Assembly: GCA_024401435.1 (NCBI GenBank)
Contig: JAKSLB010000004.1
Coordinates: 1-64,000, forward strand
Reading direction: 5' to 3'
Length of the DNA stretch: 64,000 nucleotides
Source of the DNA: Paludibacteraceae bacterium
GTDB lineage: Bacteria; Bacteroidota; Bacteroidia; Bacteroidales; Paludibacteraceae
In this document: positions 1-64,000 of the stretch, in pieces
How positions within the stretch are numbered: the stretch's first letter is position 1
Layout of the letters: each line of letters begins with the position of its first letter
Notes under the pieces: model-generated
What the model saw: only the letters and a program-made list of their open reading frames with translations
Database searches by the model: none
What the model was told of the DNA's origin: nothing
Translations under genes and position numbers: made by a program

Positions 1-1
1 T

Positions 2-1290
2 CTTACAATCCATACGCCCCTACGGGGGCGTTACGGACGCAAAACGGATCTTCCAAGAATACTTGAACTTACAATCCATACGCCCCTACGGGGGCGTTAC
101 CTTTTTGACAAATTCCAGACCCGAAGAAAGCTCTTACAATCCATACGCCCCTACGGGGGCGTTACTAAATGATACGGCTATCAAAAGAAAATTTAGAACT
201 TACAATCCATACGCCCCTACGGGGGCGTTACATTACAGAGACTTGCAGAGATTGAACAAGCCGACTTACAATCCATACGCCCCTACGGGGGCGTTACCCA
301 CGAATCCTGGGCTTCAGCGCTCCACGGTGTCTTACAATCCATACGCCCCTACGGGGGCGTTACAAACATTATGATTTAATTTCATTCATTGATTTTCTTA
401 CAATCCATACGCCCCTACGGGGGCGTTACTTAATTTCCGAAAATACAGAGACAACCAAATACTTACAATCCATACGCCCCTACGGGGGCGTTACTTCAAT
501 CGGAATTTTGATTCCGTTGTAGATATGCTTACAATCCATACGCCCCTACGGGGGCGTTACTCCATGAGTGCCAAAATATTTTCTGTGAAAGGGCTTACAA
601 TCCATACGCCCCTACGGGGGCGTTACTTCAAAAAATCTGTTTCCAACGACAAAGAAGAACTTACAATCCATACGCCCCTACGGGGGCGTTACATGGCGCA
701 GGAACCTATATCAAACCAGCTGAAGAACTTACAATCCATACGCCCCTACGGGGGCGTTACCAGAGCTTACTGGGAGAGTCTTAGTAGCCTTGCTTACAAT
801 CCATACGCCCCTACGGGGGCGTTACTTTGACCATGGCTGATGCTGTATACTTAACAGTTCTTACAATCCATACGCCCCTACGGGGGCGTTACAAGCTTGC
901 TTCCTTGGAAGCTTGGCAATTTACCTTACAATCCATACGCCCCTACGGGGGCGTTACCTTATTTTAGAGAAATTATCCAAGTAAGATGAATCTTACAATC
1001 CATACGCCCCTACGGGGGCGTTACACTATTGAACAGTCTCTAGATCGGTTTTCTAAAACTTACAATCCATACGCCCCTACGGGGGCGTTACCCAGAATCA
1101 GAAGAACAACCTAAACAACCGATTCTTACAATCCATACGCCCCTACGGGGGCGTTACCAAGTCAATAACTTAACCAATACTATTATGTACTTACAATCCA
1201 TACGCCCCTACGGGGGCGTTACCACCTCAATGCAGAAGATATTGACGCCGCCAAAAACTTACAATCCATACGCCCCTACGGGGGCGTTAC
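2..1290 (-). CRISPR. Type I-C CRISPR array, 20 repeats
   Basis: Twenty identical 33-bp repeats start at 2, 68, 133, 199, 264, 331, 397, 462, 528, 594, 660, 728, 793, 860, 925, 992, 1059, 1125, 1190 and 1258, separated by 19 different spacers of 32-35 bp. On the minus strand the repeat starts GTAACGCCCCCG and ends ATGGATTGTAAG, with a hairpin-forming GCCCCCGTAGGGGC core, which resembles known type I-C repeats. The cas genes and an AT-rich leader lie on the right, so the array is read leftwards and the spacer at 1223-1257 should be the newest. All repeats are perfect and the first begins at base 2, so the array probably continues beyond the window. I cannot identify the targets by eye. Confidence 0.98.
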
Positions 1291-1300
1291 TGTATGCTTT

Positions 1301-1329
1301 TTAATACATGTAAAAACAAAACTTTACAA
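1301..1329 (-). promoter_or_regulatory. Candidate CRISPR array promoter in the leader
   Basis: Read on the minus strand, TTGTAA (1324-1329) and TATTAA (1301-1306) are separated by exactly 17 bp, a sigma-70-like pair. Transcription would start within a few bases of the first repeat at 1290. The whole 1291-1428 leader is AT-rich, as is usual for CRISPR leaders, and holds no gene. This is a pattern match only. Confidence 0.45.
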
Positions 1330-1428
1330 GAGTAAAATCGCTAAACGTAAAACTTTTTCTTTTAAGAAACTAACTTGTAAAGCACAATGTTTTAAAAAAT
1401 TAAATTATATTAATATGTTACAACATTT

Positions 1429-1469
1429 CGCTAACCTCCTAGTGATTTTAATGGATCCATAGGTTAGCG
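1429..1469. repeat. Inverted repeat between cas2 and the leader
   Basis: A perfect 9-bp inverted repeat (CGCTAACCT at 1429-1437 and AGGTTAGCG at 1461-1469) lies just past the cas2 stop codon. It would form a hairpin at the end of the cas transcript. No U-tract follows, so it is not a classical terminator. It could be a protein-binding site or an mRNA-stabilising end, and it marks the border of the AT-rich leader. Confidence 0.5.
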
Positions 1470-1472
1470 TAA

Positions 1473-1763
1473 TCACAAGAGCAGTAATCCGTGCATGTCT
1501 ATGGGCCCCATTATACCATAATGTTCTATTTTTCGCTCCCAATTTGATCCTAAAAAATAGAATCTTAGGCTATCTTCTTGAACATTAACGATTTTTAATA
1601 AATTATTTTTCAAAATGACCCATTGGGATGGATCAACTTCGCATTCAAAAACTGAATTTTGTGCTCGTAATCCAAAATTTTTACATGCTTTTGCAATTTT
1701 AGCTAATCGACGTTTACCTTCAGACGTTTCTGTTGATACATCATATGTAATAAGAACTAACAT
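1473..1763 (-). CDS. cas2: CRISPR adaptation protein Cas2
   Basis: This 96-residue protein has the usual Cas2 length and opens with the family signature LVLITYDVST, whose Asp sits at the end of strand beta-1. It continues with NSVFECEVD and SLRFYFLG, as in type I-C Cas2 proteins. Cas2 forms the structural core of the Cas1-Cas2 integrase that inserts new spacers at the leader end. A GGAG motif lies 5 bases before the ATG, and the gene follows cas1 by one base. It is the last cas gene before the leader and array. Nothing suggests decay. Confidence 0.96.
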   Translation of the reverse strand: MLVLITYDVSTETSEGKRRLAKIAKACKNFGLRAQNSVFECEVDPSQWVILKNNLLKIVNVQEDSLRFYFLGSNWERKIEHYGIMGPIDMHGLLLL

Positions 1764-1764
1764 G

Positions 1765-2799
1765 TTATCTCCATATGTATGAGGGGTAATAATCTAGGTC
1801 TCCACGAATGCATTTTGCTAACAATCGTGCTTGTTCAATGTACAATAAGCCTGTCTGCATAGTCTCATCTAAAATAGGGTGAATAATTTCTTCTGTTTTT
1901 CTTTTCTGCCATGCTGACAGAAAAGTTTGTCTTGTACATTCATTCATCTCAACTTCTCCACTAGGTAGTACATTAAAATCTTTAGCATCGACCTTTTTAA
2001 GATTGATGAGACTTAACACCAACCTATCAGCAATAGGAGCTCTAAATTCTTCCATCATATCTAACGCTAAACTGGCTCGTCCGGGACGATCTGTATGTAA
2101 GAAACCGACATATGGATCAAGCCCTACACATTCCAATGCTGAACGAACATCTAGTGCTAAAAGAGAATATGCATAAGACAAAAGAGCATTAATTCTGTCT
2201 AAAGGTGGTCGCCTATTCCTGGTACAAAATCTAAAAGCAGGGTCTTTATTCAGTATCAAGTAGTTAAAAACACTAAAATACTTCTCTGCTGCATCACCTT
2301 CAATTCCTCGTAAAAAAGCGGCTGTATCTGCTTTCTTTGTCTGGTGTATTGATTGCTCCATGTCTTTAATAGCGGCTTTGACAGATGCGCTCCCTTCACA
2401 ATTGCTGTGGTTCCTCAAATGACGCAGTAAAACATTTCTCTGGTTCTGTATTTTTGCTGCAATACAGCATTTTGCAAGCTCTAATGAATTTTCAGCATTG
2501 TCAGCTATGCGATATTGTTCCCGTCTGAGCAAAACGTTTCCTTTAATTGGTCCCTGCATACGCGCTAAAAATTTTCCTCTACCATCCACATAGGTAATAG
2601 TAATACCTTTTTCTGAACAAAATTCTGCGAGATAAGGCGACACATTGATACTGTATCCATAGCACACTATTTCACCGATTTGGTGAATGGGAAAATAAGC
2701 TTTTTGTACGTGGTCTTTGTGTATAGTAATTGTTTCCCCATCTTTATGTACATAGGATCCAGACAGTGTAACATATAACGTATTTTTAATTGTCTTCAT
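1765..2799 (-). CDS. cas1: CRISPR integrase Cas1
   Basis: At 344 residues this is a full-length type I-C-like Cas1. The metal-binding residues are visible: Glu167 in GIEGDAAEKYF, His235 in GFLHTDRPGR, and acidic residues 247-250 in ALDMMEEFR. Cas1 catalyses the two transesterifications that insert a new spacer, working with Cas2 and, in this subtype, with Cas4. GGAGG lies 9 bases before the start. It is tightly packed between cas4 and cas2. The intact catalytic residues argue that spacer acquisition is still possible. Confidence 0.96.
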   Translation of the reverse strand: MKTIKNTLYVTLSGSYVHKDGETITIHKDHVQKAYFPIHQIGEIVCYGYSINVSPYLAEFCSEKGITITYVDGRGKFLARMQGPIKGNVLLRREQYRIADNAENSLELAKCCIAAKIQNQRNVLLRHLRNHSNCEGSASVKAAIKDMEQSIHQTKKADTAAFLRGIEGDAAEKYFSVFNYLILNKDPAFRFCTRNRRPPLDRINALLSYAYSLLALDVRSALECVGLDPYVGFLHTDRPGRASLALDMMEEFRAPIADRLVLSLINLKKVDAKDFNVLPSGEVEMNECTRQTFLSAWQKRKTEEIIHPILDETMQTGLLYIEQARLLAKCIRGDLDYYPSYIWR

Positions 2800-2816
2800 T
2801 TCCTTGTACCTCCGAT

Positions 2817-3488
2817 TTACAAATCAGACACTTCAAAAAGTTTTTGATAATACTGGTGTAGTTTTCTGTTTCGTGTGACATTAGGTTGACAAATACCTTT
2901 TAATGAACAGGCAAAACAACGTTGATCATGTTCTGCACTAGGAAGTTTTTTACTGTTCATTAAAATATGACATTCATTTGCTAAAGCTTTAGTTTTTTCT
3001 CGTATTTCAGGTGTAAAAACATACTCCGTTCGATGTCTAGTTTGACAATAAAAGATTGATCCTTCTGTCACAGGTAGACCTGTCATTTCTTCTAGACATA
3101 AAGCTTGAGCACATAATTGCAGTAAATCAGCATCAGTTTGTTTTGGCTTTCCATGTTTAAATTCAACTGGCTTTAGCTGCCAATTGCCTGTTAATCCCGT
3201 TCCTGGTATACATATTGGAGGCCCATTTGTTTCTTCGATTTCTAGAATATCCATGCGACCATACAGACCTAATTCTTGGCTTTTAAGATATAAACCTGAA
3301 AATTGTCTTAACCCTTTACGAAATTCGTGATAACCGGAGTCCACCCGTTCATGTTTAACTTGACCTTCGGAGGTTAAAAAATTATCCGCCCATTCTTTTT
3401 CTAAATGAATTAATCCCCACTGACGTTTGCAATAAGCAAAATGTTGTAAACCAGATATAGCAATAAAATCTTCTTCATCGTGTGACAT
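2817..3488 (-). CDS. cas4: Cas4 RecB-like nuclease
   Basis: This 223-residue protein has the Cas4 layout. An N-terminal Cys lies in HFAYCKRQW. The RecB-type nuclease core includes LYGRMDILEIE (metal Asp) and PVEFKHGKP (Glu and catalytic Lys). Three C-terminal cysteines in CFACSLKGIC would complete an iron-sulphur cluster with the N-terminal one. In type I-C, Cas4 trims prespacers and helps choose PAM-containing ones for Cas1-Cas2. Upstream is a 59-base gap from cas5. The Shine-Dalgarno is weak (AGAAAG). Confidence 0.94.
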   Translation of the reverse strand: MSHDEEDFIAISGLQHFAYCKRQWGLIHLEKEWADNFLTSEGQVKHERVDSGYHEFRKGLRQFSGLYLKSQELGLYGRMDILEIEETNGPPICIPGTGLTGNWQLKPVEFKHGKPKQTDADLLQLCAQALCLEEMTGLPVTEGSIFYCQTRHRTEYVFTPEIREKTKALANECHILMNSKKLPSAEHDQRCFACSLKGICQPNVTRNRKLHQYYQKLFEVSDL

Positions 3489-3547
3489 ACGAAAATACTT
3501 TCTATCAAAGTTAAAAGATATCTTCTTACTTTGATTGTTGTTAAATC

Positions 3548-4369
3548 TTAGGGTTCAATCAACAAACCTTCTTCACCCCAACGTGGAATATGCATGACAC
3601 CGTCAACTAGCTGTGCTTTGAAGAAAGCCCGCTTATAAGGTGACTGTGCAAAATCCATCCCATAGAACATCCAACCCAAATCTCGATTGTATTTTATAGC
3701 TGGAAACAGCAATTGTTCTGGAAAGAGATCATGATGTGGTATATAGCGGGTTCTTGCAGTGTACTCGCGTTGTCCAAAATAACCTTTCTCTCCATAATAT
3801 GGGTTTGCTAAACGTTTACAACATTCAATAATATCAAAATATTTTTTGGGGTTTTCAGTCTGCGGTGATCTATCAGTCTGTGCTTGATTTTGTCTAAACT
3901 CTACTGGTATATAGGTCATCCTTGCATAAATACGGTATTTAACATCAACTAAGACACGGTGGTTGCACATCGAGATATTGTCTAAGATTGACATGTCGAC
4001 TGGTTGACACTTTTGTACGTTTCTTATAGAAATTTTATTGTTTTGCAATCTACTGGTAAAATTAGTAAATTGAATTTTATTTAAAACCTCTACTTTTACA
4101 GGTTCCCACATGATTGCAGGTTTCCAAAAACTATGTTCAAATATACCTTTTATTGCAGATGGTGTGATGACATCATAGCTGTTTTTATCTCCACCTGCTT
4201 CAGGTCTATTGAACAAAGCCATTGGTCCTGAAACTTCCATACAATACGTCTTGGAAATTTGATAGTCTCCTGTTCTTTCTGATTTAAAACATGATTCATA
4301 TTGTGTACCTTCATATTTTTCTTTTAAAAATTTCTTGTAAATGTTTTCATAAGTATCTGTGTGTTTCAT
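3548..4369 (-). CDS. cas5c: Cas5c, crRNA-processing Cascade subunit
   Basis: This 273-residue protein matches the Cas5d/Dvulg family: EVSGPMALFNRPE, then SYDVITPSAIKGIFEHSFWKP (a close variant of the family's YDVMTPSAARGI), then GYFGQREYTAR in the second half. In type I-C systems there is no Cas6; Cas5c cuts the repeat hairpin and stays in Cascade. No cas6 is seen here, in line with that role. The start overlaps the cas3 stop by 4 bases, and its GGAG lies inside the end of cas3, implying translational coupling. Confidence 0.93.
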   Translation of the reverse strand: MKHTDTYENIYKKFLKEKYEGTQYESCFKSERTGDYQISKTYCMEVSGPMALFNRPEAGGDKNSYDVITPSAIKGIFEHSFWKPAIMWEPVKVEVLNKIQFTNFTSRLQNNKISIRNVQKCQPVDMSILDNISMCNHRVLVDVKYRIYARMTYIPVEFRQNQAQTDRSPQTENPKKYFDIIECCKRLANPYYGEKGYFGQREYTARTRYIPHHDLFPEQLLFPAIKYNRDLGWMFYGMDFAQSPYKRAFFKAQLVDGVMHIPRWGEEGLLIEP

Positions 4370-6537
4370 TGTTTTTCTCCAATAGTGTTACTGTTAATAA
4401 TTTCGAATCCACAATCTTCTGAATAATAACACGGGTCTAAAACATATATTTCTATATCGTTTTGACCATCTATCAAAATTTTCCTACAACCACCTGTTTT
4501 CAACAACAACTCGAACATCTTTTTTGGAACATTGATTGTGTACCTTTGAAATTTTCTTAAAAGATTTCTTGTAAAAAAACCTTTTTCAAAAGTCTTTAGG
4601 TAATCAATACAGTCTCCATATGGAACTATAACTGACTGCTGTTCATCGTCTTCAATCAAATTGAATTTTTCTGCTGCAGACCTAAATTGAATATGACCAA
4701 GACTACCTGAGGATAAAAGTTTTTGAATTTGATTTTTATCAAAGCATTGAATTTGAGCATAATATTCAATAAAGTATTTATTGATCTGATCTGCTTCAAT
4801 ACGAAATTCATCTATTCCTCGTAAAATCTTTTTAGTTGCTTGTGCACCATACCGCTGTAAACCAATAGGTGGCATCGTACAAGAGTTAAATAGAACAACT
4901 TTTCCCTGTTTTAATTTTCCCTCTCTGTTACAACGTCCTGCTGCTTGTGCTACTGAATCTAATCCTGCAATCGCTCTATAGACAACAGGAAAATCAATAT
5001 CTACACCTGCTTCTACAACTTGTGTACTGATTACTCTAACTGTTTTTCCGTTTTTAAGTTTTTCTTTAATCTCATCAATAACTTTACTGCGATGCGCGCC
5101 ACACATTGTTGCAGACAAATGTATTGTTCCTGAAGGCATTAATCGATACAGATCCTGACAATCTTTTCTTGTGTTGACAATACATAATACTTGTTGGTGT
5201 TCGACTAATGTATCTGCAAGTGTTCTCCAATCAGTTACGTTTTTGTAATCATAACAAATAGATACACGTTGCATTCGTTTAAACAAAGACTGTACATCTG
5301 GGATTATTTCTTTTGTTTGTTCTTTTCTTAATCCCTTTATTACAGCTTGTCCAGAGCCGATCTCACCAATGAGTGCTGGTTGTGTTGCAGAACACAAAAC
5401 AATCGTACAACGAAAATTTTTCACTAAACACTGAAATAAAGACAGTATCGGTTTTAAAAATTCAGGTGGTAACATTTGTGCTTCATCAAGAATGATCACA
5501 GAATTTGCAATATTATGTAGTTTTCTGCACTGACTTCTTTTTGCTGAAAAACACGATTCAAGTAATTGAACATTTGTTGTAACAACGACAGGCATATCCC
5601 AATTTTCTGTTGCCATTTTCATTTGATCTGTTAGGTTTTCAGTGATTAAATTGGAATGATGCTCTAATATATTTTCTTTTCCTAAAACCTTCCTATAAAC
5701 ATCAGCAGTCTGTTCGATAATACTGGTAAAAGGTATAGCAAAAATAACTCTATTCTTTTTCCAAAGTTCAGCATGTTTTAATGCAAAACCCAAACTGGAT
5801 AGTGTCTTTCCAACACCTGTAGGTGCAGTAAAAGTATATATTCCAGGTTCTAATTCGGCAGCATCAAGACAATTTTGTAGAACTTCGTTTCTGATATCGT
5901 TTATTCCTGTTGATGTTGAAAAACCTTTCATATATGAAGTAAATTTTTGCTGTAATTCTTTGATAGACGCCCCATGAAAAGCTCTTGTTTTTGCCTGTTC
6001 AATGTTACAAAATCGTTCTGTATCCAACCAATCAGCGTCAATTAAACAAGAATATAACATTCGACACCACATATGTAATGTATTACTGTTATATTGTCCT
6101 GGACTTCCTAAGTTTGGTGGTACAACTGAAACTGTTTCAGACAAAGGATTTCCCCGAGCTTTTTCTAATAAGTCGTGTTTTTGTAATCTTTGCTTTAAAG
6201 AACCTCCTTCACCATTTTCAGAAGAATAATCGGGTAAACCTGAATGATGACCTGCTAAGCAATATGCTAAAAGAGTCCCAATTTCTTTTAATTTTTCTTG
6301 TGCAATAATTGCACCTACAGAAGAATGATCGATTTTTTCAGATTTCTTATGTAAAATATATTCTTGAAAGTCTGGGTTAAATTTTCCAAAATCATGCAGT
6401 ATTCCACAATACTCTGCATAACTCTGGGAACCGAATACTGATGCAAATTGCGCAGCTAACTGAGAAACTCCAATAGAATGCTCATATATGGATTGTGTTC
6501 TGCTATCTGCTTCGTGTGTATGTGCAATATCTGTCAT
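4366..6537 (-). CDS. cas3: Cas3 helicase-nuclease
   Basis: This 723-residue fused HD nuclease and superfamily 2 helicase unwinds and degrades the target recruited by Cascade. The HD domain shows His20, His48-Asp49 (GILHDFGK) and His97-His98 (AGHHSG). The helicase shows Walker A APTGVGKT near 238-245, the DEAQ box at 351-354, a LSAT motif III and the motif VI segment AAGRCNREG. All active-site motifs look intact, so this is unlikely to be a binding-only system. It is unusual that cas3 lies downstream of cas8c and cas7 rather than first in the operon. Confidence 0.96.
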   Translation of the reverse strand: MTDIAHTHEADSRTQSIYEHSIGVSQLAAQFASVFGSQSYAEYCGILHDFGKFNPDFQEYILHKKSEKIDHSSVGAIIAQEKLKEIGTLLAYCLAGHHSGLPDYSSENGEGGSLKQRLQKHDLLEKARGNPLSETVSVVPPNLGSPGQYNSNTLHMWCRMLYSCLIDADWLDTERFCNIEQAKTRAFHGASIKELQQKFTSYMKGFSTSTGINDIRNEVLQNCLDAAELEPGIYTFTAPTGVGKTLSSLGFALKHAELWKKNRVIFAIPFTSIIEQTADVYRKVLGKENILEHHSNLITENLTDQMKMATENWDMPVVVTTNVQLLESCFSAKRSQCRKLHNIANSVIILDEAQMLPPEFLKPILSLFQCLVKNFRCTIVLCSATQPALIGEIGSGQAVIKGLRKEQTKEIIPDVQSLFKRMQRVSICYDYKNVTDWRTLADTLVEHQQVLCIVNTRKDCQDLYRLMPSGTIHLSATMCGAHRSKVIDEIKEKLKNGKTVRVISTQVVEAGVDIDFPVVYRAIAGLDSVAQAAGRCNREGKLKQGKVVLFNSCTMPPIGLQRYGAQATKKILRGIDEFRIEADQINKYFIEYYAQIQCFDKNQIQKLLSSGSLGHIQFRSAAEKFNLIEDDEQQSVIVPYGDCIDYLKTFEKGFFTRNLLRKFQRYTINVPKKMFELLLKTGGCRKILIDGQNDIEIYVLDPCYYSEDCGFEIINSNTIGEKQ

Positions 6538-6580
6538 AGAATTTTGTCACCCGTGCACTTAATAATACAGTGCGTTAGAG

Positions 6581-6638
6581 ACATATAGTTGAAGGCGGAC
6601 AAACCCTTTTGCAGGTCAATCCGCCTCCAGCTATATGT
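6581..6638 (-). other. Imperfect hairpin between cas7 and cas3
   Basis: In the 123-base gap between cas7 and cas3 the arms ACATATAG/CTATATGT and AGGCGGA/TCCGCCT form an imperfect stem of about 19 bp around a loop of about 20 bases. No U-tract follows, so it is not a standard terminator. It could modulate how much cas3 and downstream message is made, or could mark the junction where two cas blocks were joined. Confidence 0.5.
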
Positions 6639-6660
6639 ATATAGATTTAAAAATTAACGA

Positions 6661-7560
6661 TTATGCTTTTAAAAGATCACGCATAACTACACCATTTTTG
6701 TTGATTGGATCAGATACCTTGACCTCATAGTCCTCCCAGCAACTTGGAATATTAACACCTGCTTTTTTCTGAACTTTGATTGCATCCAAGACTAAATCAG
6801 GATCACAAGCTTGTTTCAGGTCAAATAGCCACAATCCACGAACACGACGTGTACCTTTTGATGAGGTATGTCTATCCCAGTACATGCTCTTGATATCATC
6901 CATTAATAACTCAAGATCCTCCATTGTTGCACCGGTCTTGGATGCTTGGATAGGAGATACATAGAACCGTGCTGCATAGAGAGCATAAGGAACAAAGAAA
7001 TAATTACCGCACTCTGTAGTCTTAATAAAGTTGGATCCCTCGTTTTTGCTAGGTTCATTTGTTAGCATACAACGACATAACGGTTGGTTGATATATTGAA
7101 TTGGATCTATACTAACAGCTGGACTGAATTGAACAGGACCAGTTAGGTTTTTAGCAAAACTACCGGTTGACAAAGCTCCGCCAAACATACGTAGATCAAA
7201 GAATCTTGTAGATAAGACTTTTGCTGCAGCTGCTTGTTTAGCTAACTCAGTTTGTGTTTTTGATTCTTTTTCTATTTCAACAACAGAAGGATCCTGACGG
7301 GCTTCATCAATCAAATCATTGATGTATACCCCGCGTGTGTTTGCAGAACAGCTACAGAAGATTTCTTGTCCTGGTTCATTTTGATGAACATTCTCATGAC
7401 GATCTCGGATATTACGTTTAATACCATGAGCTGTAATAAAACCATGATTGTTGTTTGGTAAAATATTGGGCGCGTTGTCATTATTCATGTTTCCTTGAGG
7501 GTTGCACATATAAGAATCAACGAGAAGTAAACCACAGAGAGCATTGTTAATAGTTGTCAT
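6661..7560 (-). CDS. cas7c: Cas7c (Csd2), Cascade backbone
   Basis: This is a 299-residue Csd2-family protein. The N-terminus shows the RNA-binding backbone signature: NPQGNMNNDNAPNI corresponds to the family's NPNGDPD region, followed by HGFITAHGIKRNIRD. GALSTG and TGPVQF also fit the family. Several copies coat the crRNA in Cascade. I chose the ATG at 7560 because AAGGAG lies 8-9 bases before it; a longer in-frame reading to 7623 has no such signal. The gene lies downstream of cas8c with a 73-base gap. Confidence 0.95.
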   Translation of the reverse strand: MTTINNALCGLLLVDSYMCNPQGNMNNDNAPNILPNNNHGFITAHGIKRNIRDRHENVHQNEPGQEIFCSCSANTRGVYINDLIDEARQDPSVVEIEKESKTQTELAKQAAAAKVLSTRFFDLRMFGGALSTGSFAKNLTGPVQFSPAVSIDPIQYINQPLCRCMLTNEPSKNEGSNFIKTTECGNYFFVPYALYAARFYVSPIQASKTGATMEDLELLMDDIKSMYWDRHTSSKGTRRVRGLWLFDLKQACDPDLVLDAIKVQKKAGVNIPSCWEDYEVKVSDPINKNGVVMRDLLKA

Positions 7561-7633
7561 GATAAGACTCCTTTTCATAAAATGATTGTTTGAATAAAAT
7601 ACTGATCGATTCATTCCGATCAAAATAAATGTT

Positions 7634-9430
7634 TTAGTCGTTATTGTCGTTTTCTTTAGTGATATCTAACTTTCTGCTAAGTCTTTCGTGATAATAACCG
7701 ATGAAAAACTCACCTTGTTGGTCATTGTTTTGAAAAACAGGGAAACTATTGATCCGTCCGACCAATTCTGTTATATCATTCACGTAAGCCCCATTTAATT
7801 TAGCCCGATACACACTATTATATTTCTCTAACATACCTGGAAAAACGGTGCTCGGTTGTGCAGCTGCCATACTCATCATTGATGTGAAACCATTACCACG
7901 CGTAGCTCGATACTGTGAAGTTTCTAGCAAAAAGAACAATCTGCCCAATAAATATGCAACATTGTTATTGTTTTCATCTAAACTCATTGTTAACTCCTTT
8001 TGTTGATAAATTCTTTTTTGACGATTAAGATATCCTTTTAAAACACCTGCGCGGGCTGCTGTTAATGCTGGCTCCTTTCTACGGTCTTTTGTTAATGCTG
8101 ACCCAGCTTTAATTCTTGTTAAGCATCCTACAAACAACGATTCAGGAAATGGTGTTCCATGTAATGCCGCATCCAGTATTTGTTCACCTAAATGTGGAGG
8201 AACTACAGGATCTTTAAATTCTTTCTTTGTGGATGCTAAGACACTGTAAATCGACTTAGATTGTGGTTTATCATATACACCTATTTCTAAATCGGTAAAA
8301 TATTGTACAATGTTTTCTGCTAATGTAGCTAAATCACCCGCATACCAATCTACTACCGCGTTTCTAGACGGAGACCCTTTTATAGCTAAACAGTACACTT
8401 GCATATCTGCAATCTCAGGATGTTCACCGTTTAACAATGACATATATACGCTTCTAATTTTTTGAATCGTATCTCGTTCATTAGCTTCTTTTATTGCATT
8501 CTGTTCTTCAGAATCTTCATCTGTTTTGTCTGCAAAAAAAGTGCTGGTTAATAAAGACTCTATTTCTGTGTTTCCAGATTCCGTCCAAAAGAAGTGTGTT
8601 ACATCGCTATCTTTTAGATGAAAACTGTTTATTTTAGATTTCCACAGCAACTTTAGTCCGTACATACCATTGAGAGACATTTCTTCTGATATAGAAGCGT
8701 TTTCCCCTTGAGTCCGCCCATAATGACAAAAAGAAGGTTTATTGAAGGAACTCAACGGACCTGGTTGTGTCCCGTTTCCCGGTAAAAGAATTGCATCAAA
8801 TTTTCTCGCTATGGGTGCTATTTTTCCAGAAAAAGAACATATTCCTACATCCTTGTCAGTCTGTGCATCATCTTCAGCGACACGTTGATTTAGAAACCGT
8901 GAACAAATGGGCAAATCATCACCGTCCACATGAAATGTGAGATTTGATTTACCAAGGCATTTCCAAATAGGATCAGGCGATTCATCCGTATTGGGGTATT
9001 TCTCGGTAACTTTAGATAACGGGTCATTTTCCAAAAATGTCAAAACTGCTTGCATAGAATCATCTGCAGTAAGATAAGACCTGCATTTTATCTTTTGAAT
9101 AAAATCGGCTAAACATAATTTTGCACGTGATAAATCTCTCTGGATTTTTTGTTCAGGTGTATCTTTGGCAGGTTTTTCTACATAACCCAATAAATACTTG
9201 GCATTTCCGTATAGAAAATCTGCATCAATATTATTAGATTTACACCCCTGTCTCACATAACAAGCTGTGGGTCGACCCAACAAACGTTTGTTCTGTTTTG
9301 ATCTTAGATCATTAATCGTAATTAGATTTCCTTCACGATCAAGTTCAATATAGAAATCAATTAAAACATTCTGACAATGTGGTAACATAGTGCAGTGATT
9401 CTCGTAATATTTAGCTAACGCTGCAAACAT
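7634..9430 (-). CDS. cas8c: Cas8c (Csd1), Cascade large subunit
   Basis: About 598 residues long, it begins FAALAKYYENH, as Csd1 proteins do, and contains the family segment SFNKPSFCHYGRTQGENASIS near the middle. Cas8c recognises the PAM and, through an internal start in known systems, can also supply the small subunit. The start at 9430 has AAAAGGAG 9 bases upstream; the ATG at 9439 would be only 4 bases from it. Here it is the first recognisable cas gene, whereas type I-C operons usually begin with cas3. Confidence 0.93.
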   Translation of the reverse strand: MFAALAKYYENHCTMLPHCQNVLIDFYIELDREGNLITINDLRSKQNKRLLGRPTACYVRQGCKSNNIDADFLYGNAKYLLGYVEKPAKDTPEQKIQRDLSRAKLCLADFIQKIKCRSYLTADDSMQAVLTFLENDPLSKVTEKYPNTDESPDPIWKCLGKSNLTFHVDGDDLPICSRFLNQRVAEDDAQTDKDVGICSFSGKIAPIARKFDAILLPGNGTQPGPLSSFNKPSFCHYGRTQGENASISEEMSLNGMYGLKLLWKSKINSFHLKDSDVTHFFWTESGNTEIESLLTSTFFADKTDEDSEEQNAIKEANERDTIQKIRSVYMSLLNGEHPEIADMQVYCLAIKGSPSRNAVVDWYAGDLATLAENIVQYFTDLEIGVYDKPQSKSIYSVLASTKKEFKDPVVPPHLGEQILDAALHGTPFPESLFVGCLTRIKAGSALTKDRRKEPALTAARAGVLKGYLNRQKRIYQQKELTMSLDENNNNVAYLLGRLFFLLETSQYRATRGNGFTSMMSMAAAQPSTVFPGMLEKYNSVYRAKLNGAYVNDITELVGRINSFPVFQNNDQQGEFFIGYYHERLSRKLDITKENDNND

Positions 9431-9431
9431 A

Positions 9432-9674
9432 TCATGCATCTCCTTTTATCATCTGTTCGAAATAAACACATTGTTGGTAATCTTCAGACTCACCATCAGT
9501 CCAACATCTTGCAATCATCTGTTCAAAGTCTGGACTGTATTCAAACAGCAATTTAGGGTTAGTCTCAAAATCCCCACTCTCAGGGTGGAATTCAATAATG
9601 ATCCCTGGGTAATATACGTCATCACTGGATACAGCTGTAAAATACCCTTTTCCGGGTATATCTTTAATTTTCAT
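9432..9674 (-). CDS. Small protein at the head of the cas operon
   Basis: I do not recognise this 80-residue acidic protein. It is rich in Tyr, Phe, Glu and Asp, with no membrane segment or Cys pair motif (2 Cys in total). It starts after GAGGACTAACA and ends 1 base before the cas8c start, so it is almost certainly co-transcribed and translationally coupled with the Cascade genes. Its position suggests a regulator or accessory factor of the CRISPR system, but an unrelated phage protein is equally possible. Confidence 0.7.
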   Translation of the reverse strand: MKIKDIPGKGYFTAVSSDDVYYPGIIIEFHPESGDFETNPKLLFEYSPDFEQMIARCWTDGESEDYQQCVYFEQMIKGDA

Positions 9675-9700
9675 TGTTAGTCCTCGTATATTGTGTCTAG

Positions 9701-9776
9701 AATGACTTATTTTGGGGCTTTACTGCAAATATGTATAAATTAACGTATTCACAATAAAACCCCGTTGTAAGTCATT
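9701..9776 (-). promoter_or_regulatory. Long hairpin upstream of the cas operon
   Basis: AATGACTTA and TAAGTCATT form a perfect 9-bp outer stem, extended by GGGGTTTTA against TAAAGCCCC, around a loop of about 30 bases. It lies in the 115-base gap between an unrelated gene and the first gene of the cas operon. It could end the upstream transcript or control the cas leader mRNA. No U-tract and no copy of the phage promoter element is present here. Confidence 0.5.
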
Positions 9777-9789
9777 GTAGAGTGGTTAT

Positions 9790-10716
9790 TTATTTTTCCC
9801 ACGGATCTTTGAGTCTGTATTTCTTTTTAAACTCTTTAAGATGTGGTGCTATCTTCTGAGAGTCTTTTCTGATAGCTCTTGAACGGGCGGCCCCGATCCT
9901 AAGATATGGATTATCAGCGCATAGAACGATCGTACATGCTAAGTTATAAATGTTTTGTCTTAGCTCTGATATTGTCGTATTGATATCAATATCAAATTTA
10001 AGATAATCATTATAGTTAACATGAAACGTGTTCGTATGATGTAGATCCACATCCAGGACGCCCGGTAATCCAAGTTCCTCCCAAACGGTTTTTGCAACTG
10101 TCAATTGAACATCTGCAAGTTTACGTCTTTTATGGGATTGTACTCGGATCATTTCAGGTAATCCCTGTTTTAACATATCCCTGTAAAATGACAAACATGT
10201 GTAGATGTATACAGCTACATGAGATAATTTGTTTCTGTATATCTTTACAGGTTTCATCCCATTTAGTTGAACTTCATTACCGTATTCATAACAACGAAAT
10301 TCTTCATTGTTATAATAGATGTTAAGTCTATCGTATGCAAACTGCTTGGTCGGTTCTACTCTGATACCAAAACGGTTTAACCAGAAGTTCAGAACTTTAC
10401 AACCGTCTTCTTTAAAGGGGTCTCCTGTTAATAAGAGATTGTCAGAATTGATATATGGCACCTTCTGATTATTTGAATATGTCATAATCAGTGATCTATC
10501 ATTCTTTTCTAATGTGTCATGATAGTAATATGGTGACATATAGATTTTATGGTCCTGTTCTGCAAACTGTTCAGTAAGTTTCTTATTAAGCCAATTGCAG
10601 TCAGACTGAAACTCGGAAACCCGAGATGATTTGAAAATTTCAACACCATCACAGGTTAAGCTCATCTTTCCGTTTTCAACTTTTCCTGTGAACCATGAAC
10701 ATTCATACGTTTCCAT
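9790..10716 (-). CDS. Hypothetical protein, 308 aa
   Basis: I do not recognise this protein. It is rich in Tyr and Asn and ends in a basic stretch (KEFKKKYRLKDPWEK). No nucleotide-binding or metal motif is evident. The start at 10716 is chosen because AAAGGAG lies 6 bases before it; an in-frame extension to 10803 would overlap the upstream gene much more. The chosen start overlaps the preceding gene by 14 bases, typical of a compact phage operon. Confidence 0.75.
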   Translation of the reverse strand: METYECSWFTGKVENGKMSLTCDGVEIFKSSRVSEFQSDCNWLNKKLTEQFAEQDHKIYMSPYYYHDTLEKNDRSLIMTYSNNQKVPYINSDNLLLTGDPFKEDGCKVLNFWLNRFGIRVEPTKQFAYDRLNIYYNNEEFRCYEYGNEVQLNGMKPVKIYRNKLSHVAVYIYTCLSFYRDMLKQGLPEMIRVQSHKRRKLADVQLTVAKTVWEELGLPGVLDVDLHHTNTFHVNYNDYLKFDIDINTTISELRQNIYNLACTIVLCADNPYLRIGAARSRAIRKDSQKIAPHLKEFKKKYRLKDPWEK

Positions 10717-11032
10717 GTTTTTCTCCTTTGATTCTTTTACAGTATGATCCAGTATATCCGTCTGAATAGTCCAGTAGTTTACACCATGATTTTGGCATAT
10801 CATCTACAGTAGGACCAAACGATACCGGAACCTCATTATAATAACACTTATTGTCTTTATCTTTTACACACATAAAGACTGAAGCTCTATATGTGTTTCC
10901 TTCTTTGACCAGTGTCCACACATGTGAACCACCGCGGGTGACAATCTTTTCAGGTTTTACACCCATGTCGTTTAATAGTGACTTTACAATTCGTTCAAAC
11001 GAACCACTATAATTACAACTATAGTATCCCAT
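10703..11032 (-). CDS. Hypothetical protein, 109 aa
   Basis: This small protein begins MGYYSCNYSGSF and contains a run of aromatic and Cys residues. I do not recognise the family. The ATG at 11032 is chosen because AAGGAG lies 7 bases before it. A TTG six bases earlier is less likely. It overlaps the next gene by 14 bases. Confidence 0.7.
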   Translation of the reverse strand: MGYYSCNYSGSFERIVKSLLNDMGVKPEKIVTRGGSHVWTLVKEGNTYRASVFMCVKDKDNKCYYNEVPVSFGPTVDDMPKSWCKLLDYSDGYTGSYCKRIKGEKHGNV

Positions 11033-11057
11033 CTCCAAACTCCTTTTTTAATTGATT

Positions 11058-11498
11058 TTATATTGTTCTTACATATCTGACACTTAAACAATCGTTCATA
11101 CTTGTACACAACATGTATTTCAAATCGTTGTTTATGAACCAACTGTATGCGTTTCGATGTGTATAGGTTTCAGAGGTCCAAAACGCAGTCCCCTGTTGAA
11201 AAATGCAGGTATGTTTCAAACTGTAATCATAGATACCTGCATTTGGTAGAACGTTGTTTGTGATATCCACAAGATTTGTCAAGTCCTTTATTTCATTCCT
11301 GGTTGGAAGTCTCCACCCTTCAGGGGCGGCTTTCATTGCAGTCCTCCAATTGTAAAGACAACCAAATTTAGAACGATTTTCAGGATTGTTATCTGGATAG
11401 TGATGTTTAATAGACGTATTTTGATAGTTATCAAGAAACCATTCAAGATTTCCTATCTTAATGGTCCGATAGATTATACCGTCTCTATCTTTCAGCAT
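11058..11498 (-). CDS. FISUMP-domain protein
   Basis: This 146-residue protein shows the layout of the Fibrobacter succinogenes major paralogous domain: KIGNLEWFLDNY, then FGCLYNWRTAMKAAPEGWRLPTRNEI, then GTAFWTSETYT and a final SVRYVR. These proteins are usually surface or secreted in anaerobic bacteria, and the fold is related to formylglycine-generating/C-type-lectin-like domains. No signal peptide is seen, so it is probably an intracellular or virion protein. Its role in a phage is unknown; ligand binding is a guess. It overlaps the upstream gene by 14 bases. Confidence 0.75.
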   Translation of the reverse strand: MLKDRDGIIYRTIKIGNLEWFLDNYQNTSIKHHYPDNNPENRSKFGCLYNWRTAMKAAPEGWRLPTRNEIKDLTNLVDITNNVLPNAGIYDYSLKHTCIFQQGTAFWTSETYTHRNAYSWFINNDLKYMLCTSMNDCLSVRYVRTI

Positions 11499-12264
11499 CT
11501 ACATATCCTATGTCTCCGTGTGGATATCTTTGTAATATTGCATCTGCTTCTTCAACAAGATGCAAGTTATCAATGATTTTGGAAATATCCCTTGAAGCAT
11601 AATCAACATTAAAATTCAATTTGATAAATGAATATTTTTTAACTGTTGGTGGTGCTTTAAAAGCTATATCCATGTTGTTTATATGTTCCAGTGTTAATGA
11701 CTCATCTTTAACTACCTCCCACTGTAAGTTATTGTCTTTTAAAGCTCTTTCTATTTCTGTATAGATCACCTCTTCAAGACGTTTTAGTTTCTTTAATGTA
11801 GGGTCTACTTCTGCATAGACCCGCCTCTCCACATCAAATACCGATTTAATGTTTCCTTCTAATTGATGCAGGGCTTCCACATGAATAACACCTTTAGTGA
11901 ATTCATTATCGCGGATCTGCATTGTTACTACAGGACCTTCCCCGTTGAATGTTATGTCAATAACATCCCAGGTTTGGTCTTGTTTCAGACAAACACTGAT
12001 ATTGTAAAATGACGTGGTTTTCCTCAAAACAACATTGTCAAAATGTTTAACACGTTTTAACATCTTAACTGGTTTTTTGTTGTTAATGATTTCCCAACCG
12101 TCTGATTGAAGCTTCATCATAGCATCAATCGGAGACAGTTTTTCATCATCAAAAACAACTTTTTTGATCTCTTCTTGAACACCTGCATCACTTGTTAAAG
12201 TGACAAACTGACGTTGAAGAAGATTTTCTTTAAAATGAAGAATTGTATCTTTATTAATTTTCAT
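11485..12264 (-). CDS. Hypothetical protein, 259 aa
   Basis: I do not recognise this protein. It is mostly soluble-looking, with alternating beta-type segments and a charged helix near residues 155-185 (LKKLKRLEEVIYTEIERALK). It lies in a run of overlapping small genes; its start overlaps the preceding gene stop by 4 bases and its end overlaps the FISUMP gene. Confidence 0.7.
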   Translation of the reverse strand: MKINKDTILHFKENLLQRQFVTLTSDAGVQEEIKKVVFDDEKLSPIDAMMKLQSDGWEIINNKKPVKMLKRVKHFDNVVLRKTTSFYNISVCLKQDQTWDVIDITFNGEGPVVTMQIRDNEFTKGVIHVEALHQLEGNIKSVFDVERRVYAEVDPTLKKLKRLEEVIYTEIERALKDNNLQWEVVKDESLTLEHINNMDIAFKAPPTVKKYSFIKLNFNVDYASRDISKIIDNLHLVEEADAILQRYPHGDIGYVDAER

Positions 12265-12656
12265 TCTATATATCCTTTCACCTCTACTTTAAGAGGTAAT
12301 TCTTTTACTTGGGCGGTCTGTCTGCAATAGTCAGCATTCTTACCCAAAAACTGCTCACAGTAATATGCATCAGCAGACACCGCGGCTTTTAATTGTCCGT
12401 GTGTATACAATGATGTTTTTACTGTTGCACCAGGTTTGACATTTTTAACTGGAACGTAAAAATCCTCCGTCAAAATCCTATCTGATTTATCTGGTGGATA
12501 ATACGTACAAGTGACAAACATCATGTTTACCGTGATGTCACTATCATTGACCAATGTAAGATTTATTCTAGCACGTTGGTCATTGATAAATTTAACAGTT
12601 CCTGTAGACGGTTGTACACTGAGAATTGTTGACAATAGAAACATTAATAATAACAT
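12261..12656 (-). CDS. Secreted or membrane-anchored small protein
   Basis: This 131-residue protein starts MLLLMFLLSTILSVQPSTG, a hydrophobic N-terminus that looks like a signal peptide or short membrane anchor but lacks a strong basic N-region. The rest is beta-rich with three spaced cysteines (TCTYYP, YYCEQF, DYCRQ). The ATG at 12656 is favoured because AAAGG lies 7 bases before it. Envelope location is inferred; function is unknown. It could alter the cell surface during infection, for example in superinfection exclusion, but nothing proves that. Confidence 0.6.
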   Translation of the reverse strand: MLLLMFLLSTILSVQPSTGTVKFINDQRARINLTLVNDSDITVNMMFVTCTYYPPDKSDRILTEDFYVPVKNVKPGATVKTSLYTHGQLKAAVSADAYYCEQFLGKNADYCRQTAQVKELPLKVEVKGYIE

Positions 12657-12660
12657 ATGA

Positions 12661-12954
12661 TTACCTTTCAATTAAAGTGAAATTGGATTCGTTGAATACC
12701 TGTAACTTTGTTAATACCTGTGTTAATTCTGTTACAGCTTTAAATAAATCCTGATCTATAGGTAAAGAAATGTTTTGTACAGCGACATGGTGTTTTTGAT
12801 ATGTGAATACACCCTTGTACTGTTTATTCTCACCGTCAGTAATAATGGAAACTACACTCAGTTTCCAATTAAGTTGTTTTCTTGACAACATATCACTGAC
12901 AAGTGATTTTATCACGTCTTTTAGCTTTTGATTTTGTAAACACCTTTCATTCAT
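12661..12954 (-). CDS. Hypothetical protein, 97 aa
   Basis: I do not recognise this protein. It has a charged N-terminus (NERCLQNQKLKDVIKSLV) and a beta-rich middle. It overlaps the preceding gene by 8 bases and is part of the same run of small genes. Confidence 0.65.
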   Translation of the reverse strand: MNERCLQNQKLKDVIKSLVSDMLSRKQLNWKLSVVSIITDGENKQYKGVFTYQKHHVAVQNISLPIDQDLFKAVTELTQVLTKLQVFNESNFTLIER

Positions 12955-13534
12955 CAGTATTCTCCTCTGTCACAACATCAGATCCTCTTCTGATGTATGC
13001 TAGTTTGTTAGCATCGGTGACATAAAAATTCAATGAACAAATTTCTTTCAGCAAAGCAATCTGATCGTCTTTGGCATGAGAAATGATGAATAATTCATCA
13101 AGTTCCTCATAAATACGTTGTAAGTCACCTAAACGTTCTGGTGTTACAGGTTCATAGTTATCAACATAGATTTTACATGAAGGTTCGATACCATCAAGCA
13201 ATTCAATCGTTGATAATAGAACGTGTTTACCATAAAGATAAGCGACTTTAATGAAGATTCTTAAACGAAGATTTTCACCTTCCTCTATGACACTCAATTT
13301 ACATTGTGGTAAACCGACTGTAAAATGAGCATTACACAGTGTGTCATGAACCTCCATAGGAGGAACCACTGTGGAGATCGGTGATGCTTCAATTGCATCT
13401 CTCCATGGTTTGGATTTTGGTTTTAAGATATCCCGTTTAACTTCATATGGTGAATCTTCACCACGAAAAGTATTGTGAATGGTGTTCATAACTAATAATT
13501 GGAAGGATTTTTCAGTGCCGCTAGTTTGAATCAT
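12947..13534 (-). CDS. Hypothetical protein, 195 aa
   Basis: I do not recognise this protein. It is predicted soluble with an acidic C-terminus (VVTEENTDE). It follows a 46-base gap, and AGGAGTACATT precedes its ATG, giving a good ribosome binding site. It seems to be the first gene of the 9.8-13.5 kb run that ends before the cas operon. Confidence 0.7.
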   Translation of the reverse strand: MIQTSGTEKSFQLLVMNTIHNTFRGEDSPYEVKRDILKPKSKPWRDAIEASPISTVVPPMEVHDTLCNAHFTVGLPQCKLSVIEEGENLRLRIFIKVAYLYGKHVLLSTIELLDGIEPSCKIYVDNYEPVTPERLGDLQRIYEELDELFIISHAKDDQIALLKEICSLNFYVTDANKLAYIRRGSDVVTEENTDE

Positions 13535-13580
13535 AATGTACTCCTATTCTTTTTATTTAAGACTTATTAGTTCAAGTCTT

Positions 13581-13778
13581 TTAGTTTATTTTGTTGAAAC
13601 CGTATTCACTTAAAATACGGTTGATGTGTTCTTTAGAATGATACGTAGGATGCAGCTTCATAATTCCATATACGATTTTACCATCGTCTTTTTGGAATTC
13701 TTTAACTACGATCCTACGTTGTTCATTCTGAAAGAAGAAAGACCTTAAATGTTTAAGATTATTTCTCACTATCGTCAT
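13581..13778 (-). CDS. Small basic protein, 65 aa
   Basis: A short basic protein (NNLKHLRSFFFQNEQRRIVVKEF) of unknown role. The start lies after GGGGATGACG. It overlaps the end of the small gene upstream by 20 bases. A 7-bp inverted repeat (AAGACTT at 13559-13565 and AAGTCTT at 13574-13580) lies at its stop codon and may end the transcript weakly. Confidence 0.6.
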   Translation of the reverse strand: MTIVRNNLKHLRSFFFQNEQRRIVVKEFQKDDGKIVYGIMKLHPTYHSKEHINRILSEYGFNKIN

Positions 13779-13929
13779 CCCCGATGTGATTGATAATCTT
13801 GTAGAAGCTATTCAAAACGTCCTCAATGTCTGTGTCATCATCAATATTAATTTGATTGATAATGTTCCGAACAAATGGAACGTTTTGGTGATTAAGATAG
13901 AGGTCCAGACATTCTTTCATAGAAAACAT
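13759..13929 (-). CDS. Small acidic protein, 56 aa
   Basis: This short reading frame begins MFSMKECLDLYLN and is acidic (NIDDDTDIEDV, then GDDDSEK at the end). AAAAGGAG lies 7 bases before the ATG, among the better ribosome binding sites in the region, which argues that it is real despite its length. It overlaps the next gene by 20 bases. Function unknown. Confidence 0.65.
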   Translation of the reverse strand: MFSMKECLDLYLNHQNVPFVRNIINQINIDDDTDIEDVLNSFYKIINHIGDDDSEK

Positions 13930-14002
13930 AATAGAACTCCTTTTTTAAGTTGATTGTTTTGAGCGTGATGTTTAGGTATGCGCTCCCCACCTGTTAAAGT
14001 GG

Positions 14003-14434
14003 TTATTTAAAAATTTTCTCGGTTTCCTGGTCTTCCGACCAGTACCACCGATACTCCAACAATTCTCTACCGATCGATAGCAGGGCGCACTTGTCCTCTG
14101 CCCATCTTTCGAGAAGAAGCTCTTCTTCAGGGGTTAGTTCGTCGCGAAGCTGGAGATCATCAATATCCTTTTGGGATACTGATAATTGACCCTGCTCAAG
14201 GAGCAAAGCCTCTTCAACTCCCGAATAAAAATCATCCTCCACGTAGAGGACAGTTTGCAAACCAAGCCCTTTTAGCTCCTCTATTTGAGAGGGGTAAAAG
14301 TAACCTGGTTGTTTCTCAATGGCTTCAATGTAATCCAAAACAGTGCCGCAGTACGGCAAATTAAGGTTTCTTGAAACATCTGGGGAAATTTCAAAACTAT
14401 TGTCGATGGTTTTAATTACAACTGAATTACTCAT
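14003..14434 (-). CDS. Acidic hypothetical protein, 143 aa
   Basis: This acidic, Leu/Glu-rich protein (LTPEEELLLERWAEDK) has no recognised domain. AAAAGGAG lies 7 bases before the ATG. Its coding sequence is visibly richer in G and C than the neighbours, which may point to separate origin. It has its own transcription unit: the shared phage promoter element lies about 260 bases upstream, and the transcript would carry a long, highly structured leader before this gene. That layout suggests control through the leader. Confidence 0.7.
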   Translation of the reverse strand: MSNSVVIKTIDNSFEISPDVSRNLNLPYCGTVLDYIEAIEKQPGYFYPSQIEELKGLGLQTVLYVEDDFYSGVEEALLLEQGQLSVSQKDIDDLQLRDELTPEEELLLERWAEDKCALLSIGRELLEYRWYWSEDQETEKIFK

Positions 14435-14489
14435 GGTAAACTCCTTTTTATTAGTGTTAATACTTAAAATAGTTAAAACAGACCTTTAT

Positions 14490-14664
14490 CGCCCCTCAGG
14501 GGCGCTCCTATGATCATCGGTTTAGAGAAAGTTGTCAAAGAACAATCGCTTGGTGCTTTTGCACTTCGCAGTCCAGTCTAGTCAATATACCTGTTATTGC
14601 CATCTAGGTTAACAGGTCAATGTATTGAATTGGAATGATACCTTGCCAAGGTATCCTACATTGA
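14490..14664 (-). ncRNA. Structured RNA leader or small RNA
   Basis: Downstream of a promoter-like element the minus-strand RNA can form consecutive perfect stems. TCAATGTA/TACATTGA (14617-14624 with 14657-14664) encloses GATACCTT/AAGGTATC (14637-14655). CCTGTTA/TAACAGG (14590-14616) abuts the first helix with no gap. GTGC/GCAC (14553-14564) and CGCCCC/GGGGCG (14490-14504) follow. No tRNA or known riboswitch class is recognised. It may be a cis-acting leader of the gene at 14003-14434 or a free small RNA. Confidence 0.55.
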
Positions 14665-14691
14665 AAAAGAAAACACAAGGTCTTCCCTTTC

Positions 14692-14714
14692 ATATATACA
14701 GGATTTTAACTCAA
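14692..14714 (-). promoter_or_regulatory. Phage promoter element upstream of the structured RNA
   Basis: Carries TTGAGTT followed by AAAATCCTGTATATATG on the minus strand, the same element found before many other units in this window. It lies just downstream of the terminator at 14812-14865 and would begin transcription of the structured leader and the gene at 14003-14434. Confidence 0.65.
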
Positions 14715-14811
14715 TTTTGTCTAAAGCGCCAAAGTTCTCATAAGTTCTTTCTATATAGAGCCAAATGTCCGATAACTGTCTTTCTGTAGTGCCAAATCTG
14801 TGATAAATTTT

Positions 14812-14865
14812 GTCAGAAAAATAAAGACCTCTCACCTAGGAATGGAGTCCTAAGAAAGAGGTCTT
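14812..14865 (-). terminator. Intrinsic terminator after the sigma-factor operon
   Basis: AAGACCTCT pairs with AGAGGTCTT (9 bp, with a further short stem in the loop), followed on the minus strand by TTTATTTTT. It sits directly after the stop of the gene at 14873-15148. Confidence 0.85.
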
Positions 14866-14872
14866 AATTAAG

Positions 14873-15148
14873 TTATACTGTTGGAATTGTCGGATCGTCT
14901 GCTCTCAACCGTAATTGTTGATGTAAAAGGTTGTAATCTTCGTATGAAATTTTGAAATAGTCTGCAAGGAATTCTTGTGTATAGAGAAGTAATTTTAAAC
15001 ATGAATCTATATGATCTTCATCGATACCGTTTTCTTTTACTATATCTTTACACATGGAATCCAGTCCAATGATAAGTCTCAGTGCAGTAACACTGTCAGC
15101 TGTCCTACTGCTTCCTGTATGTTTTTTATTCGTCTTCTTGTTCTTCAT
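14873..15148 (-). CDS. Hypothetical protein, 91 aa
   Basis: Starts MKNKKTNKKHTGSSRTADSV: a basic N-terminus followed by a helical, Leu-rich remainder. Function is unknown. The ATG at 15148 overlaps the upstream gene by 23 bases. It is the last gene of the unit that begins with RNA ligase and sigma factor. Confidence 0.65.
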   Translation of the reverse strand: MKNKKTNKKHTGSSRTADSVTALRLIIGLDSMCKDIVKENGIDEDHIDSCLKLLLYTQEFLADYFKISYEDYNLLHQQLRLRADDPTIPTV

Positions 15149-15362
15149 TGATACTATCCAGATACTCATCAAGTCCTGACCATGTTTCCATAAGAACATT
15201 TAGGTCAGCATCTACGATTAAGTGTTCTACATCAAATCTACAGATTTCATGCTCCAGTTCATAAACATCAGTACCATCATTTAATGTTTCACTATCGAAA
15301 ACATAATAGGTTCCCTGTTTACCTGGGATTTTAATTCTGTTTCTTTGTTTTAACTCGTACAT
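15126..15362 (-). CDS. Hypothetical protein, 78 aa
   Basis: Begins MYELKQRNRIKIPGKQGTYY and ends in an acidic stretch (NEEQEDE). It is unrecognised. The start codon overlaps the stop of the sigma factor, so translation is probably coupled and the two may be made together. Confidence 0.65.
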   Translation of the reverse strand: MYELKQRNRIKIPGKQGTYYVFDSETLNDGTDVYELEHEICRFDVEHLIVDADLNVLMETWSGLDEYLDSINEEQEDE

Positions 15363-16258
15363 CAAACAATCTCCAGTTTTTTGGATAAAACTTTCTTTAA
15401 TTTTTTAAATGCATTTAGTTTTGCTGAATTGACATTCTGTTTAGTTACTTTAAACTTACGTGCAATATCTGCATCTGTTTCAAAACGTCCCTTCAGTATT
15501 TCATTGACGACTTTTCTTTCCAACTTGGAAAGGTCTGCGCGTCTGATCCATTTCAGGATCCGTTCATTATCAATCTTTGTGATACATTTATCTGCAATCT
15601 CATTTGGTTCGGTTGCTAAACGTGTATCTGTACAAACATGTGCTAACAGATGCTCCTGTTCTTCTTTTTCTTTTGAAAAATCTCCACAGTCCATCTCAAA
15701 TGAAATCGCCTGTTGTCCACAAAATTCTTCAATCTTGTAAACACTAGACATTTCAATATCAAGCATCTTAGCTAACTCTTCACGATGTTCACCAAGAGTT
15801 CCTGGTCGTGAATATATGTAGTTGTATGCTTGATAGACAACATATACAGGTAATGTTTCCACATTCTCTGCGTATCTGTTCATACCGGGTCTTATTGCAG
15901 AAAGTTCTTTACATAAATCCCTGTATGCACCATGTTTTGCATAAGATGATAAACGAACACCTTTTGATGGGTCAAATTTGTCTATAGCTTTGATAGCATA
16001 GAGTGCTTCCTGTTGGATAATGTCCATCTTATCTCGTAGAGAATCATATTGTTCAGGCCATGATTTAATGACTTGACTTAATGACTTCATCAGATGAACA
16101 ACCAATATGTTCCGTGCTTCTATATCTCTGTCTTTCTGCCATGCATACACTAAACGTGTTTCCTCTTCAGCAGATAAGATTTTCAGATCTTTAACATGGG
16201 ACCAGTATGCTCTATATGCAGTACCTGTTAATTTGTTGTCGTTTGTTTTGGATCGCAT
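15362..16258 (-). CDS. RNA polymerase sigma factor, sigma-70 family
   Basis: This 298-residue protein has the two hallmark parts of the family. Region 2 lies in the N-terminal half (EEETRLVYAWQ, then DIIQQEALYAIKAIDKFDPSKGVRLSSYA, like the core-binding and -10 recognition helix). Region 4 is a C-terminal helix-turn-helix (DADIARKFKVTKQNVNSAKL). It would direct host RNA polymerase to phage promoters. The middle differs from housekeeping factors. It is a natural candidate to read the shared promoter element in this window, though this is inference. It is longer than T4 gp55. Confidence 0.85.
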   Translation of the reverse strand: MRSKTNDNKLTGTAYRAYWSHVKDLKILSAEEETRLVYAWQKDRDIEARNILVVHLMKSLSQVIKSWPEQYDSLRDKMDIIQQEALYAIKAIDKFDPSKGVRLSSYAKHGAYRDLCKELSAIRPGMNRYAENVETLPVYVVYQAYNYIYSRPGTLGEHREELAKMLDIEMSSVYKIEEFCGQQAISFEMDCGDFSKEKEEQEHLLAHVCTDTRLATEPNEIADKCITKIDNERILKWIRRADLSKLERKVVNEILKGRFETDADIARKFKVTKQNVNSAKLNAFKKLKKVLSKKLEIV

Positions 16259-16263
16259 GTTTG

Positions 16264-17352
16264 TTACTCGTCATGTTTCAAAAGATAATTCGGACTAACT
16301 GCTTTGAAAGAACGTTCACCGTCTAACGAACGATAGACAATTCCTTCTCTTAAAATAGGTTCAGCACAAAGCACAGTATCACCGTTTGCTTTTTCAAGTA
16401 GTTCCTGTGGTGTCTTTCCCTTTAAGGAGACACCCGCGGCATTTGTTAACAGCGGTACATGCTGTAACTGATATTTATTACAGATATCCCAACTGTCAGA
16501 TGAATTCAGTCGTCCTTTAGGTGTGATTACACTGTAAATACGTAACTGGTTGTTACTCAGTCTGTAGATATTCTTTTGAATACCACGTCCGATGCATTCA
16601 CCTTGTAATACCATCCAGTCAGCGTCTTTAATCATACGTTTCATTGTCTGTTTCAGATTATATTGTTCAACCATTCTCCAATAAACACTATCATCCTGTT
16701 TATTAAGTCTGATATTTCTTGAACAGACTCCAAACTCGTAATAATTAAAACACAAGAACTTTTTCTTTTTCAGAAAATATGTTGCAGAACAACCGTCAAG
16801 CTTTTCAGTTCCAATCCACAAGCAATCCAAGTCAAGATACTCAGGATGGTTCTGAATGCGTTCTTCATCTGTCTTTTTGATGAAGTCAGGGAAATCCGTA
16901 TGTCCAAGACCAAACAGTCTGTCTTTCAGCTTTCTGTACCACGAATACCGCATAAGAATACGGTCAATAAAAGATTGTCGTTGTGTTCTCGGTCTAGGAT
17001 CTTTATCCATAGGTGGTTCATACTGAGTAACACCTAACAAATCAGTTACGTCGTCTCCGATAGCAAAAGAACTAGGACTGGACAGCAGAGACATATTTAG
17101 AATCAATCCCTGTGAGATGATTCCTGACATTTTGATGGTTTTAATACGGTAATTGTATTTGGAGAGAAACTCAAATTCAGGTTTTTTGGGTAAAACTGAA
17201 TCTGGTTCACAAAAGATAACTGTGTCACCAACTTTAAAATCATCTTTTGTAACAATTGCCTGCCACCCGTCAATATGTGCGAGCACAATACGATCTTTTT
17301 GTGGTATAGGTTCTATACTTTCTATTTTTCTAATTGTTGCAAGCTTTCTCAT
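16264..17352 (-). CDS. RNA ligase with N-terminal OB domain (DRB0094/Rnl5-like)
   Basis: This 362-residue nucleotidyltransferase seals RNA through a lysyl-AMP intermediate. The N-terminal 60 residues (KIESIEPIPQKDRIVLAHIDGW and KVGDTVIFCEPDSVLP) resemble the OB domain of the DRB0094 family. Motif I is TEKLDG with Lys184. REGIVYRS near residue 338 is motif IV, and SFKAVSP close to the C-terminus is motif V. Phage RNA ligases typically repair tRNAs or other RNAs cleaved by host defence nucleases; that role is inferred. It directly precedes the sigma factor. Confidence 0.85.
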   Translation of the reverse strand: MRKLATIRKIESIEPIPQKDRIVLAHIDGWQAIVTKDDFKVGDTVIFCEPDSVLPKKPEFEFLSKYNYRIKTIKMSGIISQGLILNMSLLSSPSSFAIGDDVTDLLGVTQYEPPMDKDPRPRTQRQSFIDRILMRYSWYRKLKDRLFGLGHTDFPDFIKKTDEERIQNHPEYLDLDCLWIGTEKLDGCSATYFLKKKKFLCFNYYEFGVCSRNIRLNKQDDSVYWRMVEQYNLKQTMKRMIKDADWMVLQGECIGRGIQKNIYRLSNNQLRIYSVITPKGRLNSSDSWDICNKYQLQHVPLLTNAAGVSLKGKTPQELLEKANGDTVLCAEPILREGIVYRSLDGERSFKAVSPNYLLKHDE

Positions 17353-17367
17353 CTCATTTTCTCACAA

Positions 17368-17958
17368 TCACAAAACTGCTGTTAACAAAATTTCAGGTTT
17401 TTCACCGTCCTGCCACAGCAAAGGTTCCTGTTTCATATAATTATAATAAGCATATGAATCGTTTCCATAAGTGTTAGTACACAAAGGATTGTGTTTATGC
17501 AATTCTAATGTACGAACATGGTTTGGATTCATTTTCATCAACCATTTCAGTGTCCATAACAAAGCTTCATTTAAAGTTTCATGTGGACCATAAATCCCCG
17601 GGTGTTTCTTAAAAGACTGTTCAAAATAATAATACTTATTGTCGTCACCCCTGAAGATTGTGAATGTATGTGTTGTAGGTGTACAATTATTCTCTACTTC
17701 AAACGGTGTCTGTTCACATAAGATATTATAAGACCAACATGGAATATGATTGTCTTTAAAGAACTTCTCCTGTGCGATACAATAGTCCCAACAACACCCG
17801 CCCTTCATCTGATGAAACAAATCAGGATTCATAACAATGTTCCATTTGTCCCATTCCATTGAATTCTGGGGGAAATGTTTATGACCGTCATATCCACAGG
17901 AGAAATATCCGTAGTCTTTTAACTTATTATAAAAATCAATAACAGAATGCTGAATCAT
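17368..17958 (-). CDS. Putative transglutaminase-like cysteine peptidase-fold protein
   Basis: This 196-residue protein has a pattern suggestive of the papain/transglutaminase fold. GGCCWDYCIAQEKF could carry the catalytic Cys on a helix, THTFTIFRGDDNKYYYFEQSF the His and acidic residue, and PCWSYNILCE a strand between them. The assignment rests on this motif order only. AGGAGG lies 9 bases before the ATG at 17958 (6 before a GTG). A copy of the phage promoter element lies 35 bases upstream. It could modify host or virion proteins. Confidence 0.45.
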   Translation of the reverse strand: MIQHSVIDFYNKLKDYGYFSCGYDGHKHFPQNSMEWDKWNIVMNPDLFHQMKGGCCWDYCIAQEKFFKDNHIPCWSYNILCEQTPFEVENNCTPTTHTFTIFRGDDNKYYYFEQSFKKHPGIYGPHETLNEALLWTLKWLMKMNPNHVRTLELHKHNPLCTNTYGNDSYAYYNYMKQEPLLWQDGEKPEILLTAVL

Positions 17959-17992
17959 CACTAAAATCCTCCTGATGAAGGTTCATTCCTTC

Positions 17993-18008
17993 ATATATAC
18001 AGGATTTC
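17993..18008 (-). promoter_or_regulatory. Phage promoter element, degenerate
   Basis: Carries ACTGAAATCCTGTATATATG on the minus strand. The right half matches the shared element, but TTGAGTT is not preserved. It lies about 35 bases before the gene at 17368-17958 and overlaps the end of the preceding gene region. Confidence 0.5.
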
Positions 18009-18014
18009 AGTGCG

Positions 18015-18554
18015 TCAATTCTCCAAACACTCAGGTTCTTCAAGACAGTTGTCAGTAATATTAAATGTACATCCCAACCAGCGCGCCGCGTTACACAGAT
18101 CTCTTGCTAGACCCTGTACATAGACAGCATCTTCTGCTTTATCGTTCTGAGCAAGCATAGTGGCAAATCCACGCAGAATCTCATCAGAGATATACATTGA
18201 TGACATTGCTTTCTGACAAGCTTTCTTATCATCAGTACTGACTTCCAATTTTGTAAGTTTTGAAGGAAGCAATGATGTGTCACAATCAATGATTTCTTGA
18301 GCATCAAGTTCATAGGTTTTGATTAACATTAACTGAATGTTATTCAGAAACCTAGTAAACGGATCTGATTCTACAGCTTCTGCATTGTTACCTTTTGTCA
18401 ATTTCTTAACATGTTTTCCAAGAATAACACCAAGCTGTTTGCTGAATGCTGTTGCAAACAAACGTTCACGTTCAAGATTTAATTTTTCATCTTCAGTTAA
18501 AAGAACAACTTTTGAAGGTCTTTTCTTAATATGTCTTTTAATCTTCTTCACCAT
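18015..18554 (-). CDS. Hypothetical protein, 179 aa
   Basis: Begins MVKKIKRHIKKRPSKVVLL, a strongly basic N-terminus that could bind nucleic acid, then a helical body. No domain is recognised. The start at 18554 overlaps the gene upstream by 17 bases; a longer in-frame reading to 18593 lacks a good ribosome binding site. Confidence 0.65.
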   Translation of the reverse strand: MVKKIKRHIKKRPSKVVLLTEDEKLNLERERLFATAFSKQLGVILGKHVKKLTKGNNAEAVESDPFTRFLNNIQLMLIKTYELDAQEIIDCDTSLLPSKLTKLEVSTDDKKACQKAMSSMYISDEILRGFATMLAQNDKAEDAVYVQGLARDLCNAARWLGCTFNITDNCLEEPECLEN

Positions 18555-18726
18555 AGTCTTCCATCTCACTATCGTCATAATCGTCAGTATCATCAGGATC
18601 TTTGTCCTCTGTTTCAGTACTGACTGTGTTTACTTTTTGTTTACCTTTATCTAACCCATAATATTCAATGTCTTCTGGACTGGGTCTGATAAAAGGGTTA
18701 TCCTCATTAAAAATTTCCTCTTCCAT
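18538..18726 (-). CDS. Small very acidic protein, 62 aa
   Basis: Starts MEEEIFNEDNPFIRPSPEDI and ends in a run of Asp/Glu (DDTDDYDDSEMEDYGEED). AAGGA lies 6 bases before the ATG at 18726. It directly follows the topoisomerase medium subunit. Such acidic small phage proteins can mimic DNA or bind basic partners, but no function can be assigned. Confidence 0.65.
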   Translation of the reverse strand: MEEEIFNEDNPFIRPSPEDIEYYGLDKGKQKVNTVSTETEDKDPDDTDDYDDSEMEDYGEED

Positions 18727-18736
18727 AATGATTCCT

Positions 18737-20086
18737 TTACATACAGGATTCATCAAGAGCTTTCAGAACATGATTAACATATGCATTACAGTCAAACTGT
18801 TTTGCTTCATGCATCTGTTCATTCAGTTTCTTTAACTCGTCTGCAACTACAGTATTTCTTAGTTTATTAACTGTCCAGGAATCAATTTCTTTGACAACGC
18901 TGATATCTTTCTTCGTAGCTTTAGCTATCATCTCAGGTGTACATTTTGAATCTTTAATATGGTCAATGATATATTTTCTAACCACATCAAGATCCTTCAT
19001 TAAGTCAATCTTCTTCTGGATAGCTTTTATCTTATCTTCTTTGTACAGGTCCACAAGTTCCAAAAACTTATTGTAACTGTAGTTTAACCATGTTTGTAAT
19101 CCGATAGGATGAACAACACCATCTGGAGCAATGACTTTTAGAATAATCGTATCCTTGTACTCAGATGCTTCTTCAATTGCACGATATATTTCATCGTTAG
19201 TAATTGTAGATACACCTTTATTACGTTTTATGAATAGTTTGGAAACACCTTGTCCGACCTCATCAATAGTGATAAGACCTTCCATCTTCCAACCTTCAAG
19301 AACAGTCAACTTTGGAAAGAATACTTGAGCAGATCCTGTTAAATAAAAACCTTTAGTATCACCTAATGTTTCCGTACCCGTATCTAACTTATAGTACATA
19401 AATCCATTACCGGTTTCCCATATACGTTTAAAAGACTGATTCTTATCTAGTAATGTATATCCATAGGTCGATTTCAATTTAGAAGGATCATTCTTTTTCA
19501 GAGCTTCTGCCATGGATTTCATTGTAAAAGCTGGTGTCTTTGTTGATAACCCGGGACCAAGTCCAAACCCGCCCCTGAATAGCATATATGGAAGTGGGAG
19601 TGGTAAATACTCATATTCCTTAGCTTCCAGTTCACCATCTTTTTTGGGAATATACGGAAGTAATTTATCAAACACATCTTTAAGAACAGGATTAAGTTTA
19701 ACTGATGTGTAACGGGACGAAGCTGCTTCTGCAATAGTTCCATCAAGATATTTAGATCCAAATTCACCGTCACCAATAAGAAGTCCTGCATTTACAAGTT
19801 CATTGATGACTTCCTCAGTAGCGTCAAGTGAATGAGGGTGGAGTTGTCCGATGACATGACCTCCCAATGTGGCGGTCTTAATGAACTTATCTTTACAGCA
19901 TTCATATGCAGACTGCAGTACACGTCTGTATACAGGTTTAAGTCCATCAATGATGTGTGGAATTAAACGATATTCAGCAAAGTATTTTGATGTTATCGTG
20001 TATCCATCTACGACAATATCTTTAATGCTCTGTTTTGGATATTCTGTAATAGAATCTTTTTCTACGACTGGTTGTTTACGTGCCAT
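18737..20086 (-). CDS. 52: DNA topoisomerase II medium subunit (T4 gp52-like)
   Basis: This 449-residue GyrA/ParC-type protein performs the DNA cleavage-rejoining step. KYFAEYRLIPHIIDGLKPVYRRVLQSA is the family N-terminal motif. TATLGGHVIGQLHPHS carries the conserved HP-H region. AASSRYTSVKL contains the catalytic Tyr that links to DNA. It lacks a C-terminal beta-pinwheel wrapping domain, as in T4 gp52. It follows the ATPase subunit with a 2-base gap. The pair should form a type II topoisomerase for phage replication. Confidence 0.94.
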   Translation of the reverse strand: MARKQPVVEKDSITEYPKQSIKDIVVDGYTITSKYFAEYRLIPHIIDGLKPVYRRVLQSAYECCKDKFIKTATLGGHVIGQLHPHSLDATEEVINELVNAGLLIGDGEFGSKYLDGTIAEAASSRYTSVKLNPVLKDVFDKLLPYIPKKDGELEAKEYEYLPLPLPYMLFRGGFGLGPGLSTKTPAFTMKSMAEALKKNDPSKLKSTYGYTLLDKNQSFKRIWETGNGFMYYKLDTGTETLGDTKGFYLTGSAQVFFPKLTVLEGWKMEGLITIDEVGQGVSKLFIKRNKGVSTITNDEIYRAIEEASEYKDTIILKVIAPDGVVHPIGLQTWLNYSYNKFLELVDLYKEDKIKAIQKKIDLMKDLDVVRKYIIDHIKDSKCTPEMIAKATKKDISVVKEIDSWTVNKLRNTVVADELKKLNEQMHEAKQFDCNAYVNHVLKALDESCM

Positions 20087-20088
20087 CG

Positions 20089-22431
20089 TTATTTACCTTT
20101 CTTTTCTACCCAGACATCAGTTGAAACAATTTTAGTTGACAAAAGAATTTCTTTTTTCTTCGGACCGCTTCTTAAAACTTCCAAAGCTTCTTCCAAATCT
20201 TCATTTGTGACTTGAACAATACGTCTTGTCTTAACATTCGTTACAGCGTCATGGAAATGTTTACCCAAACCACCAAGACCTTTGATACGTTCAAACGGTT
20301 TTGATTTATCAAGTTGTTTATCTACATCACCGTCCTCAGCATAAATCGCTTTTCCATTTTGGAAATAAAACGGAGTCTGTCCAATAAACAGTTTCCCTGC
20401 ATCAATTAAAAACTTTGCATGTTGTCCAAATGCACCTACGAATAGAGCGACAATTCTTCTAGCATCTTCATCGGAATCACCGAAGTATATGATTTTATTA
20501 AATCTTATCTTACTAAGATTACTGAATCCTTCAACACCCGCCCCGATACTTCTGAACAAATCGTTCATCTCATCATTCTTAAGTACGTCAAGAATGTCTT
20601 TTCCAATTGTGTTTTTACAGACACCACGCATTGGAAATAGTGCTTGGAATTCTGGGTTTCGTGTTTTGTGACTTGAACTAAGAGCGGAGTTTCCTTCAAA
20701 TACAAGTAATTCAGCTTTACTTCTATCTGATGTCCATGCGTCTTTCAGACGTTTTGGTTTATAACTGTCAGCCCTTCTCGTATTCTTTGTGGAATTATCG
20801 TCCATATCACCAAGAAGATTTGCAAGTGTTTGTTTCTTGTTTAATTCACCACGTTTAGCACGGAGATTTTGAATCTTTGCAAAGTTATCTTCAAACTCCG
20901 ACAAATCTGATTTCATAATTGATTTCAGTTCATTTTTCAGGACTGTCAAATCATTCTTATCAAAATCAGGGATTCTGCTCAGTTTGGTTTTACTTTGTGA
21001 ATCAAAATCAACTTCATTAGCTAAGATAAACACTGTTGCATCAACACCATTATCTTCCATACCACCAGCATCACCCAATAATTCACGTGTTGCTAGTTTG
21101 TATGCTTTTCTGAACATATCAATATGCAGACCCTGGTGCACAGCAAGTGAATTGACACAACCAACATTGTTCTTTGTCAGAATGTCCCCGTTGAATTGGA
21201 ATGAACCAAAAATTCGTACTTTTGGATTCTTACCGTCTTTATATAAACCGGGCATTGTGACATCAAACTTATATTTCAGATCTTCCACTTTAGATACATA
21301 GGGTTGATCATTTAATATAATGTTCAGTTTTCGTCCTGTCAGTTCAGCTAATTTTAGTGTGTAATCCAAACCTTTTGGGAGACTGTAGTTTGCTGTTTCA
21401 AAGATGGATAAATCAGGAATAAAGGATACAATTGTTGTGTAGTCCTTTAAATCTTCAAAACCTAATTCTTTAAGGTTCTTTGCAAATCCTTCTTCTTTTT
21501 TCACACCTTTTTTATAATGAAGATAGTACCATTTTTCCCCGTCATATTTGAGTTTCTTGGGGAATTTAGTTGTCTTCTTGATAACCTTCGTAATCATCAA
21601 GAAATCGTCAGAAAGGGCATTTACAGCTTTATTTCCACAGTTATGAACAAAGATACCTTTTGGTCCTCCGTCAATAGCAAGCATGAAATTGCTGTTGTCA
21701 CCTGCATTCATGACATCGTAGACAGGAATCTGTGTATTCAGCTGTTCTTTTGTAACAGAAGATACATAGAAATCATCTCCAAAGGATCTTAAACAATCTC
21801 CTGTACAAAGTTCCTCAGCTTTCTTATACATACCGTTTGATAACATGAACCTGTGATCTGTTGTACATTTAATTATGGTCTGACCAATTTTAACTTTACA
21901 GATAACATCTACATGTTTTGTCAAAACTACAGCATCTGCTGTTACTATTTGAGCCCGCCCGTTTTTATTGACAGATAATACCTTGATGTTTTGCTTTCCT
22001 ACTAAAGAATCCAGACGGACAACATGTTTATTGTCTGCATCATAGATTAAAGTGTCTCCGGTAAAACATCCGTTCATACCGTTCATTGCAATAGACTTAT
22101 CAAACTTACTTCCTGCATGAAGATGACTGACTGAAGCATCCATTTTTGTCTGACCAATAGGTTTTCCTCCAATCTCTGCTTCATCTAAAGGAAAACCTGT
22201 TTTAGAACGATCTGCGACAATACAACGGATATTCTTTTTAGGACTGGTTTTAATGTCTTCGATCTTTATATAGACTGTATCATTCACACCTTTATGAAAC
22301 TCATCTATACCATTATCAATAACTTCACGTACCATGTTAGATACATTAGACATATCCCCAATGTAAGTTCCTGGTCTCGTGCGTATAGCTGTGAGTCCTT
22401 CAAGTATTTGAAATTCATCAGTTTTTGACAT
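20089..22431 (-). CDS. 39: DNA topoisomerase II large subunit with mini-intein (T4 gp39-like)
   Basis: This 780-residue precursor is 637 residues after intein removal. It is a GyrB/ParE-type ATPase: RTRPGTYIGD and EVIDNGIDEF (ATP-binding Asn) near the N-terminus, IGQTKMDASVSHLHAGSKF before the lid, and a C-terminal TOPRIM domain (LLVFEGNSAL, FGDSDEDARRI). A 143-residue intein (residues 122-264) is inserted exactly in the glycine-rich ATP lid, so the enzyme should be inactive until splicing. The phage promoter element lies about 40 bases upstream of the ATG. Confidence 0.94.
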   Translation of the reverse strand: MSKTDEFQILEGLTAIRTRPGTYIGDMSNVSNMVREVIDNGIDEFHKGVNDTVYIKIEDIKTSPKKNIRCIVADRSKTGFPLDEAEIGGKPIGQTKMDASVSHLHAGSKFDKSIAMNGMNGCFTGDTLIYDADNKHVVRLDSLVGKQNIKVLSVNKNGRAQIVTADAVVLTKHVDVICKVKIGQTIIKCTTDHRFMLSNGMYKKAEELCTGDCLRSFGDDFYVSSVTKEQLNTQIPVYDVMNAGDNSNFMLAIDGGPKGIFVHNCGNKAVNALSDDFLMITKVIKKTTKFPKKLKYDGEKWYYLHYKKGVKKEEGFAKNLKELGFEDLKDYTTIVSFIPDLSIFETANYSLPKGLDYTLKLAELTGRKLNIILNDQPYVSKVEDLKYKFDVTMPGLYKDGKNPKVRIFGSFQFNGDILTKNNVGCVNSLAVHQGLHIDMFRKAYKLATRELLGDAGGMEDNGVDATVFILANEVDFDSQSKTKLSRIPDFDKNDLTVLKNELKSIMKSDLSEFEDNFAKIQNLRAKRGELNKKQTLANLLGDMDDNSTKNTRRADSYKPKRLKDAWTSDRSKAELLVFEGNSALSSSHKTRNPEFQALFPMRGVCKNTIGKDILDVLKNDEMNDLFRSIGAGVEGFSNLSKIRFNKIIYFGDSDEDARRIVALFVGAFGQHAKFLIDAGKLFIGQTPFYFQNGKAIYAEDGDVDKQLDKSKPFERIKGLGGLGKHFHDAVTNVKTRRIVQVTNEDLEEALEVLRSGPKKKEILLSTKIVSTDVWVEKKGK
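21640..22068 (-). mobile_element. Mini-intein in the topoisomerase ATPase lid
   Basis: The insertion starts with Cys122 (CFTGDTLI, block A) and includes the block B His in KCTTDHRFML. Block F is VYDVMNAGDNSNFM, and the insert ends in FVHN (block G), followed by Cys265 as the +1 residue. Exteins rejoin as GMNG-CGNKAVNALS, matching the GxxGxGxKAVNALS motif of GyrB. At 143 residues there is no room for a homing endonuclease, so it is a splicing-only mini-intein. All expected splice-junction residues are present. Confidence 0.92.
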
Positions 22432-22469
22432 AACTTAGTTCTCCTAACGTGTGGTTACACGCATTTCTC

Positions 22470-22524
22470 TTATATATACAGGATTTAAACTCAAAAAATT
22501 TCACGTTTCAAAAACTAGTTTTTC
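22470..22524 (-). promoter_or_regulatory. Phage promoter element with upstream palindrome
   Basis: On the minus strand AAAAACTAGTTTTT (22510-22523) is followed about 20 bases later by TTGAGTTTAAATCC and then TGTATATATA. It drives the topoisomerase genes and lies between the terminator at 22529-22567 and the start codon at 22431. It is one of the best copies of the shared element. Confidence 0.75.
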
Positions 22525-22528
22525 CCAG

Positions 22529-22567
22529 AAAAATAAAAGCTCACCTGTTATCAAAAACAAGTGAGCT
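22529..22567 (-). terminator. Intrinsic terminator after the fibre/adhesin block
   Basis: AGCTCAC and GTGAGCT pair, with the stem extended by TTG/CAG, around a short AT-rich loop. TTTATTTTT follows on the minus strand. It lies just after the gene at 22581-23000 and just before the topoisomerase promoter. Confidence 0.85.
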
Positions 22568-22580
22568 CTTAATTGTTATG

Positions 22581-23000
22581 TTACAGTTCTTTTCCCTGTT
22601 CTTTCAGGAATTTCCTGATCTCAGTATCTAAAGAACGGACATTGACAGGGAAATAGTTGACGGGTCTCAACCAAACATTGTTTGCAACAGTGTTGTCACA
22701 AGCTACAGTGATTTCACCCTGGTAATAACGAATAAATTTTTCGTTTCCATTCAAAACACCAGTCATCAACAAATCTGTAGAGACGTCACCGCCTCCACCA
22801 CCGCCACCTGAATCAACTTCTCCCACTGAATTTTCCGGCACTGTCGTGCCGTTACTTTCAGAAGATGAAGAGGATTCGGAACTACTACCACTTGAACTGC
22901 TTGAACTGCTACTGCCGCCACCTACTTGCATAATATACATTCTATTAGCATCATCGGATTCGACAATAGTAAGCACTTCGCTAAGAGGTTTCAAAGCCAT
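22581..23000 (-). CDS. Ser/Gly-linker protein, probably virion-associated
   Basis: This 139-residue protein has two short folded ends joined by a low-complexity linker: a Ser run near residues 30-48 and a Gly run near 66-72. I do not recognise either end. It is the last gene of the block carrying adhesin-like and fibre-like proteins and begins 3 bases after the preceding gene, so a structural or tip-attachment role is plausible but unproven. Confidence 0.65.
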   Translation of the reverse strand: MALKPLSEVLTIVESDDANRMYIMQVGGGSSSSSSSSGSSSESSSSSESNGTTVPENSVGEVDSGGGGGGGDVSTDLLMTGVLNGNEKFIRYYQGEITVACDNTVANNVWLRPVNYFPVNVRSLDTEIRKFLKEQGKEL

Positions 23001-23003
23001 GTC

Positions 23004-23282
23004 TTACTCTCCAATATAATTATTTAAATTTTCTGTAAATTCGTCTACTGCAGACAATGCATCTTGTAGTTTTTGAGATACATTTTCCAATTCTGGAATC
23101 AGTAACTTGATATCAGCCTCAATTGACGGAGCAGTCGCTTTGTCAAAATAAGTATGCTGTATGATTCCATGTTCATAATCATGCAAGGTCTCTGGAAGTT
23201 TTTGCAAAGACCAGAGAATATACTCAAAATCGTCAAGAATACCGGTCCGTACACCACTAAGAGTCTGATTTTTCAGTTTCAT
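23004..23282 (-). CDS. Small helical protein, 92 aa
   Basis: Begins MKLKNQTLSGVRTG and is largely helical with heptad-like spacing (LENVSQKLQDALSAVDEFTENL). TGAGG lies 6 bases before the ATG at 23282. It overlaps nothing and lies between the third LRR protein and the Ser/Gly protein. It could be a fibre chaperone or trimeric coiled-coil component; this is inference from position only. Confidence 0.6.
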   Translation of the reverse strand: MKLKNQTLSGVRTGILDDFEYILWSLQKLPETLHDYEHGIIQHTYFDKATAPSIEADIKLLIPELENVSQKLQDALSAVDEFTENLNNYIGE

Positions 23283-23290
23283 TTTTTGCC

Positions 23291-24736
23291 TCAAACCACA
23301 CTCCAACCTTTAGATGCAGCGACAGCTAACTGTTCTTCAGTTAGTTTGTTCTTATTTGCAGCTCCGATTGTTAGTGTGTGTGCTGCAGTACTCGCCGATT
23401 GATCAACCAAGTCTGCTATAATATTTGCTAAGCTCGCAGCAGTCAGATTTATTAGAGAGCTCAAACTTAACTGTGTAACTAGAGACATATTCTGTGGTAG
23501 TTTTAAGTTTTCCATCAGGAAATTGTTAGAAATAAAGGATGTCATCATATTGTCTTTAAGCGCAGTTCCATCAATACCGCTTAAGTCTAATTCTCGTAAT
23601 TTATAGCAGTTTTCTGCTATATATCCGATATTAGTTGATGCATAAGTAGATGATGGTACTTTCACATGTTCCAGATTTGTACAATTTGAGAACAGATATG
23701 CAATTGAAGTAGCCTTAGTTAACACTGTGCTGCTTAGATCCATTTCACGCAGATTGCTACAACCCGCGCAGAAACTGGACGCAGATGTAATCTTAGACCC
23801 TAATTGCAAGAATTTAATTTCCTGTAAATTCACACAGTTATTGAACATACTAGCAACAACAGTTACATTTGACATATCCCAATCACTGCAGTCTATTGAC
23901 AACAGGTTCTTACACTGATTGAACAATCCACTTGTGTTTGTGCAAGCAGCTGTCACCAGCGGAGTATTAGAGAACAATCGTTTTAAACTAGCACATTTAC
24001 TAAAACCACCACTACTACCATTATAGGTTGTAATTTTACTGAAGTCACAACCTACAAACTCGATCTGCAGAACATTGCTGTACACAACACTATTGAAGGA
24101 CGATCCCAGCATTTCCATATCTATGTACCGTACCCGTTGTGTAAAAACACTACTACATGGCGCGGGCGCTGACATAGATAACCCAGGTTGTCTGGTAATT
24201 ACTTCAAAAACTCTGTTTGCACCTCGCCCTTGGGTTTCAGTAGAATTAGGCATGTAACCCAGATATAAGGGCCCATCCCAGGATTTTCCTGAAGAAGGGA
24301 CAACACGAACAACATATATTGAGCGTCTGTCTTCCTCAGGGATTTCGTTATTAATGAAGCACTGTATACTGCTTATAAACGAAATGCTTTTCAGTAATAC
24401 AAACTGGTTCTCAGATTCATAACCGATTTCCAAACTTAGTTCTGTTGTACTAGTAGTCTGAAAACTGATAAGATTGTTATCAGAGTCTGGATCGTCAAAT
24501 ATCAATGTTCCGAGATAGAAGCTATCATACTGTTCGTTAATAGCCCGCCCCAAGATGTCAAGGTTTGGCCAATTATCCGGGCGTGTCCATTCCCAAAGTT
24601 TATCTCCACCAGTTGGTAGATTTCTAATTGCATCCGCCATTTCCTCGAGCTTGTATAAATCAGATTTTTGGTTTTTAGACCGAATGGCATCAGCGATATT
24701 CTGAATATTTTCTTCAGTATAAAGTTTCAAAGTCAT
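23291..24736 (-). CDS. BspA-type leucine-rich-repeat protein, paralog 3
   Basis: At 481 residues, the first about 45 (LKLYTEENIQNIADAIRSKN, then EMADAIRNL) are nearly identical in all three paralogs and resemble N-terminal segments of phage tail-associated proteins. A variable domain follows. The second half carries about six repeats of the BspA/DUF285 kind (WDMSNVTVVASMFNNCVNLQEI). Such repeats bind surface ligands. With the gene order, this suggests interchangeable receptor-binding tips or adhesins. No signal peptide or membrane anchor is seen, so it is probably a virion protein. Confidence 0.75.
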   Translation of the reverse strand: MTLKLYTEENIQNIADAIRSKNQKSDLYKLEEMADAIRNLPTGGDKLWEWTRPDNWPNLDILGRAINEQYDSFYLGTLIFDDPDSDNNLISFQTTSTTELSLEIGYESENQFVLLKSISFISSIQCFINNEIPEEDRRSIYVVRVVPSSGKSWDGPLYLGYMPNSTETQGRGANRVFEVITRQPGLSMSAPAPCSSVFTQRVRYIDMEMLGSSFNSVVYSNVLQIEFVGCDFSKITTYNGSSGGFSKCASLKRLFSNTPLVTAACTNTSGLFNQCKNLLSIDCSDWDMSNVTVVASMFNNCVNLQEIKFLQLGSKITSASSFCAGCSNLREMDLSSTVLTKATSIAYLFSNCTNLEHVKVPSSTYASTNIGYIAENCYKLRELDLSGIDGTALKDNMMTSFISNNFLMENLKLPQNMSLVTQLSLSSLINLTAASLANIIADLVDQSASTAAHTLTIGAANKNKLTEEQLAVAASKGWSVV

Positions 24737-24770
24737 ACTATTCTCTCAGTCTTTATATTACCAATGAAAA

Positions 24771-26240
24771 TTACGATAGTTGCCAGCCTTTACCTGTCGC
24801 TATGAATTTCTGCTCATCGGTAAGTTTTGCTAAGTAATGCGAGCCCAATGTCAACCTGTAAATCGTACCGCTACTTTCACCAGAATGGTCTACCAGAGTA
24901 TTCATAATGTCCAATATGCTCTGCAGTGTGAGGCTTGCCGTTGAAGAAACACTGATTGAAGTAACCTGTGACATGTTAGACGGGATATTCAGATAATTGA
25001 GCCCATAACTGTTTTGTATGAAAGCAGTAAAACCAGAACTTGTGATATGACTTCCGTCAATTATACTCAGATCCAGTGTCTTAAGACTACAACTATTATA
25101 TTCTATCATGTTAGCCATAGATGTAAGAGATGCACCTAAAGTACTAGGGAACACCAATTTCTTTAAGTTGGTACTGTAAGAGAAAGCTTTTGACAAGGTT
25201 GTTAAACCGCTCAGATCGCTGGTAGACAAATCAAGTTCTTTCAAACTGACACAGTTAGTGAATGCATTAGATAATGTCGTAAGCTTATTACTAAATTGTA
25301 AGCCCTTGACTTCTTGTAAGGCATTACATGCACTAAACATGGCATTCGCAGCTGTGACATTTGAGAAATCCCATCCTGTACAATCCAAAGACAGCAGACT
25401 ACGACAATCTTTAAACATATAGGCTGTAGAGGTAACTGCAGCAGTAACTATTGGGGTGTTACTAACAATACGTTTAACACGGTCACATTTTCCAAAACTA
25501 CCATAACTACCACTGCCGGGGTTATATGTTGTAATATTTCCGAAATTACAATCAACAAACTCGATCTGTTGCAAACCGGAATATGCAGAATGATAAAGAG
25601 TAGAGTTTATTAACTCAGCACCTATCAATTTCAGTCGTTCAGTTGAATTACCACAGATTGAATAGCTTCCACTAGACATTTTGATATTCGGGAGTTTGGC
25701 AATGACTTCACCAACCCTATTTGCTTGTCTTGTAGTTTCGTATGTTCCTACAGTGCAGCCTAAGTATATGCATTTCTTCCAGGGAAGATTATAAGGTGTA
25801 ACACGAACGGCATAAACCAATCTGCGGTCTTCTTCTCCGATAACGTCATTGACATTAATTGGCACAGAGCGGTTATAAGTACTGTAATTATTCTCATACA
25901 ATGGAACAAAGACAACATCGTCCATATATCCAATTTCAATATGGACAACTTCTTCAATATAAGAATGAAAACTTATAATATTGTCTTCAGCAGCAATGTC
26001 ATCAAAGACCCATGTACCGAGGTAGTAGCATTCATGGTCTTCTTTAGTAGCAGCCTCCAGCGCATCCAAGTCTGGCCAACCAGCTGGACGAGTCCACTCC
26101 CAGGTGCCCTTCCCAGAAGGAATCTCCAGGATAGCATCTGCCATCTCGTCCACTTTATAAGTATCAGTCTTCTGATTCTTGGTACGAATGGCATCAGCAA
26201 TATTCTGAATATTCTCTTCAGTATAAAGCTTCAAAGTCAT
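24771..26240 (-). CDS. BspA-type leucine-rich-repeat protein, paralog 2
   Basis: At 489 residues it has the same three-part layout as its neighbours: the conserved N-terminus (LKLYTEENIQNIADAIRTKN), a WEWTRPAGWPDL segment, and C-terminal repeats such as WDFSNVTAANAMFSACNALQEV. The N-terminus and the WEW(T/V)RP segment are the most alike between paralogs; the repeat faces differ most. That is the pattern expected of duplicated receptor-binding proteins under diversifying selection. Its start overlaps the stop of the small gene upstream. Confidence 0.75.
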   Translation of the reverse strand: MTLKLYTEENIQNIADAIRTKNQKTDTYKVDEMADAILEIPSGKGTWEWTRPAGWPDLDALEAATKEDHECYYLGTWVFDDIAAEDNIISFHSYIEEVVHIEIGYMDDVVFVPLYENNYSTYNRSVPINVNDVIGEEDRRLVYAVRVTPYNLPWKKCIYLGCTVGTYETTRQANRVGEVIAKLPNIKMSSGSYSICGNSTERLKLIGAELINSTLYHSAYSGLQQIEFVDCNFGNITTYNPGSGSYGSFGKCDRVKRIVSNTPIVTAAVTSTAYMFKDCRSLLSLDCTGWDFSNVTAANAMFSACNALQEVKGLQFSNKLTTLSNAFTNCVSLKELDLSTSDLSGLTTLSKAFSYSTNLKKLVFPSTLGASLTSMANMIEYNSCSLKTLDLSIIDGSHITSSGFTAFIQNSYGLNYLNIPSNMSQVTSISVSSTASLTLQSILDIMNTLVDHSGESSGTIYRLTLGSHYLAKLTDEQKFIATGKGWQLS

Positions 26241-26407
26241 TAGATTTCCTCTTCTTCCTTCTCAACTCTATCAATTTCATACCAGAGATCTTTATTGCTA
26301 CTAAGCGGTAAGTAAACTTCACCCTCAGCAATGAACTCACCATCTGTAAGAGCTTTTCCTTCATCTGGAATAAGCTGTATAAAATATACTGTCGTAATAA
26401 CTTTCAT
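26240..26407 (-). CDS. Small protein between LRR paralogs, 55 aa
   Basis: Begins MKVITTVYFIQLIPDEGKAL and ends in an acidic helix (DRVEKEEEEI). The start overlaps the stop of the upstream LRR gene by 4 bases, and its stop overlaps the start of the downstream one. The perfect tiling argues that it is translated. Function unknown; it may be an assembly partner of the fibre/adhesin proteins. Confidence 0.65.
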   Translation of the reverse strand: MKVITTVYFIQLIPDEGKALTDGEFIAEGEVYLPLSSNKDLWYEIDRVEKEEEEI

Positions 26408-27867
26408 GTCACTGTCCATTTCTTCTGTGTAGCTATTCCCTTTTCAGCTATTGTCAGCTTACTCAAATTAAAGTTACCCAGAATAACACGATAAGTCCCT
26501 TCATCTGAAGAGTGGTCTACAAGGTTATTAAAGACAGACACAATGGTATCATGCGTCAATCTATTAGCATCTGTAAATGTCAAAACTGTAGCTTGACTCA
26601 AGTTAGAAGGGATTTGGATATGAGCAAGCTGTGAACAACCTGTACATATGTCATTTGTACTTCCAACTTTGCTTCCGTCTATCATGCCAAGATCAATCAT
26701 AACAAGAGAATAGCAACGAAAGAACGTCTTATACAAACTAGTACATTCCGTCATATCAAGAGGTAGATACAGCTCTCTCAACGAGGCGCAGCCATTAAAA
26801 GTGTTTGACAAAGTCGTTACGTTATGAAAATTACACTGACTTAAATCAATACTCAGTATTGAAGATGCATCATTAAACATAAAACTGAGATCTGTAGCAG
26901 CATCCATGTTATTGATGTTATCAACTGTACGTAAGTTAGTACATGCTGCAAAAGCATAAGCAGCTTTATCAATACCTGATAAATCACAGTCACCAAAGTC
27001 AATAGACAGTAAGTTACGACATGACTGGAACATATAAGACATGTCTGTCACGCCACTGTGAATCATCGGTGTATTAGATACAATGCGTTTTAATGACAAG
27101 CAACCGTTAAACATACCTATACATGCGGTAGCAGCTGAAAAATCACAGTCAACAAACTCAATCTGCTCAACTGTTACATAATAGTTCTGGAAGACACCGC
27201 TCATAGTTGCAAAATTCATATTCATGAATTTGATGCGTCTTAAATTGGTACCACCATAGACACCGGTTTGTGAAACAACTACCGTTGTACCTGGTAGCTT
27301 AACGATAGCCTCACAGACTTGATTTCCTCGCTCGTACACACCTGAAGGGGACGCTCCAAGACGCATAATCTTATCCCAGGGTTTTGACGGATCTGTAGGT
27401 ACTGCACGTACAACATAGCAGTGTCTCCGTGACCCTTCTGGAACTACATCATTGATATAGAAGCGTACAAAGGTTGTATTGGTACCAGCAGCACTGGGAC
27501 CTTCTTCATGATACAACGATACAAAGTTACCATCTACCAAATATCCCAAATCAACCGAGATACCTGAACAGTTTGTTGTTGATGTGTTCTGTAAACGGAG
27601 ACTTACAAAGTTTTCCGCCGCATTAACATCTTCAAACTGCCAGGTACCAAGATAGAATTGTTCATACTGAAGATTTAATACTTCAGCATACTGGTCAAGG
27701 TCAGGCCAGTCACCTGGTCTGACCCATTCCCAGTTGATATCGGTTGAGAGAGCGCGAATTGCATCGGCCATCTCATTAACTTTGTACAGTTCAGAGCTTT
27801 TATTCTTTTCCCGAATTGCATTAGCAATGTTCTGGATATTCTCTTCTGTATAAAGTTTTAATGCCAT
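26404..27867 (-). CDS. BspA-type leucine-rich-repeat protein, paralog 1
   Basis: At 487 residues it starts LKLYTEENIQNIANAIREKN, as in the other two. The middle holds the INWEWVRPGDWPDL segment and a long beta-rich part. The C-terminal half has LRR-like repeats (MSYMFQSCRNLLSIDF, FNGCASLRELYLP). It begins one base after the 1189-residue repeat protein, so it probably works on the same virion structure. Alternatives are adhesins or enzyme-carrying tips; no catalytic motif is visible. Confidence 0.75.
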   Translation of the reverse strand: MALKLYTEENIQNIANAIREKNKSSELYKVNEMADAIRALSTDINWEWVRPGDWPDLDQYAEVLNLQYEQFYLGTWQFEDVNAAENFVSLRLQNTSTTNCSGISVDLGYLVDGNFVSLYHEEGPSAAGTNTTFVRFYINDVVPEGSRRHCYVVRAVPTDPSKPWDKIMRLGASPSGVYERGNQVCEAIVKLPGTTVVVSQTGVYGGTNLRRIKFMNMNFATMSGVFQNYYVTVEQIEFVDCDFSAATACIGMFNGCLSLKRIVSNTPMIHSGVTDMSYMFQSCRNLLSIDFGDCDLSGIDKAAYAFAACTNLRTVDNINNMDAATDLSFMFNDASSILSIDLSQCNFHNVTTLSNTFNGCASLRELYLPLDMTECTSLYKTFFRCYSLVMIDLGMIDGSKVGSTNDICTGCSQLAHIQIPSNLSQATVLTFTDANRLTHDTIVSVFNNLVDHSSDEGTYRVILGNFNLSKLTIAEKGIATQKKWTVT

Positions 27868-27868
27868 A

Positions 27869-30800
27869 TCAATACCTTACATTATCACTCAAAAGTGAAG
27901 CTTTAAATTGATCAAGAGCGTCTTTAATTGCTTTATCTACATAAGAATGGATGTAGGATTTCAAATTGGAAACATCAGCCAAACCTTTTGTTTCATAAAC
28001 AACTTCGTCCACAGATTTGACAACAAAAGTGTTTCCTTCGTCTTCCCCTTCATCATTGAGAATATGCAGTGAAGCACCTGGCTCAATGATAACCCCATGT
28101 GCAAAGTAGTAAGCAGTGCCATCATAGTTCCATTCGTCCAGTTCACCCTCAGAAGTCTCAATAGTACCAACAAAGACTGCAACTTCATCTGGTCCAATGT
28201 TTCCAGATCTGTCCTTATGGTTACCTGTGATTTTGGTGGCTCTTCCTGAAACGTCTTCAAGTTTAATAATGTTTGCAGTGAGAGCGTTTTCGTCGTTAAA
28301 AGTAACATAATCATTGTCGACAGCTGGGGTGATTGCTGGAATATCAACATCAATGTGTGTGCCGTCGCTTTCTTCATTGAAAGTAACGTTGGTACCTGCA
28401 ATCATTGTGCCTTGCTTCTTAGCAAGTTCGCCGTCGATATAAGTTTTCAAGTTGACAGAATCGACTAAGCCATGAGGACCATCAGATTCACCTGGAGTAT
28501 AAGAGGTAACATTGAAGGTATCCCAGTTAGTGCCGCCCCAGTCTTCAAAAATTGTTAAGTTGTCACCGACTTCGATTGTTGAACCATCATCAAAGTAATA
28601 CATATCGCCGTTATCAGCTCTCCAACCCCTTAATTGTTGGTAGCCAGATTCAGATGTAATGATGATATCAGTAGAAGTAAGATGAATTTCTTCACCCATA
28701 GGCTCTTCTTCATGCATCGGAATGCCGGTCATTTCAGCAGGAGTACTGCCACCACCGGTGTGTACGTCTTCGATGTTTACAAGATGAGCACTGAGTTTCT
28801 GATTCTCGTCATAGCTAACATAAGTTTCATCAACTGCAGGCAAGGGTAACTCATCAACTTTAACACTGATAGTGGTGTAATCACTCTCATTATCTAATGA
28901 GATACAGGCTCCTTCTCTCAATGAATTCTGTTTTCTAATATTGAGATCATTAACTGCAGCTTCAATAGCACCATCGATAAATTCTCTGGTGTTTTGGGAT
29001 TCTGCTACACCAATACTACCTTCCCCTTGAGCATCTTCCAGTCTTACGGTATGAGCAGATAAAGTACCATCTTCTTCTCTCTTGAAATAGTAAGAATCAA
29101 GCGGGATATTGCTAATAGCAGATTCGACATAGGATTTAACATTGCTTGTCTCAGCAAGACCTTCATCTTCTGACATCAAGTCACCTATTACAGGAGTAAT
29201 AGTAGTGCTCTCATCATCTGATGTAACAGTCAAGTGATCTTCATCCCCGGAAACAATGGATTTTCCAGTAGGAACAATAGCACTGATGATAGTATTATCT
29301 TCTTCATCTTTAGTAATACTGATGTTAGCACCTTCAGTAAGAACATCTTGTTTGTAACTGAGACCACCATCTAACATATCACGTACTTGTACAGGAGTCA
29401 TGCATAAGTATGTATCAGACGGATCAGTGTAAATCATATCATCATCATCTGCTTGTGGAATGATTTTATTAACAAAATCACGCACTTGCATAGCTGACAT
29501 AAGAACAGGATCGCTAGAAGGAGCATCAGGATCTAAATCATTGATTGTTGCAGTAGGGAACTTAGACCAATCGGCATTAAGTTTACCATCGTCCTCGAAC
29601 TTCATGTATTTACCAAGAGTCAAGGTATCTTGTTTTGTTGACAAACCCTCGTCAATCATACTCTTAATCTGAACTGGTTGAACTGTGAGGAATTCTTCAC
29701 CTGGATTTTCATATGACATTTGCTCATCTGGAGCTTCAAGGTCTGTCAAATGGGCGGTGATACCGTCATCCATCATCTCTTTAAGTTTGGTCGGTTTTAC
29801 AGTACCCCAGTCTGCGCCCGGGTTATCATAGGACATATCCTCATCATCAGTCTGAAGATTACCTTTGAGGTTTTCCAGACCGCTCTTGATCATAGTATCA
29901 ATTTGAGACGGTTTAACATCCAGATATTTGTTAGCTGCGTTATTATAAGTCATATCTGCATCAGTTGCTTGTTCATCAGCTGGAGCAACTGCTTCAATCA
30001 TTGTTTTGATCTGAGCAGGTGAAGCGATGACATGTTTATCTGACGGATTTTCAGGACTCATATCTGTATCAGTTGCATCTGTATGATCTTTGTCAAGAGC
30101 TTCAATCATAGTCTTGATCTGTGTAGGTTTCATCACCAGATATTTATCACTTGGACCAGAGATGTCCATATCACTGCCAGTAGCTTCAGCATGGTGTTGA
30201 TCTAAGCTCTGGATAAAAGACTTAAACTGAAGCGGTGTTGCAATAACATGTTTATTGGCTGGATTTTCTGGATCCAAATCTGTAGGTTTTGCCTGTGGAT
30301 AAGTTCCTCGAATCATACCTTCAATTTGTTTAGGAGAAGCAATAACATGACTTTCTGATGGGTTTGTTGGGTCAACATCTTCGTCAGATGCTGGAGAAGG
30401 TAACTCTGGTTTATTCTTAATGTAACCTGGTTGATCCTCTTCTGCTACTTTCCAGTCTGGTTGGGCGGCGAAAATACCATCATCTTTTGACTCGATAGTA
30501 TTACCGGTTTCTCCAGAAACTAAAGTAGTGCAAGGTCCTACATAGAGACCATCAGTTTTCAACTCAACTTGATTGCCTGTTTCATCTGAAATTTGGACAT
30601 CACAAACAGGTGAGTAAAGACCATCGTCCTTACGAACAATTGTATTACCGGTCTCTTTGGAAATTTTACATTTCTCAACATAAAGACCATCATCTCTCAA
30701 TTCGACCTGGTTATCAGTGTCTCTTGAAATTTGAACATCGCAAACCGGAGAATAGAGACCGTCATCTTTACGAATAATGGTATTACCCGCTTCCTCAGAA

Positions 30801-31438
30801 ATCTTGCATTGACCTACATAAAGACCATCAGTTTTTTCTTCAATTTGATTATTTGCTTCATCTGAGATTTTCAATTCATAGGCTGGAGCAAAAATACCAT
30901 CTTCTTTTTCTACGATGATATTGCCAGTATCTTTAGAAATTTTTGTTGTACAAGGACCAACAAACAAACCATCGTCTTTAAGTTCAACCTGGTTGCCTGT
31001 CTCCTCGGAAACTTTTACGTCACAAACTGGAGAATAGATACCATCTTCTTTCTCAATAATGGTATTACCCTCCTCGCGTGAAACTTTTAACGGAGCAACG
31101 AAAAGACCATCTTCTTTTTTCTCGATTTGGTTCTTGTCAGTAGCTGAAACGTCAATAGATGCAAAAATACCATCTTCTTTTATTTCGATGATATTACCGT
31201 CTTCTTCAGAACGTTTAACTTCACATTCTAAAACGCGCCATTTACCAAGTTCAGCATCAACCTCGTTGTCACGTTTAAACATATATTGTTTACCAGTTTC
31301 TACACACAATGTGACATAGATATCTGGTAAGTAATTCTCGTTGTATGCAACCATTTCAGCAATTGTTGCAAATTGTGAACGGACGTTATCAGGTAACTGA
31401 CCTTTATAACTAATATTATCCAACATTGAAACTGACAT
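27869..31438 (-). CDS. Giant repeat protein, probable tail fibre or baseplate-attached fibre
   Basis: At 1189 residues it is built of two repeat types. Residues from about 75 to 330 carry some ten copies of a unit of about 25 residues (such as ISDETGNQVELKTDGLYVG). Residues from about 340 to 680 carry about ten copies of a unit of 30-35 residues (such as NPSDKHVIASPAQIKTMI). The C-terminal part has repeated longer units with KSYVESAI or KTYIDGEL-like helices. The pattern fits a long trimeric fibre shaft. GGGAG precedes the start. No enzymatic motif is seen. Confidence 0.75.
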   Translation of the reverse strand: MSVSMLDNISYKGQLPDNVRSQFATIAEMVAYNENYLPDIYVTLCVETGKQYMFKRDNEVDAELGKWRVLECEVKRSEEDGNIIEIKEDGIFASIDVSATDKNQIEKKEDGLFVAPLKVSREEGNTIIEKEDGIYSPVCDVKVSEETGNQVELKDDGLFVGPCTTKISKDTGNIIVEKEDGIFAPAYELKISDEANNQIEEKTDGLYVGQCKISEEAGNTIIRKDDGLYSPVCDVQISRDTDNQVELRDDGLYVEKCKISKETGNTIVRKDDGLYSPVCDVQISDETGNQVELKTDGLYVGPCTTLVSGETGNTIESKDDGIFAAQPDWKVAEEDQPGYIKNKPELPSPASDEDVDPTNPSESHVIASPKQIEGMIRGTYPQAKPTDLDPENPANKHVIATPLQFKSFIQSLDQHHAEATGSDMDISGPSDKYLVMKPTQIKTMIEALDKDHTDATDTDMSPENPSDKHVIASPAQIKTMIEAVAPADEQATDADMTYNNAANKYLDVKPSQIDTMIKSGLENLKGNLQTDDEDMSYDNPGADWGTVKPTKLKEMMDDGITAHLTDLEAPDEQMSYENPGEEFLTVQPVQIKSMIDEGLSTKQDTLTLGKYMKFEDDGKLNADWSKFPTATINDLDPDAPSSDPVLMSAMQVRDFVNKIIPQADDDDMIYTDPSDTYLCMTPVQVRDMLDGGLSYKQDVLTEGANISITKDEEDNTIISAIVPTGKSIVSGDEDHLTVTSDDESTTITPVIGDLMSEDEGLAETSNVKSYVESAISNIPLDSYYFKREEDGTLSAHTVRLEDAQGEGSIGVAESQNTREFIDGAIEAAVNDLNIRKQNSLREGACISLDNESDYTTISVKVDELPLPAVDETYVSYDENQKLSAHLVNIEDVHTGGGSTPAEMTGIPMHEEEPMGEEIHLTSTDIIITSESGYQQLRGWRADNGDMYYFDDGSTIEVGDNLTIFEDWGGTNWDTFNVTSYTPGESDGPHGLVDSVNLKTYIDGELAKKQGTMIAGTNVTFNEESDGTHIDVDIPAITPAVDNDYVTFNDENALTANIIKLEDVSGRATKITGNHKDRSGNIGPDEVAVFVGTIETSEGELDEWNYDGTAYYFAHGVIIEPGASLHILNDEGEDEGNTFVVKSVDEVVYETKGLADVSNLKSYIHSYVDKAIKDALDQFKASLLSDNVRY

Positions 31439-31458
31439 TATAAGTCTCCCAATTTAAA

Positions 31459-32691
31459 TCAATTAAATGTCAAAGTAACCCCGTCTGCACCGACAGGATT
31501 TGTTAAAAGGTAACAATTGTAATCAATACCATCAACAGTAACTACAGACTTGGTGAAGGAATCAATATACTCAAAATTGTGAGCGATATCCATAATTGAG
31601 GTCAAATCACCCAATGAAGCTGGATAACAGTACAAAATCTGTCCATAGTCCATGGTAATATTTGAATACTCATAAGTCTTAGTTTCTTTAAGCTCAGACA
31701 TAGGCAGTGACTTGATTATATCTTCCGTAACTTCAGATACAATAACAGGAGTTGTACCATTATAGGTTTTACCGGTTATTGTTACTAAAATACTTTGGTC
31801 AGCATCATGTCCCAGCATATCTGTAACTGTTGCAGCAAAAGTAGTTGTTGTCTTGATAGGTTCTTCTGGAGTGTAGACATACTCAAAGACGCCGCCCTCG
31901 AGAATACCTTCGGATACTGTATGAACAATCTCATCATTAACATAGAAGTCAAGACGTGCAATATCCACAGACTCTTTGACAACTTCTGCAATCAATTTAA
32001 TGCTGTCAATACTTTCAGTAACAGCATCATACAAGGTCTTATCAGGATCAATATGAAGCATCAGGGTTGGATCACCAGATACAGTGAGCATATCTCTGAT
32101 TACCTTTTCAAGGCTCGTACCTGCAAGATATGTCTTCCCTACATAAACTGAACCGATTGCAATTGACGCAGTTAAGTCTTCTTTCAGAACACCGCTATTT
32201 GCAACATAAAGGGCGCCCTCGGAATCTACTTTGATAGAGTCGTTATCAATCTTTGCGCTAACAACGTTTGAAGTGATATCGATACCATCACCTGCAACTA
32301 GTCCTGCAGAGGGATCTGAACCCTTTTTGACAAGTTTCTTGTACTCTTCACCGGGGTTAAACTGTAAAGTTTTTGTTTCTCCCGGTTTTACTAAAATATC
32401 ACCGTTTGAAATAGAACCCCATGCAAAAAGTTCTTCTGCCCCTGAAACAACAAATGTTATCGCAACGCTTAAAATATCGTATGCGTCAGATTTGTTATTT
32501 GTAAAGTTACCCTTAAACTGTCCGTCAGTTGTAGTACTGGATCCAGTACATACACCCCAAGAGGACAAGTCAGTTATTGTTGGTTCTGTTGTTATGCCTT
32601 CATTTAACACATAAAGGGCTTTAAAGACAATTTCTGTTTCAGTGCTTTTAGCATTTTCTGCAGCACTGGTGTAAGTTACCGAAATGCTCAT
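31459..32691 (-). CDS. Beta-rich virion structural protein
   Basis: This 410-residue, Thr/Ser/Val-rich protein has an N-terminal beta-sandwich-like part, a middle segment resembling the giant repeat protein downstream (GLVAGDGIDITSNVVSAKIDNDSIKVDSEGALYV), and a C-terminal Ig-like part. It probably connects the fibre to the tail or forms its base. GAGGTTGAGATAG precedes the start codon. The family is not recognised precisely. Confidence 0.6.
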   Translation of the reverse strand: MSISVTYTSAAENAKSTETEIVFKALYVLNEGITTEPTITDLSSWGVCTGSSTTTDGQFKGNFTNNKSDAYDILSVAITFVVSGAEELFAWGSISNGDILVKPGETKTLQFNPGEEYKKLVKKGSDPSAGLVAGDGIDITSNVVSAKIDNDSIKVDSEGALYVANSGVLKEDLTASIAIGSVYVGKTYLAGTSLEKVIRDMLTVSGDPTLMLHIDPDKTLYDAVTESIDSIKLIAEVVKESVDIARLDFYVNDEIVHTVSEGILEGGVFEYVYTPEEPIKTTTTFAATVTDMLGHDADQSILVTITGKTYNGTTPVIVSEVTEDIIKSLPMSELKETKTYEYSNITMDYGQILYCYPASLGDLTSIMDIAHNFEYIDSFTKSVVTVDGIDYNCYLLTNPVGADGVTLTFN

Positions 32692-32696
32692 CTATC

Positions 32697-32972
32697 TCAA
32701 CCTCCTTCTGAAGTTTCATTATTCTGTTGGGTCGAAAGTTTCTCACCTGTCCACAAATCCCTGTCCGACAGTTTTCTTCGTTCAATTTCTGCATTAACTG
32801 TTTTTAAGTTGTTTTCTTCCTCGCTCAGGATATCGAACATTACTTTGTTGATCACGAAGTGTTCGGAAGGTTTGTTATCCAGTTGAGACTGAATAGATCG
32901 AGTCCGTACTTCAATTAAATATTTTTCAAACAATAGATCTTCATTTGAAAGATTCTTATACGAACTCGCCAT
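32697..32972 (-). CDS. Hypothetical protein, 91 aa
   Basis: Starts MASSYKNLSNEDLLFEKYLIEVRTRS and is a charged, helical protein ending in a Gln/Asn/Ser-rich tail. AGAGG lies 6 bases before the ATG at 32972. It lies between the lytic transglycosylase and the fibre proteins, so a virion assembly role is plausible; it is otherwise unrecognised. Confidence 0.65.
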   Translation of the reverse strand: MASSYKNLSNEDLLFEKYLIEVRTRSIQSQLDNKPSEHFVINKVMFDILSEEENNLKTVNAEIERRKLSDRDLWTGEKLSTQQNNETSEGG

Positions 32973-32982
32973 TCTATACCTC

Positions 32983-33678
32983 TTATTTCTCACCCAACAT
33001 TGTTTTCTCAGTTGAAGTCGGATAATGTGTCCGTTCAAACCGTTGTTGAGTTGCTGTTAATAAATAATAATTCTTCTTAGCTCGTGCCAAGTATTCTTTG
33101 GTTGATTCCGGTATTCTGTTTTTCATAACAGAGTTTTCACCACAATTGTATGCCATTACAATATCATCAAACACACGCATTCTATCAGACAAATGTTTAA
33201 TATGACTGATAGCAATATATGCATTGATTTTATAATTAAATGGATCATATTCGACATCTTTATCAAACTTCCAATAGTTTTTCTTAAAAGACGTCCATAC
33301 ATATGCAGAGTTCAGCTGAAACAAACCCAAATCAACAGAAGAGTTTTTATTTCTATTTACAGCTGTAGGATCAAGCATCGGATTTTCATTCAATAGAATT
33401 GACAATACCAAATTAGAGTCAACATTCATTTCTGAACAGAGTGACAGTATATAATCTGACATCTCTTTTGGCATAAATCCGTATGCATTGTTATCTAGAT
33501 TTTCTAATTCAGGAACTTCTGTGGAAAAGTCCCTCATAGGACTTACCATATGATCTTTCATCAGAAAATATGTGACAGCTCCTCCTATAGATGAGAACAT
33601 CATGCATATTGTGCATAAGACAAATATCTCAAAAATAGGTTTCCTCTTCTGTACCAGACTCGGTTCTATCTGTATCAT
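32983..33678 (-). CDS. Membrane-anchored lytic transglycosylase (SLT family)
   Basis: At 231 residues, a membrane segment lies near residues 15-40, and the rest has the SLT pattern: ILLNENPMLDPTA with the likely catalytic Glu, VDLGLFQLNS, and AYNCGENSV towards the end. These enzymes cleave peptidoglycan glycan strands without water. A membrane anchor is unusual for a virion enzyme; it may act at the cell envelope during entry or assembly. The start overlaps the HD gene by 50 bases but has a good AAAGGA signal. Confidence 0.8.
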   Translation of the reverse strand: MIQIEPSLVQKRKPIFEIFVLCTICMMFSSIGGAVTYFLMKDHMVSPMRDFSTEVPELENLDNNAYGFMPKEMSDYILSLCSEMNVDSNLVLSILLNENPMLDPTAVNRNKNSSVDLGLFQLNSAYVWTSFKKNYWKFDKDVEYDPFNYKINAYIAISHIKHLSDRMRVFDDIVMAYNCGENSVMKNRIPESTKEYLARAKKNYYLLTATQQRFERTHYPTSTEKTMLGEK

Positions 33679-34360
33679 TTAAGTATTCCTTTACTGCGGA
33701 TTCTGTCCACCAGATTTTATCTATGGATGAATCACCTGTTTTCTTTTTGTTACGGTTGTTGGAAAAGTAAGTTTTATCAAAAGTTTTTATTTTATCTACG
33801 AACTTCATGGTTTTCATTGTTGAAGCAGCCATATCTGCATAATGTGACAACCATGCTAATTCCTGATATCTTGCTCCGAAGATAGTCTTTCCTGCAACGC
33901 GCGCTGCAGTAGACCACTGTCCGTGTGTAAAACGAATAATCTCACACACAACAGGATTAAATCCAATCATCTTTGCAAAATGATATCCGTCCTCATCATG
34001 TTCGTAGTTTGATCCTGATGGATCTGCTTTAAATTTACAAATGTCATGCATTAGATATGCGGTAAACAAATCAGATGCAGGATTTGATCCTTCATATGCA
34101 GGATCTTTTGCAAATTTATCTATAATATCTGATCGTGCTCTGATAAACTGATCCAATGCAATCAATCCTTCGTAGATATGATACAAAAGACCATGTTCAC
34201 AGGCCTGCAGGTCATTATGATGATTCCCTGACGCAGCAGGTAAGTCATAAAACCTGTCATCAACCAGTTTGTATGCGATAATCAGTTTTTCTCTGTTCTC
34301 AGGTGTGACTTTTTCTAAAAAATCACTGAAATAATCTACAAGCTTCTCGTAATTCTTCAT
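33629..34360 (-). CDS. HD-domain hydrolase
   Basis: At 243 residues, the HD-type metal ligands are visible: His in EHGLLYHIYEGL, His-Asp in LMHDICKFK, a later His in HDEDGYHFA, and HGQW with nearby Asp in HYADMAAS. HD proteins hydrolyse nucleotides, cyclic nucleotides or similar phosphoesters. The substrate cannot be read from the sequence; breakdown of host signalling nucleotides is one possibility. GGAGGTTAAA precedes the ATG. A terminator lies just upstream. Confidence 0.75.
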   Translation of the reverse strand: MKNYEKLVDYFSDFLEKVTPENREKLIIAYKLVDDRFYDLPAASGNHHNDLQACEHGLLYHIYEGLIALDQFIRARSDIIDKFAKDPAYEGSNPASDLFTAYLMHDICKFKADPSGSNYEHDEDGYHFAKMIGFNPVVCEIIRFTHGQWSTAARVAGKTIFGARYQELAWLSHYADMAASTMKTMKFVDKIKTFDKTYFSNNRNKKKTGDSSIDKIWWTESAVKEYLNDTDRTESGTEEETYF

Positions 34361-34377
34361 TTTAACCTCCAGTTATG

Positions 34378-34422
34378 AAAAAAGAAACTACCGAGGGAGT
34401 CTTTATGGGGCCCCCTCGGTAG
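34378..34422 (-). terminator. Intrinsic terminator before the HD gene
   Basis: CTACCGAGGG pairs with CCCTCGGTAG, followed on the minus strand by TTTCTTTTTT. It ends the unit that includes the GroES-like gene and the small gene at 34450-34623. Confidence 0.88.
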
Positions 34423-34449
34423 AAATGACTCTAATTCAACCGGAGTGTT

Positions 34450-34623
34450 CTATTTAAGTACAGTTTTAGTATTTACAGGACGTTCCCGATATTCGAATTT
34501 GTCAAAATTCCATACAGGTAAAACCATATCTTTCCATTCAGCCCGGGGATTTTCCTTGACTTGAATAGTTTTACCATGTTTATGAGCGTCAACAATAGCT
34601 TTTTGTTCTTTTTTAGTTAACAT
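34450..34623 (-). CDS. Small basic protein with a YRxRP ending, 57 aa
   Basis: Begins MLTKKEQKAIVDAHKHGKTI and ends with FDKFEYRERPVNTKTVLK. A C-terminal phrase of this kind (phenylalanine, then YRxKP or YRxRP) is common in a group of small phage proteins of unknown function. AAGGA lies about 10 bases before the ATG. It follows the GroES-like gene by 15 bases and precedes the terminator. Confidence 0.65.
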   Translation of the reverse strand: MLTKKEQKAIVDAHKHGKTIQVKENPRAEWKDMVLPVWNFDKFEYRERPVNTKTVLK

Positions 34624-34638
34624 TACTTTTAATTCCTT

Positions 34639-34917
34639 TTACTCGTCAATGATAGTAGCAAAAATGTTACGTTCAGCAATCAGTATATAACGATAACCTT
34701 CTTCACAATCCGGTGTGACAAAATCCTGTCCTGAATCACGAGCAAACAGGACACGATCACCTTCTTTTAACTGTGACGGTTTATTGATACTGACTCTGAT
34801 AACTGTACCTGTGTCTTTAGGTTCCTCGTTGAAACCTGGTAAGATAATTCCACCTTTAGTGACAGTTTCATTTTTATCAACTTTTACTACTACGTTTGTT
34901 CCCATAGGTTTAATCAT
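34639..34917 (-). CDS. groES: GroES-like co-chaperonin
   Basis: This 92-residue protein is near the usual GroES length. It has the GGIILPGF mobile loop that contacts GroEL, the GTVIRVSINKP strand, LKEGDRVLFARDSG and the final YRYILIAERNIFATI. Phage co-chaperonins such as T4 gp31 replace host GroES so that host GroEL can fold large capsid proteins. No GroEL gene is seen. The start overlaps the upstream acidic gene by 8 bases. Confidence 0.9.
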   Translation of the reverse strand: MIKPMGTNVVVKVDKNETVTKGGIILPGFNEEPKDTGTVIRVSINKPSQLKEGDRVLFARDSGQDFVTPDCEEGYRYILIAERNIFATIIDE

Positions 34918-35236
34918 TAGTTTGTTCCTCTAATTTCAAACAACGCTTCTTCCAATATGAAGCGATTTTGATTAAAGTTTTGTTTGCTTGTTTCAATGAC
35001 TCCACATCGTCACGATTTGAAAGATTTTCAATGATCTTTTCATCGAGCAGATATGATTCATCTTCACTATCCTCGTCTAAATCATTTTCAGTAACAGATT
35101 CATCGTCTGAATCATCTTCTGATTCATCATCATCATAATCGTCACCCAGACAAATGAATTGTACGTTAGTCATTAATGGATTAACGGACATTCCCATGTC
35201 ACTTAACCATAATGCTAACAGATCACGCATATCCAT
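34910..35236 (-). CDS. Acidic hypothetical protein, 108 aa
   Basis: The middle is almost wholly Asp, Glu and Ser (such as DDYDDDESEDDSDDES), with a helical C-terminus (LIKIASYWKKRCLKLEEQ). It has no recognised domain. It is the first gene after a promoter-like element and is coupled to the GroES-like gene. Confidence 0.65.
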   Translation of the reverse strand: MDMRDLLALWLSDMGMSVNPLMTNVQFICLGDDYDDDESEDDSDDESVTENDLDEDSEDESYLLDEKIIENLSNRDDVESLKQANKTLIKIASYWKKRCLKLEEQTND

Positions 35237-35250
35237 AGCACATCCTTTCT

Positions 35251-35274
35251 TATATACAGGATTTGATTAACTCA
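35251..35274 (-). promoter_or_regulatory. Phage promoter element before the groES unit
   Basis: Carries TTGAGTTAATCAAATCC then TGTATATAAG on the minus strand. The spacing between TTGAGTT and AAATCC differs slightly from other copies. The element is close to the start codon at 35236 (about 15 bases), so the leader would be very short, and it overlaps the last bases of the upstream gene. Confidence 0.6.
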
Positions 35275-35562
35275 ATAACTGCTCTCAATTGTTTTGCAAC
35301 CTGTAAACGGGTCTAATTTCAGAATACCGATCTTGTAAGATAAGTCTAAAAAGTTCTTCATCCACGTACAGACGTCAAAAATCATCTTATCGTCAATAAC
35401 TTTATTTAGAGCAAACTGCTGTAAATAATAATTAATAGATTCAACAATCTCCTTATGGACATAGAATGTTTTATCAAACCTTATATCCAAACATCGGATC
35501 TGATAATTATAGAATACTTTTACATGGATTTGGGTTTCGTCATTAATCAACATTTCCTGCAT
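35272..35562 (-). CDS. Hypothetical protein, 96 aa
   Basis: I do not recognise this protein, which begins MQEMLINDETQIHVKVFYNY. It follows nrdG by 2 bases, so it is probably co-transcribed with the ribonucleotide reductase genes. No metal or nucleotide motif is visible. Confidence 0.65.
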   Translation of the reverse strand: MQEMLINDETQIHVKVFYNYQIRCLDIRFDKTFYVHKEIVESINYYLQQFALNKVIDDKMIFDVCTWMKNFLDLSYKIGILKLDPFTGCKTIESSY

Positions 35563-35564
35563 AA

Positions 35565-36038
35565 CTAAAAGTCTTTCCCTTGCAAAAGAATACGTTGATT
35601 TGAGGAACCTCTGAATGCTGCTTTAGTGTGTGACTCATCTAAAACAAACGGACCATCAACCAAGACATCTATTTCTGATAGAATATCTTTACAGCGTTTT
35701 CTTACGTCGTCCAACTGATATCCTGTCCAAACCCAGATGTTTTTGGTTTTTCCATATCGTTTTCTCAGAGCTTGACATAAACGAAGTGTTCCAGTCACGT
35801 TTTTCTCATCTAACGGTTCACCACCTAAAATAGATAATCCATCAATATAAGAAAAATCTAATGAATCCATAATTTTATCTATGACTTCATTTGTGAGTTT
35901 TTCTCCATTAGCAAAATCCCATTGTTCTTTGTTAAAACATCCAGGACAGTGTATGGAACATCCAGACAAATAAACAGCTGTTCTGACACCTGTACCGTTT
36001 GTTGCACAGTTATATTTCACTGAAGAATAATTACACAT
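35565..36038 (-). CDS. nrdG: Anaerobic ribonucleotide reductase activase NrdG
   Basis: This 157-residue radical SAM protein has the iron-sulphur Cys triad C27, C31 and C34 in GCSIHCPGCFN and a later SILGGEPL motif for S-adenosylmethionine. It installs the glycyl radical on NrdD. The size and the N-terminal YNCATNGTGVRTAVYLSGC match the family. It starts 3 bases after nrdD, so the two are made together. Confidence 0.94.
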   Translation of the reverse strand: MCNYSSVKYNCATNGTGVRTAVYLSGCSIHCPGCFNKEQWDFANGEKLTNEVIDKIMDSLDFSYIDGLSILGGEPLDEKNVTGTLRLCQALRKRYGKTKNIWVWTGYQLDDVRKRCKDILSEIDVLVDGPFVLDESHTKAAFRGSSNQRILLQGKDF

Positions 36039-36041
36039 GTT

Positions 36042-38480
36042 TTACTCCAGATGTAATGTCCGATTGTAGATATCATCCAAACGACCTTTAGTGGTTTCAC
36101 CTGCATTTACTTTACCAATGTAACCACATAAACGAGCTGTGATATTCATCTCGTTGTCATCTGTATTTCCACAATGTGGACAAGTAAATATGAACTTAGC
36201 ATCAGAGGTCTTTGTTAAAGGAATTTCACCCTGAAAACCACATTTGTAACAGACACCAATTTTACGATTCACTTCTGCATACATAATGTGCTCATGCATA
36301 AACCTGATCAGTGTTTCTATAGCTTCAGGATTATTTTCCAAATCCGGTGTTTCAACATATGACACTGCACCACCAGAGGACAAAGCTAAATATTCACCCT
36401 CAATCTCAAGTTTCTTGAATGCGTCAATATCTTCTCGTGGATCAACATGATAAGAATTAACTACATAATCTTTATCTGTGATGTGTTCAATCAACCCAAA
36501 ATCACGTTGAAGAGCAGCTGCTGCAGATGTTGTAAGTTGTTCCTCCGGGGTACCGTAGGCGGCATATCCTAAATTATCCTTTAATTTCCAACTAGTTAGA
36601 ACTGTATTTACATGACTTAACACAGCTTTACAGAAAGCCCGCCCTTCATCGGTTGTGTTACTTACACCTTTGATAGCCCAGCATGTTTCACACAGCCCGA
36701 CATATCCTAAAGAAATAGAGGTCTGTGAAACGTTCTGACGTGTCTTAATGTAATCTGCCAGATAATCATTTGGTTGTAATCTACAGATAGCGCCATGCAT
36801 CCACAAAATCGGAGAATTCTTTGCTTGGATTCTTTGAACGGATTTCCATCTTTCCAAAAGACCTTCATGACAAAGCTCCAAACGTTCATCAAGAACTTTC
36901 CAGAATTCATCATCAAGATTTAATTCTGGATTTGATTTAGCATGTTCCACTGCAGTGAGTGCTGCATGAGGAAGATTAATGGTCACAACCCCTTGATTGA
37001 ACCTTCCATAAGTCTTTGGAACTATTAATAAAAATTCATCTGTACCAGCATCGTAGGATTTGACCCATCCTGAATTTCCTCGGAAATTGATAACAACTTC
37101 ACCTGGTGCAGCATTAGTAGGGATAGTTGAGTATGTTCCAAACCCTCTATTGTAATCAAAGTTCTTACCAGGGGCGCCCTGGTATTGAACATTTGAGTCC
37201 TCTACAAGCTGCCAATGGAATTTAGTGGTCGCAGGTACGGAAATTTCTTCCCATACAGGTGCGAGGAATGAGCGACACCCCATGCACGCGATCATCTGAC
37301 CGCTTTTCACTTCACGATTCTGTTTCTCTGACATAATATCAGGTTGCATTCTCAATGAAATACATTTTGCAGCTAACTTTGTCAGATAATAATATGGATC
37401 CTCGGAGTTTACGTTTAACCCATCACAGGTAAAATACAACAGTTTAGGAAACAAGGGTCCGACAAACTGTTTAGATTTATCTTTTACACCTTTAAGTCTT
37501 CGTTTGAGAATTTCTTCAATAATAACTGCAAGATCTTTTTGTTCCTGCTCTGTTTCAGCTTCTCTCAAATTAAGAACATTCGATACAAAAGGTGTCTGAC
37601 CATTTGATGTATAACAGCTCAATGTCTGATACTGATAGGTTTTAATTCCAGTATAGATATCATGACGTGTAAAAAGCTCTGCTAATCGCTTATAGAAGGG
37701 TTTTACTACCCATCTGATAAAACAAGGTGTCTCTGCAAAGAAATCCTGTAATTGGGCTTTATACGCGTTTCTCGTTGATTCTACGAATGGAACCAGATGT
37801 GCCCAGGAAACAGTCTGTCCACCATATTGAGCAGATGCTACTTGAGCATTGATTTGTGCAAGCAAGTTTGCAGCTGTAGAAAACCGTCTTGGTTTCTCAA
37901 TGTAAACATCACCCATCTGAAAACCGTTTTGAAGCATATCATCTGCATTAATGAGACAACAGTTTGTCAGATTCATTACAGGTGAATAATCCATATCATG
38001 GAAATGAATCCATTTCTTTTTGTGTGCTTCAACAATCTTCTTAGGAAGAATTTTCTCTGCAAGCGACTTACACAGTGTTCCTGCAATATAATCTCTAACA
38101 GTACAGTTTACATCAATGTGCTTGTTAGCATTCTCGGCTCTCATCTCTGAGTTTCCACCAGAGACTATACTAAGAACCTTTTCCTCATTCTCAGTGAATT
38201 TCTTTTTGGTAAGCTTTTCATTCCGATACAGAATATATGACTTTGCAACAATATATTTATTGTGCTTCATCAAAGCTTTTTCAACCAAGTCCTGAATGTC
38301 TTCAACTTTAACTGAATTAAAAGCTGTCAGATATTCCTGGACAGTAGATACTACCTTTTGGACTTCGTTGTCTTTCATACGATCTGAGGTGCTGACTGAA
38401 TTATTTGCTTTCTTAATAGCTGCGATAATCTTATCTAAGCAAAAATCCTGCTCCTCACCGTTTCGTTTGTAAACTTTCAT
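36042..38480 (-). CDS. nrdD: Anaerobic ribonucleoside-triphosphate reductase NrdD
   Basis: At 812 residues, an N-terminal ATP-cone (MKVYKRNGEEQDFCLDKIIAAIKK) provides allosteric control. The body matches class III reductases. Two Cys pairs (CYKCG and CPHCG) form the C-terminal zinc site. RLCGYIG near residue 786 holds the glycyl radical residue. It makes deoxynucleotides without oxygen, so the host must be an anaerobe or facultative anaerobe. No intron or intein is seen here. AGG lies 5 bases before the ATG. Confidence 0.95.
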   Translation of the reverse strand: MKVYKRNGEEQDFCLDKIIAAIKKANNSVSTSDRMKDNEVQKVVSTVQEYLTAFNSVKVEDIQDLVEKALMKHNKYIVAKSYILYRNEKLTKKKFTENEEKVLSIVSGGNSEMRAENANKHIDVNCTVRDYIAGTLCKSLAEKILPKKIVEAHKKKWIHFHDMDYSPVMNLTNCCLINADDMLQNGFQMGDVYIEKPRRFSTAANLLAQINAQVASAQYGGQTVSWAHLVPFVESTRNAYKAQLQDFFAETPCFIRWVVKPFYKRLAELFTRHDIYTGIKTYQYQTLSCYTSNGQTPFVSNVLNLREAETEQEQKDLAVIIEEILKRRLKGVKDKSKQFVGPLFPKLLYFTCDGLNVNSEDPYYYLTKLAAKCISLRMQPDIMSEKQNREVKSGQMIACMGCRSFLAPVWEEISVPATTKFHWQLVEDSNVQYQGAPGKNFDYNRGFGTYSTIPTNAAPGEVVINFRGNSGWVKSYDAGTDEFLLIVPKTYGRFNQGVVTINLPHAALTAVEHAKSNPELNLDDEFWKVLDERLELCHEGLLERWKSVQRIQAKNSPILWMHGAICRLQPNDYLADYIKTRQNVSQTSISLGYVGLCETCWAIKGVSNTTDEGRAFCKAVLSHVNTVLTSWKLKDNLGYAAYGTPEEQLTTSAAAALQRDFGLIEHITDKDYVVNSYHVDPREDIDAFKKLEIEGEYLALSSGGAVSYVETPDLENNPEAIETLIRFMHEHIMYAEVNRKIGVCYKCGFQGEIPLTKTSDAKFIFTCPHCGNTDDNEMNITARLCGYIGKVNAGETTKGRLDDIYNRTLHLE

Positions 38481-38525
38481 GATTATTACCTATTTTTAAT
38501 TGTTGGTTCCTGATAAATAAAAGAA

Positions 38526-38570
38526 AACCCACATACAGGAAGAAAGGAGAGAAAAACCTATATGTGGGTT
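38526..38570 (-). terminator. Intrinsic terminator upstream of nrdD
   Basis: AACCCACATA pairs with TATGTGGGTT around a loop of about 25 bases, followed by TTTTCTTTTA on the minus strand. It would stop transcription coming from the right before nrdD. Confidence 0.8.
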
Positions 38571-38912
38571 ACGGACCGTCAAGATTTAAAGAAGAAGAAC
38601 CCGGTTTCCCGGGTTCCCCTTTTACAGGATGTCGTCGTGCAAGATATCTGGTGTACATATCAAATGACCAGTCTGACGTATCATCCTAACAAGCTTCACG
38701 CCTGTTAATACACTGGGATTTGAAGATTAAGCATGCATAAGATCTTCGTTCCAGTATTTTTTACTATAACTGTATGACTGATAACTGTCAAGCAATTAAT
38801 TACAAAAAGTTTAATGATAATTCCCTGTTCCAATACATATTGGAAAATCTCCGCAGAAAGGACAAGATCGGAGGAAATCCCGGGAATTATCAAGCACGGA
38901 TTTCTACCCAAA
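38571..38912 (-). other. Non-coding stretch with a GNRA-capped hairpin
   Basis: This 340-base stretch has no convincing gene. At 38597-38616 a perfect 8-bp stem GAACCCGG/CCGGGTTC is capped, on the minus strand, by a GAAA tetraloop and followed by TTCTTCTTT, so it could end a transcript or a small RNA. Short frames on either strand have no good ribosome binding site. An unrecognised small RNA is possible. Confidence 0.45.
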
Positions 38913-39332
38913 TCAGATTTCGGTTTTCACAGGTTTTCGTCTCCCCTGTTTACCCTTACGAAAATAATTTTTAATAGGTCCTGCAAACAATGCGTCTGCA
39001 GCAGCTGTTTGTTTGACAAATAACTGCTTTGCATCCTGATGCAGAACTTTAATGTAACGTTCACGTTCTTTTAGAAGATCCCGCTTTGTCATATGTGACA
39101 TCTTATTTATGATGTCCAAACTGTATTGATGGTTGTTTCCAAAATCTACGATATACAATTCGTTTCCGTATTGTGACTTCTGACAATTTGACAACTGAAC
39201 CACACCGTTTTTATCAAACGATGGTCCACCAGCATCAACCCAATCAGCAAATTTCTCAATAAAGACACTTCTATCAACGGTTTCCATCAAATCTGTCCAT
39301 AATGATTTGATTAAAAAATGATCCTTTGACAT
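38913..39332 (-). CDS. Hypothetical protein, 139 aa
   Basis: Begins MSKDHFLIKSLWTDLMETVD and ends with a basic tail (KNYFRKGKQGRRKPVKTEI). It is unrecognised; the tail could bind nucleic acid. The ATG follows the stop of the preceding gene by 2 bases (TAATAATG). Confidence 0.65.
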   Translation of the reverse strand: MSKDHFLIKSLWTDLMETVDRSVFIEKFADWVDAGGPSFDKNGVVQLSNCQKSQYGNELYIVDFGNNHQYSLDIINKMSHMTKRDLLKERERYIKVLHQDAKQLFVKQTAAADALFAGPIKNYFRKGKQGRRKPVKTEI

Positions 39333-39334
39333 TA

Positions 39335-40213
39335 TTACATCCACAGCAATGTCTTTGCTAAAAGAGTTTTTAGTTCATCTGTTTTCTGTTGCAGACTGCT
39401 GATTAAGTCATCCTGTAAATTAGTATACTGACCCAATCTCTGCAAATCGACAATCTTTCTAATATTACGGTTTATCAGTGATACATCGTCAATCAGTTTG
39501 TCTAAACCGTCTGGAATAGCTAAAGATTTATCTACGACTTCTGTCTTCATGACTATGGTTTCCTCAAATTCATTTCTGATAATTGGTTCCATCTCAGGAG
39601 CGCTGCTTTTGCAACCAGTTTCCTCGATCTTGGATTCCTCCGTGACAGGAGATGTAATTTCTTTGGATTCATCAGAGCTTTCTGCTTGTTGTTCAATGCT
39701 ACTGTTATCTTCCTTGCAGCTAACATCTTCTTGATCTGATGTATCCACTGATTCCACTGTGTTTCCAGCATTACTTTTCTCCAGGTTTTCCATAACATCC
39801 ATAACAGTTAGAATAGGTTCACCCGTTTCACAGGTTTCGTATTCTGAACCTTCAGGTTCGTTTTTCTTTCCCATTCTGACTTCTAATGGATTTAAAGCTC
39901 CACCAAAAAACCAGTCTACAATTTTCTCGAATATCATTGATACAATCCCCGACCTCAATAAATCAACAGCTGATGGTTCATCGAGCCCTGACATTAACAT
40001 TTCTTTCTGCAGTTCCCTATAGAAATCCTCAGAGACTGTACTGAAAATACTTCTATCAAAAATGTAGATAGGTTTGTTACATACTAATCCTAATGAAAAG
40101 TCAGTTTTCTTCTTATTCATAAGAACAAGTAATACAAACTCAAAATCACCCATATTGTTATGGATTTTCCATTGCTGTAGTTTTATAGTTTTATTATTTA
40201 ACATCATTCCCAT
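39335..40213 (-). CDS. Hypothetical protein with acidic linker, 292 aa
   Basis: An N-terminal folded part of about 110 residues is followed by a long Glu/Ser-rich linker (about 125-215) and a C-terminal helical, probably coiled-coil segment (LQDDLISSLQQKTDELKTLLAK). I do not recognise the family. Several ATG codons lie close together at the start (40213, 40207, 40204), so the true start is uncertain. It overlaps the upstream gene. Confidence 0.65.
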   Translation of the reverse strand: MGMMLNNKTIKLQQWKIHNNMGDFEFVLLVLMNKKKTDFSLGLVCNKPIYIFDRSIFSTVSEDFYRELQKEMLMSGLDEPSAVDLLRSGIVSMIFEKIVDWFFGGALNPLEVRMGKKNEPEGSEYETCETGEPILTVMDVMENLEKSNAGNTVESVDTSDQEDVSCKEDNSSIEQQAESSDESKEITSPVTEESKIEETGCKSSAPEMEPIIRNEFEETIVMKTEVVDKSLAIPDGLDKLIDDVSLINRNIRKIVDLQRLGQYTNLQDDLISSLQQKTDELKTLLAKTLLWM

Positions 40214-40917
40214 ATATCACTTTCATCAATATCTCTCTGCATCAAGTCCTTGCAGGAAAGATATTTTTGTTCTAATTCAGTTAAATCTGTTTTATTGTTA
40301 AGATGTTCAACAATAATTTCACCTTCAAACGATATCAGTTTACAACTCTGTAACGGATTGATTCCATATAAAAGGATTTCTTTTATCAGATACTCTGCAG
40401 ACATTGCAAAATATGATTTTTTATCTGTATCGAACATATTGTTCTTCACTGCATTTTCTAACAGTGTCTGTGCATCTGAATCCGTATGCAGCAAACCAAA
40501 CAAACCTTCATACTTTATAATCGTATGATTACCGTTGAATACAGGTACAGTTTGTTCACTTGTCACGTAAACATAATTGATAACCATATCTGAGAAACGT
40601 TGTGTCAACTCCTCAGTATGCAGATGATCTAAATCAAAAATGAAATCTACAGATTCATTTATGTCAGATATATGATCTACACCTTTGATACAGGAACAAC
40701 CGAAATATTCTTTTGTTGAAGGTATAACTATGATTTTAAAATTCAAATCATAAAACTTTTTCAGTGCAACCAGATTACTTATCAAATAACTACCCAGGAG
40801 ATCCGTCGCGCTGCCTGATATCAATATCAGACGATTATTAAACATACATATCGGGAGTTCGCAGTCAATAATCTGCGCGACGTCTTCCTGGTACAGGTAA
40901 GTGCTTCTCAATTTCAT
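40204..40917 (-). CDS. Hypothetical protein, 237 aa
   Basis: It has alternating hydrophobic strands and helices (ICMFNNRLILISGSATDLLGSYLISNL and NFKIIVIPSTKEYF), suggesting a Rossmann-like alpha/beta fold, but no clear nucleotide motif. The segment DLLGSYLISNLVALKKF sits where a P-loop could be but lacks the Lys-Ser pattern. It is the first gene after a strong copy of the phage promoter element, 44 bases upstream. Confidence 0.65.
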   Translation of the reverse strand: MKLRSTYLYQEDVAQIIDCELPICMFNNRLILISGSATDLLGSYLISNLVALKKFYDLNFKIIVIPSTKEYFGCSCIKGVDHISDINESVDFIFDLDHLHTEELTQRFSDMVINYVYVTSEQTVPVFNGNHTIIKYEGLFGLLHTDSDAQTLLENAVKNNMFDTDKKSYFAMSAEYLIKEILLYGINPLQSCKLISFEGEIIVEHLNNKTDLTELEQKYLSCKDLMQRDIDESDIWE

Positions 40918-40960
40918 CTTGTCTTACCCTCTTTTTACTTTACGATTACTCCTGTCTACT

Positions 40961-41012
40961 ATATATACAGGATTTTAACTTAAAAATTTTTTCGTACGAA
41001 AAACTAGTTTTT
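40961..41012 (-). promoter_or_regulatory. Phage promoter element with upstream palindrome
   Basis: AAAAACTAGTTTTT (40999-41012), followed by TTTTTCGTACGAAAAA, then TTAAGTTAAAATCC and TGTATATATAG on the minus strand. The CTAG of the palindrome contains the stop codon of the polymerase C-terminal gene. It precedes the gene at 40204-40917. Confidence 0.75.
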
Positions 41013-42035
41013 GATAGGAATTCCTGGTGCATCCAACCATTTGATCTGACGTGCATATTCTGAAAATGTAGCTGGTAGCGGTTCATACCACCAATCAATA
41101 TTTTTCAGACGTTCAGTCAGTTGAATCTTAAGATTTGTCTGTTTGAACTGTCTGAAACGTTCATTGTTAATAATCGTATGATATTTGTTCTTACATTTTC
41201 CAATGATCGCATCAATACCATCCGTATGAGGTTCTTCCCACTCATCGCGTTGAATAACTTTAAACTTATACGATGATGCGAGATGATCCAACAGATAGTC
41301 CACTTTTTCAGACCAAATGGTAAAACTTGCTATACCTGTCGTGAGATCCAACTCATAGGGCATGTGTTTCATAAGATCTAACAACAAATCCCAGTCAAAT
41401 TTATAATCTGCTTTAAAATATTTACGACATGCTTGTCTAAAATGTTTCTTACAGATTAAATCCATATGAAAGAGTCTCCCGATGGGAAATTCAATCGTCT
41501 GGCTATCATGAATTACCATTTTGGATGTTACATCTATACCAAAATCCATCGCTCTTTCTATACAATTATAGAAAAATGCAGCTAAAGTTATAGCAGTGAA
41601 CCCTTGTACAGCAAAATTGTTTGCAGTAGTAAACAAACGATCCAGTTCACATGGTACTTTTTCACCAAGAATTGTTTTAATGTAACCCGTACGTTGAGCA
41701 TAATCAATATTCATATCACGGAATTCTGTAACTTTTTTCATTGGACCCATGAAACCTTCCCAGATTTCTTTTCCAACATCAAAAGAAACACCTGCACGCT
41801 CAGATAGAGTTTTGATACTTTGTCCATAAATTCCAGAAAGAATGAGAGTCTTATACAAAGTACGCTGTTCTTTTACCCATTGTTTATCTACTTTAGCCCG
41901 ATCCGGTGAATTAAATGCAGTGTCATATCCGTTAGATGCTAACCAACGTCGAGTCGCTAGTTCTTTGTAAGCATCTCCTCCTACTTCGTATAGTTCACGA
42001 AATAGTGGGTCTTCTGATCTGTAACAAATTGATCG
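41004..42035 (-). CDS. Family A DNA polymerase C-terminal part, exon 2
   Basis: Joined to exon 1 (43136-43207) it gives a 367-residue protein with the polymerase core. Exon 2 starts RSICYRSEDPLF just after motif A. Motif B is QRTLYKTLILSGIYGQS, with the expected Arg, Lys and Tyr-Gly. Motif C is VIHDSQTIEF (His-Asp). The exonuclease domain and thumb are encoded by a separate gene at 48611-52063, so the active enzyme is presumably a two-chain complex. The frame is open only back to 42042, where a stop lies in the intron. Confidence 0.85.
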   Translation of the reverse strand, partial: RSICYRSEDPLFRELYEVGGDAYKELATRRWLASNGYDTAFNSPDRAKVDKQWVKEQRTLYKTLILSGIYGQSIKTLSERAGVSFDVGKEIWEGFMGPMKKVTEFRDMNIDYAQRTGYIKTILGEKVPCELDRLFTTANNFAVQGFTAITLAAFFYNCIERAMDFGIDVTSKMVIHDSQTIEFPIGRLFHMDLICKKHFRQACRKYFKADYKFDWDLLLDLMKHMPYELDLTTGIASFTIWSEKVDYLLDHLASSYKFKVIQRDEWEEPHTDGIDAIIGKCKNKYHTIINNERFRQFKQTNLKIQLTERLKNIDWWYEPLPATFSEYARQIKWLDAPGIPIKN

Positions 42036-43135
42036 CGTTAATTAATGTTCAAGTAAGGTCGTTAATCTTACTTCTGAATAAATTCAGCTATATGTTTCCA
42101 TATAGAACAGACTATATCTTACCTAAAATACTAAGAGTTTAGGTGTCACCATTTCCAACCACTTGGTTGTACTCCCAAAAGGGATAGTCGTTGAACTTCT
42201 AAATGAGGTATATTTTGATAATCAGTCAAAATATTTTTGTATTTCTTTAAGAATTGCATCTTTAAATTTTAAATCATACCACTCAGAGTGACCTAAACGG
42301 AAAAAATCATTGTTAGGATATGACTCTTTATTTAATGGTTTACTGTAACATCGGAGCTGTTTATGGATATCAGATTCTATTTTACTAATATCGGAATAAA
42401 CTCCATCATAAGAATAGATTTTATCAAAGATAATACCTGCAAACTTATAATTATCTAGTCGACTAGTCAAGTTAGTTGACTTTCCTATTTTTAATAAGTT
42501 TTCTTTCTTAAATATACCAACATACAAAACAGCTTTATCTTGAGCTGATCTTACATGATATACTGAGCGACCTTTTTCATCTTTTATCAGATTTGCTTTT
42601 AAAAATCTATGCTTACCTTCTTTTGACAATGTATATTGTGATTTTGATCTCATAATATCTTTGCCATTTTCATCAAGTTTAGCGTTTTGATGCAAGAAAT
42701 GATATGTACCATTTGCAATTGCTCTTCGATTGGCTAGAGATTGGCTACAAGACTTAGAGCAAGAGGGATTAAAGTAACCACCTGCACGATACGAAAATTT
42801 ACAGTCTTTCCCACAAATTGGACATTTGGGTATCTCAGTTAAACCTAATCTTTTCAATGTATACTGTATAAAATCTAATTGATGTGACTGTAATGCATGT
42901 GAAATCAATTGAGCAGAATTTTTTACTTTAATGCCACAAATTATGCAGCTGTAAGTTTTTGTTATGCCACCTGTATTATCTTTTCTTTTCCTTCCCATTT
43001 TCATACCTCATTTATTTAGCTGCTGATTGTCCAATTCTTTAGATTGTCACTACGATTGATGAGTTCGTTAGTACTAAAGACTATAAGGAGTTTCCAGCAA
43101 TTAGATGACTTAGGAACCCCGACCTATTATAAGTA
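42036..43135 (-). mobile_element. Group I intron in DNA polymerase motif A
   Basis: The four conserved core elements are readable: P as AATTGCTGGAAAC, Q as AATCAGCAGC, R as TTCAACGACTAT and S as AAGATATAGTC. P7 is GACTAT/ATAGTC (42184-42189 and 42110-42115). P1 forms between exon GAACCU and intron GGGGUUC, leaving a U-G pair at the 5' splice site (exon ends at 43136). The intron ends in G at 42036. Splicing restores ISQAEP-RSICYRSEDP in frame. It carries its own endonuclease gene between Q and R. Confidence 0.9.
42222..42998 (-). CDS. Intron-encoded GIY-YIG-like endonuclease
   Basis: About 258 residues. The N-terminus has a zinc-finger-like CIICGIKV...HALQSH and a second CPICG...C..SC site. 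Two copies of a repeat module follow (GTYHFLHQNAKLDENGKDI and KHRFLKANLIKDEKGR). The C-terminal domain reads VLYVGIFKKENLLKIGKSTNLTSRLDNY, which resembles the GIY-YIG/T5orf172 type. It lies wholly inside the group I intron and would cut intronless polymerase genes to spread it. The start at 42998 has GAGG 8 bases upstream. Confidence 0.8.
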   Translation of the reverse strand: MGRKRKDNTGGITKTYSCIICGIKVKNSAQLISHALQSHQLDFIQYTLKRLGLTEIPKCPICGKDCKFSYRAGGYFNPSCSKSCSQSLANRRAIANGTYHFLHQNAKLDENGKDIMRSKSQYTLSKEGKHRFLKANLIKDEKGRSVYHVRSAQDKAVLYVGIFKKENLLKIGKSTNLTSRLDNYKFAGIIFDKIYSYDGVYSDISKIESDIHKQLRCYSKPLNKESYPNNDFFRLGHSEWYDLKFKDAILKEIQKYFD

Positions 43136-43207
43136 AGGTTCTGCCTGACTTATGTCCCAATATGCCGCTATGTACCCGTCCCTGAGTTTTGTCTTTTCAA
43201 TTTTCAT
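43136..43207 (-). CDS. Family A DNA polymerase C-terminal part, exon 1
   Basis: These 24 codons begin with ATG, 12 bases after AGGA, and read MKIEKTKLRDGYIAAYWDIS followed by QAEP. DISQAE is polymerase motif A with the first catalytic Asp. The frame is closed by a stop just upstream (TAG before the AGGA), so this is the start of a separate protein, not a continuation of the N-terminal gene. The splice site follows the Pro codon. It overlaps the end of the nuclease gene upstream by 11 bases. Confidence 0.8.
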
Positions 43208-44762
43208 GGTTTTGTTCTTTCCTTTCTAAGTTCATTCCATACACTAAATTCCCACAGTCATACAAAATGCGATATCCTGCTTTTAGCATATTTTCCTGTT
43301 CCGTAAGATTTTCGTCAAAAAGATCACCTAACAGTTCAGGAAGTTTGTGCTTTTGACATTGTAACCTAGACAACAGTTTAAAGCAGTCTTTCGTGTAAAA
43401 GTAATTTGGTTCGGATTCACCAATCTTTGTAAAACCTAATTTTTCGTAAAGCCTTCCATTACTCCACCTACGATTAGCATATGAAATAATAGATTTCGGG
43501 TGATAATCACAGATAAAGTGTTTTAACAGTTTACCAGCACCACCAATAACATTTATATTTCTTAGGTTACAAAATCTAATCAGTTCATATTGGAAAGCTT
43601 TGTTAAATCTTGGTGCACTAAATGTCATGACCGATATAAGCTGATTCTGATACATTAATCCATATGTGATTTTAGCTGGAATATAGCCCTGTAAATGGTT
43701 CTCATCTAGAAAGCCTTTTACATCAATGTTTTTGCATACCGTACATTTTCTAGCAAAAATCGTTTTATTCAATCCTAACTTTGAACGAATAACTGATTCC
43801 CATATTGGTCTTTTTGATTTATCTGTCCACTCGTTATTAAGCATATGAAGGAGTTGTACACCTTTTTCCTCACATTGCTGTGTCTTATTAAGATGATAAT
43901 CCCTATCAATATTACTATGCCAGTAAATACCATCATACTCAATTGCTAAAGAACGGTCTTCAAAATAAAAATCCAATTCATAAGGTTTTATCAGTTTTCG
44001 ACTCGCGCCTTCAAAAGGAATATTCAACGTAACGAGAAAATCATTGACAGACTGTTCACCATGTCGTTTATCCCAGTGATTGGTGTTGATCGCTTCTATT
44101 CCAGCTTCTTGCTTTGCTTTTAAAGCACCGTCATATGTACAATTAAAATACCGCATCATGGCATAAAGATCAAATTCGCCGTCTTTAGATAAAAAATGTT
44201 CTTCTAAAAATTGTTTATCCGCAAACTCTTCGGGGTTCCCCCTCATATCTTTTTGTTTCCAAACATTTTGTCGGCTCCAATTAAAAGTCCCATACAGACG
44301 CTTCGTATTCATGGTTTTTTGTGCTAGGATATCTTTTCCGTCTTCATCCAAAACCCTATTTTTGGATAAGAAGTGATGCGTTCCATTTTTTACTGATACG
44401 GTGTTTGCATTGACCGTGTATAAGTCTCTTCCATCAGAAGTCAACGGTCTATTTTGTTTCTGTAATGGATTCTTTCCTTCAGAAGAAAGTCTTAACAGTG
44501 TTTTTGTGGCAGTTTTCGAATGTATGTCTTGTAAAAATTTAGTTTTACATTCATCATTGGAACAATATTTACGAACATTAAAACCTTCTATCCGTACAGG
44601 ATTTATTCCACAAATCTCACATTTAGGTAAGTTATCTTTATCTAAACCTGCAGATTCAATTGCATAGTCCTCTACTGATTTTTGGTGCACAGTTGCTAGA
44701 TGTTTTCTGAACCAAGAATTATGGATCTTTTCATTACAATAAAAACAAACTTTCTCGCTCAT
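43197..44762 (-). CDS. Free-standing homing endonuclease-like protein (Vsr/EDxHD type)
   Basis: 521 residues from the chosen ATG. In order: a zinc-finger-like N-terminus (CFYCNEKIHNSWFRKHLATVH), a PKCEICG site, two or three GTHHFLSKNRVLDEDGKDIL-type modules, a nuclease core with LAIEYDGIYWHSNID typical of Vsr-like enzymes, and a C-terminal domain (FLDENHLQGY, YANRRWSNGRLYEKLGF) shared with other phage homing nucleases. It sits immediately upstream of the C-terminal polymerase gene, as expected of an element inserted into and splitting a gene. An upstream TTG start is less likely. Confidence 0.75.
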   Translation of the reverse strand: MSEKVCFYCNEKIHNSWFRKHLATVHQKSVEDYAIESAGLDKDNLPKCEICGINPVRIEGFNVRKYCSNDECKTKFLQDIHSKTATKTLLRLSSEGKNPLQKQNRPLTSDGRDLYTVNANTVSVKNGTHHFLSKNRVLDEDGKDILAQKTMNTKRLYGTFNWSRQNVWKQKDMRGNPEEFADKQFLEEHFLSKDGEFDLYAMMRYFNCTYDGALKAKQEAGIEAINTNHWDKRHGEQSVNDFLVTLNIPFEGASRKLIKPYELDFYFEDRSLAIEYDGIYWHSNIDRDYHLNKTQQCEEKGVQLLHMLNNEWTDKSKRPIWESVIRSKLGLNKTIFARKCTVCKNIDVKGFLDENHLQGYIPAKITYGLMYQNQLISVMTFSAPRFNKAFQYELIRFCNLRNINVIGGAGKLLKHFICDYHPKSIISYANRRWSNGRLYEKLGFTKIGESEPNYFYTKDCFKLLSRLQCQKHKLPELLGDLFDENLTEQENMLKAGYRILYDCGNLVYGMNLERKEQNHEN

Positions 44763-44821
44763 ATCATAAATTTCTCGTAGTATTTTGTGTGTACAGAGCT
44801 TTTCAGGTTTCTGTTTAAGTT

Positions 44822-45262
44822 TCAGCAATTAGCAACTTTACAAAAACACCCGTTAATTGTCGCCACCTGATCACTTACATCAACAACTGTCATAGAGAAA
44901 TGATCTCCAAGGTTTACAATTTGATCCGTCTGAAAAGTGACTTCAGTATAACTTTTTGTTGCAGTACAATTATCTTTACGTAGAATAACTCCATAACGAA
45001 GATTGTTATTCTCATCATACATAGCGTCCACACACATAACAGTAAAATCATCTGCAGTGTTGTCAAAGCAGATGGTGTAAGTGTGTCCTGTCTTATATTT
45101 GAAGCCCTCGTCCATAAGCAACCCTGAAATCGTAATCACGCATGGATCTGCTTCCGGATCCTTCGGATAACTTACAAATGCAAGATCCACCTGGTTTCCA
45201 CATTTGCGCTCTTCTAACGCAGCATGATGAAGCTGTAACCCCTCAAATTGAACACTTTTCAT
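44822..45262 (-). CDS. Hypothetical protein, 146 aa
   Basis: This beta-rich protein with seven cysteines, several near the C-terminus (GCFCKVANC), is not recognised. It has its own promoter-like element 59 bases upstream and sits between two mobile-nuclease regions. AGAGGAGTTTACT precedes the ATG, a good ribosome binding site. Confidence 0.65.
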   Translation of the reverse strand: MKSVQFEGLQLHHAALEERKCGNQVDLAFVSYPKDPEADPCVITISGLLMDEGFKYKTGHTYTICFDNTADDFTVMCVDAMYDENNNLRYGVILRKDNCTATKSYTEVTFQTDQIVNLGDHFSMTVVDVSDQVATINGCFCKVANC

Positions 45263-45321
45263 AGTAAACTCCTCTAACGTCTTCTCTACACACTATTGTG
45301 TAACAGCAACGACGTCTTTCT

Positions 45322-45373
45322 TATACATACAGGATTTAAACTCAAAATTTTTCTTATAGTAAAAACTAGTTTT
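45322..45373 (-). promoter_or_regulatory. Phage promoter element with upstream palindrome
   Basis: AAAACTAGTTTTT (45361-45373) is followed by TTTTGAGTTTAAATCC and TGTATGTATAA on the minus strand. It lies between the terminator at 45379-45415 and the gene at 44822-45262. Confidence 0.72.
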
Positions 45374-45378
45374 CAGAA

Positions 45379-45415
45379 CAAAAAAGGGATGCCCCAGGTT
45401 TTCCCAGGACATCCC
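45379..45415 (-). terminator. Intrinsic terminator
   Basis: GGGATGTCCTGGG pairs with CCTGGGGCATCCC around an AAAA loop (one bulge), followed by TTTTTTG on the minus strand. It ends the unit that includes the gene at 45430-45846. Confidence 0.88.
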
Positions 45416-45429
45416 ATATCTGTGTGCTT

Positions 45430-45846
45430 TTATTCCACAACTTCTGGTGTTGCAACCAGATTCTTTTCGTCAATACGCTGATGAATGTATTGTAACAACA
45501 AACTAACTCTGACTTTTTCAAAGAAAACAACATTCCAAAGGTTCTTTTTGGAATTGGGAATTTTCTTTTGAAGCATATTCAGTTCAATTTCAGCATCATT
45601 AACTTTACCTAAGATAATATTGTTAATAGTAAGTCTTGTATCTAAGATACTCTTTTGAACAAGAATTACATCATTAAATGCTGAAGTGATTTTCTTATTA
45701 TCATCTTTTTCTAATGATTCTTCCCAATCTTGAATTTGTTTTTTGACTTGTAGAATCATATTACGACGGATCATTTCTTTTTCAGAAACCTGTTCATTGA
45801 TATCACAATCAAATGCTTTTACAGAATCAATAGTAATTTTTGACAT
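45430..45846 (-). CDS. Helical hypothetical protein, 138 aa
   Basis: Mostly charged helices (QVKKQIQDWEESLEKDDNKK and NDAEIELNMLQKKIPNSKK), possibly coiled coil. No domain is recognised. It is followed directly by a strong terminator. Confidence 0.65.
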   Translation of the reverse strand: MSKITIDSVKAFDCDINEQVSEKEMIRRNMILQVKKQIQDWEESLEKDDNKKITSAFNDVILVQKSILDTRLTINNIILGKVNDAEIELNMLQKKIPNSKKNLWNVVFFEKVRVSLLLQYIHQRIDEKNLVATPEVVE

Positions 45847-45892
45847 AGGTATTCTCTTTCGTTAGTATTTGTTTCTTACATAGTTATGTTTA

Positions 45893-46510
45893 TTAACCGA
45901 CCAACTTTTTAGCATTTTTTAATTTCTTGACAGCTCCCTTTAACGTCTTAGACATAAGCTTATCAGAATCCACAGTATCCCAGTTATCTTTTATATCCTG
46001 TAGCTTGTTCAACCAGTCATAAATTTCACGAATAGCCGCAACAATCTCGGTAAGATTGCTGCTTTTAGGATCTGCATCAGCAGCACGTTGAATCAGTTGT
46101 TTTGTCAAACCCTCGAGTTCAGTGATCAAAGCATCTTTATCATCAACTTTTGGTTTGCTTACTTTAGCAGCTTTTGGAGCTTTCTCTTCAACGGCGGGTT
46201 TTTCTTCAGCTTTCTTGGTTGACTTGTGGGATTTAACAGCACCTTCAAAAGCTGGTTCAACATCAGAACGGGACCACAAACCTGGACGTTTGCTACCTTC
46301 AGGGTTAGCAGTATATTTCAAACCATTTTTCTCATCAGCTGCTAAAGACTTAAGAATAAGAGAAGTTTTTGCAATGGTACTTGAGTTAGACTCACCAAAA
46401 GCAACTTCAGCGATCTCTCTGGTAGTAAGACCCTTTTTCATCTTTTTACCAAAAAGTTTTTTGATTTTAGCAGCTAATTCTTTTTCTTCTTTTGTTAATT
46501 CACGTTTCAT
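45893..46510 (-). CDS. Possible winged-helix DNA-binding protein, 205 aa
   Basis: The first 80 residues look like a winged-helix unit (LTTREIAEVAFGESNSSTIAKTSLILKSLAADEKNGLKY). A Lys/Ala/Glu-rich linker (about 95-125) and a helical C-terminal part follow. A DNA-binding or regulatory role is plausible. Basic and alanine-rich linkers of this kind are also found in histone-like proteins. Function not established. Confidence 0.55.
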   Translation of the reverse strand: MKRELTKEEKELAAKIKKLFGKKMKKGLTTREIAEVAFGESNSSTIAKTSLILKSLAADEKNGLKYTANPEGSKRPGLWSRSDVEPAFEGAVKSHKSTKKAEEKPAVEEKAPKAAKVSKPKVDDKDALITELEGLTKQLIQRAADADPKSSNLTEIVAAIREIYDWLNKLQDIKDNWDTVDSDKLMSKTLKGAVKKLKNAKKLVG

Positions 46511-46533
46511 AAGTTTACCCTTTATGTTTACGG

Positions 46534-47298
46534 TTAATCGCCAAATTCCTCGTCCATCATAGACTGAGGTGGCATGGCAGGCATATAACTTGTTTCCTGC
46601 ACTGAAAAGTTGTGTCTACTGATGTATTTACTGAGAATTCCATCAATTAGCATCTTCAGCTCATCATCTGATATGTATTGATTTTCATCCCATGAAATAC
46701 GCTCTACTTTATATCCATAGCTTGCAGCTAAATCGTCCCATCGTTTATCTTCAATAGGATCATGCCAATATGCACCATCAACCTCAATCAATAAACGTAA
46801 TTGAGGTATAAACACGTCATATGGATGATTGGAAGGTGAACCAGGAATACCAAATTGCGATACAGCAAACGGATACAACGATTTAATATAGTTGAAAACA
46901 CGTTCTTCCAACGCTGAGGTCTTAGCTTGAAGATTACCGTTTATCATACGTGAACGATAACTGTTCAGATGCATCAGTGACCGACCCTGTTCATCATACT
47001 TCAGATTCTGTTTAAGTAGATTACTGGTACCTTCTCTAACACGTCTCTGGTTTTCCAAAACTTGTCCGTTGTGTCTGTTTACAGCTTTCTGTTTTTCAAT
47101 ACAGGATAGCATTGAGCAAGTGGGATGAACGATGCGATCAATCATAACGTCCATCCCACAGTACGGACACTTAGGAAGGTTTTCAGGATCCAGATTGTTG
47201 ATAAGAATTGTATTTTCACGTAAAGTTTTGCCATGTGCAACCATCAGGTGCTGAGGCAGTTTCTTTAAGATGTCTTTTCCACAGTATGCGCAAAGCAT
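46534..47298 (-). CDS. Vsr/DUF559-like nuclease with zinc-finger modules
   Basis: At 254 residues, the N-terminus has CAYCGKDILKKLPQHLMVAH and CPYCG, related to the other mobile nucleases in this window. One GTSNLLKQNLKYDEQGRSL module follows. The nuclease core LLIEVDGAYWHDPIEDKRWDDL contains the Asp and His expected for Vsr/DUF559 enzymes. It lacks the C-terminal NHLQG domain of its two larger relatives. It lies between the two halves of the polymerase. AAAGGAGG precedes the start. Confidence 0.75.
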   Translation of the reverse strand: MLCAYCGKDILKKLPQHLMVAHGKTLRENTILINNLDPENLPKCPYCGMDVMIDRIVHPTCSMLSCIEKQKAVNRHNGQVLENQRRVREGTSNLLKQNLKYDEQGRSLMHLNSYRSRMINGNLQAKTSALEERVFNYIKSLYPFAVSQFGIPGSPSNHPYDVFIPQLRLLIEVDGAYWHDPIEDKRWDDLAASYGYKVERISWDENQYISDDELKMLIDGILSKYISRHNFSVQETSYMPAMPPQSMMDEEFGD

Positions 47299-47330
47299 TA
47301 TTTTCCTCCTTTTGGTGAAAGGTTGTATTC

Positions 47331-47346
47331 ATATATACAGGAAAAT
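47331..47346 (-). promoter_or_regulatory. Phage promoter element, partial
   Basis: TTATTTTCC followed by TGTATATATG on the minus strand, 33 bases before the nuclease gene at 46534-47298. Only the right half matches the shared element; TTGAGTT is missing. Confidence 0.45.
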
Positions 47347-47362
47347 AATGACTTATTGACGA

Positions 47363-47998
47363 TCACATACCACCTTTATATCGTGGATGTACGACACCTT
47401 GAAGTTCTTTTTCTCTTTCCTGAATTGCTTTGTTTGCTAAAGCTAAAACTTCTTCTTTCGGAAGACTCGCATCGATTCTTATTACAGGAATCTTCTTTTC
47501 AATCTCAGGCATAAGAATATCATATGCACCCTGCAGACTGACAAGATAATCTGTCATAAGATTTGCTTCACAGTTTCTGTCTCGTTCTTTAATATGAGAC
47601 ACTAATACATCAACTGGTGCAGTCAGATAAATTAACATGTCTGGGAATGGAATACTGTTTGTGCACAATGTTTCATGCATATGACAATATGTTTCATATT
47701 CCAATTCTGACATATAACCCGCTTTGTAACCGAGATATGCAAATGCCCAATCTTCATAAATACTGCGATCTAAGATCGAACGACTTCCGTCTTTTTGAGA
47801 CCAATATGCTTCCTGAATCATTTCCCATCGTGCAAACAATAAGTGTGTCTGCATCGGATAGCACCAACGATTCATATCTTTGTAGTAAAGTTCCAGGTAC
47901 GGATTTGATTCTACAGGTTCATAAAATTTATGTCCATCCAATCCGTTTACTAGAGTAGATTTACCTGCTCCAATAATCCCTGCTATTGCTATCAGCAT
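47363..47998 (-). CDS. Deoxynucleoside kinase
   Basis: At 211 residues it has a P-loop GIIGAGKST at 7-15, EPVESNPYLELYYKD for nucleoside binding, the DRSIYED motif near residue 77, and RDRNCEANL in the lid region. These enzymes phosphorylate deoxynucleosides to salvage precursors for DNA synthesis. The closest fit is the dGuo/dAdo/dCyd kinase group. It follows a second kinase with a 10-base gap. Confidence 0.85.
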   Translation of the reverse strand: MLIAIAGIIGAGKSTLVNGLDGHKFYEPVESNPYLELYYKDMNRWCYPMQTHLLFARWEMIQEAYWSQKDGSRSILDRSIYEDWAFAYLGYKAGYMSELEYETYCHMHETLCTNSIPFPDMLIYLTAPVDVLVSHIKERDRNCEANLMTDYLVSLQGAYDILMPEIEKKIPVIRIDASLPKEEVLALANKAIQEREKELQGVVHPRYKGGM

Positions 47999-48008
47999 AA
48001 TGTCCTCC

Positions 48009-48578
48009 TCAATCTAATTTATCGTGCATGTGTTTTAATACTTTTTCTCGATCAATCTCTTCCCTTAATTTAGCGATCTCGTCTTTATAGACTTCGGAGA
48101 CAGGGATATCTTTAAAATACTTTTTGTATTCGTCACACAGGATTTCCAAGAATAAAGGATCCCATGCGTCATCCCCACGACGTGCGCGTCTTCTGAGACG
48201 GGTTTTAACCTCTTCAGGGGTCGGATCTAAAAATGCAATGATATGCCAATCATATTTTTGACATACATCATTAAACATGGCAGCTTGTCCAAGATAATCA
48301 TCGTTGTTCTCATATTTAGCTAATGCTAAACTAAAAGCAACACAACCTGCTGGTGAATAATCTAGCAGATAAGTCTCATCTGCATTAATCAGTTTCAGAC
48401 AATGATCCATAAAACTTTGAAAGATCTTTCCTTGTCTTTCTAATAAGTCTTGACCTTCTTCAACTGGTGGTGGAGTTGGTTCTGGAGCTAATTTCCACTC
48501 AGGGTGTTTCTCCAACAGTCTGTTCACCAAGGTTGTTTTTCCACTTGCTGTCACGCCTTCAATTACTAATACCGACAT
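48009..48578 (-). CDS. P-loop nucleoside/nucleotide kinase
   Basis: At 189 residues it has Walker A GVTASGKTTL near residue 8, a YLLDYSPAG segment like the DR(S/Y) region of dNK/dTMP kinases, and an arginine-rich lid (RLRRRARRGDD). It probably phosphorylates a deoxynucleoside or monophosphate; the exact substrate cannot be read. It is paired with the deoxynucleoside kinase and lies just after the N-terminal polymerase gene. Confidence 0.75.
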   Translation of the reverse strand: MSVLVIEGVTASGKTTLVNRLLEKHPEWKLAPEPTPPPVEEGQDLLERQGKIFQSFMDHCLKLINADETYLLDYSPAGCVAFSLALAKYENNDDYLGQAAMFNDVCQKYDWHIIAFLDPTPEEVKTRLRRRARRGDDAWDPLFLEILCDEYKKYFKDIPVSEVYKDEIAKLREEIDREKVLKHMHDKLD

Positions 48579-48610
48579 ACGTCATCCTAACTACCTCAAA
48601 AGAGGTCTGT

Positions 48611-51600
48611 TTATTTGTTCTGCGAATAGCAGATGTCTGCAAACTTCCAATTAATGTTTCCAGTACGTTCTTGATCCTGTTTAATCATTTCATTTAACCA
48701 ATCCTGATCAAACTCATCTGCTTCAACAAGATTTTGAACAAGTTTCATTGTTCCATCGGACAACTTAACTTCATCACTTGCTCTAAAGTTATGACCGTCA
48801 ATCCGATAAACAATATTAGAATCACATAGTTGATCATCTTTACGTCTCAGTAAGAAATGATCTCCCATTTTTGTTTGTAAAATAACTCTCGTATCTTCAG
48901 ATGGAGGAAATACGCTATGCACATTAGAGTTATGTGAAATTACTGATGGACGTGATATGTGTTGGATACAACTACATTGTTTGTCTTTTTCTAAACACAA
49001 ATAGCCATGAGACAAATTACTTTGTGATTTCCATCCTAGGACATGGTCTGATGACTGTAAATCAACAGCTGTAATCCACCCATGTTCCTCTGTGTTTATT
49101 AAAGCATCTGTTTCTAAGGCAATAAGTTCACCCCCGAGTCTAAACGATATTAATGATGGATTTCCTATCATAAAATTATGATTATCCTCGATTTCAACAT
49201 CAAACACAGGTTCTGTTGAATCCTGTAAAGATATGTCTGTAATCTGAAGCCCTTGTAACAAGGATCCTACACAAAGTCCGTCTTCAATAGAAACATATCT
49301 ATCTCCGACCAACCAGCGATGATTTGATGTACATTTAACAGATGTGCCGTCATCAAAAGTGATCTTATATACTACAGCTTTTGTGTGGGATAACTTCCAT
49401 TTTAACAGAGGTTTATCTTCAAACAAGCCTGTTTCAATGTTATAAGAAACAACGCTTTCACCAATGTGATTATACAAATTTTGAATCTCTCTGTATTCAC
49501 CACTACTCATTTTTACCAGTGTGTCACCTGTAAGACACATCCATCGACCGCTCTTTGCCATATTCTGATGAATTTTGACATAATACTTAATAAGTTTGTC
49601 ATAGTCCAACGGTCCATTATGTCTAAGTCCACGTGAATGATCCATCAAAGTCACGTTTCTGGAGTCCATATCAATCGTGGCTTCACTGGTAGACATCATT
49701 TTCATGATGACACGATTTAGTTTATACATACCAATGAACTTATGCATCTCGAATACCGGATATTCAAACTCATCATCTAATGTATAGGTGTCAACCTGAT
49801 CCCGTGGTATCCACGGATTTATCTGGTGTTCCATCGGAATACTGTATGGAGGAAAGATTTTTGCCATTTGTGGAGGATTCTTCACGGACCACATCTGTTC
49901 CATATCTGCGTCTTCAGGTTTTCTTACTGAAATTGTCTTTTCACCACCGGTCTTCCAGTCTTTGACAACTTTATCCATAAACTGAGGAACTTTTTCATAA
50001 TAGAAATCATAAAATTCCTCCATGTGTTTTAAGTCTTTCTTACCCATTTGGGTGCAATACTGCTTAAACACTGCTTCAGTGTATGGAATTTTAGGTTGTT
50101 TCTTGGTTAATTCAGTAAAACCTGCAAACAATGCATAACTGTCCTGACAATAACCCTGTAAAAGTGTACCTGTCAGGTCTTTTACTGTCGGTGCATTGAA
50201 TTCGAAGATCTTCATCCAGGACAATTTCTCGTCAATCGGATCGTAAATAGTCTTACCTTTGAAACATGGAACCATGCGTTCATACATAGCTTCATATTTA
50301 CGAAGTTCCAAACTACGTTCAAACTCTTTTTCATCGTGAATTTCATTGAGATCAGCAATAAATCTCTTAGCATAGTACTGAGATGGGGCATCTGTAATGA
50401 CTGCTTTCCATTTTTTCTCACCTTTTGCTAACAATTCACGGAGTTCTTCCTCGGTAAACGTCAAATTATCAAGAGCTAACCTGTTACAATCAGTTCTTTT
50501 GATATATTGTTCATTAAAATCATGAAAAATGTTCCCTAAATCCCATTCATCGAACAATTTTTCCCCGATTTCTTGAAAAACCTTCCTCTGACGTAAGATT
50601 TTCTTGAATTCTTCCTCGTCTTCCCATGAATCTACGACATAATACAGTTCATCACCGTATTTTGTGACCAATTTATCGAATAAATCGGGTTTTCCACGGA
50701 CTAATTTTACAAACTCTTTACCTAATTTGACTCTATCGGAGGTTATAAACATATAACTACCGAGTTCATCAACTAAATAAATCAATTTGTCATTCAATTT
50801 TACTTGAATGCGGTCTCCAATGTGCTTTTTGAGATCATGAATCTTAAATTTGACCATTTCTTTGTTCAACCAGATGTCTGTATTGAACTCTATACGTTGA
50901 AATGTGTCACGTTGTTCCTCTAAAAGCTTTGGATCAATGAAAATACCGGATAACTCAATGATTGTTGCCAAATATTGGTTAAAAAGATACACCTGATAGC
51001 ATTCATCTGAATAATAATGGTCGACATGCTTGTAATTTTTAATAACATTATAGATATGAACGTCCATAACGCTATCATAGCAGCAGTACTTTCCCACTGT
51101 TTTCTGATTTGCAGTCGCCCAGGTACTTCCATGATATTTTTCATATCTTGGAATAAAATTAGGATTATCTTTGTTATACTCGACCAATGATCTCACATAC
51201 GGATATTGTGAATTTGCACCTAGACTATACTCATATTTGAATTCATCTATCGGTAATTCGAACGATTCCTGAAGAGCACGCATTTCTTCATCAACAGAAT
51301 CATCCCATGATGCAACTTCAAGATAATATTGTGCACAATATTTCAAATTGGACTTCATATTATCAATAATACACCATGCCCGTGTATCCTGAAGTTTGAA
51401 GAACTGATGGTACATAAAGTAAAAACAACGAATTTCAAATGATACGTTGAATGCATACAGTTTATATGCATTGTCTCTCACGAAAACGCGTAATGCATCA
51501 TAGAATTTCTCGTATTTATCTTTATTACCGAGGTAATCTTCAAAATCATAGTAATAAGAATTCTCAGTATCACAGATAGACAGTCCCAAGGGAAAGAATG

Positions 51601-52063
51601 TATCTTCCTCTGGAAATCCGTTAGTTTCGAAATCGATACCTAAAGCGGGCGCGCTGCAGATTGTCTGCATTTGCTCGGAGAATATCCGTGCAGCTTCATC
51701 ATCAGTAAGTTCACTGATATTCAGATAATGTGTCTCAGGTAATTTCAGCGGTTCCTTTGGTTTGAAATTCAAGAAATCAGAAAATTTCACATCATTCCAA
51801 CTCTTAGAACAGATAAGATAATTACCTTCACCAAATCGTAACACTGGAGCTTGACACAATAATGAAACATTCGCACCGCGACAACCTAAGTGTAGCATAC
51901 CTTTGTCATCGTACTTACGAATGTTTTTAACGACATCTTCACTGTCACAATAAATCAGTGCCTCTTTTATCTCTATCAGATCATCTATACTGTTCAGGTA
52001 TTCTACATCGTGTTCTCGAGGAAAAGACAAGGGATTTGAAGATAAATAGTATTTTTTCAGCAT
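48611..52063 (-). CDS. Family A DNA polymerase N-terminal part, intein-containing
   Basis: A 1150-residue precursor. The 3'-5' exonuclease has Exo I LGIDFETNGF (Asp144, Glu146), Exo II AFNVSFE and Exo III YCCYDSVMD. The thumb follows. Residue 842 ends the conserved AKSGRWM, then the intein begins at Cys843 and ends at Asn1045. SNVHSVFPPSEDTR resumes the NLQNIP-like part of the family. Then about 90 residues of unrelated sequence follow to the stop, and motif A is missing here. Motifs A, B and C are supplied by the gene at 41004-43207. AAAGGG precedes the ATG. Confidence 0.85.
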   Translation of the reverse strand: MLKKYYLSSNPLSFPREHDVEYLNSIDDLIEIKEALIYCDSEDVVKNIRKYDDKGMLHLGCRGANVSLLCQAPVLRFGEGNYLICSKSWNDVKFSDFLNFKPKEPLKLPETHYLNISELTDDEAARIFSEQMQTICSAPALGIDFETNGFPEEDTFFPLGLSICDTENSYYYDFEDYLGNKDKYEKFYDALRVFVRDNAYKLYAFNVSFEIRCFYFMYHQFFKLQDTRAWCIIDNMKSNLKYCAQYYLEVASWDDSVDEEMRALQESFELPIDEFKYEYSLGANSQYPYVRSLVEYNKDNPNFIPRYEKYHGSTWATANQKTVGKYCCYDSVMDVHIYNVIKNYKHVDHYYSDECYQVYLFNQYLATIIELSGIFIDPKLLEEQRDTFQRIEFNTDIWLNKEMVKFKIHDLKKHIGDRIQVKLNDKLIYLVDELGSYMFITSDRVKLGKEFVKLVRGKPDLFDKLVTKYGDELYYVVDSWEDEEEFKKILRQRKVFQEIGEKLFDEWDLGNIFHDFNEQYIKRTDCNRLALDNLTFTEEELRELLAKGEKKWKAVITDAPSQYYAKRFIADLNEIHDEKEFERSLELRKYEAMYERMVPCFKGKTIYDPIDEKLSWMKIFEFNAPTVKDLTGTLLQGYCQDSYALFAGFTELTKKQPKIPYTEAVFKQYCTQMGKKDLKHMEEFYDFYYEKVPQFMDKVVKDWKTGGEKTISVRKPEDADMEQMWSVKNPPQMAKIFPPYSIPMEHQINPWIPRDQVDTYTLDDEFEYPVFEMHKFIGMYKLNRVIMKMMSTSEATIDMDSRNVTLMDHSRGLRHNGPLDYDKLIKYYVKIHQNMAKSGRWMCLTGDTLVKMSSGEYREIQNLYNHIGESVVSYNIETGLFEDKPLLKWKLSHTKAVVYKITFDDGTSVKCTSNHRWLVGDRYVSIEDGLCVGSLLQGLQITDISLQDSTEPVFDVEIEDNHNFMIGNPSLISFRLGGELIALETDALINTEEHGWITAVDLQSSDHVLGWKSQSNLSHGYLCLEKDKQCSCIQHISRPSVISHNSNVHSVFPPSEDTRVILQTKMGDHFLLRRKDDQLCDSNIVYRIDGHNFRASDEVKLSDGTMKLVQNLVEADEFDQDWLNEMIKQDQERTGNINWKFADICYSQNK
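48929..49537 (-). mobile_element. Intein in the N-terminal polymerase gene
   Basis: About 203 residues. Block A is CLTGDTLVKM, block B has the His in KCTSNHRWLV, block F is VFDVEIEDNHNFMI, and the likely C-terminal end is VISHN followed by Ser. Removal joins SGRWM to SNVHSVFPPSE, which fits family A polymerases. Oddly, about 65 residues lie between blocks F and G, including ETDALINTEEHGWITAVDLQ, which resembles a second Hint block A. No LAGLIDADG endonuclease is seen. Splicing activity is therefore less certain than for the topoisomerase intein. Confidence 0.7.
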
Positions 52064-52138
52064 GATTTTCCCTTTAATTGTTTCCTTGTTCAGGAATGTT
52101 TGTAGGTTTCAATCAGCGCACTATCGGCGCGCTTGTTT

Positions 52139-52459
52139 TTAGCTTAAAATTAACCCAGTCTTCTCTTCTGCTGCTTTTGCATTACAACCCTCTACAAACT
52201 TAATTACGGGGCTGTTTTCAGGGACTTCAGTTTCCCAAATAATAACTGCAGGATTGATTTTGAACTTCTCTCCAACAAACGGTAAAGTATCCATACGTTG
52301 AACACCAACCTGTGGTCCCTGCTCTGTCATGAATTTCGAAATCTCATAAACATGATCTGAATTAAAGGTCATACCTTCATTGGTGGTTCTGTCAATTTTA
52401 ATAACATACCCGCCCTCAGGATCACCACCGAGAATTCTTAAGAATTTGTAACTAGCCAT
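52139..52459 (-). CDS. Hypothetical protein, 106 aa
   Basis: Beta-rich, unrecognised. Starts MASYKFLRILGGDPEGGYVI. It overlaps the upstream gene by 8 bases and precedes the polymerase N-terminal gene, so a replication accessory role is possible. Confidence 0.65.
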   Translation of the reverse strand: MASYKFLRILGGDPEGGYVIKIDRTTNEGMTFNSDHVYEISKFMTEQGPQVGVQRMDTLPFVGEKFKINPAVIIWETEVPENSPVIKFVEGCNAKAAEEKTGLILS

Positions 52460-52982
52460 TGTTTTCTCCTTTATCGAAACAAGTTTTCAGTTTATCTGTT
52501 ATCATCTTATCCAATGATAATAGACTCACATTACGGTTATTAAGTTTAAACATATACGGATTTGAACGATGTGTGTTTGTAAAGGATTCCTGCTTTGTTA
52601 TACGCAGTTTTCCTACCCCGCCCATCCGTAATTCGTTTATCACTTTAGATCTAACTGATGCAGAATCATTCTGATCGAAATTAGGAACAAGAATACAATA
52701 TTCCATCCCCTGTGCCATTGATGAAATGTAATCTGCAACAGGTTCAATCTTTGAAAAGCAATTCACCCTGTTAATATCTTTAATCTTATCTTTTAACAGA
52801 TTGTGCATAAAGGTGAAATCAATTACTGTAGATCCCCTTGTTTTCGTAATATTGGTATCAGAGATCTCTTTAACATTTTCACCTGTGTTAAACACTGAAT
52901 CACCTAAAGCAATAAGTTCGTTTTTATATAATTCCACTAATGCATGACAAGTTTCTGTTCCGTCACTTTTTAGATATATCAT
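52452..52982 (-). CDS. Hypothetical protein, 176 aa
   Basis: I do not recognise this protein. It is soluble and mixed alpha/beta (EYCILVPNFDQNDSASVR). Its start overlaps the exonuclease stop by 4 bases. Its place between exonuclease and polymerase suggests a replication link only by position. Confidence 0.65.
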   Translation of the reverse strand: MIYLKSDGTETCHALVELYKNELIALGDSVFNTGENVKEISDTNITKTRGSTVIDFTFMHNLLKDKIKDINRVNCFSKIEPVADYISSMAQGMEYCILVPNFDQNDSASVRSKVINELRMGGVGKLRITKQESFTNTHRSNPYMFKLNNRNVSLLSLDKMITDKLKTCFDKGENNG

Positions 52983-53962
52983 AATAAAAACCCTCCTACC
53001 ACTTTAGGCCCGCCCAATGATTCATACTTATTCACAAAAGACGGTCCCAGATATTTCAAGTAATCTTTTGCATGTTGGTCTGAGTTTTTATCTGTCAGAC
53101 GTGATTCCAAAAGATTTATCATATCTGTATTATCATAATTATTGATATTCAATGCTTTAACACGCTTATTAAAATACTCGAATTCAGGTAATTCTACATT
53201 TTCTGTCAACATACCTTTAGCAAAATCAACAAATGACACGGATTTATGCTTGTAACCTGAGACATTGTTATGTCCGCCCGTGTAAACTTCTTTTAAGTTT
53301 CCCACTTCATACAAGCTACAACCAATTTCTTCAGAAGATTCTTTATCGGGCGCGGTATCAAATGTATACAACTGCCCTTTTCTTCTGGAACGATGCAATG
53401 TCTCTTTAAAGAAAGAAACATTGGGTTGTAAGAATGTTAACCAGTCACTATCAACAGATACCAATATACAGGATTCACCTTTTGAAGACAGATGACGGGA
53501 TGTAAGATATGCAATGTCATCCGCTTCATATCCTGTCAGTCTTAAATTAATTATTTTAGAATCTGACAAATTTGATAACAGTGAATTCTTTGCATGGTGG
53601 AATATTTTTTCACACTGGATATCATATATTAAAGCTTCACGTTGCTTTTCCAACTCTTCAAGGTTTTTCCCCGAAGCTTCTTTAATCAATTCATCCAGTC
53701 TTGCAACGTCTTCTTCTGTCGCATAATGACGATCCTGTTTATATTCCGTGATGTCAGCTAATTTCTTATATGGAAGTTTATCCCATGCAATGATAACATT
53801 TTCAAAACCCAAATCAGTACGATACTTAAAAATAGTTGACAAAAATGATTTTACTAATCCGATATGTCCGTCTTCGAGGAGGGTTTTTGCGTTTTTTGCT
53901 GCAGAAAAGTTACGACGCAGAAAGAAATTTCCGTCGATAATTCCCCAATTTATCACGTACAA
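52979..53962 (-). CDS. 5'-3' exonuclease / RNase H-type flap nuclease (T4 Rnh-like)
   Basis: At 327 residues it has the FEN-family metal-binding acids: IIDGNFFLRR, IIAWDKLPYKK, GYEADDIAYL and SVDSDWLTFL. These enzymes remove RNA primers and flaps on the lagging strand. The C-terminal half lacks a clear PCNA-type tail. It fits the replication block. Confidence 0.82.
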   Translation of the reverse strand: MYVINWGIIDGNFFLRRNFSAAKNAKTLLEDGHIGLVKSFLSTIFKYRTDLGFENVIIAWDKLPYKKLADITEYKQDRHYATEEDVARLDELIKEASGKNLEELEKQREALIYDIQCEKIFHHAKNSLLSNLSDSKIINLRLTGYEADDIAYLTSRHLSSKGESCILVSVDSDWLTFLQPNVSFFKETLHRSRRKGQLYTFDTAPDKESSEEIGCSLYEVGNLKEVYTGGHNNVSGYKHKSVSFVDFAKGMLTENVELPEFEYFNKRVKALNINNYDNTDMINLLESRLTDKNSDQHAKDYLKYLGPSFVNKYESLGGPKVVGGFLL

Positions 53963-53972
53963 CCTCCGTTTT

Positions 53973-54012
53973 AAAAAGAAAGTCCCGACCGACTGTTACA
54001 GTCAGCCGGGAC
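53973..54012 (-). terminator. Strong intrinsic terminator
   Basis: GTCCCGGCTGACTG pairs with CAGTCGGTCGGGAC (one mismatch) around a short TAA loop, followed by TTTCTTTTT on the minus strand. It directly follows the stop of the gene at 54030-54983. Confidence 0.9.
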
Positions 54013-54029
54013 GTTTTCAACACTACTGA

Positions 54030-54983
54030 TTATGCTAATGCTGAATTAATCATATTTTGAATATTATCAAAAGCTAAAGTCAGTTTGTGATAATACTCGT
54101 CATCAAACTCTTCAATATTGAATACACGGCGATCAAGGTTTTCTGCAATAGACAAGTCTTCAGCGGTTACCTCATACGGAGCAACGTCTTCAAATGAAGT
54201 ATTGATCATATATGAACGGATTGCGCCTTCAGCTTGTGATACACGCAGTGAAACTGCTTTCTCGTGTGTACCTTCACAACGATTAAAGAATTTACCCATC
54301 CATGCAGTTGAACCGAGTGCATCTGAACGACTTTGAATAGCACCATTCAAAGCAGTTGCAAAATCATTCTTACCGACCTGTCCTTTTGCAAATTTGAATA
54401 CACGGACTTGACCAATCTCAGGACCACGGACATCACCTTCAGATTGTGAGATAAACTTCAATAATTTACCATAGGTATAAACAATCTGTTGTGGGTTGGT
54501 AATACGAATCATACGGGCAACCTCAGGATAGTTATCTTTTTGCTCGTATGAAGTGAGTCTTACAAAACTTCCAGCTAATTTCTGTAAGTGTGCAAGACAA
54601 TCACGTTGTGATGCTAACAGATTACATTTGAAGTCCTCTGTACGTGGAATCTGTACTGATAAATGCATTTTCTCATTATCAGGTTGTACAATAGATCCGT
54701 CAAAACCACGTTGAATACGACGATACAGACGTGGAACACCAGGTTCGTTCGGATTAACAATAGTCAAAACTTTGTCTGGAATAAGACAGAACAGTGTCAT
54801 ACCCAAACGATGTGGATTGGTACAATCCAATACTTGACCTTTACGTGTCTCATCTTTTTCTTTCTTTTCAAACTTGGTACCATTGCTTGCAGTCCGTGTT
54901 TCCGGATCTGGAGCTGGTTGATAGAAAGAAGTGAAGTCAATGTTCATATCATCGGACATCATAGTAGTATCATGTGCAGTCAT
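54030..54983 (-). CDS. Hypothetical replication-region protein, 317 aa
   Basis: This protein is not recognised. It has a flexible N-terminus, a central beta-rich part with many basic and aromatic residues (PRLYRRIQRGFDG, YEQKDNYPEVARMIRITNP) and an acidic C-terminus (FNIEEFDDEYYHK). A strong start signal (AAAGGG) and a strong terminator suggest it is abundant. Its length and acidic tail are like phage single-strand DNA-binding proteins, and its place in the replication block agrees, but no SSB motif is certain. Treat that as a hypothesis. Confidence 0.6.
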   Translation of the reverse strand: MTAHDTTMMSDDMNIDFTSFYQPAPDPETRTASNGTKFEKKEKDETRKGQVLDCTNPHRLGMTLFCLIPDKVLTIVNPNEPGVPRLYRRIQRGFDGSIVQPDNEKMHLSVQIPRTEDFKCNLLASQRDCLAHLQKLAGSFVRLTSYEQKDNYPEVARMIRITNPQQIVYTYGKLLKFISQSEGDVRGPEIGQVRVFKFAKGQVGKNDFATALNGAIQSRSDALGSTAWMGKFFNRCEGTHEKAVSLRVSQAEGAIRSYMINTSFEDVAPYEVTAEDLSIAENLDRRVFNIEEFDDEYYHKLTLAFDNIQNMINSALA

Positions 54984-55031
54984 TTTAGTTACCCTTTATA
55001 AATAAGTTAAATTTTGTTTTAATCGACAAAC

Positions 55032-55583
55032 TCAGTACTTAAATGCAAATTTCTTTTTGCTTTTATATCTTAAGGACTTTTTCATTTGTCTACGTTTCAA
55101 TTTCTCGATACGCTTTTCCGTATCCTCATAGAAAAGCGGTGACCCCTCGTACAAATCAACATATTCAACTAACTTGTCATAAATATCTGCCTCGTCCCTT
55201 TCTAATTTATCAATTATTTTACGCGCATCATGTCTGGGAAGCTTTAATAAAGAATATAGAAGCATCTTGTATTCTAGTGGCATCGCAATAGTAGCTAAAA
55301 TCTTATATTCAAGATCCCCGTCAATCAATGTCGCGCTTTTAAAATTTAAAAAATCTTCACGTTGTAACAGTTGTCCATCATTATCTTTAACAGTCTGAAA
55401 CAAATATGTTCTTAATGGACCCCTGTCCCAAAAATCCGAACTCAGATGAATCCGATTGTCAGCATCTTTTTCAATCTGCCAATCGAAACCAAAATATGTA
55501 AATGTGTCTGCACCTCGTATAAGTGCTGTACAGAATTTGGAATCAAAACTCATACATCCATACTCTCTTTCGTCACACCCCAT
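55032..55583 (-). CDS. Hypothetical protein, 183 aa
   Basis: Unrecognised. It ends in a very basic tail (KLKRRQMKKSLRYKSKKK) and has acidic helices before it. The ATG at 55583 lies only 19 bases below the promoter element and has no clear ribosome binding site; the ATG at 55553 (MSFDSKF) would give a leader like other units. The start is therefore uncertain. Confidence 0.6.
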   Translation of the reverse strand: MGCDEREYGCMSFDSKFCTALIRGADTFTYFGFDWQIEKDADNRIHLSSDFWDRGPLRTYLFQTVKDNDGQLLQREDFLNFKSATLIDGDLEYKILATIAMPLEYKMLLYSLLKLPRHDARKIIDKLERDEADIYDKLVEYVDLYEGSPLFYEDTEKRIEKLKRRQMKKSLRYKSKKKFAFKY

Positions 55584-55601
55584 TACGAGGCTATCTTTTC
55601 A

Positions 55602-55648
55602 TTATATACAGGATTTTAACTCAAAAATTTTTTCATACCAAAAACTTA
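55602..55648 (-). promoter_or_regulatory. Phage promoter element, partial palindrome
   Basis: TTTTTTGAGTTAAAATCC then TGTATATAAT on the minus strand. At the place of the usual palindrome only TAAGTTTTTGG is present. It overlaps the end of the RusA-like gene and precedes the gene at 55032-55583. Confidence 0.68.
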
Positions 55649-56250
55649 TTCCCAGTGCAAACCTACACGTTCTTTTAACGACTGTTCTTCAATAATCAGA
55701 TCATCATCAGTTTTACTGTGATTCTTGATTTTCACGTAAATATATTCCTGGTGTGTCGTTCTAGACCGCGGATTAAGACATCGTTTATATGTATGTATCG
55801 TGATTACCTGGTTATCATTGAATCCCAGATGGTGTGATAGGCAGTCTAAAAAAAAATTTTGACCATATTATCGTTGTCGCGACGACGGTAAGTCTTCCCG
55901 GAAATATAGAACCCAAAGGTTATATCCAAATTCACACAATCCATCTTTGGAAGCATGTGTTTTGGAGCATAACGTTCTAATTGAGAGAAATAATCGTGCA
56001 TCGCTGAACGTGCCTCTGGAGTTAACATAACTCCAGGAACTGCCTTGTTATACATTCTTCCAGTTTCTTTGTCCTTTGTAGAAGTATAACGAACTACACC
56101 TGTATTTAATTTATTAACAGATTCAACATATTTTACAGGAACAATAATTTCTAATTCTTTAAAAGTACATCGTGTCTGCTGTACAGACATCTTATGTTCT
56201 TTTTCTACATCTTCAACTGTTGCTGGTACATCAATAACTATTTTACTCAT
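55646..56250 (-). CDS. rusA: RusA-like Holliday junction resolvase, frameshifted
   Basis: The first frame ends RRRDNDNMVKIFF and stops at 55846. The -1 frame continues DCLSHHLGFNDNQVITIHTYK to a stop at 55646. Together they match RusA, whose D-x-DN-x-x-K and D-x-L...-DD-Q-V motifs are now split. The junction is a run of nine T (minus strand, about 55847-55855), an ideal -1 slip site. It may be a programmed frameshift, a real mutation or a sequencing error. The gene overlaps the end of the helicase gene by 8 bases. Confidence 0.7.
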
Positions 56251-57712
56251 CACAATTCAGAATTTCATCTGCCTCATCATATGCTTTTTGGAATGTAGGT
56301 TTCTCTGTTTTTGCTCTAATGGTTGTAAAGAATGTTCCGTTCAATTGATCACTATACAGCTCAATGTTAGGAATCATTGTTTTTGCATCTGTAGCTGCTT
56401 TCAATAAGCTATATGTATCGCTGTCGATTTCACGGAAACGTCCTGAAATATCTCTCATATACCAACTTGATTTCATACCACCCCGTCGATTAGCACACAA
56501 ATTCAAACAACCCACATTGTTTGCACCGTTCTCTGACTGAGGGTGGGATATCGTAATTACCATATCAACGATCTGAGCTTTTCTGGAAGATTCACCCAGT
56601 TCTGTAATGTCTACAATATCCTTAACCCAACTTGGTTTTGCAGTCTGTGCAAGAATAATTACGAGTTTATTAGGATTTACAAGAGGGTAAAGAGTTTGAT
56701 ATGCTTCCTCACCCTTTTTATACATATTATCTGCAAAGGAGGTCCTAATATTTGCATCGTAATCAATAACTATCACATCTGCCCAATCATGTAATTTAGT
56801 TACTCCGTCTTTTGCATAGGATTCGTGTAAATAATTTACGATATCTTCTGCAGAAAATTTATCTGGAGCTAAAAACAGAATATCTAAATTGGTTTTCAAT
56901 TGAGGAACTTTCTTAATTGCAAGTTCAACTTCATGTTTCAAGTTCTTTTCAGTATATGCGATCGGTCTGTCATTTATCTGTGATGCAATACGTGTCAATA
57001 AGTCGTATTGTTTAAGATCACCTAAAGCAACATAAACAACTTTCTGATCCTGTTTCAGAAACTCTCCGACTTCCTGCATTGCGATCATTGATTTACCACA
57101 CTTTGTTGGAGCTGCAAAAACAACACATGTAGAACGTAAATATCCACCGTGTGTCATTGAAGAATTGATAACATCGAGAGAGCTTCTGATAACACCCTGA
57201 CTGAATTCTTCACTGACGGAGTCAATGTCAATATCTCCGAAGAGACTGGATGAGAAAAGTTTCTCATCATTGAAATCGCTGCTTAAATCCGTAACTTTTA
57301 AACCTGCAACGTTGTCAATAAATGCTTCGACATCATGATCGTTATTATATTTATCAAGATGTGTTTTAATAGCCTCGTTAATTACATAATTTTTAATACG
57401 GTCATGCAGTGCACGATAATCATCGTTTTCCAGATCACAATACTTTTGAAATGTGTCTGTATACATCTTCACTGCATCTGCTGAGTATCCAAGGGATTCA
57501 CATTTTAATTTAAATCCCTCAGCAGTAAGACCAGAGTCAACATCACCTAAATTCTTGTATAGCATCGCAGTCAGTTCATCCAACTCTGAATTCTTTCCCT
57601 TGAATGCTTTGTCAAGAAATGCTTTTCCTGACTTGTAAAAATGAAAGAGTTTTGGATGGTACAAGGATACTACTAATTCCATAGGACTTACTTGACCAAT
57701 AAAATTTTGCAT
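56243..57712 (-). CDS. Replicative DNA helicase, DnaB/gp41-like
   Basis: At 489 residues it has Walker A AAPTKCGKSM near residue 212, Walker B DVIVIDYDAN near 315, and later motifs with LVIILAQTAKPSW and ANRRGG, as in superfamily 4 RecA-fold helicases. The N-terminal 170 residues are helical and would bind the primase. It is placed between RusA, a mobile nuclease and the primase. AGAGG precedes the start. Confidence 0.85.
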   Translation of the reverse strand: MQNFIGQVSPMELVVSLYHPKLFHFYKSGKAFLDKAFKGKNSELDELTAMLYKNLGDVDSGLTAEGFKLKCESLGYSADAVKMYTDTFQKYCDLENDDYRALHDRIKNYVINEAIKTHLDKYNNDHDVEAFIDNVAGLKVTDLSSDFNDEKLFSSSLFGDIDIDSVSEEFSQGVIRSSLDVINSSMTHGGYLRSTCVVFAAPTKCGKSMIAMQEVGEFLKQDQKVVYVALGDLKQYDLLTRIASQINDRPIAYTEKNLKHEVELAIKKVPQLKTNLDILFLAPDKFSAEDIVNYLHESYAKDGVTKLHDWADVIVIDYDANIRTSFADNMYKKGEEAYQTLYPLVNPNKLVIILAQTAKPSWVKDIVDITELGESSRKAQIVDMVITISHPQSENGANNVGCLNLCANRRGGMKSSWYMRDISGRFREIDSDTYSLLKAATDAKTMIPNIELYSDQLNGTFFTTIRAKTEKPTFQKAYDEADEILNCDE

Positions 57713-57724
57713 ACGTTAACCTCT

Positions 57725-59362
57725 TTAATTTAAAATGTATTTGATGTTCCCACAATCGTATACGATCCGATATCCATTCGTGACCATATTCTGATATGCA
57801 GTTAGATTTTTGTTAAAAGCATCTCCGAGCAGACCAGGTAGTTTTTGTTTCATGCATGTATATCTAGACAACAATGTATAACAGTCCTTTGTAAAATAAT
57901 AATTAGGTTCTGTTATACCACATTTTGTGAAACCCAATGTTTCATATAGATGTCCTTTAGACCACCGTCTATTCGCATAAGAAACAATTGTTCCCGGGTA
58001 ATCTGCCCTGAAATGTTTTAAAAGTTTACTTGCTCCACCTATTACGGTTAATCCTTTCTTACAGCAAAAACGCAGAAGTTCGTAGTCATAGTTGCTGTCA
58101 AAACGAGATTTTCCAAACGTCATCAAAGATACCAGTTCATCATTTAAATATAATCCATAGTTAATTGATGATATGCAGTGTCCCTGCAAATGGTTTTCAA
58201 CGAGAAAATCTTTACTACCAATGGTTACCTGATGTATTTCGCATTGTCTTGCATAAACATGTTTTGACAAACCTAACGCATTAGTCAATACAGACTTCCA
58301 TATGTTTCTTTTAATCGGATCTAACCATTCGTTTTCAAAAATGTGGAATAAGTGTATTCCCCGTGCTTCACAGGCGTTTGTCTTGTTCACATGATAGTTT
58401 GGATCGATATTGGAATGCCAATACAATCCGTCAAACTCAATTGCTATTTGCTGTTTCGGTAAATAGATATCGAGTTCTTTTTTATCTTCTGTGATAGACC
58501 TGCAATCTGATATTATTTCATCTACACCTAATGACTGTAGATACGTCATCACCTCGTTTTGTCTTTCGTGGTATTTTCCTTTTCCCTTTTCAGACTCGGG
58601 CATGTGTCCTAAAAAACGTATTTTATACCCATTTGCAGTCGATGGAGCTATCCCAAAATGAGATATACAGTCTGCCATCTGAAAAATACCGTCTTTTACA
58701 AGGTGTGTACGGAAATATTCTTCATTCAAATCAGCTATATTCAAGACTCTTTGTTTGAAAAGAAGATCCCTTCCTGTTACACTGTCGAAATGTCTGTTTG
58801 CTTTCAGAAAATTATGTGTACCTTTTCTCACTGAGGATCGCGCTGCAAGACTTGCATATAAATCTTTACCGTTTTCATCCTTTGGTCGATTTGCTCTCAG
58901 CAAACTACATTTTCCTGACACTAACATTTTCTGTGCAAGCAGGTCTTTTCCATTTTCATCTACAGGACGATTTTCTTTGTACCAAAGATTTCTTCGTTCT
59001 TTACGTACAGCCATGACTTTTAAAGCAAGAACATCAAGACCGTCTTCAGTCTTTTTTCGGTTCTTACTTAAGAAAGGGTGACTACCGTTCTTAGATCTTT
59101 CAAGATTACTTACAGTGGTTTTCCGTCCTTTGTTTATTCGTCTGCATGAAGGATCTTTACATATGGTCTTCCACCCCAATACATTATAAGCAACGATACG
59201 TTCATTACATATACTGCACAGAGGTGGAGAATCCATATTTGTTAATTTAAGCAGATAGTCCAGAACTGTCTTTTGATGATGTGCACGAAGATGTCGGGAT
59301 AAATGATTTGCTTTACATATTTCGTTGCAATAGATACAACGAATGTCTTTTACAATTCTCAT
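57725..59362 (-). CDS. Free-standing homing endonuclease-like protein, paralog of the 43-45 kb gene
   Basis: At 545 residues it has the same order as the gene at 43197-44762: a finger CIYCNEICKANHLSRHLRAHH, CSICN, four GKDL-type repeat modules (NGSHPFLSKNRKKTEDGLD and others), a Vsr-like core with IAIEFDGLYWHSNID, then VENHLQGH and YANRRWSKGHLYETLGF. It separates the helicase and primase genes, which are adjacent in many phages, so it is probably a free-standing mobile gene inserted between them. GAGGG precedes the ATG. Confidence 0.8.
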   Translation of the reverse strand: MRIVKDIRCIYCNEICKANHLSRHLRAHHQKTVLDYLLKLTNMDSPPLCSICNERIVAYNVLGWKTICKDPSCRRINKGRKTTVSNLERSKNGSHPFLSKNRKKTEDGLDVLALKVMAVRKERRNLWYKENRPVDENGKDLLAQKMLVSGKCSLLRANRPKDENGKDLYASLAARSSVRKGTHNFLKANRHFDSVTGRDLLFKQRVLNIADLNEEYFRTHLVKDGIFQMADCISHFGIAPSTANGYKIRFLGHMPESEKGKGKYHERQNEVMTYLQSLGVDEIISDCRSITEDKKELDIYLPKQQIAIEFDGLYWHSNIDPNYHVNKTNACEARGIHLFHIFENEWLDPIKRNIWKSVLTNALGLSKHVYARQCEIHQVTIGSKDFLVENHLQGHCISSINYGLYLNDELVSLMTFGKSRFDSNYDYELLRFCCKKGLTVIGGASKLLKHFRADYPGTIVSYANRRWSKGHLYETLGFTKCGITEPNYYFTKDCYTLLSRYTCMKQKLPGLLGDAFNKNLTAYQNMVTNGYRIVYDCGNIKYILN

Positions 59363-59387
59363 TTCAATCCCTCACACTATCTCTTTT

Positions 59388-59439
59388 ATGTATACAGGAT
59401 TTGAACTCAAAAAATTTCACATTTCAAAAACTAGTTTTT
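59388..59439 (-). promoter_or_regulatory. Phage promoter element with upstream palindrome
   Basis: AAAAACTAGTTTTT (59426-59439) then TTTTTTGAGTTCAAATCC and TGTATACATAA on the minus strand. The palindrome overlaps the stop codon of the primase gene. It drives the nuclease gene at 57725-59362 and probably the helicase. Confidence 0.74.
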
Positions 59440-60364
59440 AGAATACACGTAATACACGATTTGCTTTAGACATCTCATTCATCAGGTAACTGCGATAATC
59501 ATCCGGTGTGATCTTGTTGTATCTGATCAATTCTTCTGAATCCAACTTATCTGAGTAGTTTGCTATCACATGAAGATTCTTAAAATCACGTCTCATGGAC
59601 CTCATAAGTGTTTCTGACAATTTTGTTTCATCCATGTGAACATAGATTGGACCGAAGTTTCCGAGAGACTTTAACATACTTGTCTGAAAGGGTGTCAGAT
59701 AATGTCCAAGGACTGCTACAACGTTCACCTGTGGCAATAAAAGCTTTTCCACAAGAGCGGTAAACACACCTTCAACTAAAATCGTTGGTGCAAATGAATT
59801 ATAACTACCGCCTGCAAAATAAAGCGGTTTTCCCAAGTCACCTGTCACAGGCATATAATATTTTACACCGTTGTTTGACTTTTCAGGATTTACATAACGA
59901 AGCTGATAGTAATAGTTCTGTCCTTTTAAAATGAACTTAATAACCACTTTTTCATTTGAACAACAGAATCCCATCTTATTGAAGTCCAAATCACGATACA
60001 GTTGTGGACATCTGTTGATAAGATAATTTAAAGATTCCACATTTTTCTGATCGGGTCTGGTATACGGAACTGATATGAATTCAGGTTCATCCACTGAGAG
60101 ATTCACCCACGTCTTCTGCATTTTCAATTTAGACAAACCTGTTTTATCAAGAAATACGGTTTCACAGACAAAGCAGTGCCCTACAGACATGGTTGGATCT
60201 ATATACAGCTTTCTTTTGTCATATATACGTCCGGGTTCAGCTGCTTCTTTGTTTGCTTGACATATCGGACAAACAGTTATGAACTCACCACGGGCGCTTT
60301 CTTTTCCCTCTAAAGCTAAGTCTGATAAATCATAATCTGTATTATATCTTTTATTGTTAGACAT
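59438..60364 (-). CDS. DNA primase (TOPRIM, zinc-binding)
   Basis: At 308 residues the N-terminal zinc site has CPIC at 32-35 and CFVC at 64-67. The TOPRIM core has ILVEGVFTAL (Glu) and YVHMDE (Asp-x-Asp/Glu-like). It makes RNA primers and would work with the DnaB-type helicase. The short linker between zinc and catalytic parts is like T7 gp4 or T4 gp61-type primases. A mobile nuclease gene separates it from the helicase. Confidence 0.88.
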   Translation of the reverse strand: MSNNKRYNTDYDLSDLALEGKESARGEFITVCPICQANKEAAEPGRIYDKRKLYIDPTMSVGHCFVCETVFLDKTGLSKLKMQKTWVNLSVDEPEFISVPYTRPDQKNVESLNYLINRCPQLYRDLDFNKMGFCCSNEKVVIKFILKGQNYYYQLRYVNPEKSNNGVKYYMPVTGDLGKPLYFAGGSYNSFAPTILVEGVFTALVEKLLLPQVNVVAVLGHYLTPFQTSMLKSLGNFGPIYVHMDETKLSETLMRSMRRDFKNLHVIANYSDKLDSEELIRYNKITPDDYRSYLMNEMSKANRVLRVF

Positions 60365-60389
60365 TTTTTACCTCGTTGTCGGTTCTCGT

Positions 60390-61796
60390 TCAAATTTTCC
60401 ATTTCTTGATAATAATCTCTGCATTCTGATATGCAACCTTGATTCTATTAAATCTGGCAGTTGACATTTTAGAATAAAACGGAGTGTTATTATCAAGATT
60501 GTGTATTAACCATATGTTGGCTTTTTCCTGAGCAGCTTCCCTACTCAGACGCCCTATACTCTGTATGACATTGCTGTACTGTGTGTGAATAAACAATAAA
60601 ATATCTTTCATGTTTCTAAAATCCACCCCTCGGTTTGCAACGGCAGATGCGGTGAGGATATCAAACTTTCTATCGATTGTCAGTTGTTTTATGTCCGACT
60701 GTTTTAATGTTTCCATTCCAGGAATGTTTGATCGTATCTTTTCACCGTCCCACTGTACAATACGATACTTTGTATTCTTATAATGTTCAAACAACTGATC
60801 GCCGTGCTCAATAAAACGAAATGGAATAAACAGGATCTGTTCTGTATTGGGCAATACAATTTGATCAAGAACTTTAAACATCACGTTTTTCTTAAAAAGA
60901 TTTCCCTGTGATAATTTCTGTTGAATAACCAATGCTCCCTGTGAGTCATTATTATAAACCCACGGTGGAAACCATTCGTCTGCAAGATATGTTTCAACAA
61001 TATTGATTGTCAGAGGTTTTTCTGGAGCTGAATATGCAAGTGCAAACCCCGCTAACTTCAAAACACCAACTGCATCCTCGTTTACCTGCAAAATAGAATC
61101 AGGGCTACGTAGATCAAGTCCTTTGACCTTTTCAGGTGATGCTGAATATCCATACAGAATCTTATATGGACAGTATTGCAGCAATTCCTTTAATGACGTT
61201 GTGACTGACTCTAACTCATCGATCTGTACAAAAGACACTTTGGAGCAGAATTCCTTCAACTCAGGGTCTTTTGCTTTGTTGGAATTCATCAGGGAAATCG
61301 GATTATAGATACGGAGGTTCAAATCATCAGGATTGATCCCATATTTTTTGAACCTCATTTCAATTTCAGTTGCAACCTGGTTATTATTAGTAAGTATAAG
61401 TTTATTACCAGGAACTTTACAGGTCTTTGCAAGGTAAATCATTGTTTCCGTCTTACCCATACCTGTACGACACTGTACAATCCCCCTGTAGTGTTTTACG
61501 ATGTTGTTTGTTATCATATCGTATTGATCATCACGTAAGAACATTTTATCCGATATATCGAAGTTCTCGTGGTTTCTTTCATAGTATGCATCGACAGTAC
61601 TCGTATCAAACTCAACCAACGTAGAAACGAAAATGTTTTTCAGAAGACCTAGGATAGAATATGGGAAAACAATCTTATCCTGATCGATCTTAAATATACC
61701 GCGATCAACATAGGGTTTAATGAAATCGAACACCAAATCATCTTTATTAACTGCACAAAAATGCTTCTCGTCATCATAAAAAGATATTTTTATCAT
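60390..61796 (-). CDS. uvsW: Superfamily 2 DNA helicase, UvsW-like
   Basis: At 468 residues: Walker A CRTGMGKTE near residue 112, motif II IDELE (a DEAH-type variant), YGYSASPEK (motif III), and GRLSR (motif VI). T4 UvsW remodels replication forks and recombination intermediates. The N-terminal 85 residues form a separate domain. It is the first gene downstream of the iteron-bearing non-coding region. Confidence 0.82.
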   Translation of the reverse strand: MIKISFYDDEKHFCAVNKDDLVFDFIKPYVDRGIFKIDQDKIVFPYSILGLLKNIFVSTLVEFDTSTVDAYYERNHENFDISDKMFLRDDQYDMITNNIVKHYRGIVQCRTGMGKTETMIYLAKTCKVPGNKLILTNNNQVATEIEMRFKKYGINPDDLNLRIYNPISLMNSNKAKDPELKEFCSKVSFVQIDELESVTTSLKELLQYCPYKILYGYSASPEKVKGLDLRSPDSILQVNEDAVGVLKLAGFALAYSAPEKPLTINIVETYLADEWFPPWVYNNDSQGALVIQQKLSQGNLFKKNVMFKVLDQIVLPNTEQILFIPFRFIEHGDQLFEHYKNTKYRIVQWDGEKIRSNIPGMETLKQSDIKQLTIDRKFDILTASAVANRGVDFRNMKDILLFIHTQYSNVIQSIGRLSREAAQEKANIWLIHNLDNNTPFYSKMSTARFNRIKVAYQNAEIIIKKWKI

Positions 61797-61825
61797 ATTA
61801 TCTCACTTTCTAATGATGTAAAATT

Positions 61826-62184
61826 TGTTACAAAACTGTTACAAAGGTGCCAAAAATCATAGGTTAACTGCATGAATTTATTAAATTTTCATGTTACAAA
61901 TTTGTTACAAAAATGACTTTTTACTGTTTTTGAAAAATACCAAAAGTGATGTAACAAATTGTAAATTATTCAATAACTACATATAGTTACACTACAAAGA
62001 AAGAATGTTTCTAAATATGTATCTACAGCTCTTAAAATATCATGATGAAATTTTTTGTTACAAATTGTTCAGATCTCTGTTACAAATTTGTTACAAATTT
62101 TCAAAAATGAAGGCTTAAATCTATGATATTGTTAAAGAAGTGTGTTACAAATCTGTTACATTTCTCCCATTTTCCTGTTACAAA
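61826..62184. repeat. Phased iteron array, candidate origin or control region
   Basis: Nine exact TGTTACAAA copies start at 61826, 61837, 61892, 61903, 62056, 62078, 62089, 62143 and 62176; TGTAACAAA (near 61950) and TGTTACATT (62154) are close variants. Four pairs are exactly 11 bp apart, one DNA turn, so two proteins would sit side by side on one face. The region is AT-rich and non-coding. Such iterons commonly bind replication initiators or regulators. This is the best origin candidate in the window. Confidence 0.75.
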
Positions 62185-62579
62185 TTGAGAAAAATCGTGA
62201 TTTTCAAAACTAACGATTTTGATGTAACACTTAATCTATAATTGTAATATTAACAACAACTTACAGAGTATACTTAGAAACTTTCTAGATTCGGGTCTAT
62301 AGAGATATATTTTCTATTATACCTACATATACCTACAATGTAGGGAAACGTAGTTTTCCCAGACCAAAAACTTTCCGCGGGCACCAAGTTGGATCATATA
62401 GGTTTTCCCTTATTTCTTATATTATATATATTCTTTTTAATAGGAAAAAGACAAAAAAAGGGGAAATCTTTTTTGAAAGAAAAATCAATAAAATTGATAA
62501 CTTATAAAACAGGTCATTTTTTAGTCAATTTGATGTTCTTAAAAAGCATCAAAATTGGTTAAAAATGAGGGAAATCTTA
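62185..62579. other. AT-rich non-coding stretch flanking the iterons
   Basis: No gene is seen. It contains TACCTACATATACCTACA with a nearby inverted TGTAGG (62320-62345), a TATA-rich run at about 62410-62435 that could melt easily, and further A/T tracts. It could be the unwinding part of an origin or a long 3' region of the gene at 62580. Confidence 0.5.
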
Positions 62580-64000
62580 TTAAAACAGAATTAAGTCGAT
62601 ATCTTTAGTTTGAATACCATTCTTTCTAGTAGTTAAACTTTGTTTAAAGTCTTCTTCATTTAAAAAATTAGAAAACAGGTGTCCTCTGAGAATTTCATAC
62701 TTTTTAAAAAGATTACAAAGTCTAATAACTACTTTTTCCCATCTGTTAGATTGACAAATGTCTAAAAGATCTTTTTTGTGAAGAATCTGTTTTTTGTTTT
62801 TAGCATTAAACAAAAAATTGACAATATCAGTATTGATACCAAAGTTAATTGAAAGAACTGAATATCCTTCTATTGGTTTAAACTTGAAATTTAAAGATCG
62901 AAGTTCTTGTGTTAGAAAATTATAAAATGTTGGATCAATTAAAGAACAAGCTGTCATTTTCTTATCACATCTGATACATCCTCTATAAAGTTCTTGAATA
63001 TGGTTAGATAAAGCTAATGTGTTTGATGTTACATTTTCATAAACCATATTTAGAATTTTTAATGCATCAGGATGAATTCGATAATCACCAATTTGGATAA
63101 CACATTCACAATCTCTGAATTTGTTTGATCCTCTAGTCTGTCCAAAATTTGTAATATAGATAATTTTCTTACTACTGTCTGAATCAGAATAAAGTTCATC
63201 TGTTGTGTTATCAATGTCTGTATCAAGAAATTGTTGTGTTTCCTTGTTATCAAAGTATTCAATCTTATAATCAGGATAATGATCCTTTAAATGTTTTTCA
63301 ACAGTGTCAAGAACTTTTCCTTTAAAAGTTACAAGATATATTTTACGATATCTACGTAGATCAAGCTTTTCTAGAAAGTCAATAGCTGTTTGTGGGTTCT
63401 TTTCAAGTTTTGTACGTGTATTATCTTTATTGACAGACACGTAATGTTCAATAAGTTCAGCATTCCAATTAATAGACCTGTGTATTTCAAAATCCCTGCA
63501 CAAAGATGGGTTCACAAAAGCTGTAGCGTCCATAATGATAACCTGACTGATTTCCTTCCAGGATTCATGTATTGCAATCGGTATTTTGATGTAGCATTGT
63601 CCGTTTACTTCCAACCAGTTCCCGTTTGCTATAGAAAACGCTATAATCTCGTACAGATTCTCAAAACGTTGTCTGACACGTATATTTGCCATGTCGGACC
63701 CAGAACTGAATCCTACGTCATTTGCAAGCGTTATTCCCAATACCTCCAAATTACACAGGTGTCCGTTTTCATCTGGTTCCAATAAACAGTCTCTGATTTT
63801 TCTATATGCTTCTTCAGGAACATGCTGTGTTTCCAGATAATCACGATGATTCTGTTCTCTAGTGATAATACCGCTATCACGAAGAATAGTCTTCAGCGTT
63901 CGTGTATACATACACGCGACATTGCAGTCTTCAATAGACTCATCCAGAAACACTAAAGGTTTTGCATGAAATCTGTTCTTAGGTTCTTCAAAGAAGAAGT
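62580..64000 (-). CDS. Partial helicase-like protein, C-terminal part
   Basis: The frame is open to the right edge, so the N-terminus is missing; at least 470 residues are seen. The visible start reads FFFEEPKNRFHAKPLVFLDE, where FLDES may be a Walker B. Later VIIMDATAFVN, a YLVTFKGKVL segment and QTRGSNKFRDC resemble the DATA and motif VI regions of phage/plasmid helicases. It probably acts in replication; the iterons follow directly after its stop. Confidence 0.6.
   Translation of the reverse strand, partial: FFFEEPKNRFHAKPLVFLDESIEDCNVACMYTRTLKTILRDSGIITREQNHRDYLETQHVPEEAYRKIRDCLLEPDENGHLCNLEVLGITLANDVGFSSGSDMANIRVRQRFENLYEIIAFSIANGNWLEVNGQCYIKIPIAIHESWKEISQVIIMDATAFVNPSLCRDFEIHRSINWNAELIEHYVSVNKDNTRTKLEKNPQTAIDFLEKLDLRRYRKIYLVTFKGKVLDTVEKHLKDHYPDYKIEYFDNKETQQFLDTDIDNTTDELYSDSDSSKKIIYITNFGQTRGSNKFRDCECVIQIGDYRIHPDALKILNMVYENVTSNTLALSNHIQELYRGCIRCDKKMTACSLIDPTFYNFLTQELRSLNFKFKPIEGYSVLSINFGINTDIVNFLFNAKNKKQILHKKDLLDICQSNRWEKVVIRLCNLFKKYEILRGHLFSNFLNEEDFKQSLTTRKNGIQTKDIDLILF

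Follow-up and report, generated by a model that had tools for sequence, protein, structure and literature searches.

The locus at the start of the 203,429-base contig C139 raises the question of whether a giant phage can own a complete CRISPR-Cas system, adaptation genes included. As developed below, it is probable that a jumbo phage with a contractile tail carries in its genome a type I-C-like CRISPR-Cas system that is complete, has long resided there and operates by the mechanism proposed here. It represents a rare case of a known kind, phage-borne CRISPR-Cas.

All cas genes lie on the minus strand of the window (the whole stretch of DNA analysed, 64,000 nucleotides). Starting from the array, their order is cas2-cas1-cas4-cas5-cas3-cas7-cas8c, which corresponds to 8-7-3-5-4-1-2. 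The genes closest to the array are cas2 (1473..1763, 96 aa; TIGR01573, E 7e-17; PADLOC Cas2c, E 1.6e-39), a type I-C cas1 (1765..2799, 344 aa; TIGR03640 over cut-off, E 2e-139; PADLOC Cas1c) and cas4 (2817..3488, 223 aa; TIGR00372 over cut-off; PADLOC Cas4c, E 6e-76). Then come cas5c (3548..4369, 273 aa; TIGR01876 over cut-off), encoding the presumed pre-crRNA nuclease, cas3 (4366..6537, 723 aa; TIGR01587 and TIGR01596 over cut-off; PADLOC Cas3c, E 4e-221), encoding an HD nuclease and helicase, a strongly diverged, probable cas7c for the backbone subunit (6661..7560, 299 aa) and cas8c for the large subunit that is the signature of type I-C (7634..9439, 601 aa). The original prediction that the seven cas genes are full length is borne out, since every one is an open frame and all seven are recognised by NCBIfam, six of them above the curated cut-off, and likewise by PADLOC. 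The first ORF of the operon (9432..9674, minus strand, 80 aa) overlaps the start of cas8c by 8 bases. NCBIfam, Pfam, PHROGs and PADLOC all give nothing for it, and its structure model (pLDDT 58) is too uncertain for use.

Cas8c (Csd1) reaches 264 bits with TIGR01863 (cut-off 218.65) and matches the I-C Cas8 8g9t_K of the PDB (E 1.4e-40). Its residues 486-598 match I-C Cas11 chains, and an AAAGGAG motif precedes an internal ATG at 7987, from which the small subunit Cas11c is predicted to be translated (7634..7987, minus strand). NCBIfam and PADLOC detect no Cas6 among the eight ORFs of the operon, where Cas5c is present; both recognise a Cas3 with HD and helicase domains together with Cas4-Cas1-Cas2, as expected for type I-C. 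Judged from the sequence, the system is of type I-C by its Cas8c, Cas5c, Cas3, Cas1 and internal Cas11c start, but it departs from that type in gene order, repeat and Cas7. A repeat ending in TTGAAAC and the gene order 3-5-8-7-4-1-2 are typical of type I-C, not defining. Bacterial I-C loci, such as that of a Fibrobacteria MAG (L045), share with the phage locus Cas3, Cas5c, Cas8c with its Cas11c region, Cas7c (a probable one in the phage), Cas4, Cas1 and Cas2, as well as a hairpin repeat of 31-33 nt. In contrast to their usual order, that of the phage is found in one of 82 bacterial loci (L079); the phage-borne location, the diverged Cas7 and the repeat ends also set the present locus apart.

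The catalytic motifs had also been predicted to be intact. Of the columns that bacterial relatives conserve at 95% or more, Cas3 (54/54) and Cas8c (15/15) keep all, Cas1 (109/120), Cas2 (28/31), Cas4 (39/44) and Cas5 (12/14) lose some, and Cas7, which is not an enzyme, keeps 18 of 32 and loses 14, a lower level than in any of 53 bacterial Cas7. The best NCBIfam family of Cas7 is Csd2 (TIGR02589), with 117.9 bits, under the cut-off of 182.25. PADLOC Cas7c matches it with E 1e-34, a higher score being obtained with PDLC01614 (named Cas7b, annotated I-B and I-C), and the I-C Cas7 8g9s_B of the PDB with E 9.5e-35; identity to the best-scoring bacterial relatives is about 28-31%. The Cas7 ORF extends to a TTG at 7623, but translation probably starts at the ATG at 7560, because a Shine-Dalgarno sequence is present there. 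Cas5c has about 40 extra N-terminal residues, as seen in alignment A1, and its predicted model matches the I-C Cas5 8dej_A (Foldseek E 5.8e-16). According to the available part of one report, the Cas5 catalytic triad is Tyr46-Lys116-His117 (PMC3652601). The triad is not mappable onto the phage protein; in the numbering used here, the latter has F in the Tyr46 column, where other I-C Cas5 carry F, L, H or Y. The phage Cas5 also lacks the RRNE and RQQR motifs, common in the 22 rows of A1. Their absence was considered as a peculiarity of the phage protein and dropped; it is not diagnostic, since R[RK]NE is missing from 26, and RxQR from 17, of the 53 Cas5 of a wider set.

The array (2..1290, minus strand) contains 20 identical 33-nt repeats, CTTACAATCCATACGCCCCTACGGGGGCGTTAC, with no exact copy in 100 shuffles, and 19 spacers of 32-35 nt. 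The 20 repeats originally predicted are thus all there, but the array is longer. It runs off the edge of C139 and continues on a second contig, C149, which overlaps C139 by 34 bases and carries at its end three exact and one degenerate copies of the same 33-nt repeat. This gives 22 distinct spacers over the two contigs and 23 repeats if the overlap counts as one junction, or more if repeats were collapsed. Apart from the distal one, the repeats are identical and the spacers all differ, a pattern as expected from growth at the leader end. Transcription is presumed to proceed from the cas2 side (minus strand), in view of the position of cas2 and of the distal degenerate repeat; the interval between array and cas2 (1291..1472, minus strand) is, from its position, the putative leader. 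The repeat ends in TTGTAAG, as compared with TTGAAAC in all 48 bacterial arrays having a full 3' end, and starts with GTAAC, as compared with GTCGC in bacterial I-C repeats. C149 also bears a lone near-copy of the repeat; a phage gene (C149:10529-11368) follows 11 nt downstream of it.

The phage nature of C139 is indicated by genes for a terminase, a tail sheath, a ParM-like protein, a DnaB-like helicase, a topoisomerase II, an RNA-polymerase subunit and NrdD. By itself it exceeds the 200 kb that define a jumbo phage, and C149 would add about 15 kb if joined. In tetranucleotide composition, C149 resembles the phage (correlation 0.92) more than the pooled host-like contigs (0.68). For the cas genes, array excluded, the corresponding values are 0.83 and 0.67; among 23 equally sized windows of the phage, the median is 0.89 and the minimum 0.79, two being as low as the cas genes. 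A reading of the locus as foreign DNA, based on a value of 0.58 with the array included, was dropped, the locus being phage-like once the array is left out. Both flanks are phage-like in composition, which gives no sign of a chimera at about 9.7 kb. Because the array continues onto C149, itself phage-like, the locus very probably lies within the phage genome. A second phage contig from this bin carries another, different CRISPR locus with its own cas1.

A complete I-C-like locus on a phage genome, as first proposed, is supported by the gene set, the neighbouring phage genes and the composition. Fusion of a bacterial cas locus to a phage contig during assembly or binning might be invoked, as C139 begins within the array, the join to C149 (one repeat plus one base) is seen in assembled contigs alone, and the cas2-cas1-cas4 stretch (1301-4100) correlates by itself almost as well with the host (0.54) as with the phage (0.61). 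Nevertheless, the cas genes overall are phage-like, the array has its other end on another contig of phage-like composition, and neither the remainder of the bin nor 358 genomes of its family (best two candidates per genome scored; nearly all scored in 16 genomes of the genus) yielded an array with the phage repeat or spacers, which makes such an artefact very improbable. It could also be imagined that change or decay of Cas7 has turned the locus into a remnant used for silencing or storage, no longer conferring immunity. The Cas7 losses and the deviation of the repeat at both ends go in this direction; yet no gene is interrupted, Cas3 and Cas8c have lost none of their conserved columns, the C139 repeats do not differ from each other and the signal for internal Cas11c translation persists, so that we regard this as quite improbable.

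Do the spacers reveal what the system is aimed at? Matching them against phages and plasmids, as the original prediction had suggested, and against bacterial genomes gave no credible target for any of the 22 in the searches run. The 19 spacers of C139 (S01-S19) gave a best E of 0.4 against phages, no match against plasmids and no credible match in 16 genomes of the genus, nearly all candidates being scored; the three of C149 (T20-T22) had no credible match in phages. For all 22, no convincing match was obtained in the 358 family genomes, own genome included (best two candidates per genome scored; longest match 21 nt exact and 24/33 overall, in G147), nor a credible one in parts of seven further stretches of contig from the bin. 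Within C139 and C149, the longest exact self-match among the matches listed is 16 nt (S12 in C149). Codon-degenerate patterns in guessed frames for three of the 22 spacers (S01, S09 and S07; that of S09 alone confirmed to work, on the window) found nothing in IMG/VR. Six weak matches were rejected, four aligning over 24-25 of 33 bases and two falling below the 72% line. For type I-C a TTC PAM would be expected; no protospacer was found from which it could be read, so that interference and acquisition, like the targets, are inferred. That the spacers are directed at chromosomal defence islands of the host, in the way that ICP1 targets PLE (PMC11656645, from its available part), has this precedent in its favour but finds no convincing match in the bin and family genomes (best two candidates per genome scored), and appears unlikely.

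The nearest Cas1 is that of the Fibrobacterota MAG L045 (61% identity), as compared with 46-48% for I-C systems of the bin's own family; Cas2 and Cas4 show 59% and 48% to their nearest bacterial relatives. In the Cas1 tree, the proteins of two I-C genomes from the bin's family group inside a Bacteroidota clade, so that the bin may be Bacteroidota; the phage and L045 sit on long branches, and the bootstrap of the tree was unsettled. As to the host, TIGR02145 gave few hits and TIGR02148 none, the latter being uninformative since it gave no hit in the controls either. Like the type I-F system of ICP1, the present one combines array, interference and adaptation genes in a phage genome; unlike it, it is known from sequence alone, whereas the ICP1 system works against PLE, as far as the available text describes it (PMC11656645). 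A parallel in type is the huge-phage I-C variant, with an I-C-like effector and Cas5d-type processing, which, in the accessible part of its description, lacks Cas1 and Cas2 and has another helicase in place of Cas3 (PMC7162821), whereas Cas1, Cas2 and Cas3 are all present here. The same part states that almost all huge-phage systems lack Cas1, Cas2 and Cas4 and that their arrays are short (median six repeats). Consistently, Cas1 is absent from all eight IMG/VR contigs that exceed 100 kb and have a related Cas7, and the earlier statement that many phage-borne loci lack adaptation genes agrees with both, for huge phages. Seven IMG/VR contigs of this size (L137, L139, L141, L144, L146, L158, L159) resemble the phage in having Cas5-Cas8-Cas7 and arrays but no Cas1 on the contig, and the repeats of L139 and L159 likewise do not end in TTGAAAC. 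As the Cas7 profile scan relied on NPNGDPD and a KRK motif, which are absent from the phage's own Cas7, phages with a similar Cas7 may have been missed. Single-protein scans of IMG/VR (Cas8c, Cas1, terminase) gave no relatives, a search with the repeat gave none either, tblastn found no match to the tail sheath in phages, and no near relative that would show strain variation was found. Three short human-faecal "phage" records (5.6-11.3 kb; Cas1 45-47%, two also with Cas8c) are unannotated and were not counted as phage.

For the long-resident phage system favoured here, the following mechanism can be proposed. During infection, the array would be expressed from the cas2-side leader and Cas5c would cut each hairpin repeat. 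Cas8c, Cas7c, Cas5c and the internally translated Cas11c would assemble on the crRNA as Cascade, which would recruit Cas3 for destruction of matching DNA. New spacers would be inserted next to the leader by Cas4-Cas1-Cas2. Other mobile elements of the same host, such as competing phages or satellites, would be the most likely targets, and it is plausible, as originally suggested, that the phage builds up a spacer set of its own against rival phages or plasmids. Separate evolution on the phage, away from the I-C systems of hosts, would fit the altered repeat and the diverged Cas7. More tentatively, and with rather less than even confidence, the locus may provide self-sufficient, phage-owned immunity that still records spacers, in which repeat, Cas5 and Cas7 co-evolved to be orthogonal to the host, host Cas proteins and phage crRNAs staying unmixed; the lone C149 repeat may then let Cas5c cut, and regulate, the message of the adjacent gene.

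A giant phage thus very probably carries a bacterial-style adaptive immune system together with the adaptation genes that giant phages usually lack. With its full I-C complement, Cas1-Cas2-Cas4 included, and no fewer than 22 spacers, such a large phage would allow the learning of rivals by a virus to be tested in a case besides ICP1, and its off-consensus repeat and outlying Cas7 provide a naturally occurring example of a Cascade possibly insulated from that of the host.

Within C139, the phage contig of the Paludibacteraceae bin (203,429 bases, among 204 contigs in the assembly; the window is its bases 1-64000), a 33-nt repeat occurs in 20 exact copies at 2-1290, separated by 19 spacers of 32-35 nt. 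The array extends beyond the window: the repeat is found again on C149 (14,997 bases), a second phage-like contig of the same bin, which carries three exact copies at its end and one degenerate copy ahead of them, and whose last 34 bases are the first 34 bases of C139. If this overlap is a single junction, the array comprises 23 repeats and 22 spacers; further units could have been collapsed by the assembly. The degenerate repeat sits at the end distal to cas2, which fits the entry of new units at a cas2-side leader. When the spacers were compared with each other, the sole match at E up to 0.1 was 9 nt long. A single near-copy of the repeat stands outside the array, at C149:11380-11411. Its loop region is one G shorter, as in the distal degenerate repeat, and it ends 11 nt ahead of the ATG of a phage gene of unknown function (C149:10529-11368). 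One possible reading is a relic, another a site at which Cas5 cuts the message of that gene.

After the array, the minus strand carries cas2, cas1, cas4, cas5, cas3, cas7 and cas8c, every ORF being open; the first gene of the operon is an 80-aa ORF of unknown function. NCBIfam recognised all seven Cas proteins, six of them above the curated cut-off, Cas7/Csd2 falling below it (117.9 vs 182.25 bits). The top PADLOC models were Cas1c, Cas2c, Cas3c, Cas4c, Cas5c and Cas8c; Cas7c models match Cas7 at 1e-34, and one I-B/I-C model scores higher. The predicted Cas5 structure (pLDDT 79) matches I-C Cas5 structures, and the protein has an N-terminal extension of about 40 residues. Inside cas8c, AAAGGAG is followed by an ATG at 7987, and the last part of Cas8c matches the Cas11 chains of I-C Cascades. 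The complete type I-C locus on a phage that had been proposed is borne out. The claim that its motifs are intact stands in part. Motifs that we take to be catalytic were spotted by eye in Cas1 (E-H-D), Cas3 (HD, Walker A, DEAQ) and Cas4 (cysteines, RecB motif). At columns at least 95% conserved among bacterial relatives, Cas3 (54/54) and Cas8c (15/15) retain every residue. Cas1 retains 109/120 (1/80 bacterial rows equally low), Cas2 28/31 (0/73), Cas4 39/44 (2/79) and Cas5 12/14 (3/53). Cas7 retains only 18 of 32, none of 53 bacterial Cas7 being as low.

The locus is assigned to type I-C on Cas8c, Cas5c, Cas3, Cas1 and the Cas11c signal, and is atypical for the type in its Cas7, repeat and gene order. 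The full order 3-5-8-7-4-1-2 is shown by 37 of 82 bacterial loci (the Cas1 scan supplied 80, to which L021 and L022 were added), whereas the phage order, 8-7-3-5-4-1-2, is matched by one, from Desulfonema magnum (L079); the remainder are interrupted by a contig or locus end, or differently composed. The repeats of all 48 bacterial arrays compared (50 in loci L032-L113, less two with an incomplete consensus) end in TTGAAAC, whereas the phage repeat ends in TTGTAAG, and it begins with GTAAC where the bacterial ones have GTCGC, GTCGT or GCCGC. It nevertheless folds as a 7-bp hairpin. Off-consensus ends are also seen on two large IMG/VR contigs with I-C-like effectors (L139, TTCAAGC; L159, TTTCAAC), while TTGAAAC ends the repeats of viral contigs L138, L144, L146, L156 and L158 and of cas1-bearing L148, L151 and L160.

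By its gene content, C139 is a phage. PHROGs matches include a large terminase (3.6e-7), a tail sheath, a ParM-like partition protein, topoisomerase II, a DnaB-like helicase, another helicase and an RNA-polymerase subunit, and a sigma factor and NrdD are also encoded. Among 50,697 phage records, no megablast match was found for its first 24 kb, nor any tblastn match for its tail sheath; for its topoisomerase and RNA polymerase, the relatives among the matches listed show 20-32% identity. The tetranucleotide composition of the cas genes (1301-9680) correlates at 0.833 with the rest of C139 and at 0.670 with a host pool (stretches of C1, C46, C128 and C135, with a clear chromosomal gene, by eye, only in C46). 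Over 23 equal-size phage windows the median was 0.89 and the lowest value 0.789, two being no higher than the cas genes. For C149 the correlations were 0.92 (phage) and 0.68 (host pool). Two values count against phage residence: the adaptation genes taken alone (1301-4100, 2.8 kb) had correlations of 0.61 (phage) and 0.54 (host pool), and the locus including its array reached just 0.58 (phage). On balance, phage-like DNA flanks the locus on both sides and the cas genes are mostly phage-like; the locus is real, complete and phage-borne.

Further features were seen on C139: an IscB-like protein (RRXRR and HNH) next to a HEARO (omega) RNA at 76167-77670 (L004:12167-13670), a group I intron at 194751-194966 (L018:10751-10966) beside an ORF matching phage RNA-polymerase subunits, and, in the window, a protein with an intein splicing domain, polymerase-like by eye (48611-52063). 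By eye, a topoisomerase-like ORF at window 20089-22431 looks intein-bearing, and about seven zinc-finger, homing-endonuclease-like ORFs are scattered over window 42222-47298 and 57725-59362 and C139:111591-117080. Many right-arm proteins (C139:80103-185338) share, by eye, a similar N-terminal motif, e.g. NFSRVVRKYFSE, perhaps a capsid-targeting sequence or cleaved propeptide. By eye, the contig end (C139:203,100-203,429) looks like the opening of a gene for an IS607-type recombinase, which might explain the assembly break. Contig C141 of the bin (27,012 b, L129) is phage-like in composition (0.86), has four Fib_succ_major matches related to window 11058-11498, and may be an additional piece of this phage genome. 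Elsewhere in the bin, a second phage contig, C13 (90,168 b), encodes a T4-like portal, a head protease and topoisomerase II and bears a CRISPR locus distinct from that of C139 (L115:3658-10970, L131). Its genes are Cas1e-like and Cas3fv-like, along with three unnamed ORFs (399, 330 and 183 aa); GTATCACTCCTATGCGGGTGAAATTTAT is repeated 9 times in one of its two arrays and 4 times in the other, and an extra copy lies at C13:65091-65124. None of its 11 spacers has a match longer than 16 nt in C139 or C149.

The rarity of adaptation genes on phages, also put forward in the original prediction, agrees with a Cas7-profile scan of IMG/VR, which gave 25 loci. Cas5, Cas8 and Cas7 occur together on seven contigs above 100 kb, of which L144 and L146 appear to be copies of each other; an eighth, L140, has Cas7 only. 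Sixteen of the 25 records were searched for Cas1, the other nine being Cas7-only L142, L145, L153-L155 and L157, apparent near-copies L138 and L147, and L149. Cas1 was present in five of the 16, each at most 55 kb long and canonical in order, and in none of the eight contigs above 100 kb, though records may be fragments. Fifteen of these records, without L140, were searched for a phrog_2 terminase; the four that have one all exceed 100 kb and include none of the Cas1-bearing five, so these five may or may not be phages. Excerpts of the literature agree: huge-phage systems are there described as nearly all without Cas1, Cas2 and Cas4, an I-C variant without Cas1 and Cas2 being named (PMC7162821), and acquisition units as absent from most jumbo-phage systems, some being intact (PMC13037316); PMC12607003 reports no acquisition units alongside its class II effectors. 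Completeness by itself is not new, since some jumbo-phage systems appear fully functional according to PMC11656645. No complete I-C system on a huge phage is named in the titles and abstract openings listed by the literature searches; Al-Shayeb 2022 (Cell) may include one.

In the phage, plasmid and family sequences searched, no credible target was found for the spacers of the C139/C149 array, and function is therefore read from gene content. As to origin, the nearest Cas1 among the best 80 of 266 relatives found (61%) lies on a Fibrobacterota MAG contig (L045), whose Cas2 and Cas4 are 59% and 48% identical to those of the phage. There, the locus is canonical and stands amid bacterial genes. 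The two Cas1 proteins group together at 100/99 in a tree where branches are long and the bootstrap is unsettled. The top-scoring bacterial Cas3 is 47.5% identical to that of the phage; for the eight top-scoring bacterial relatives each, identities are 33-37% (Cas5), 28-31% (Cas7) and 28-31% (Cas8c). A Cas8c search of 250 family genomes, including the bin's own, gave a match in two others. Both have canonical I-C loci and repeats, and their Cas1 proteins are 46-48% identical to the phage Cas1 and are placed among Bacteroidota in the tree. A recent acquisition of the phage system from the family of the bin is therefore improbable.
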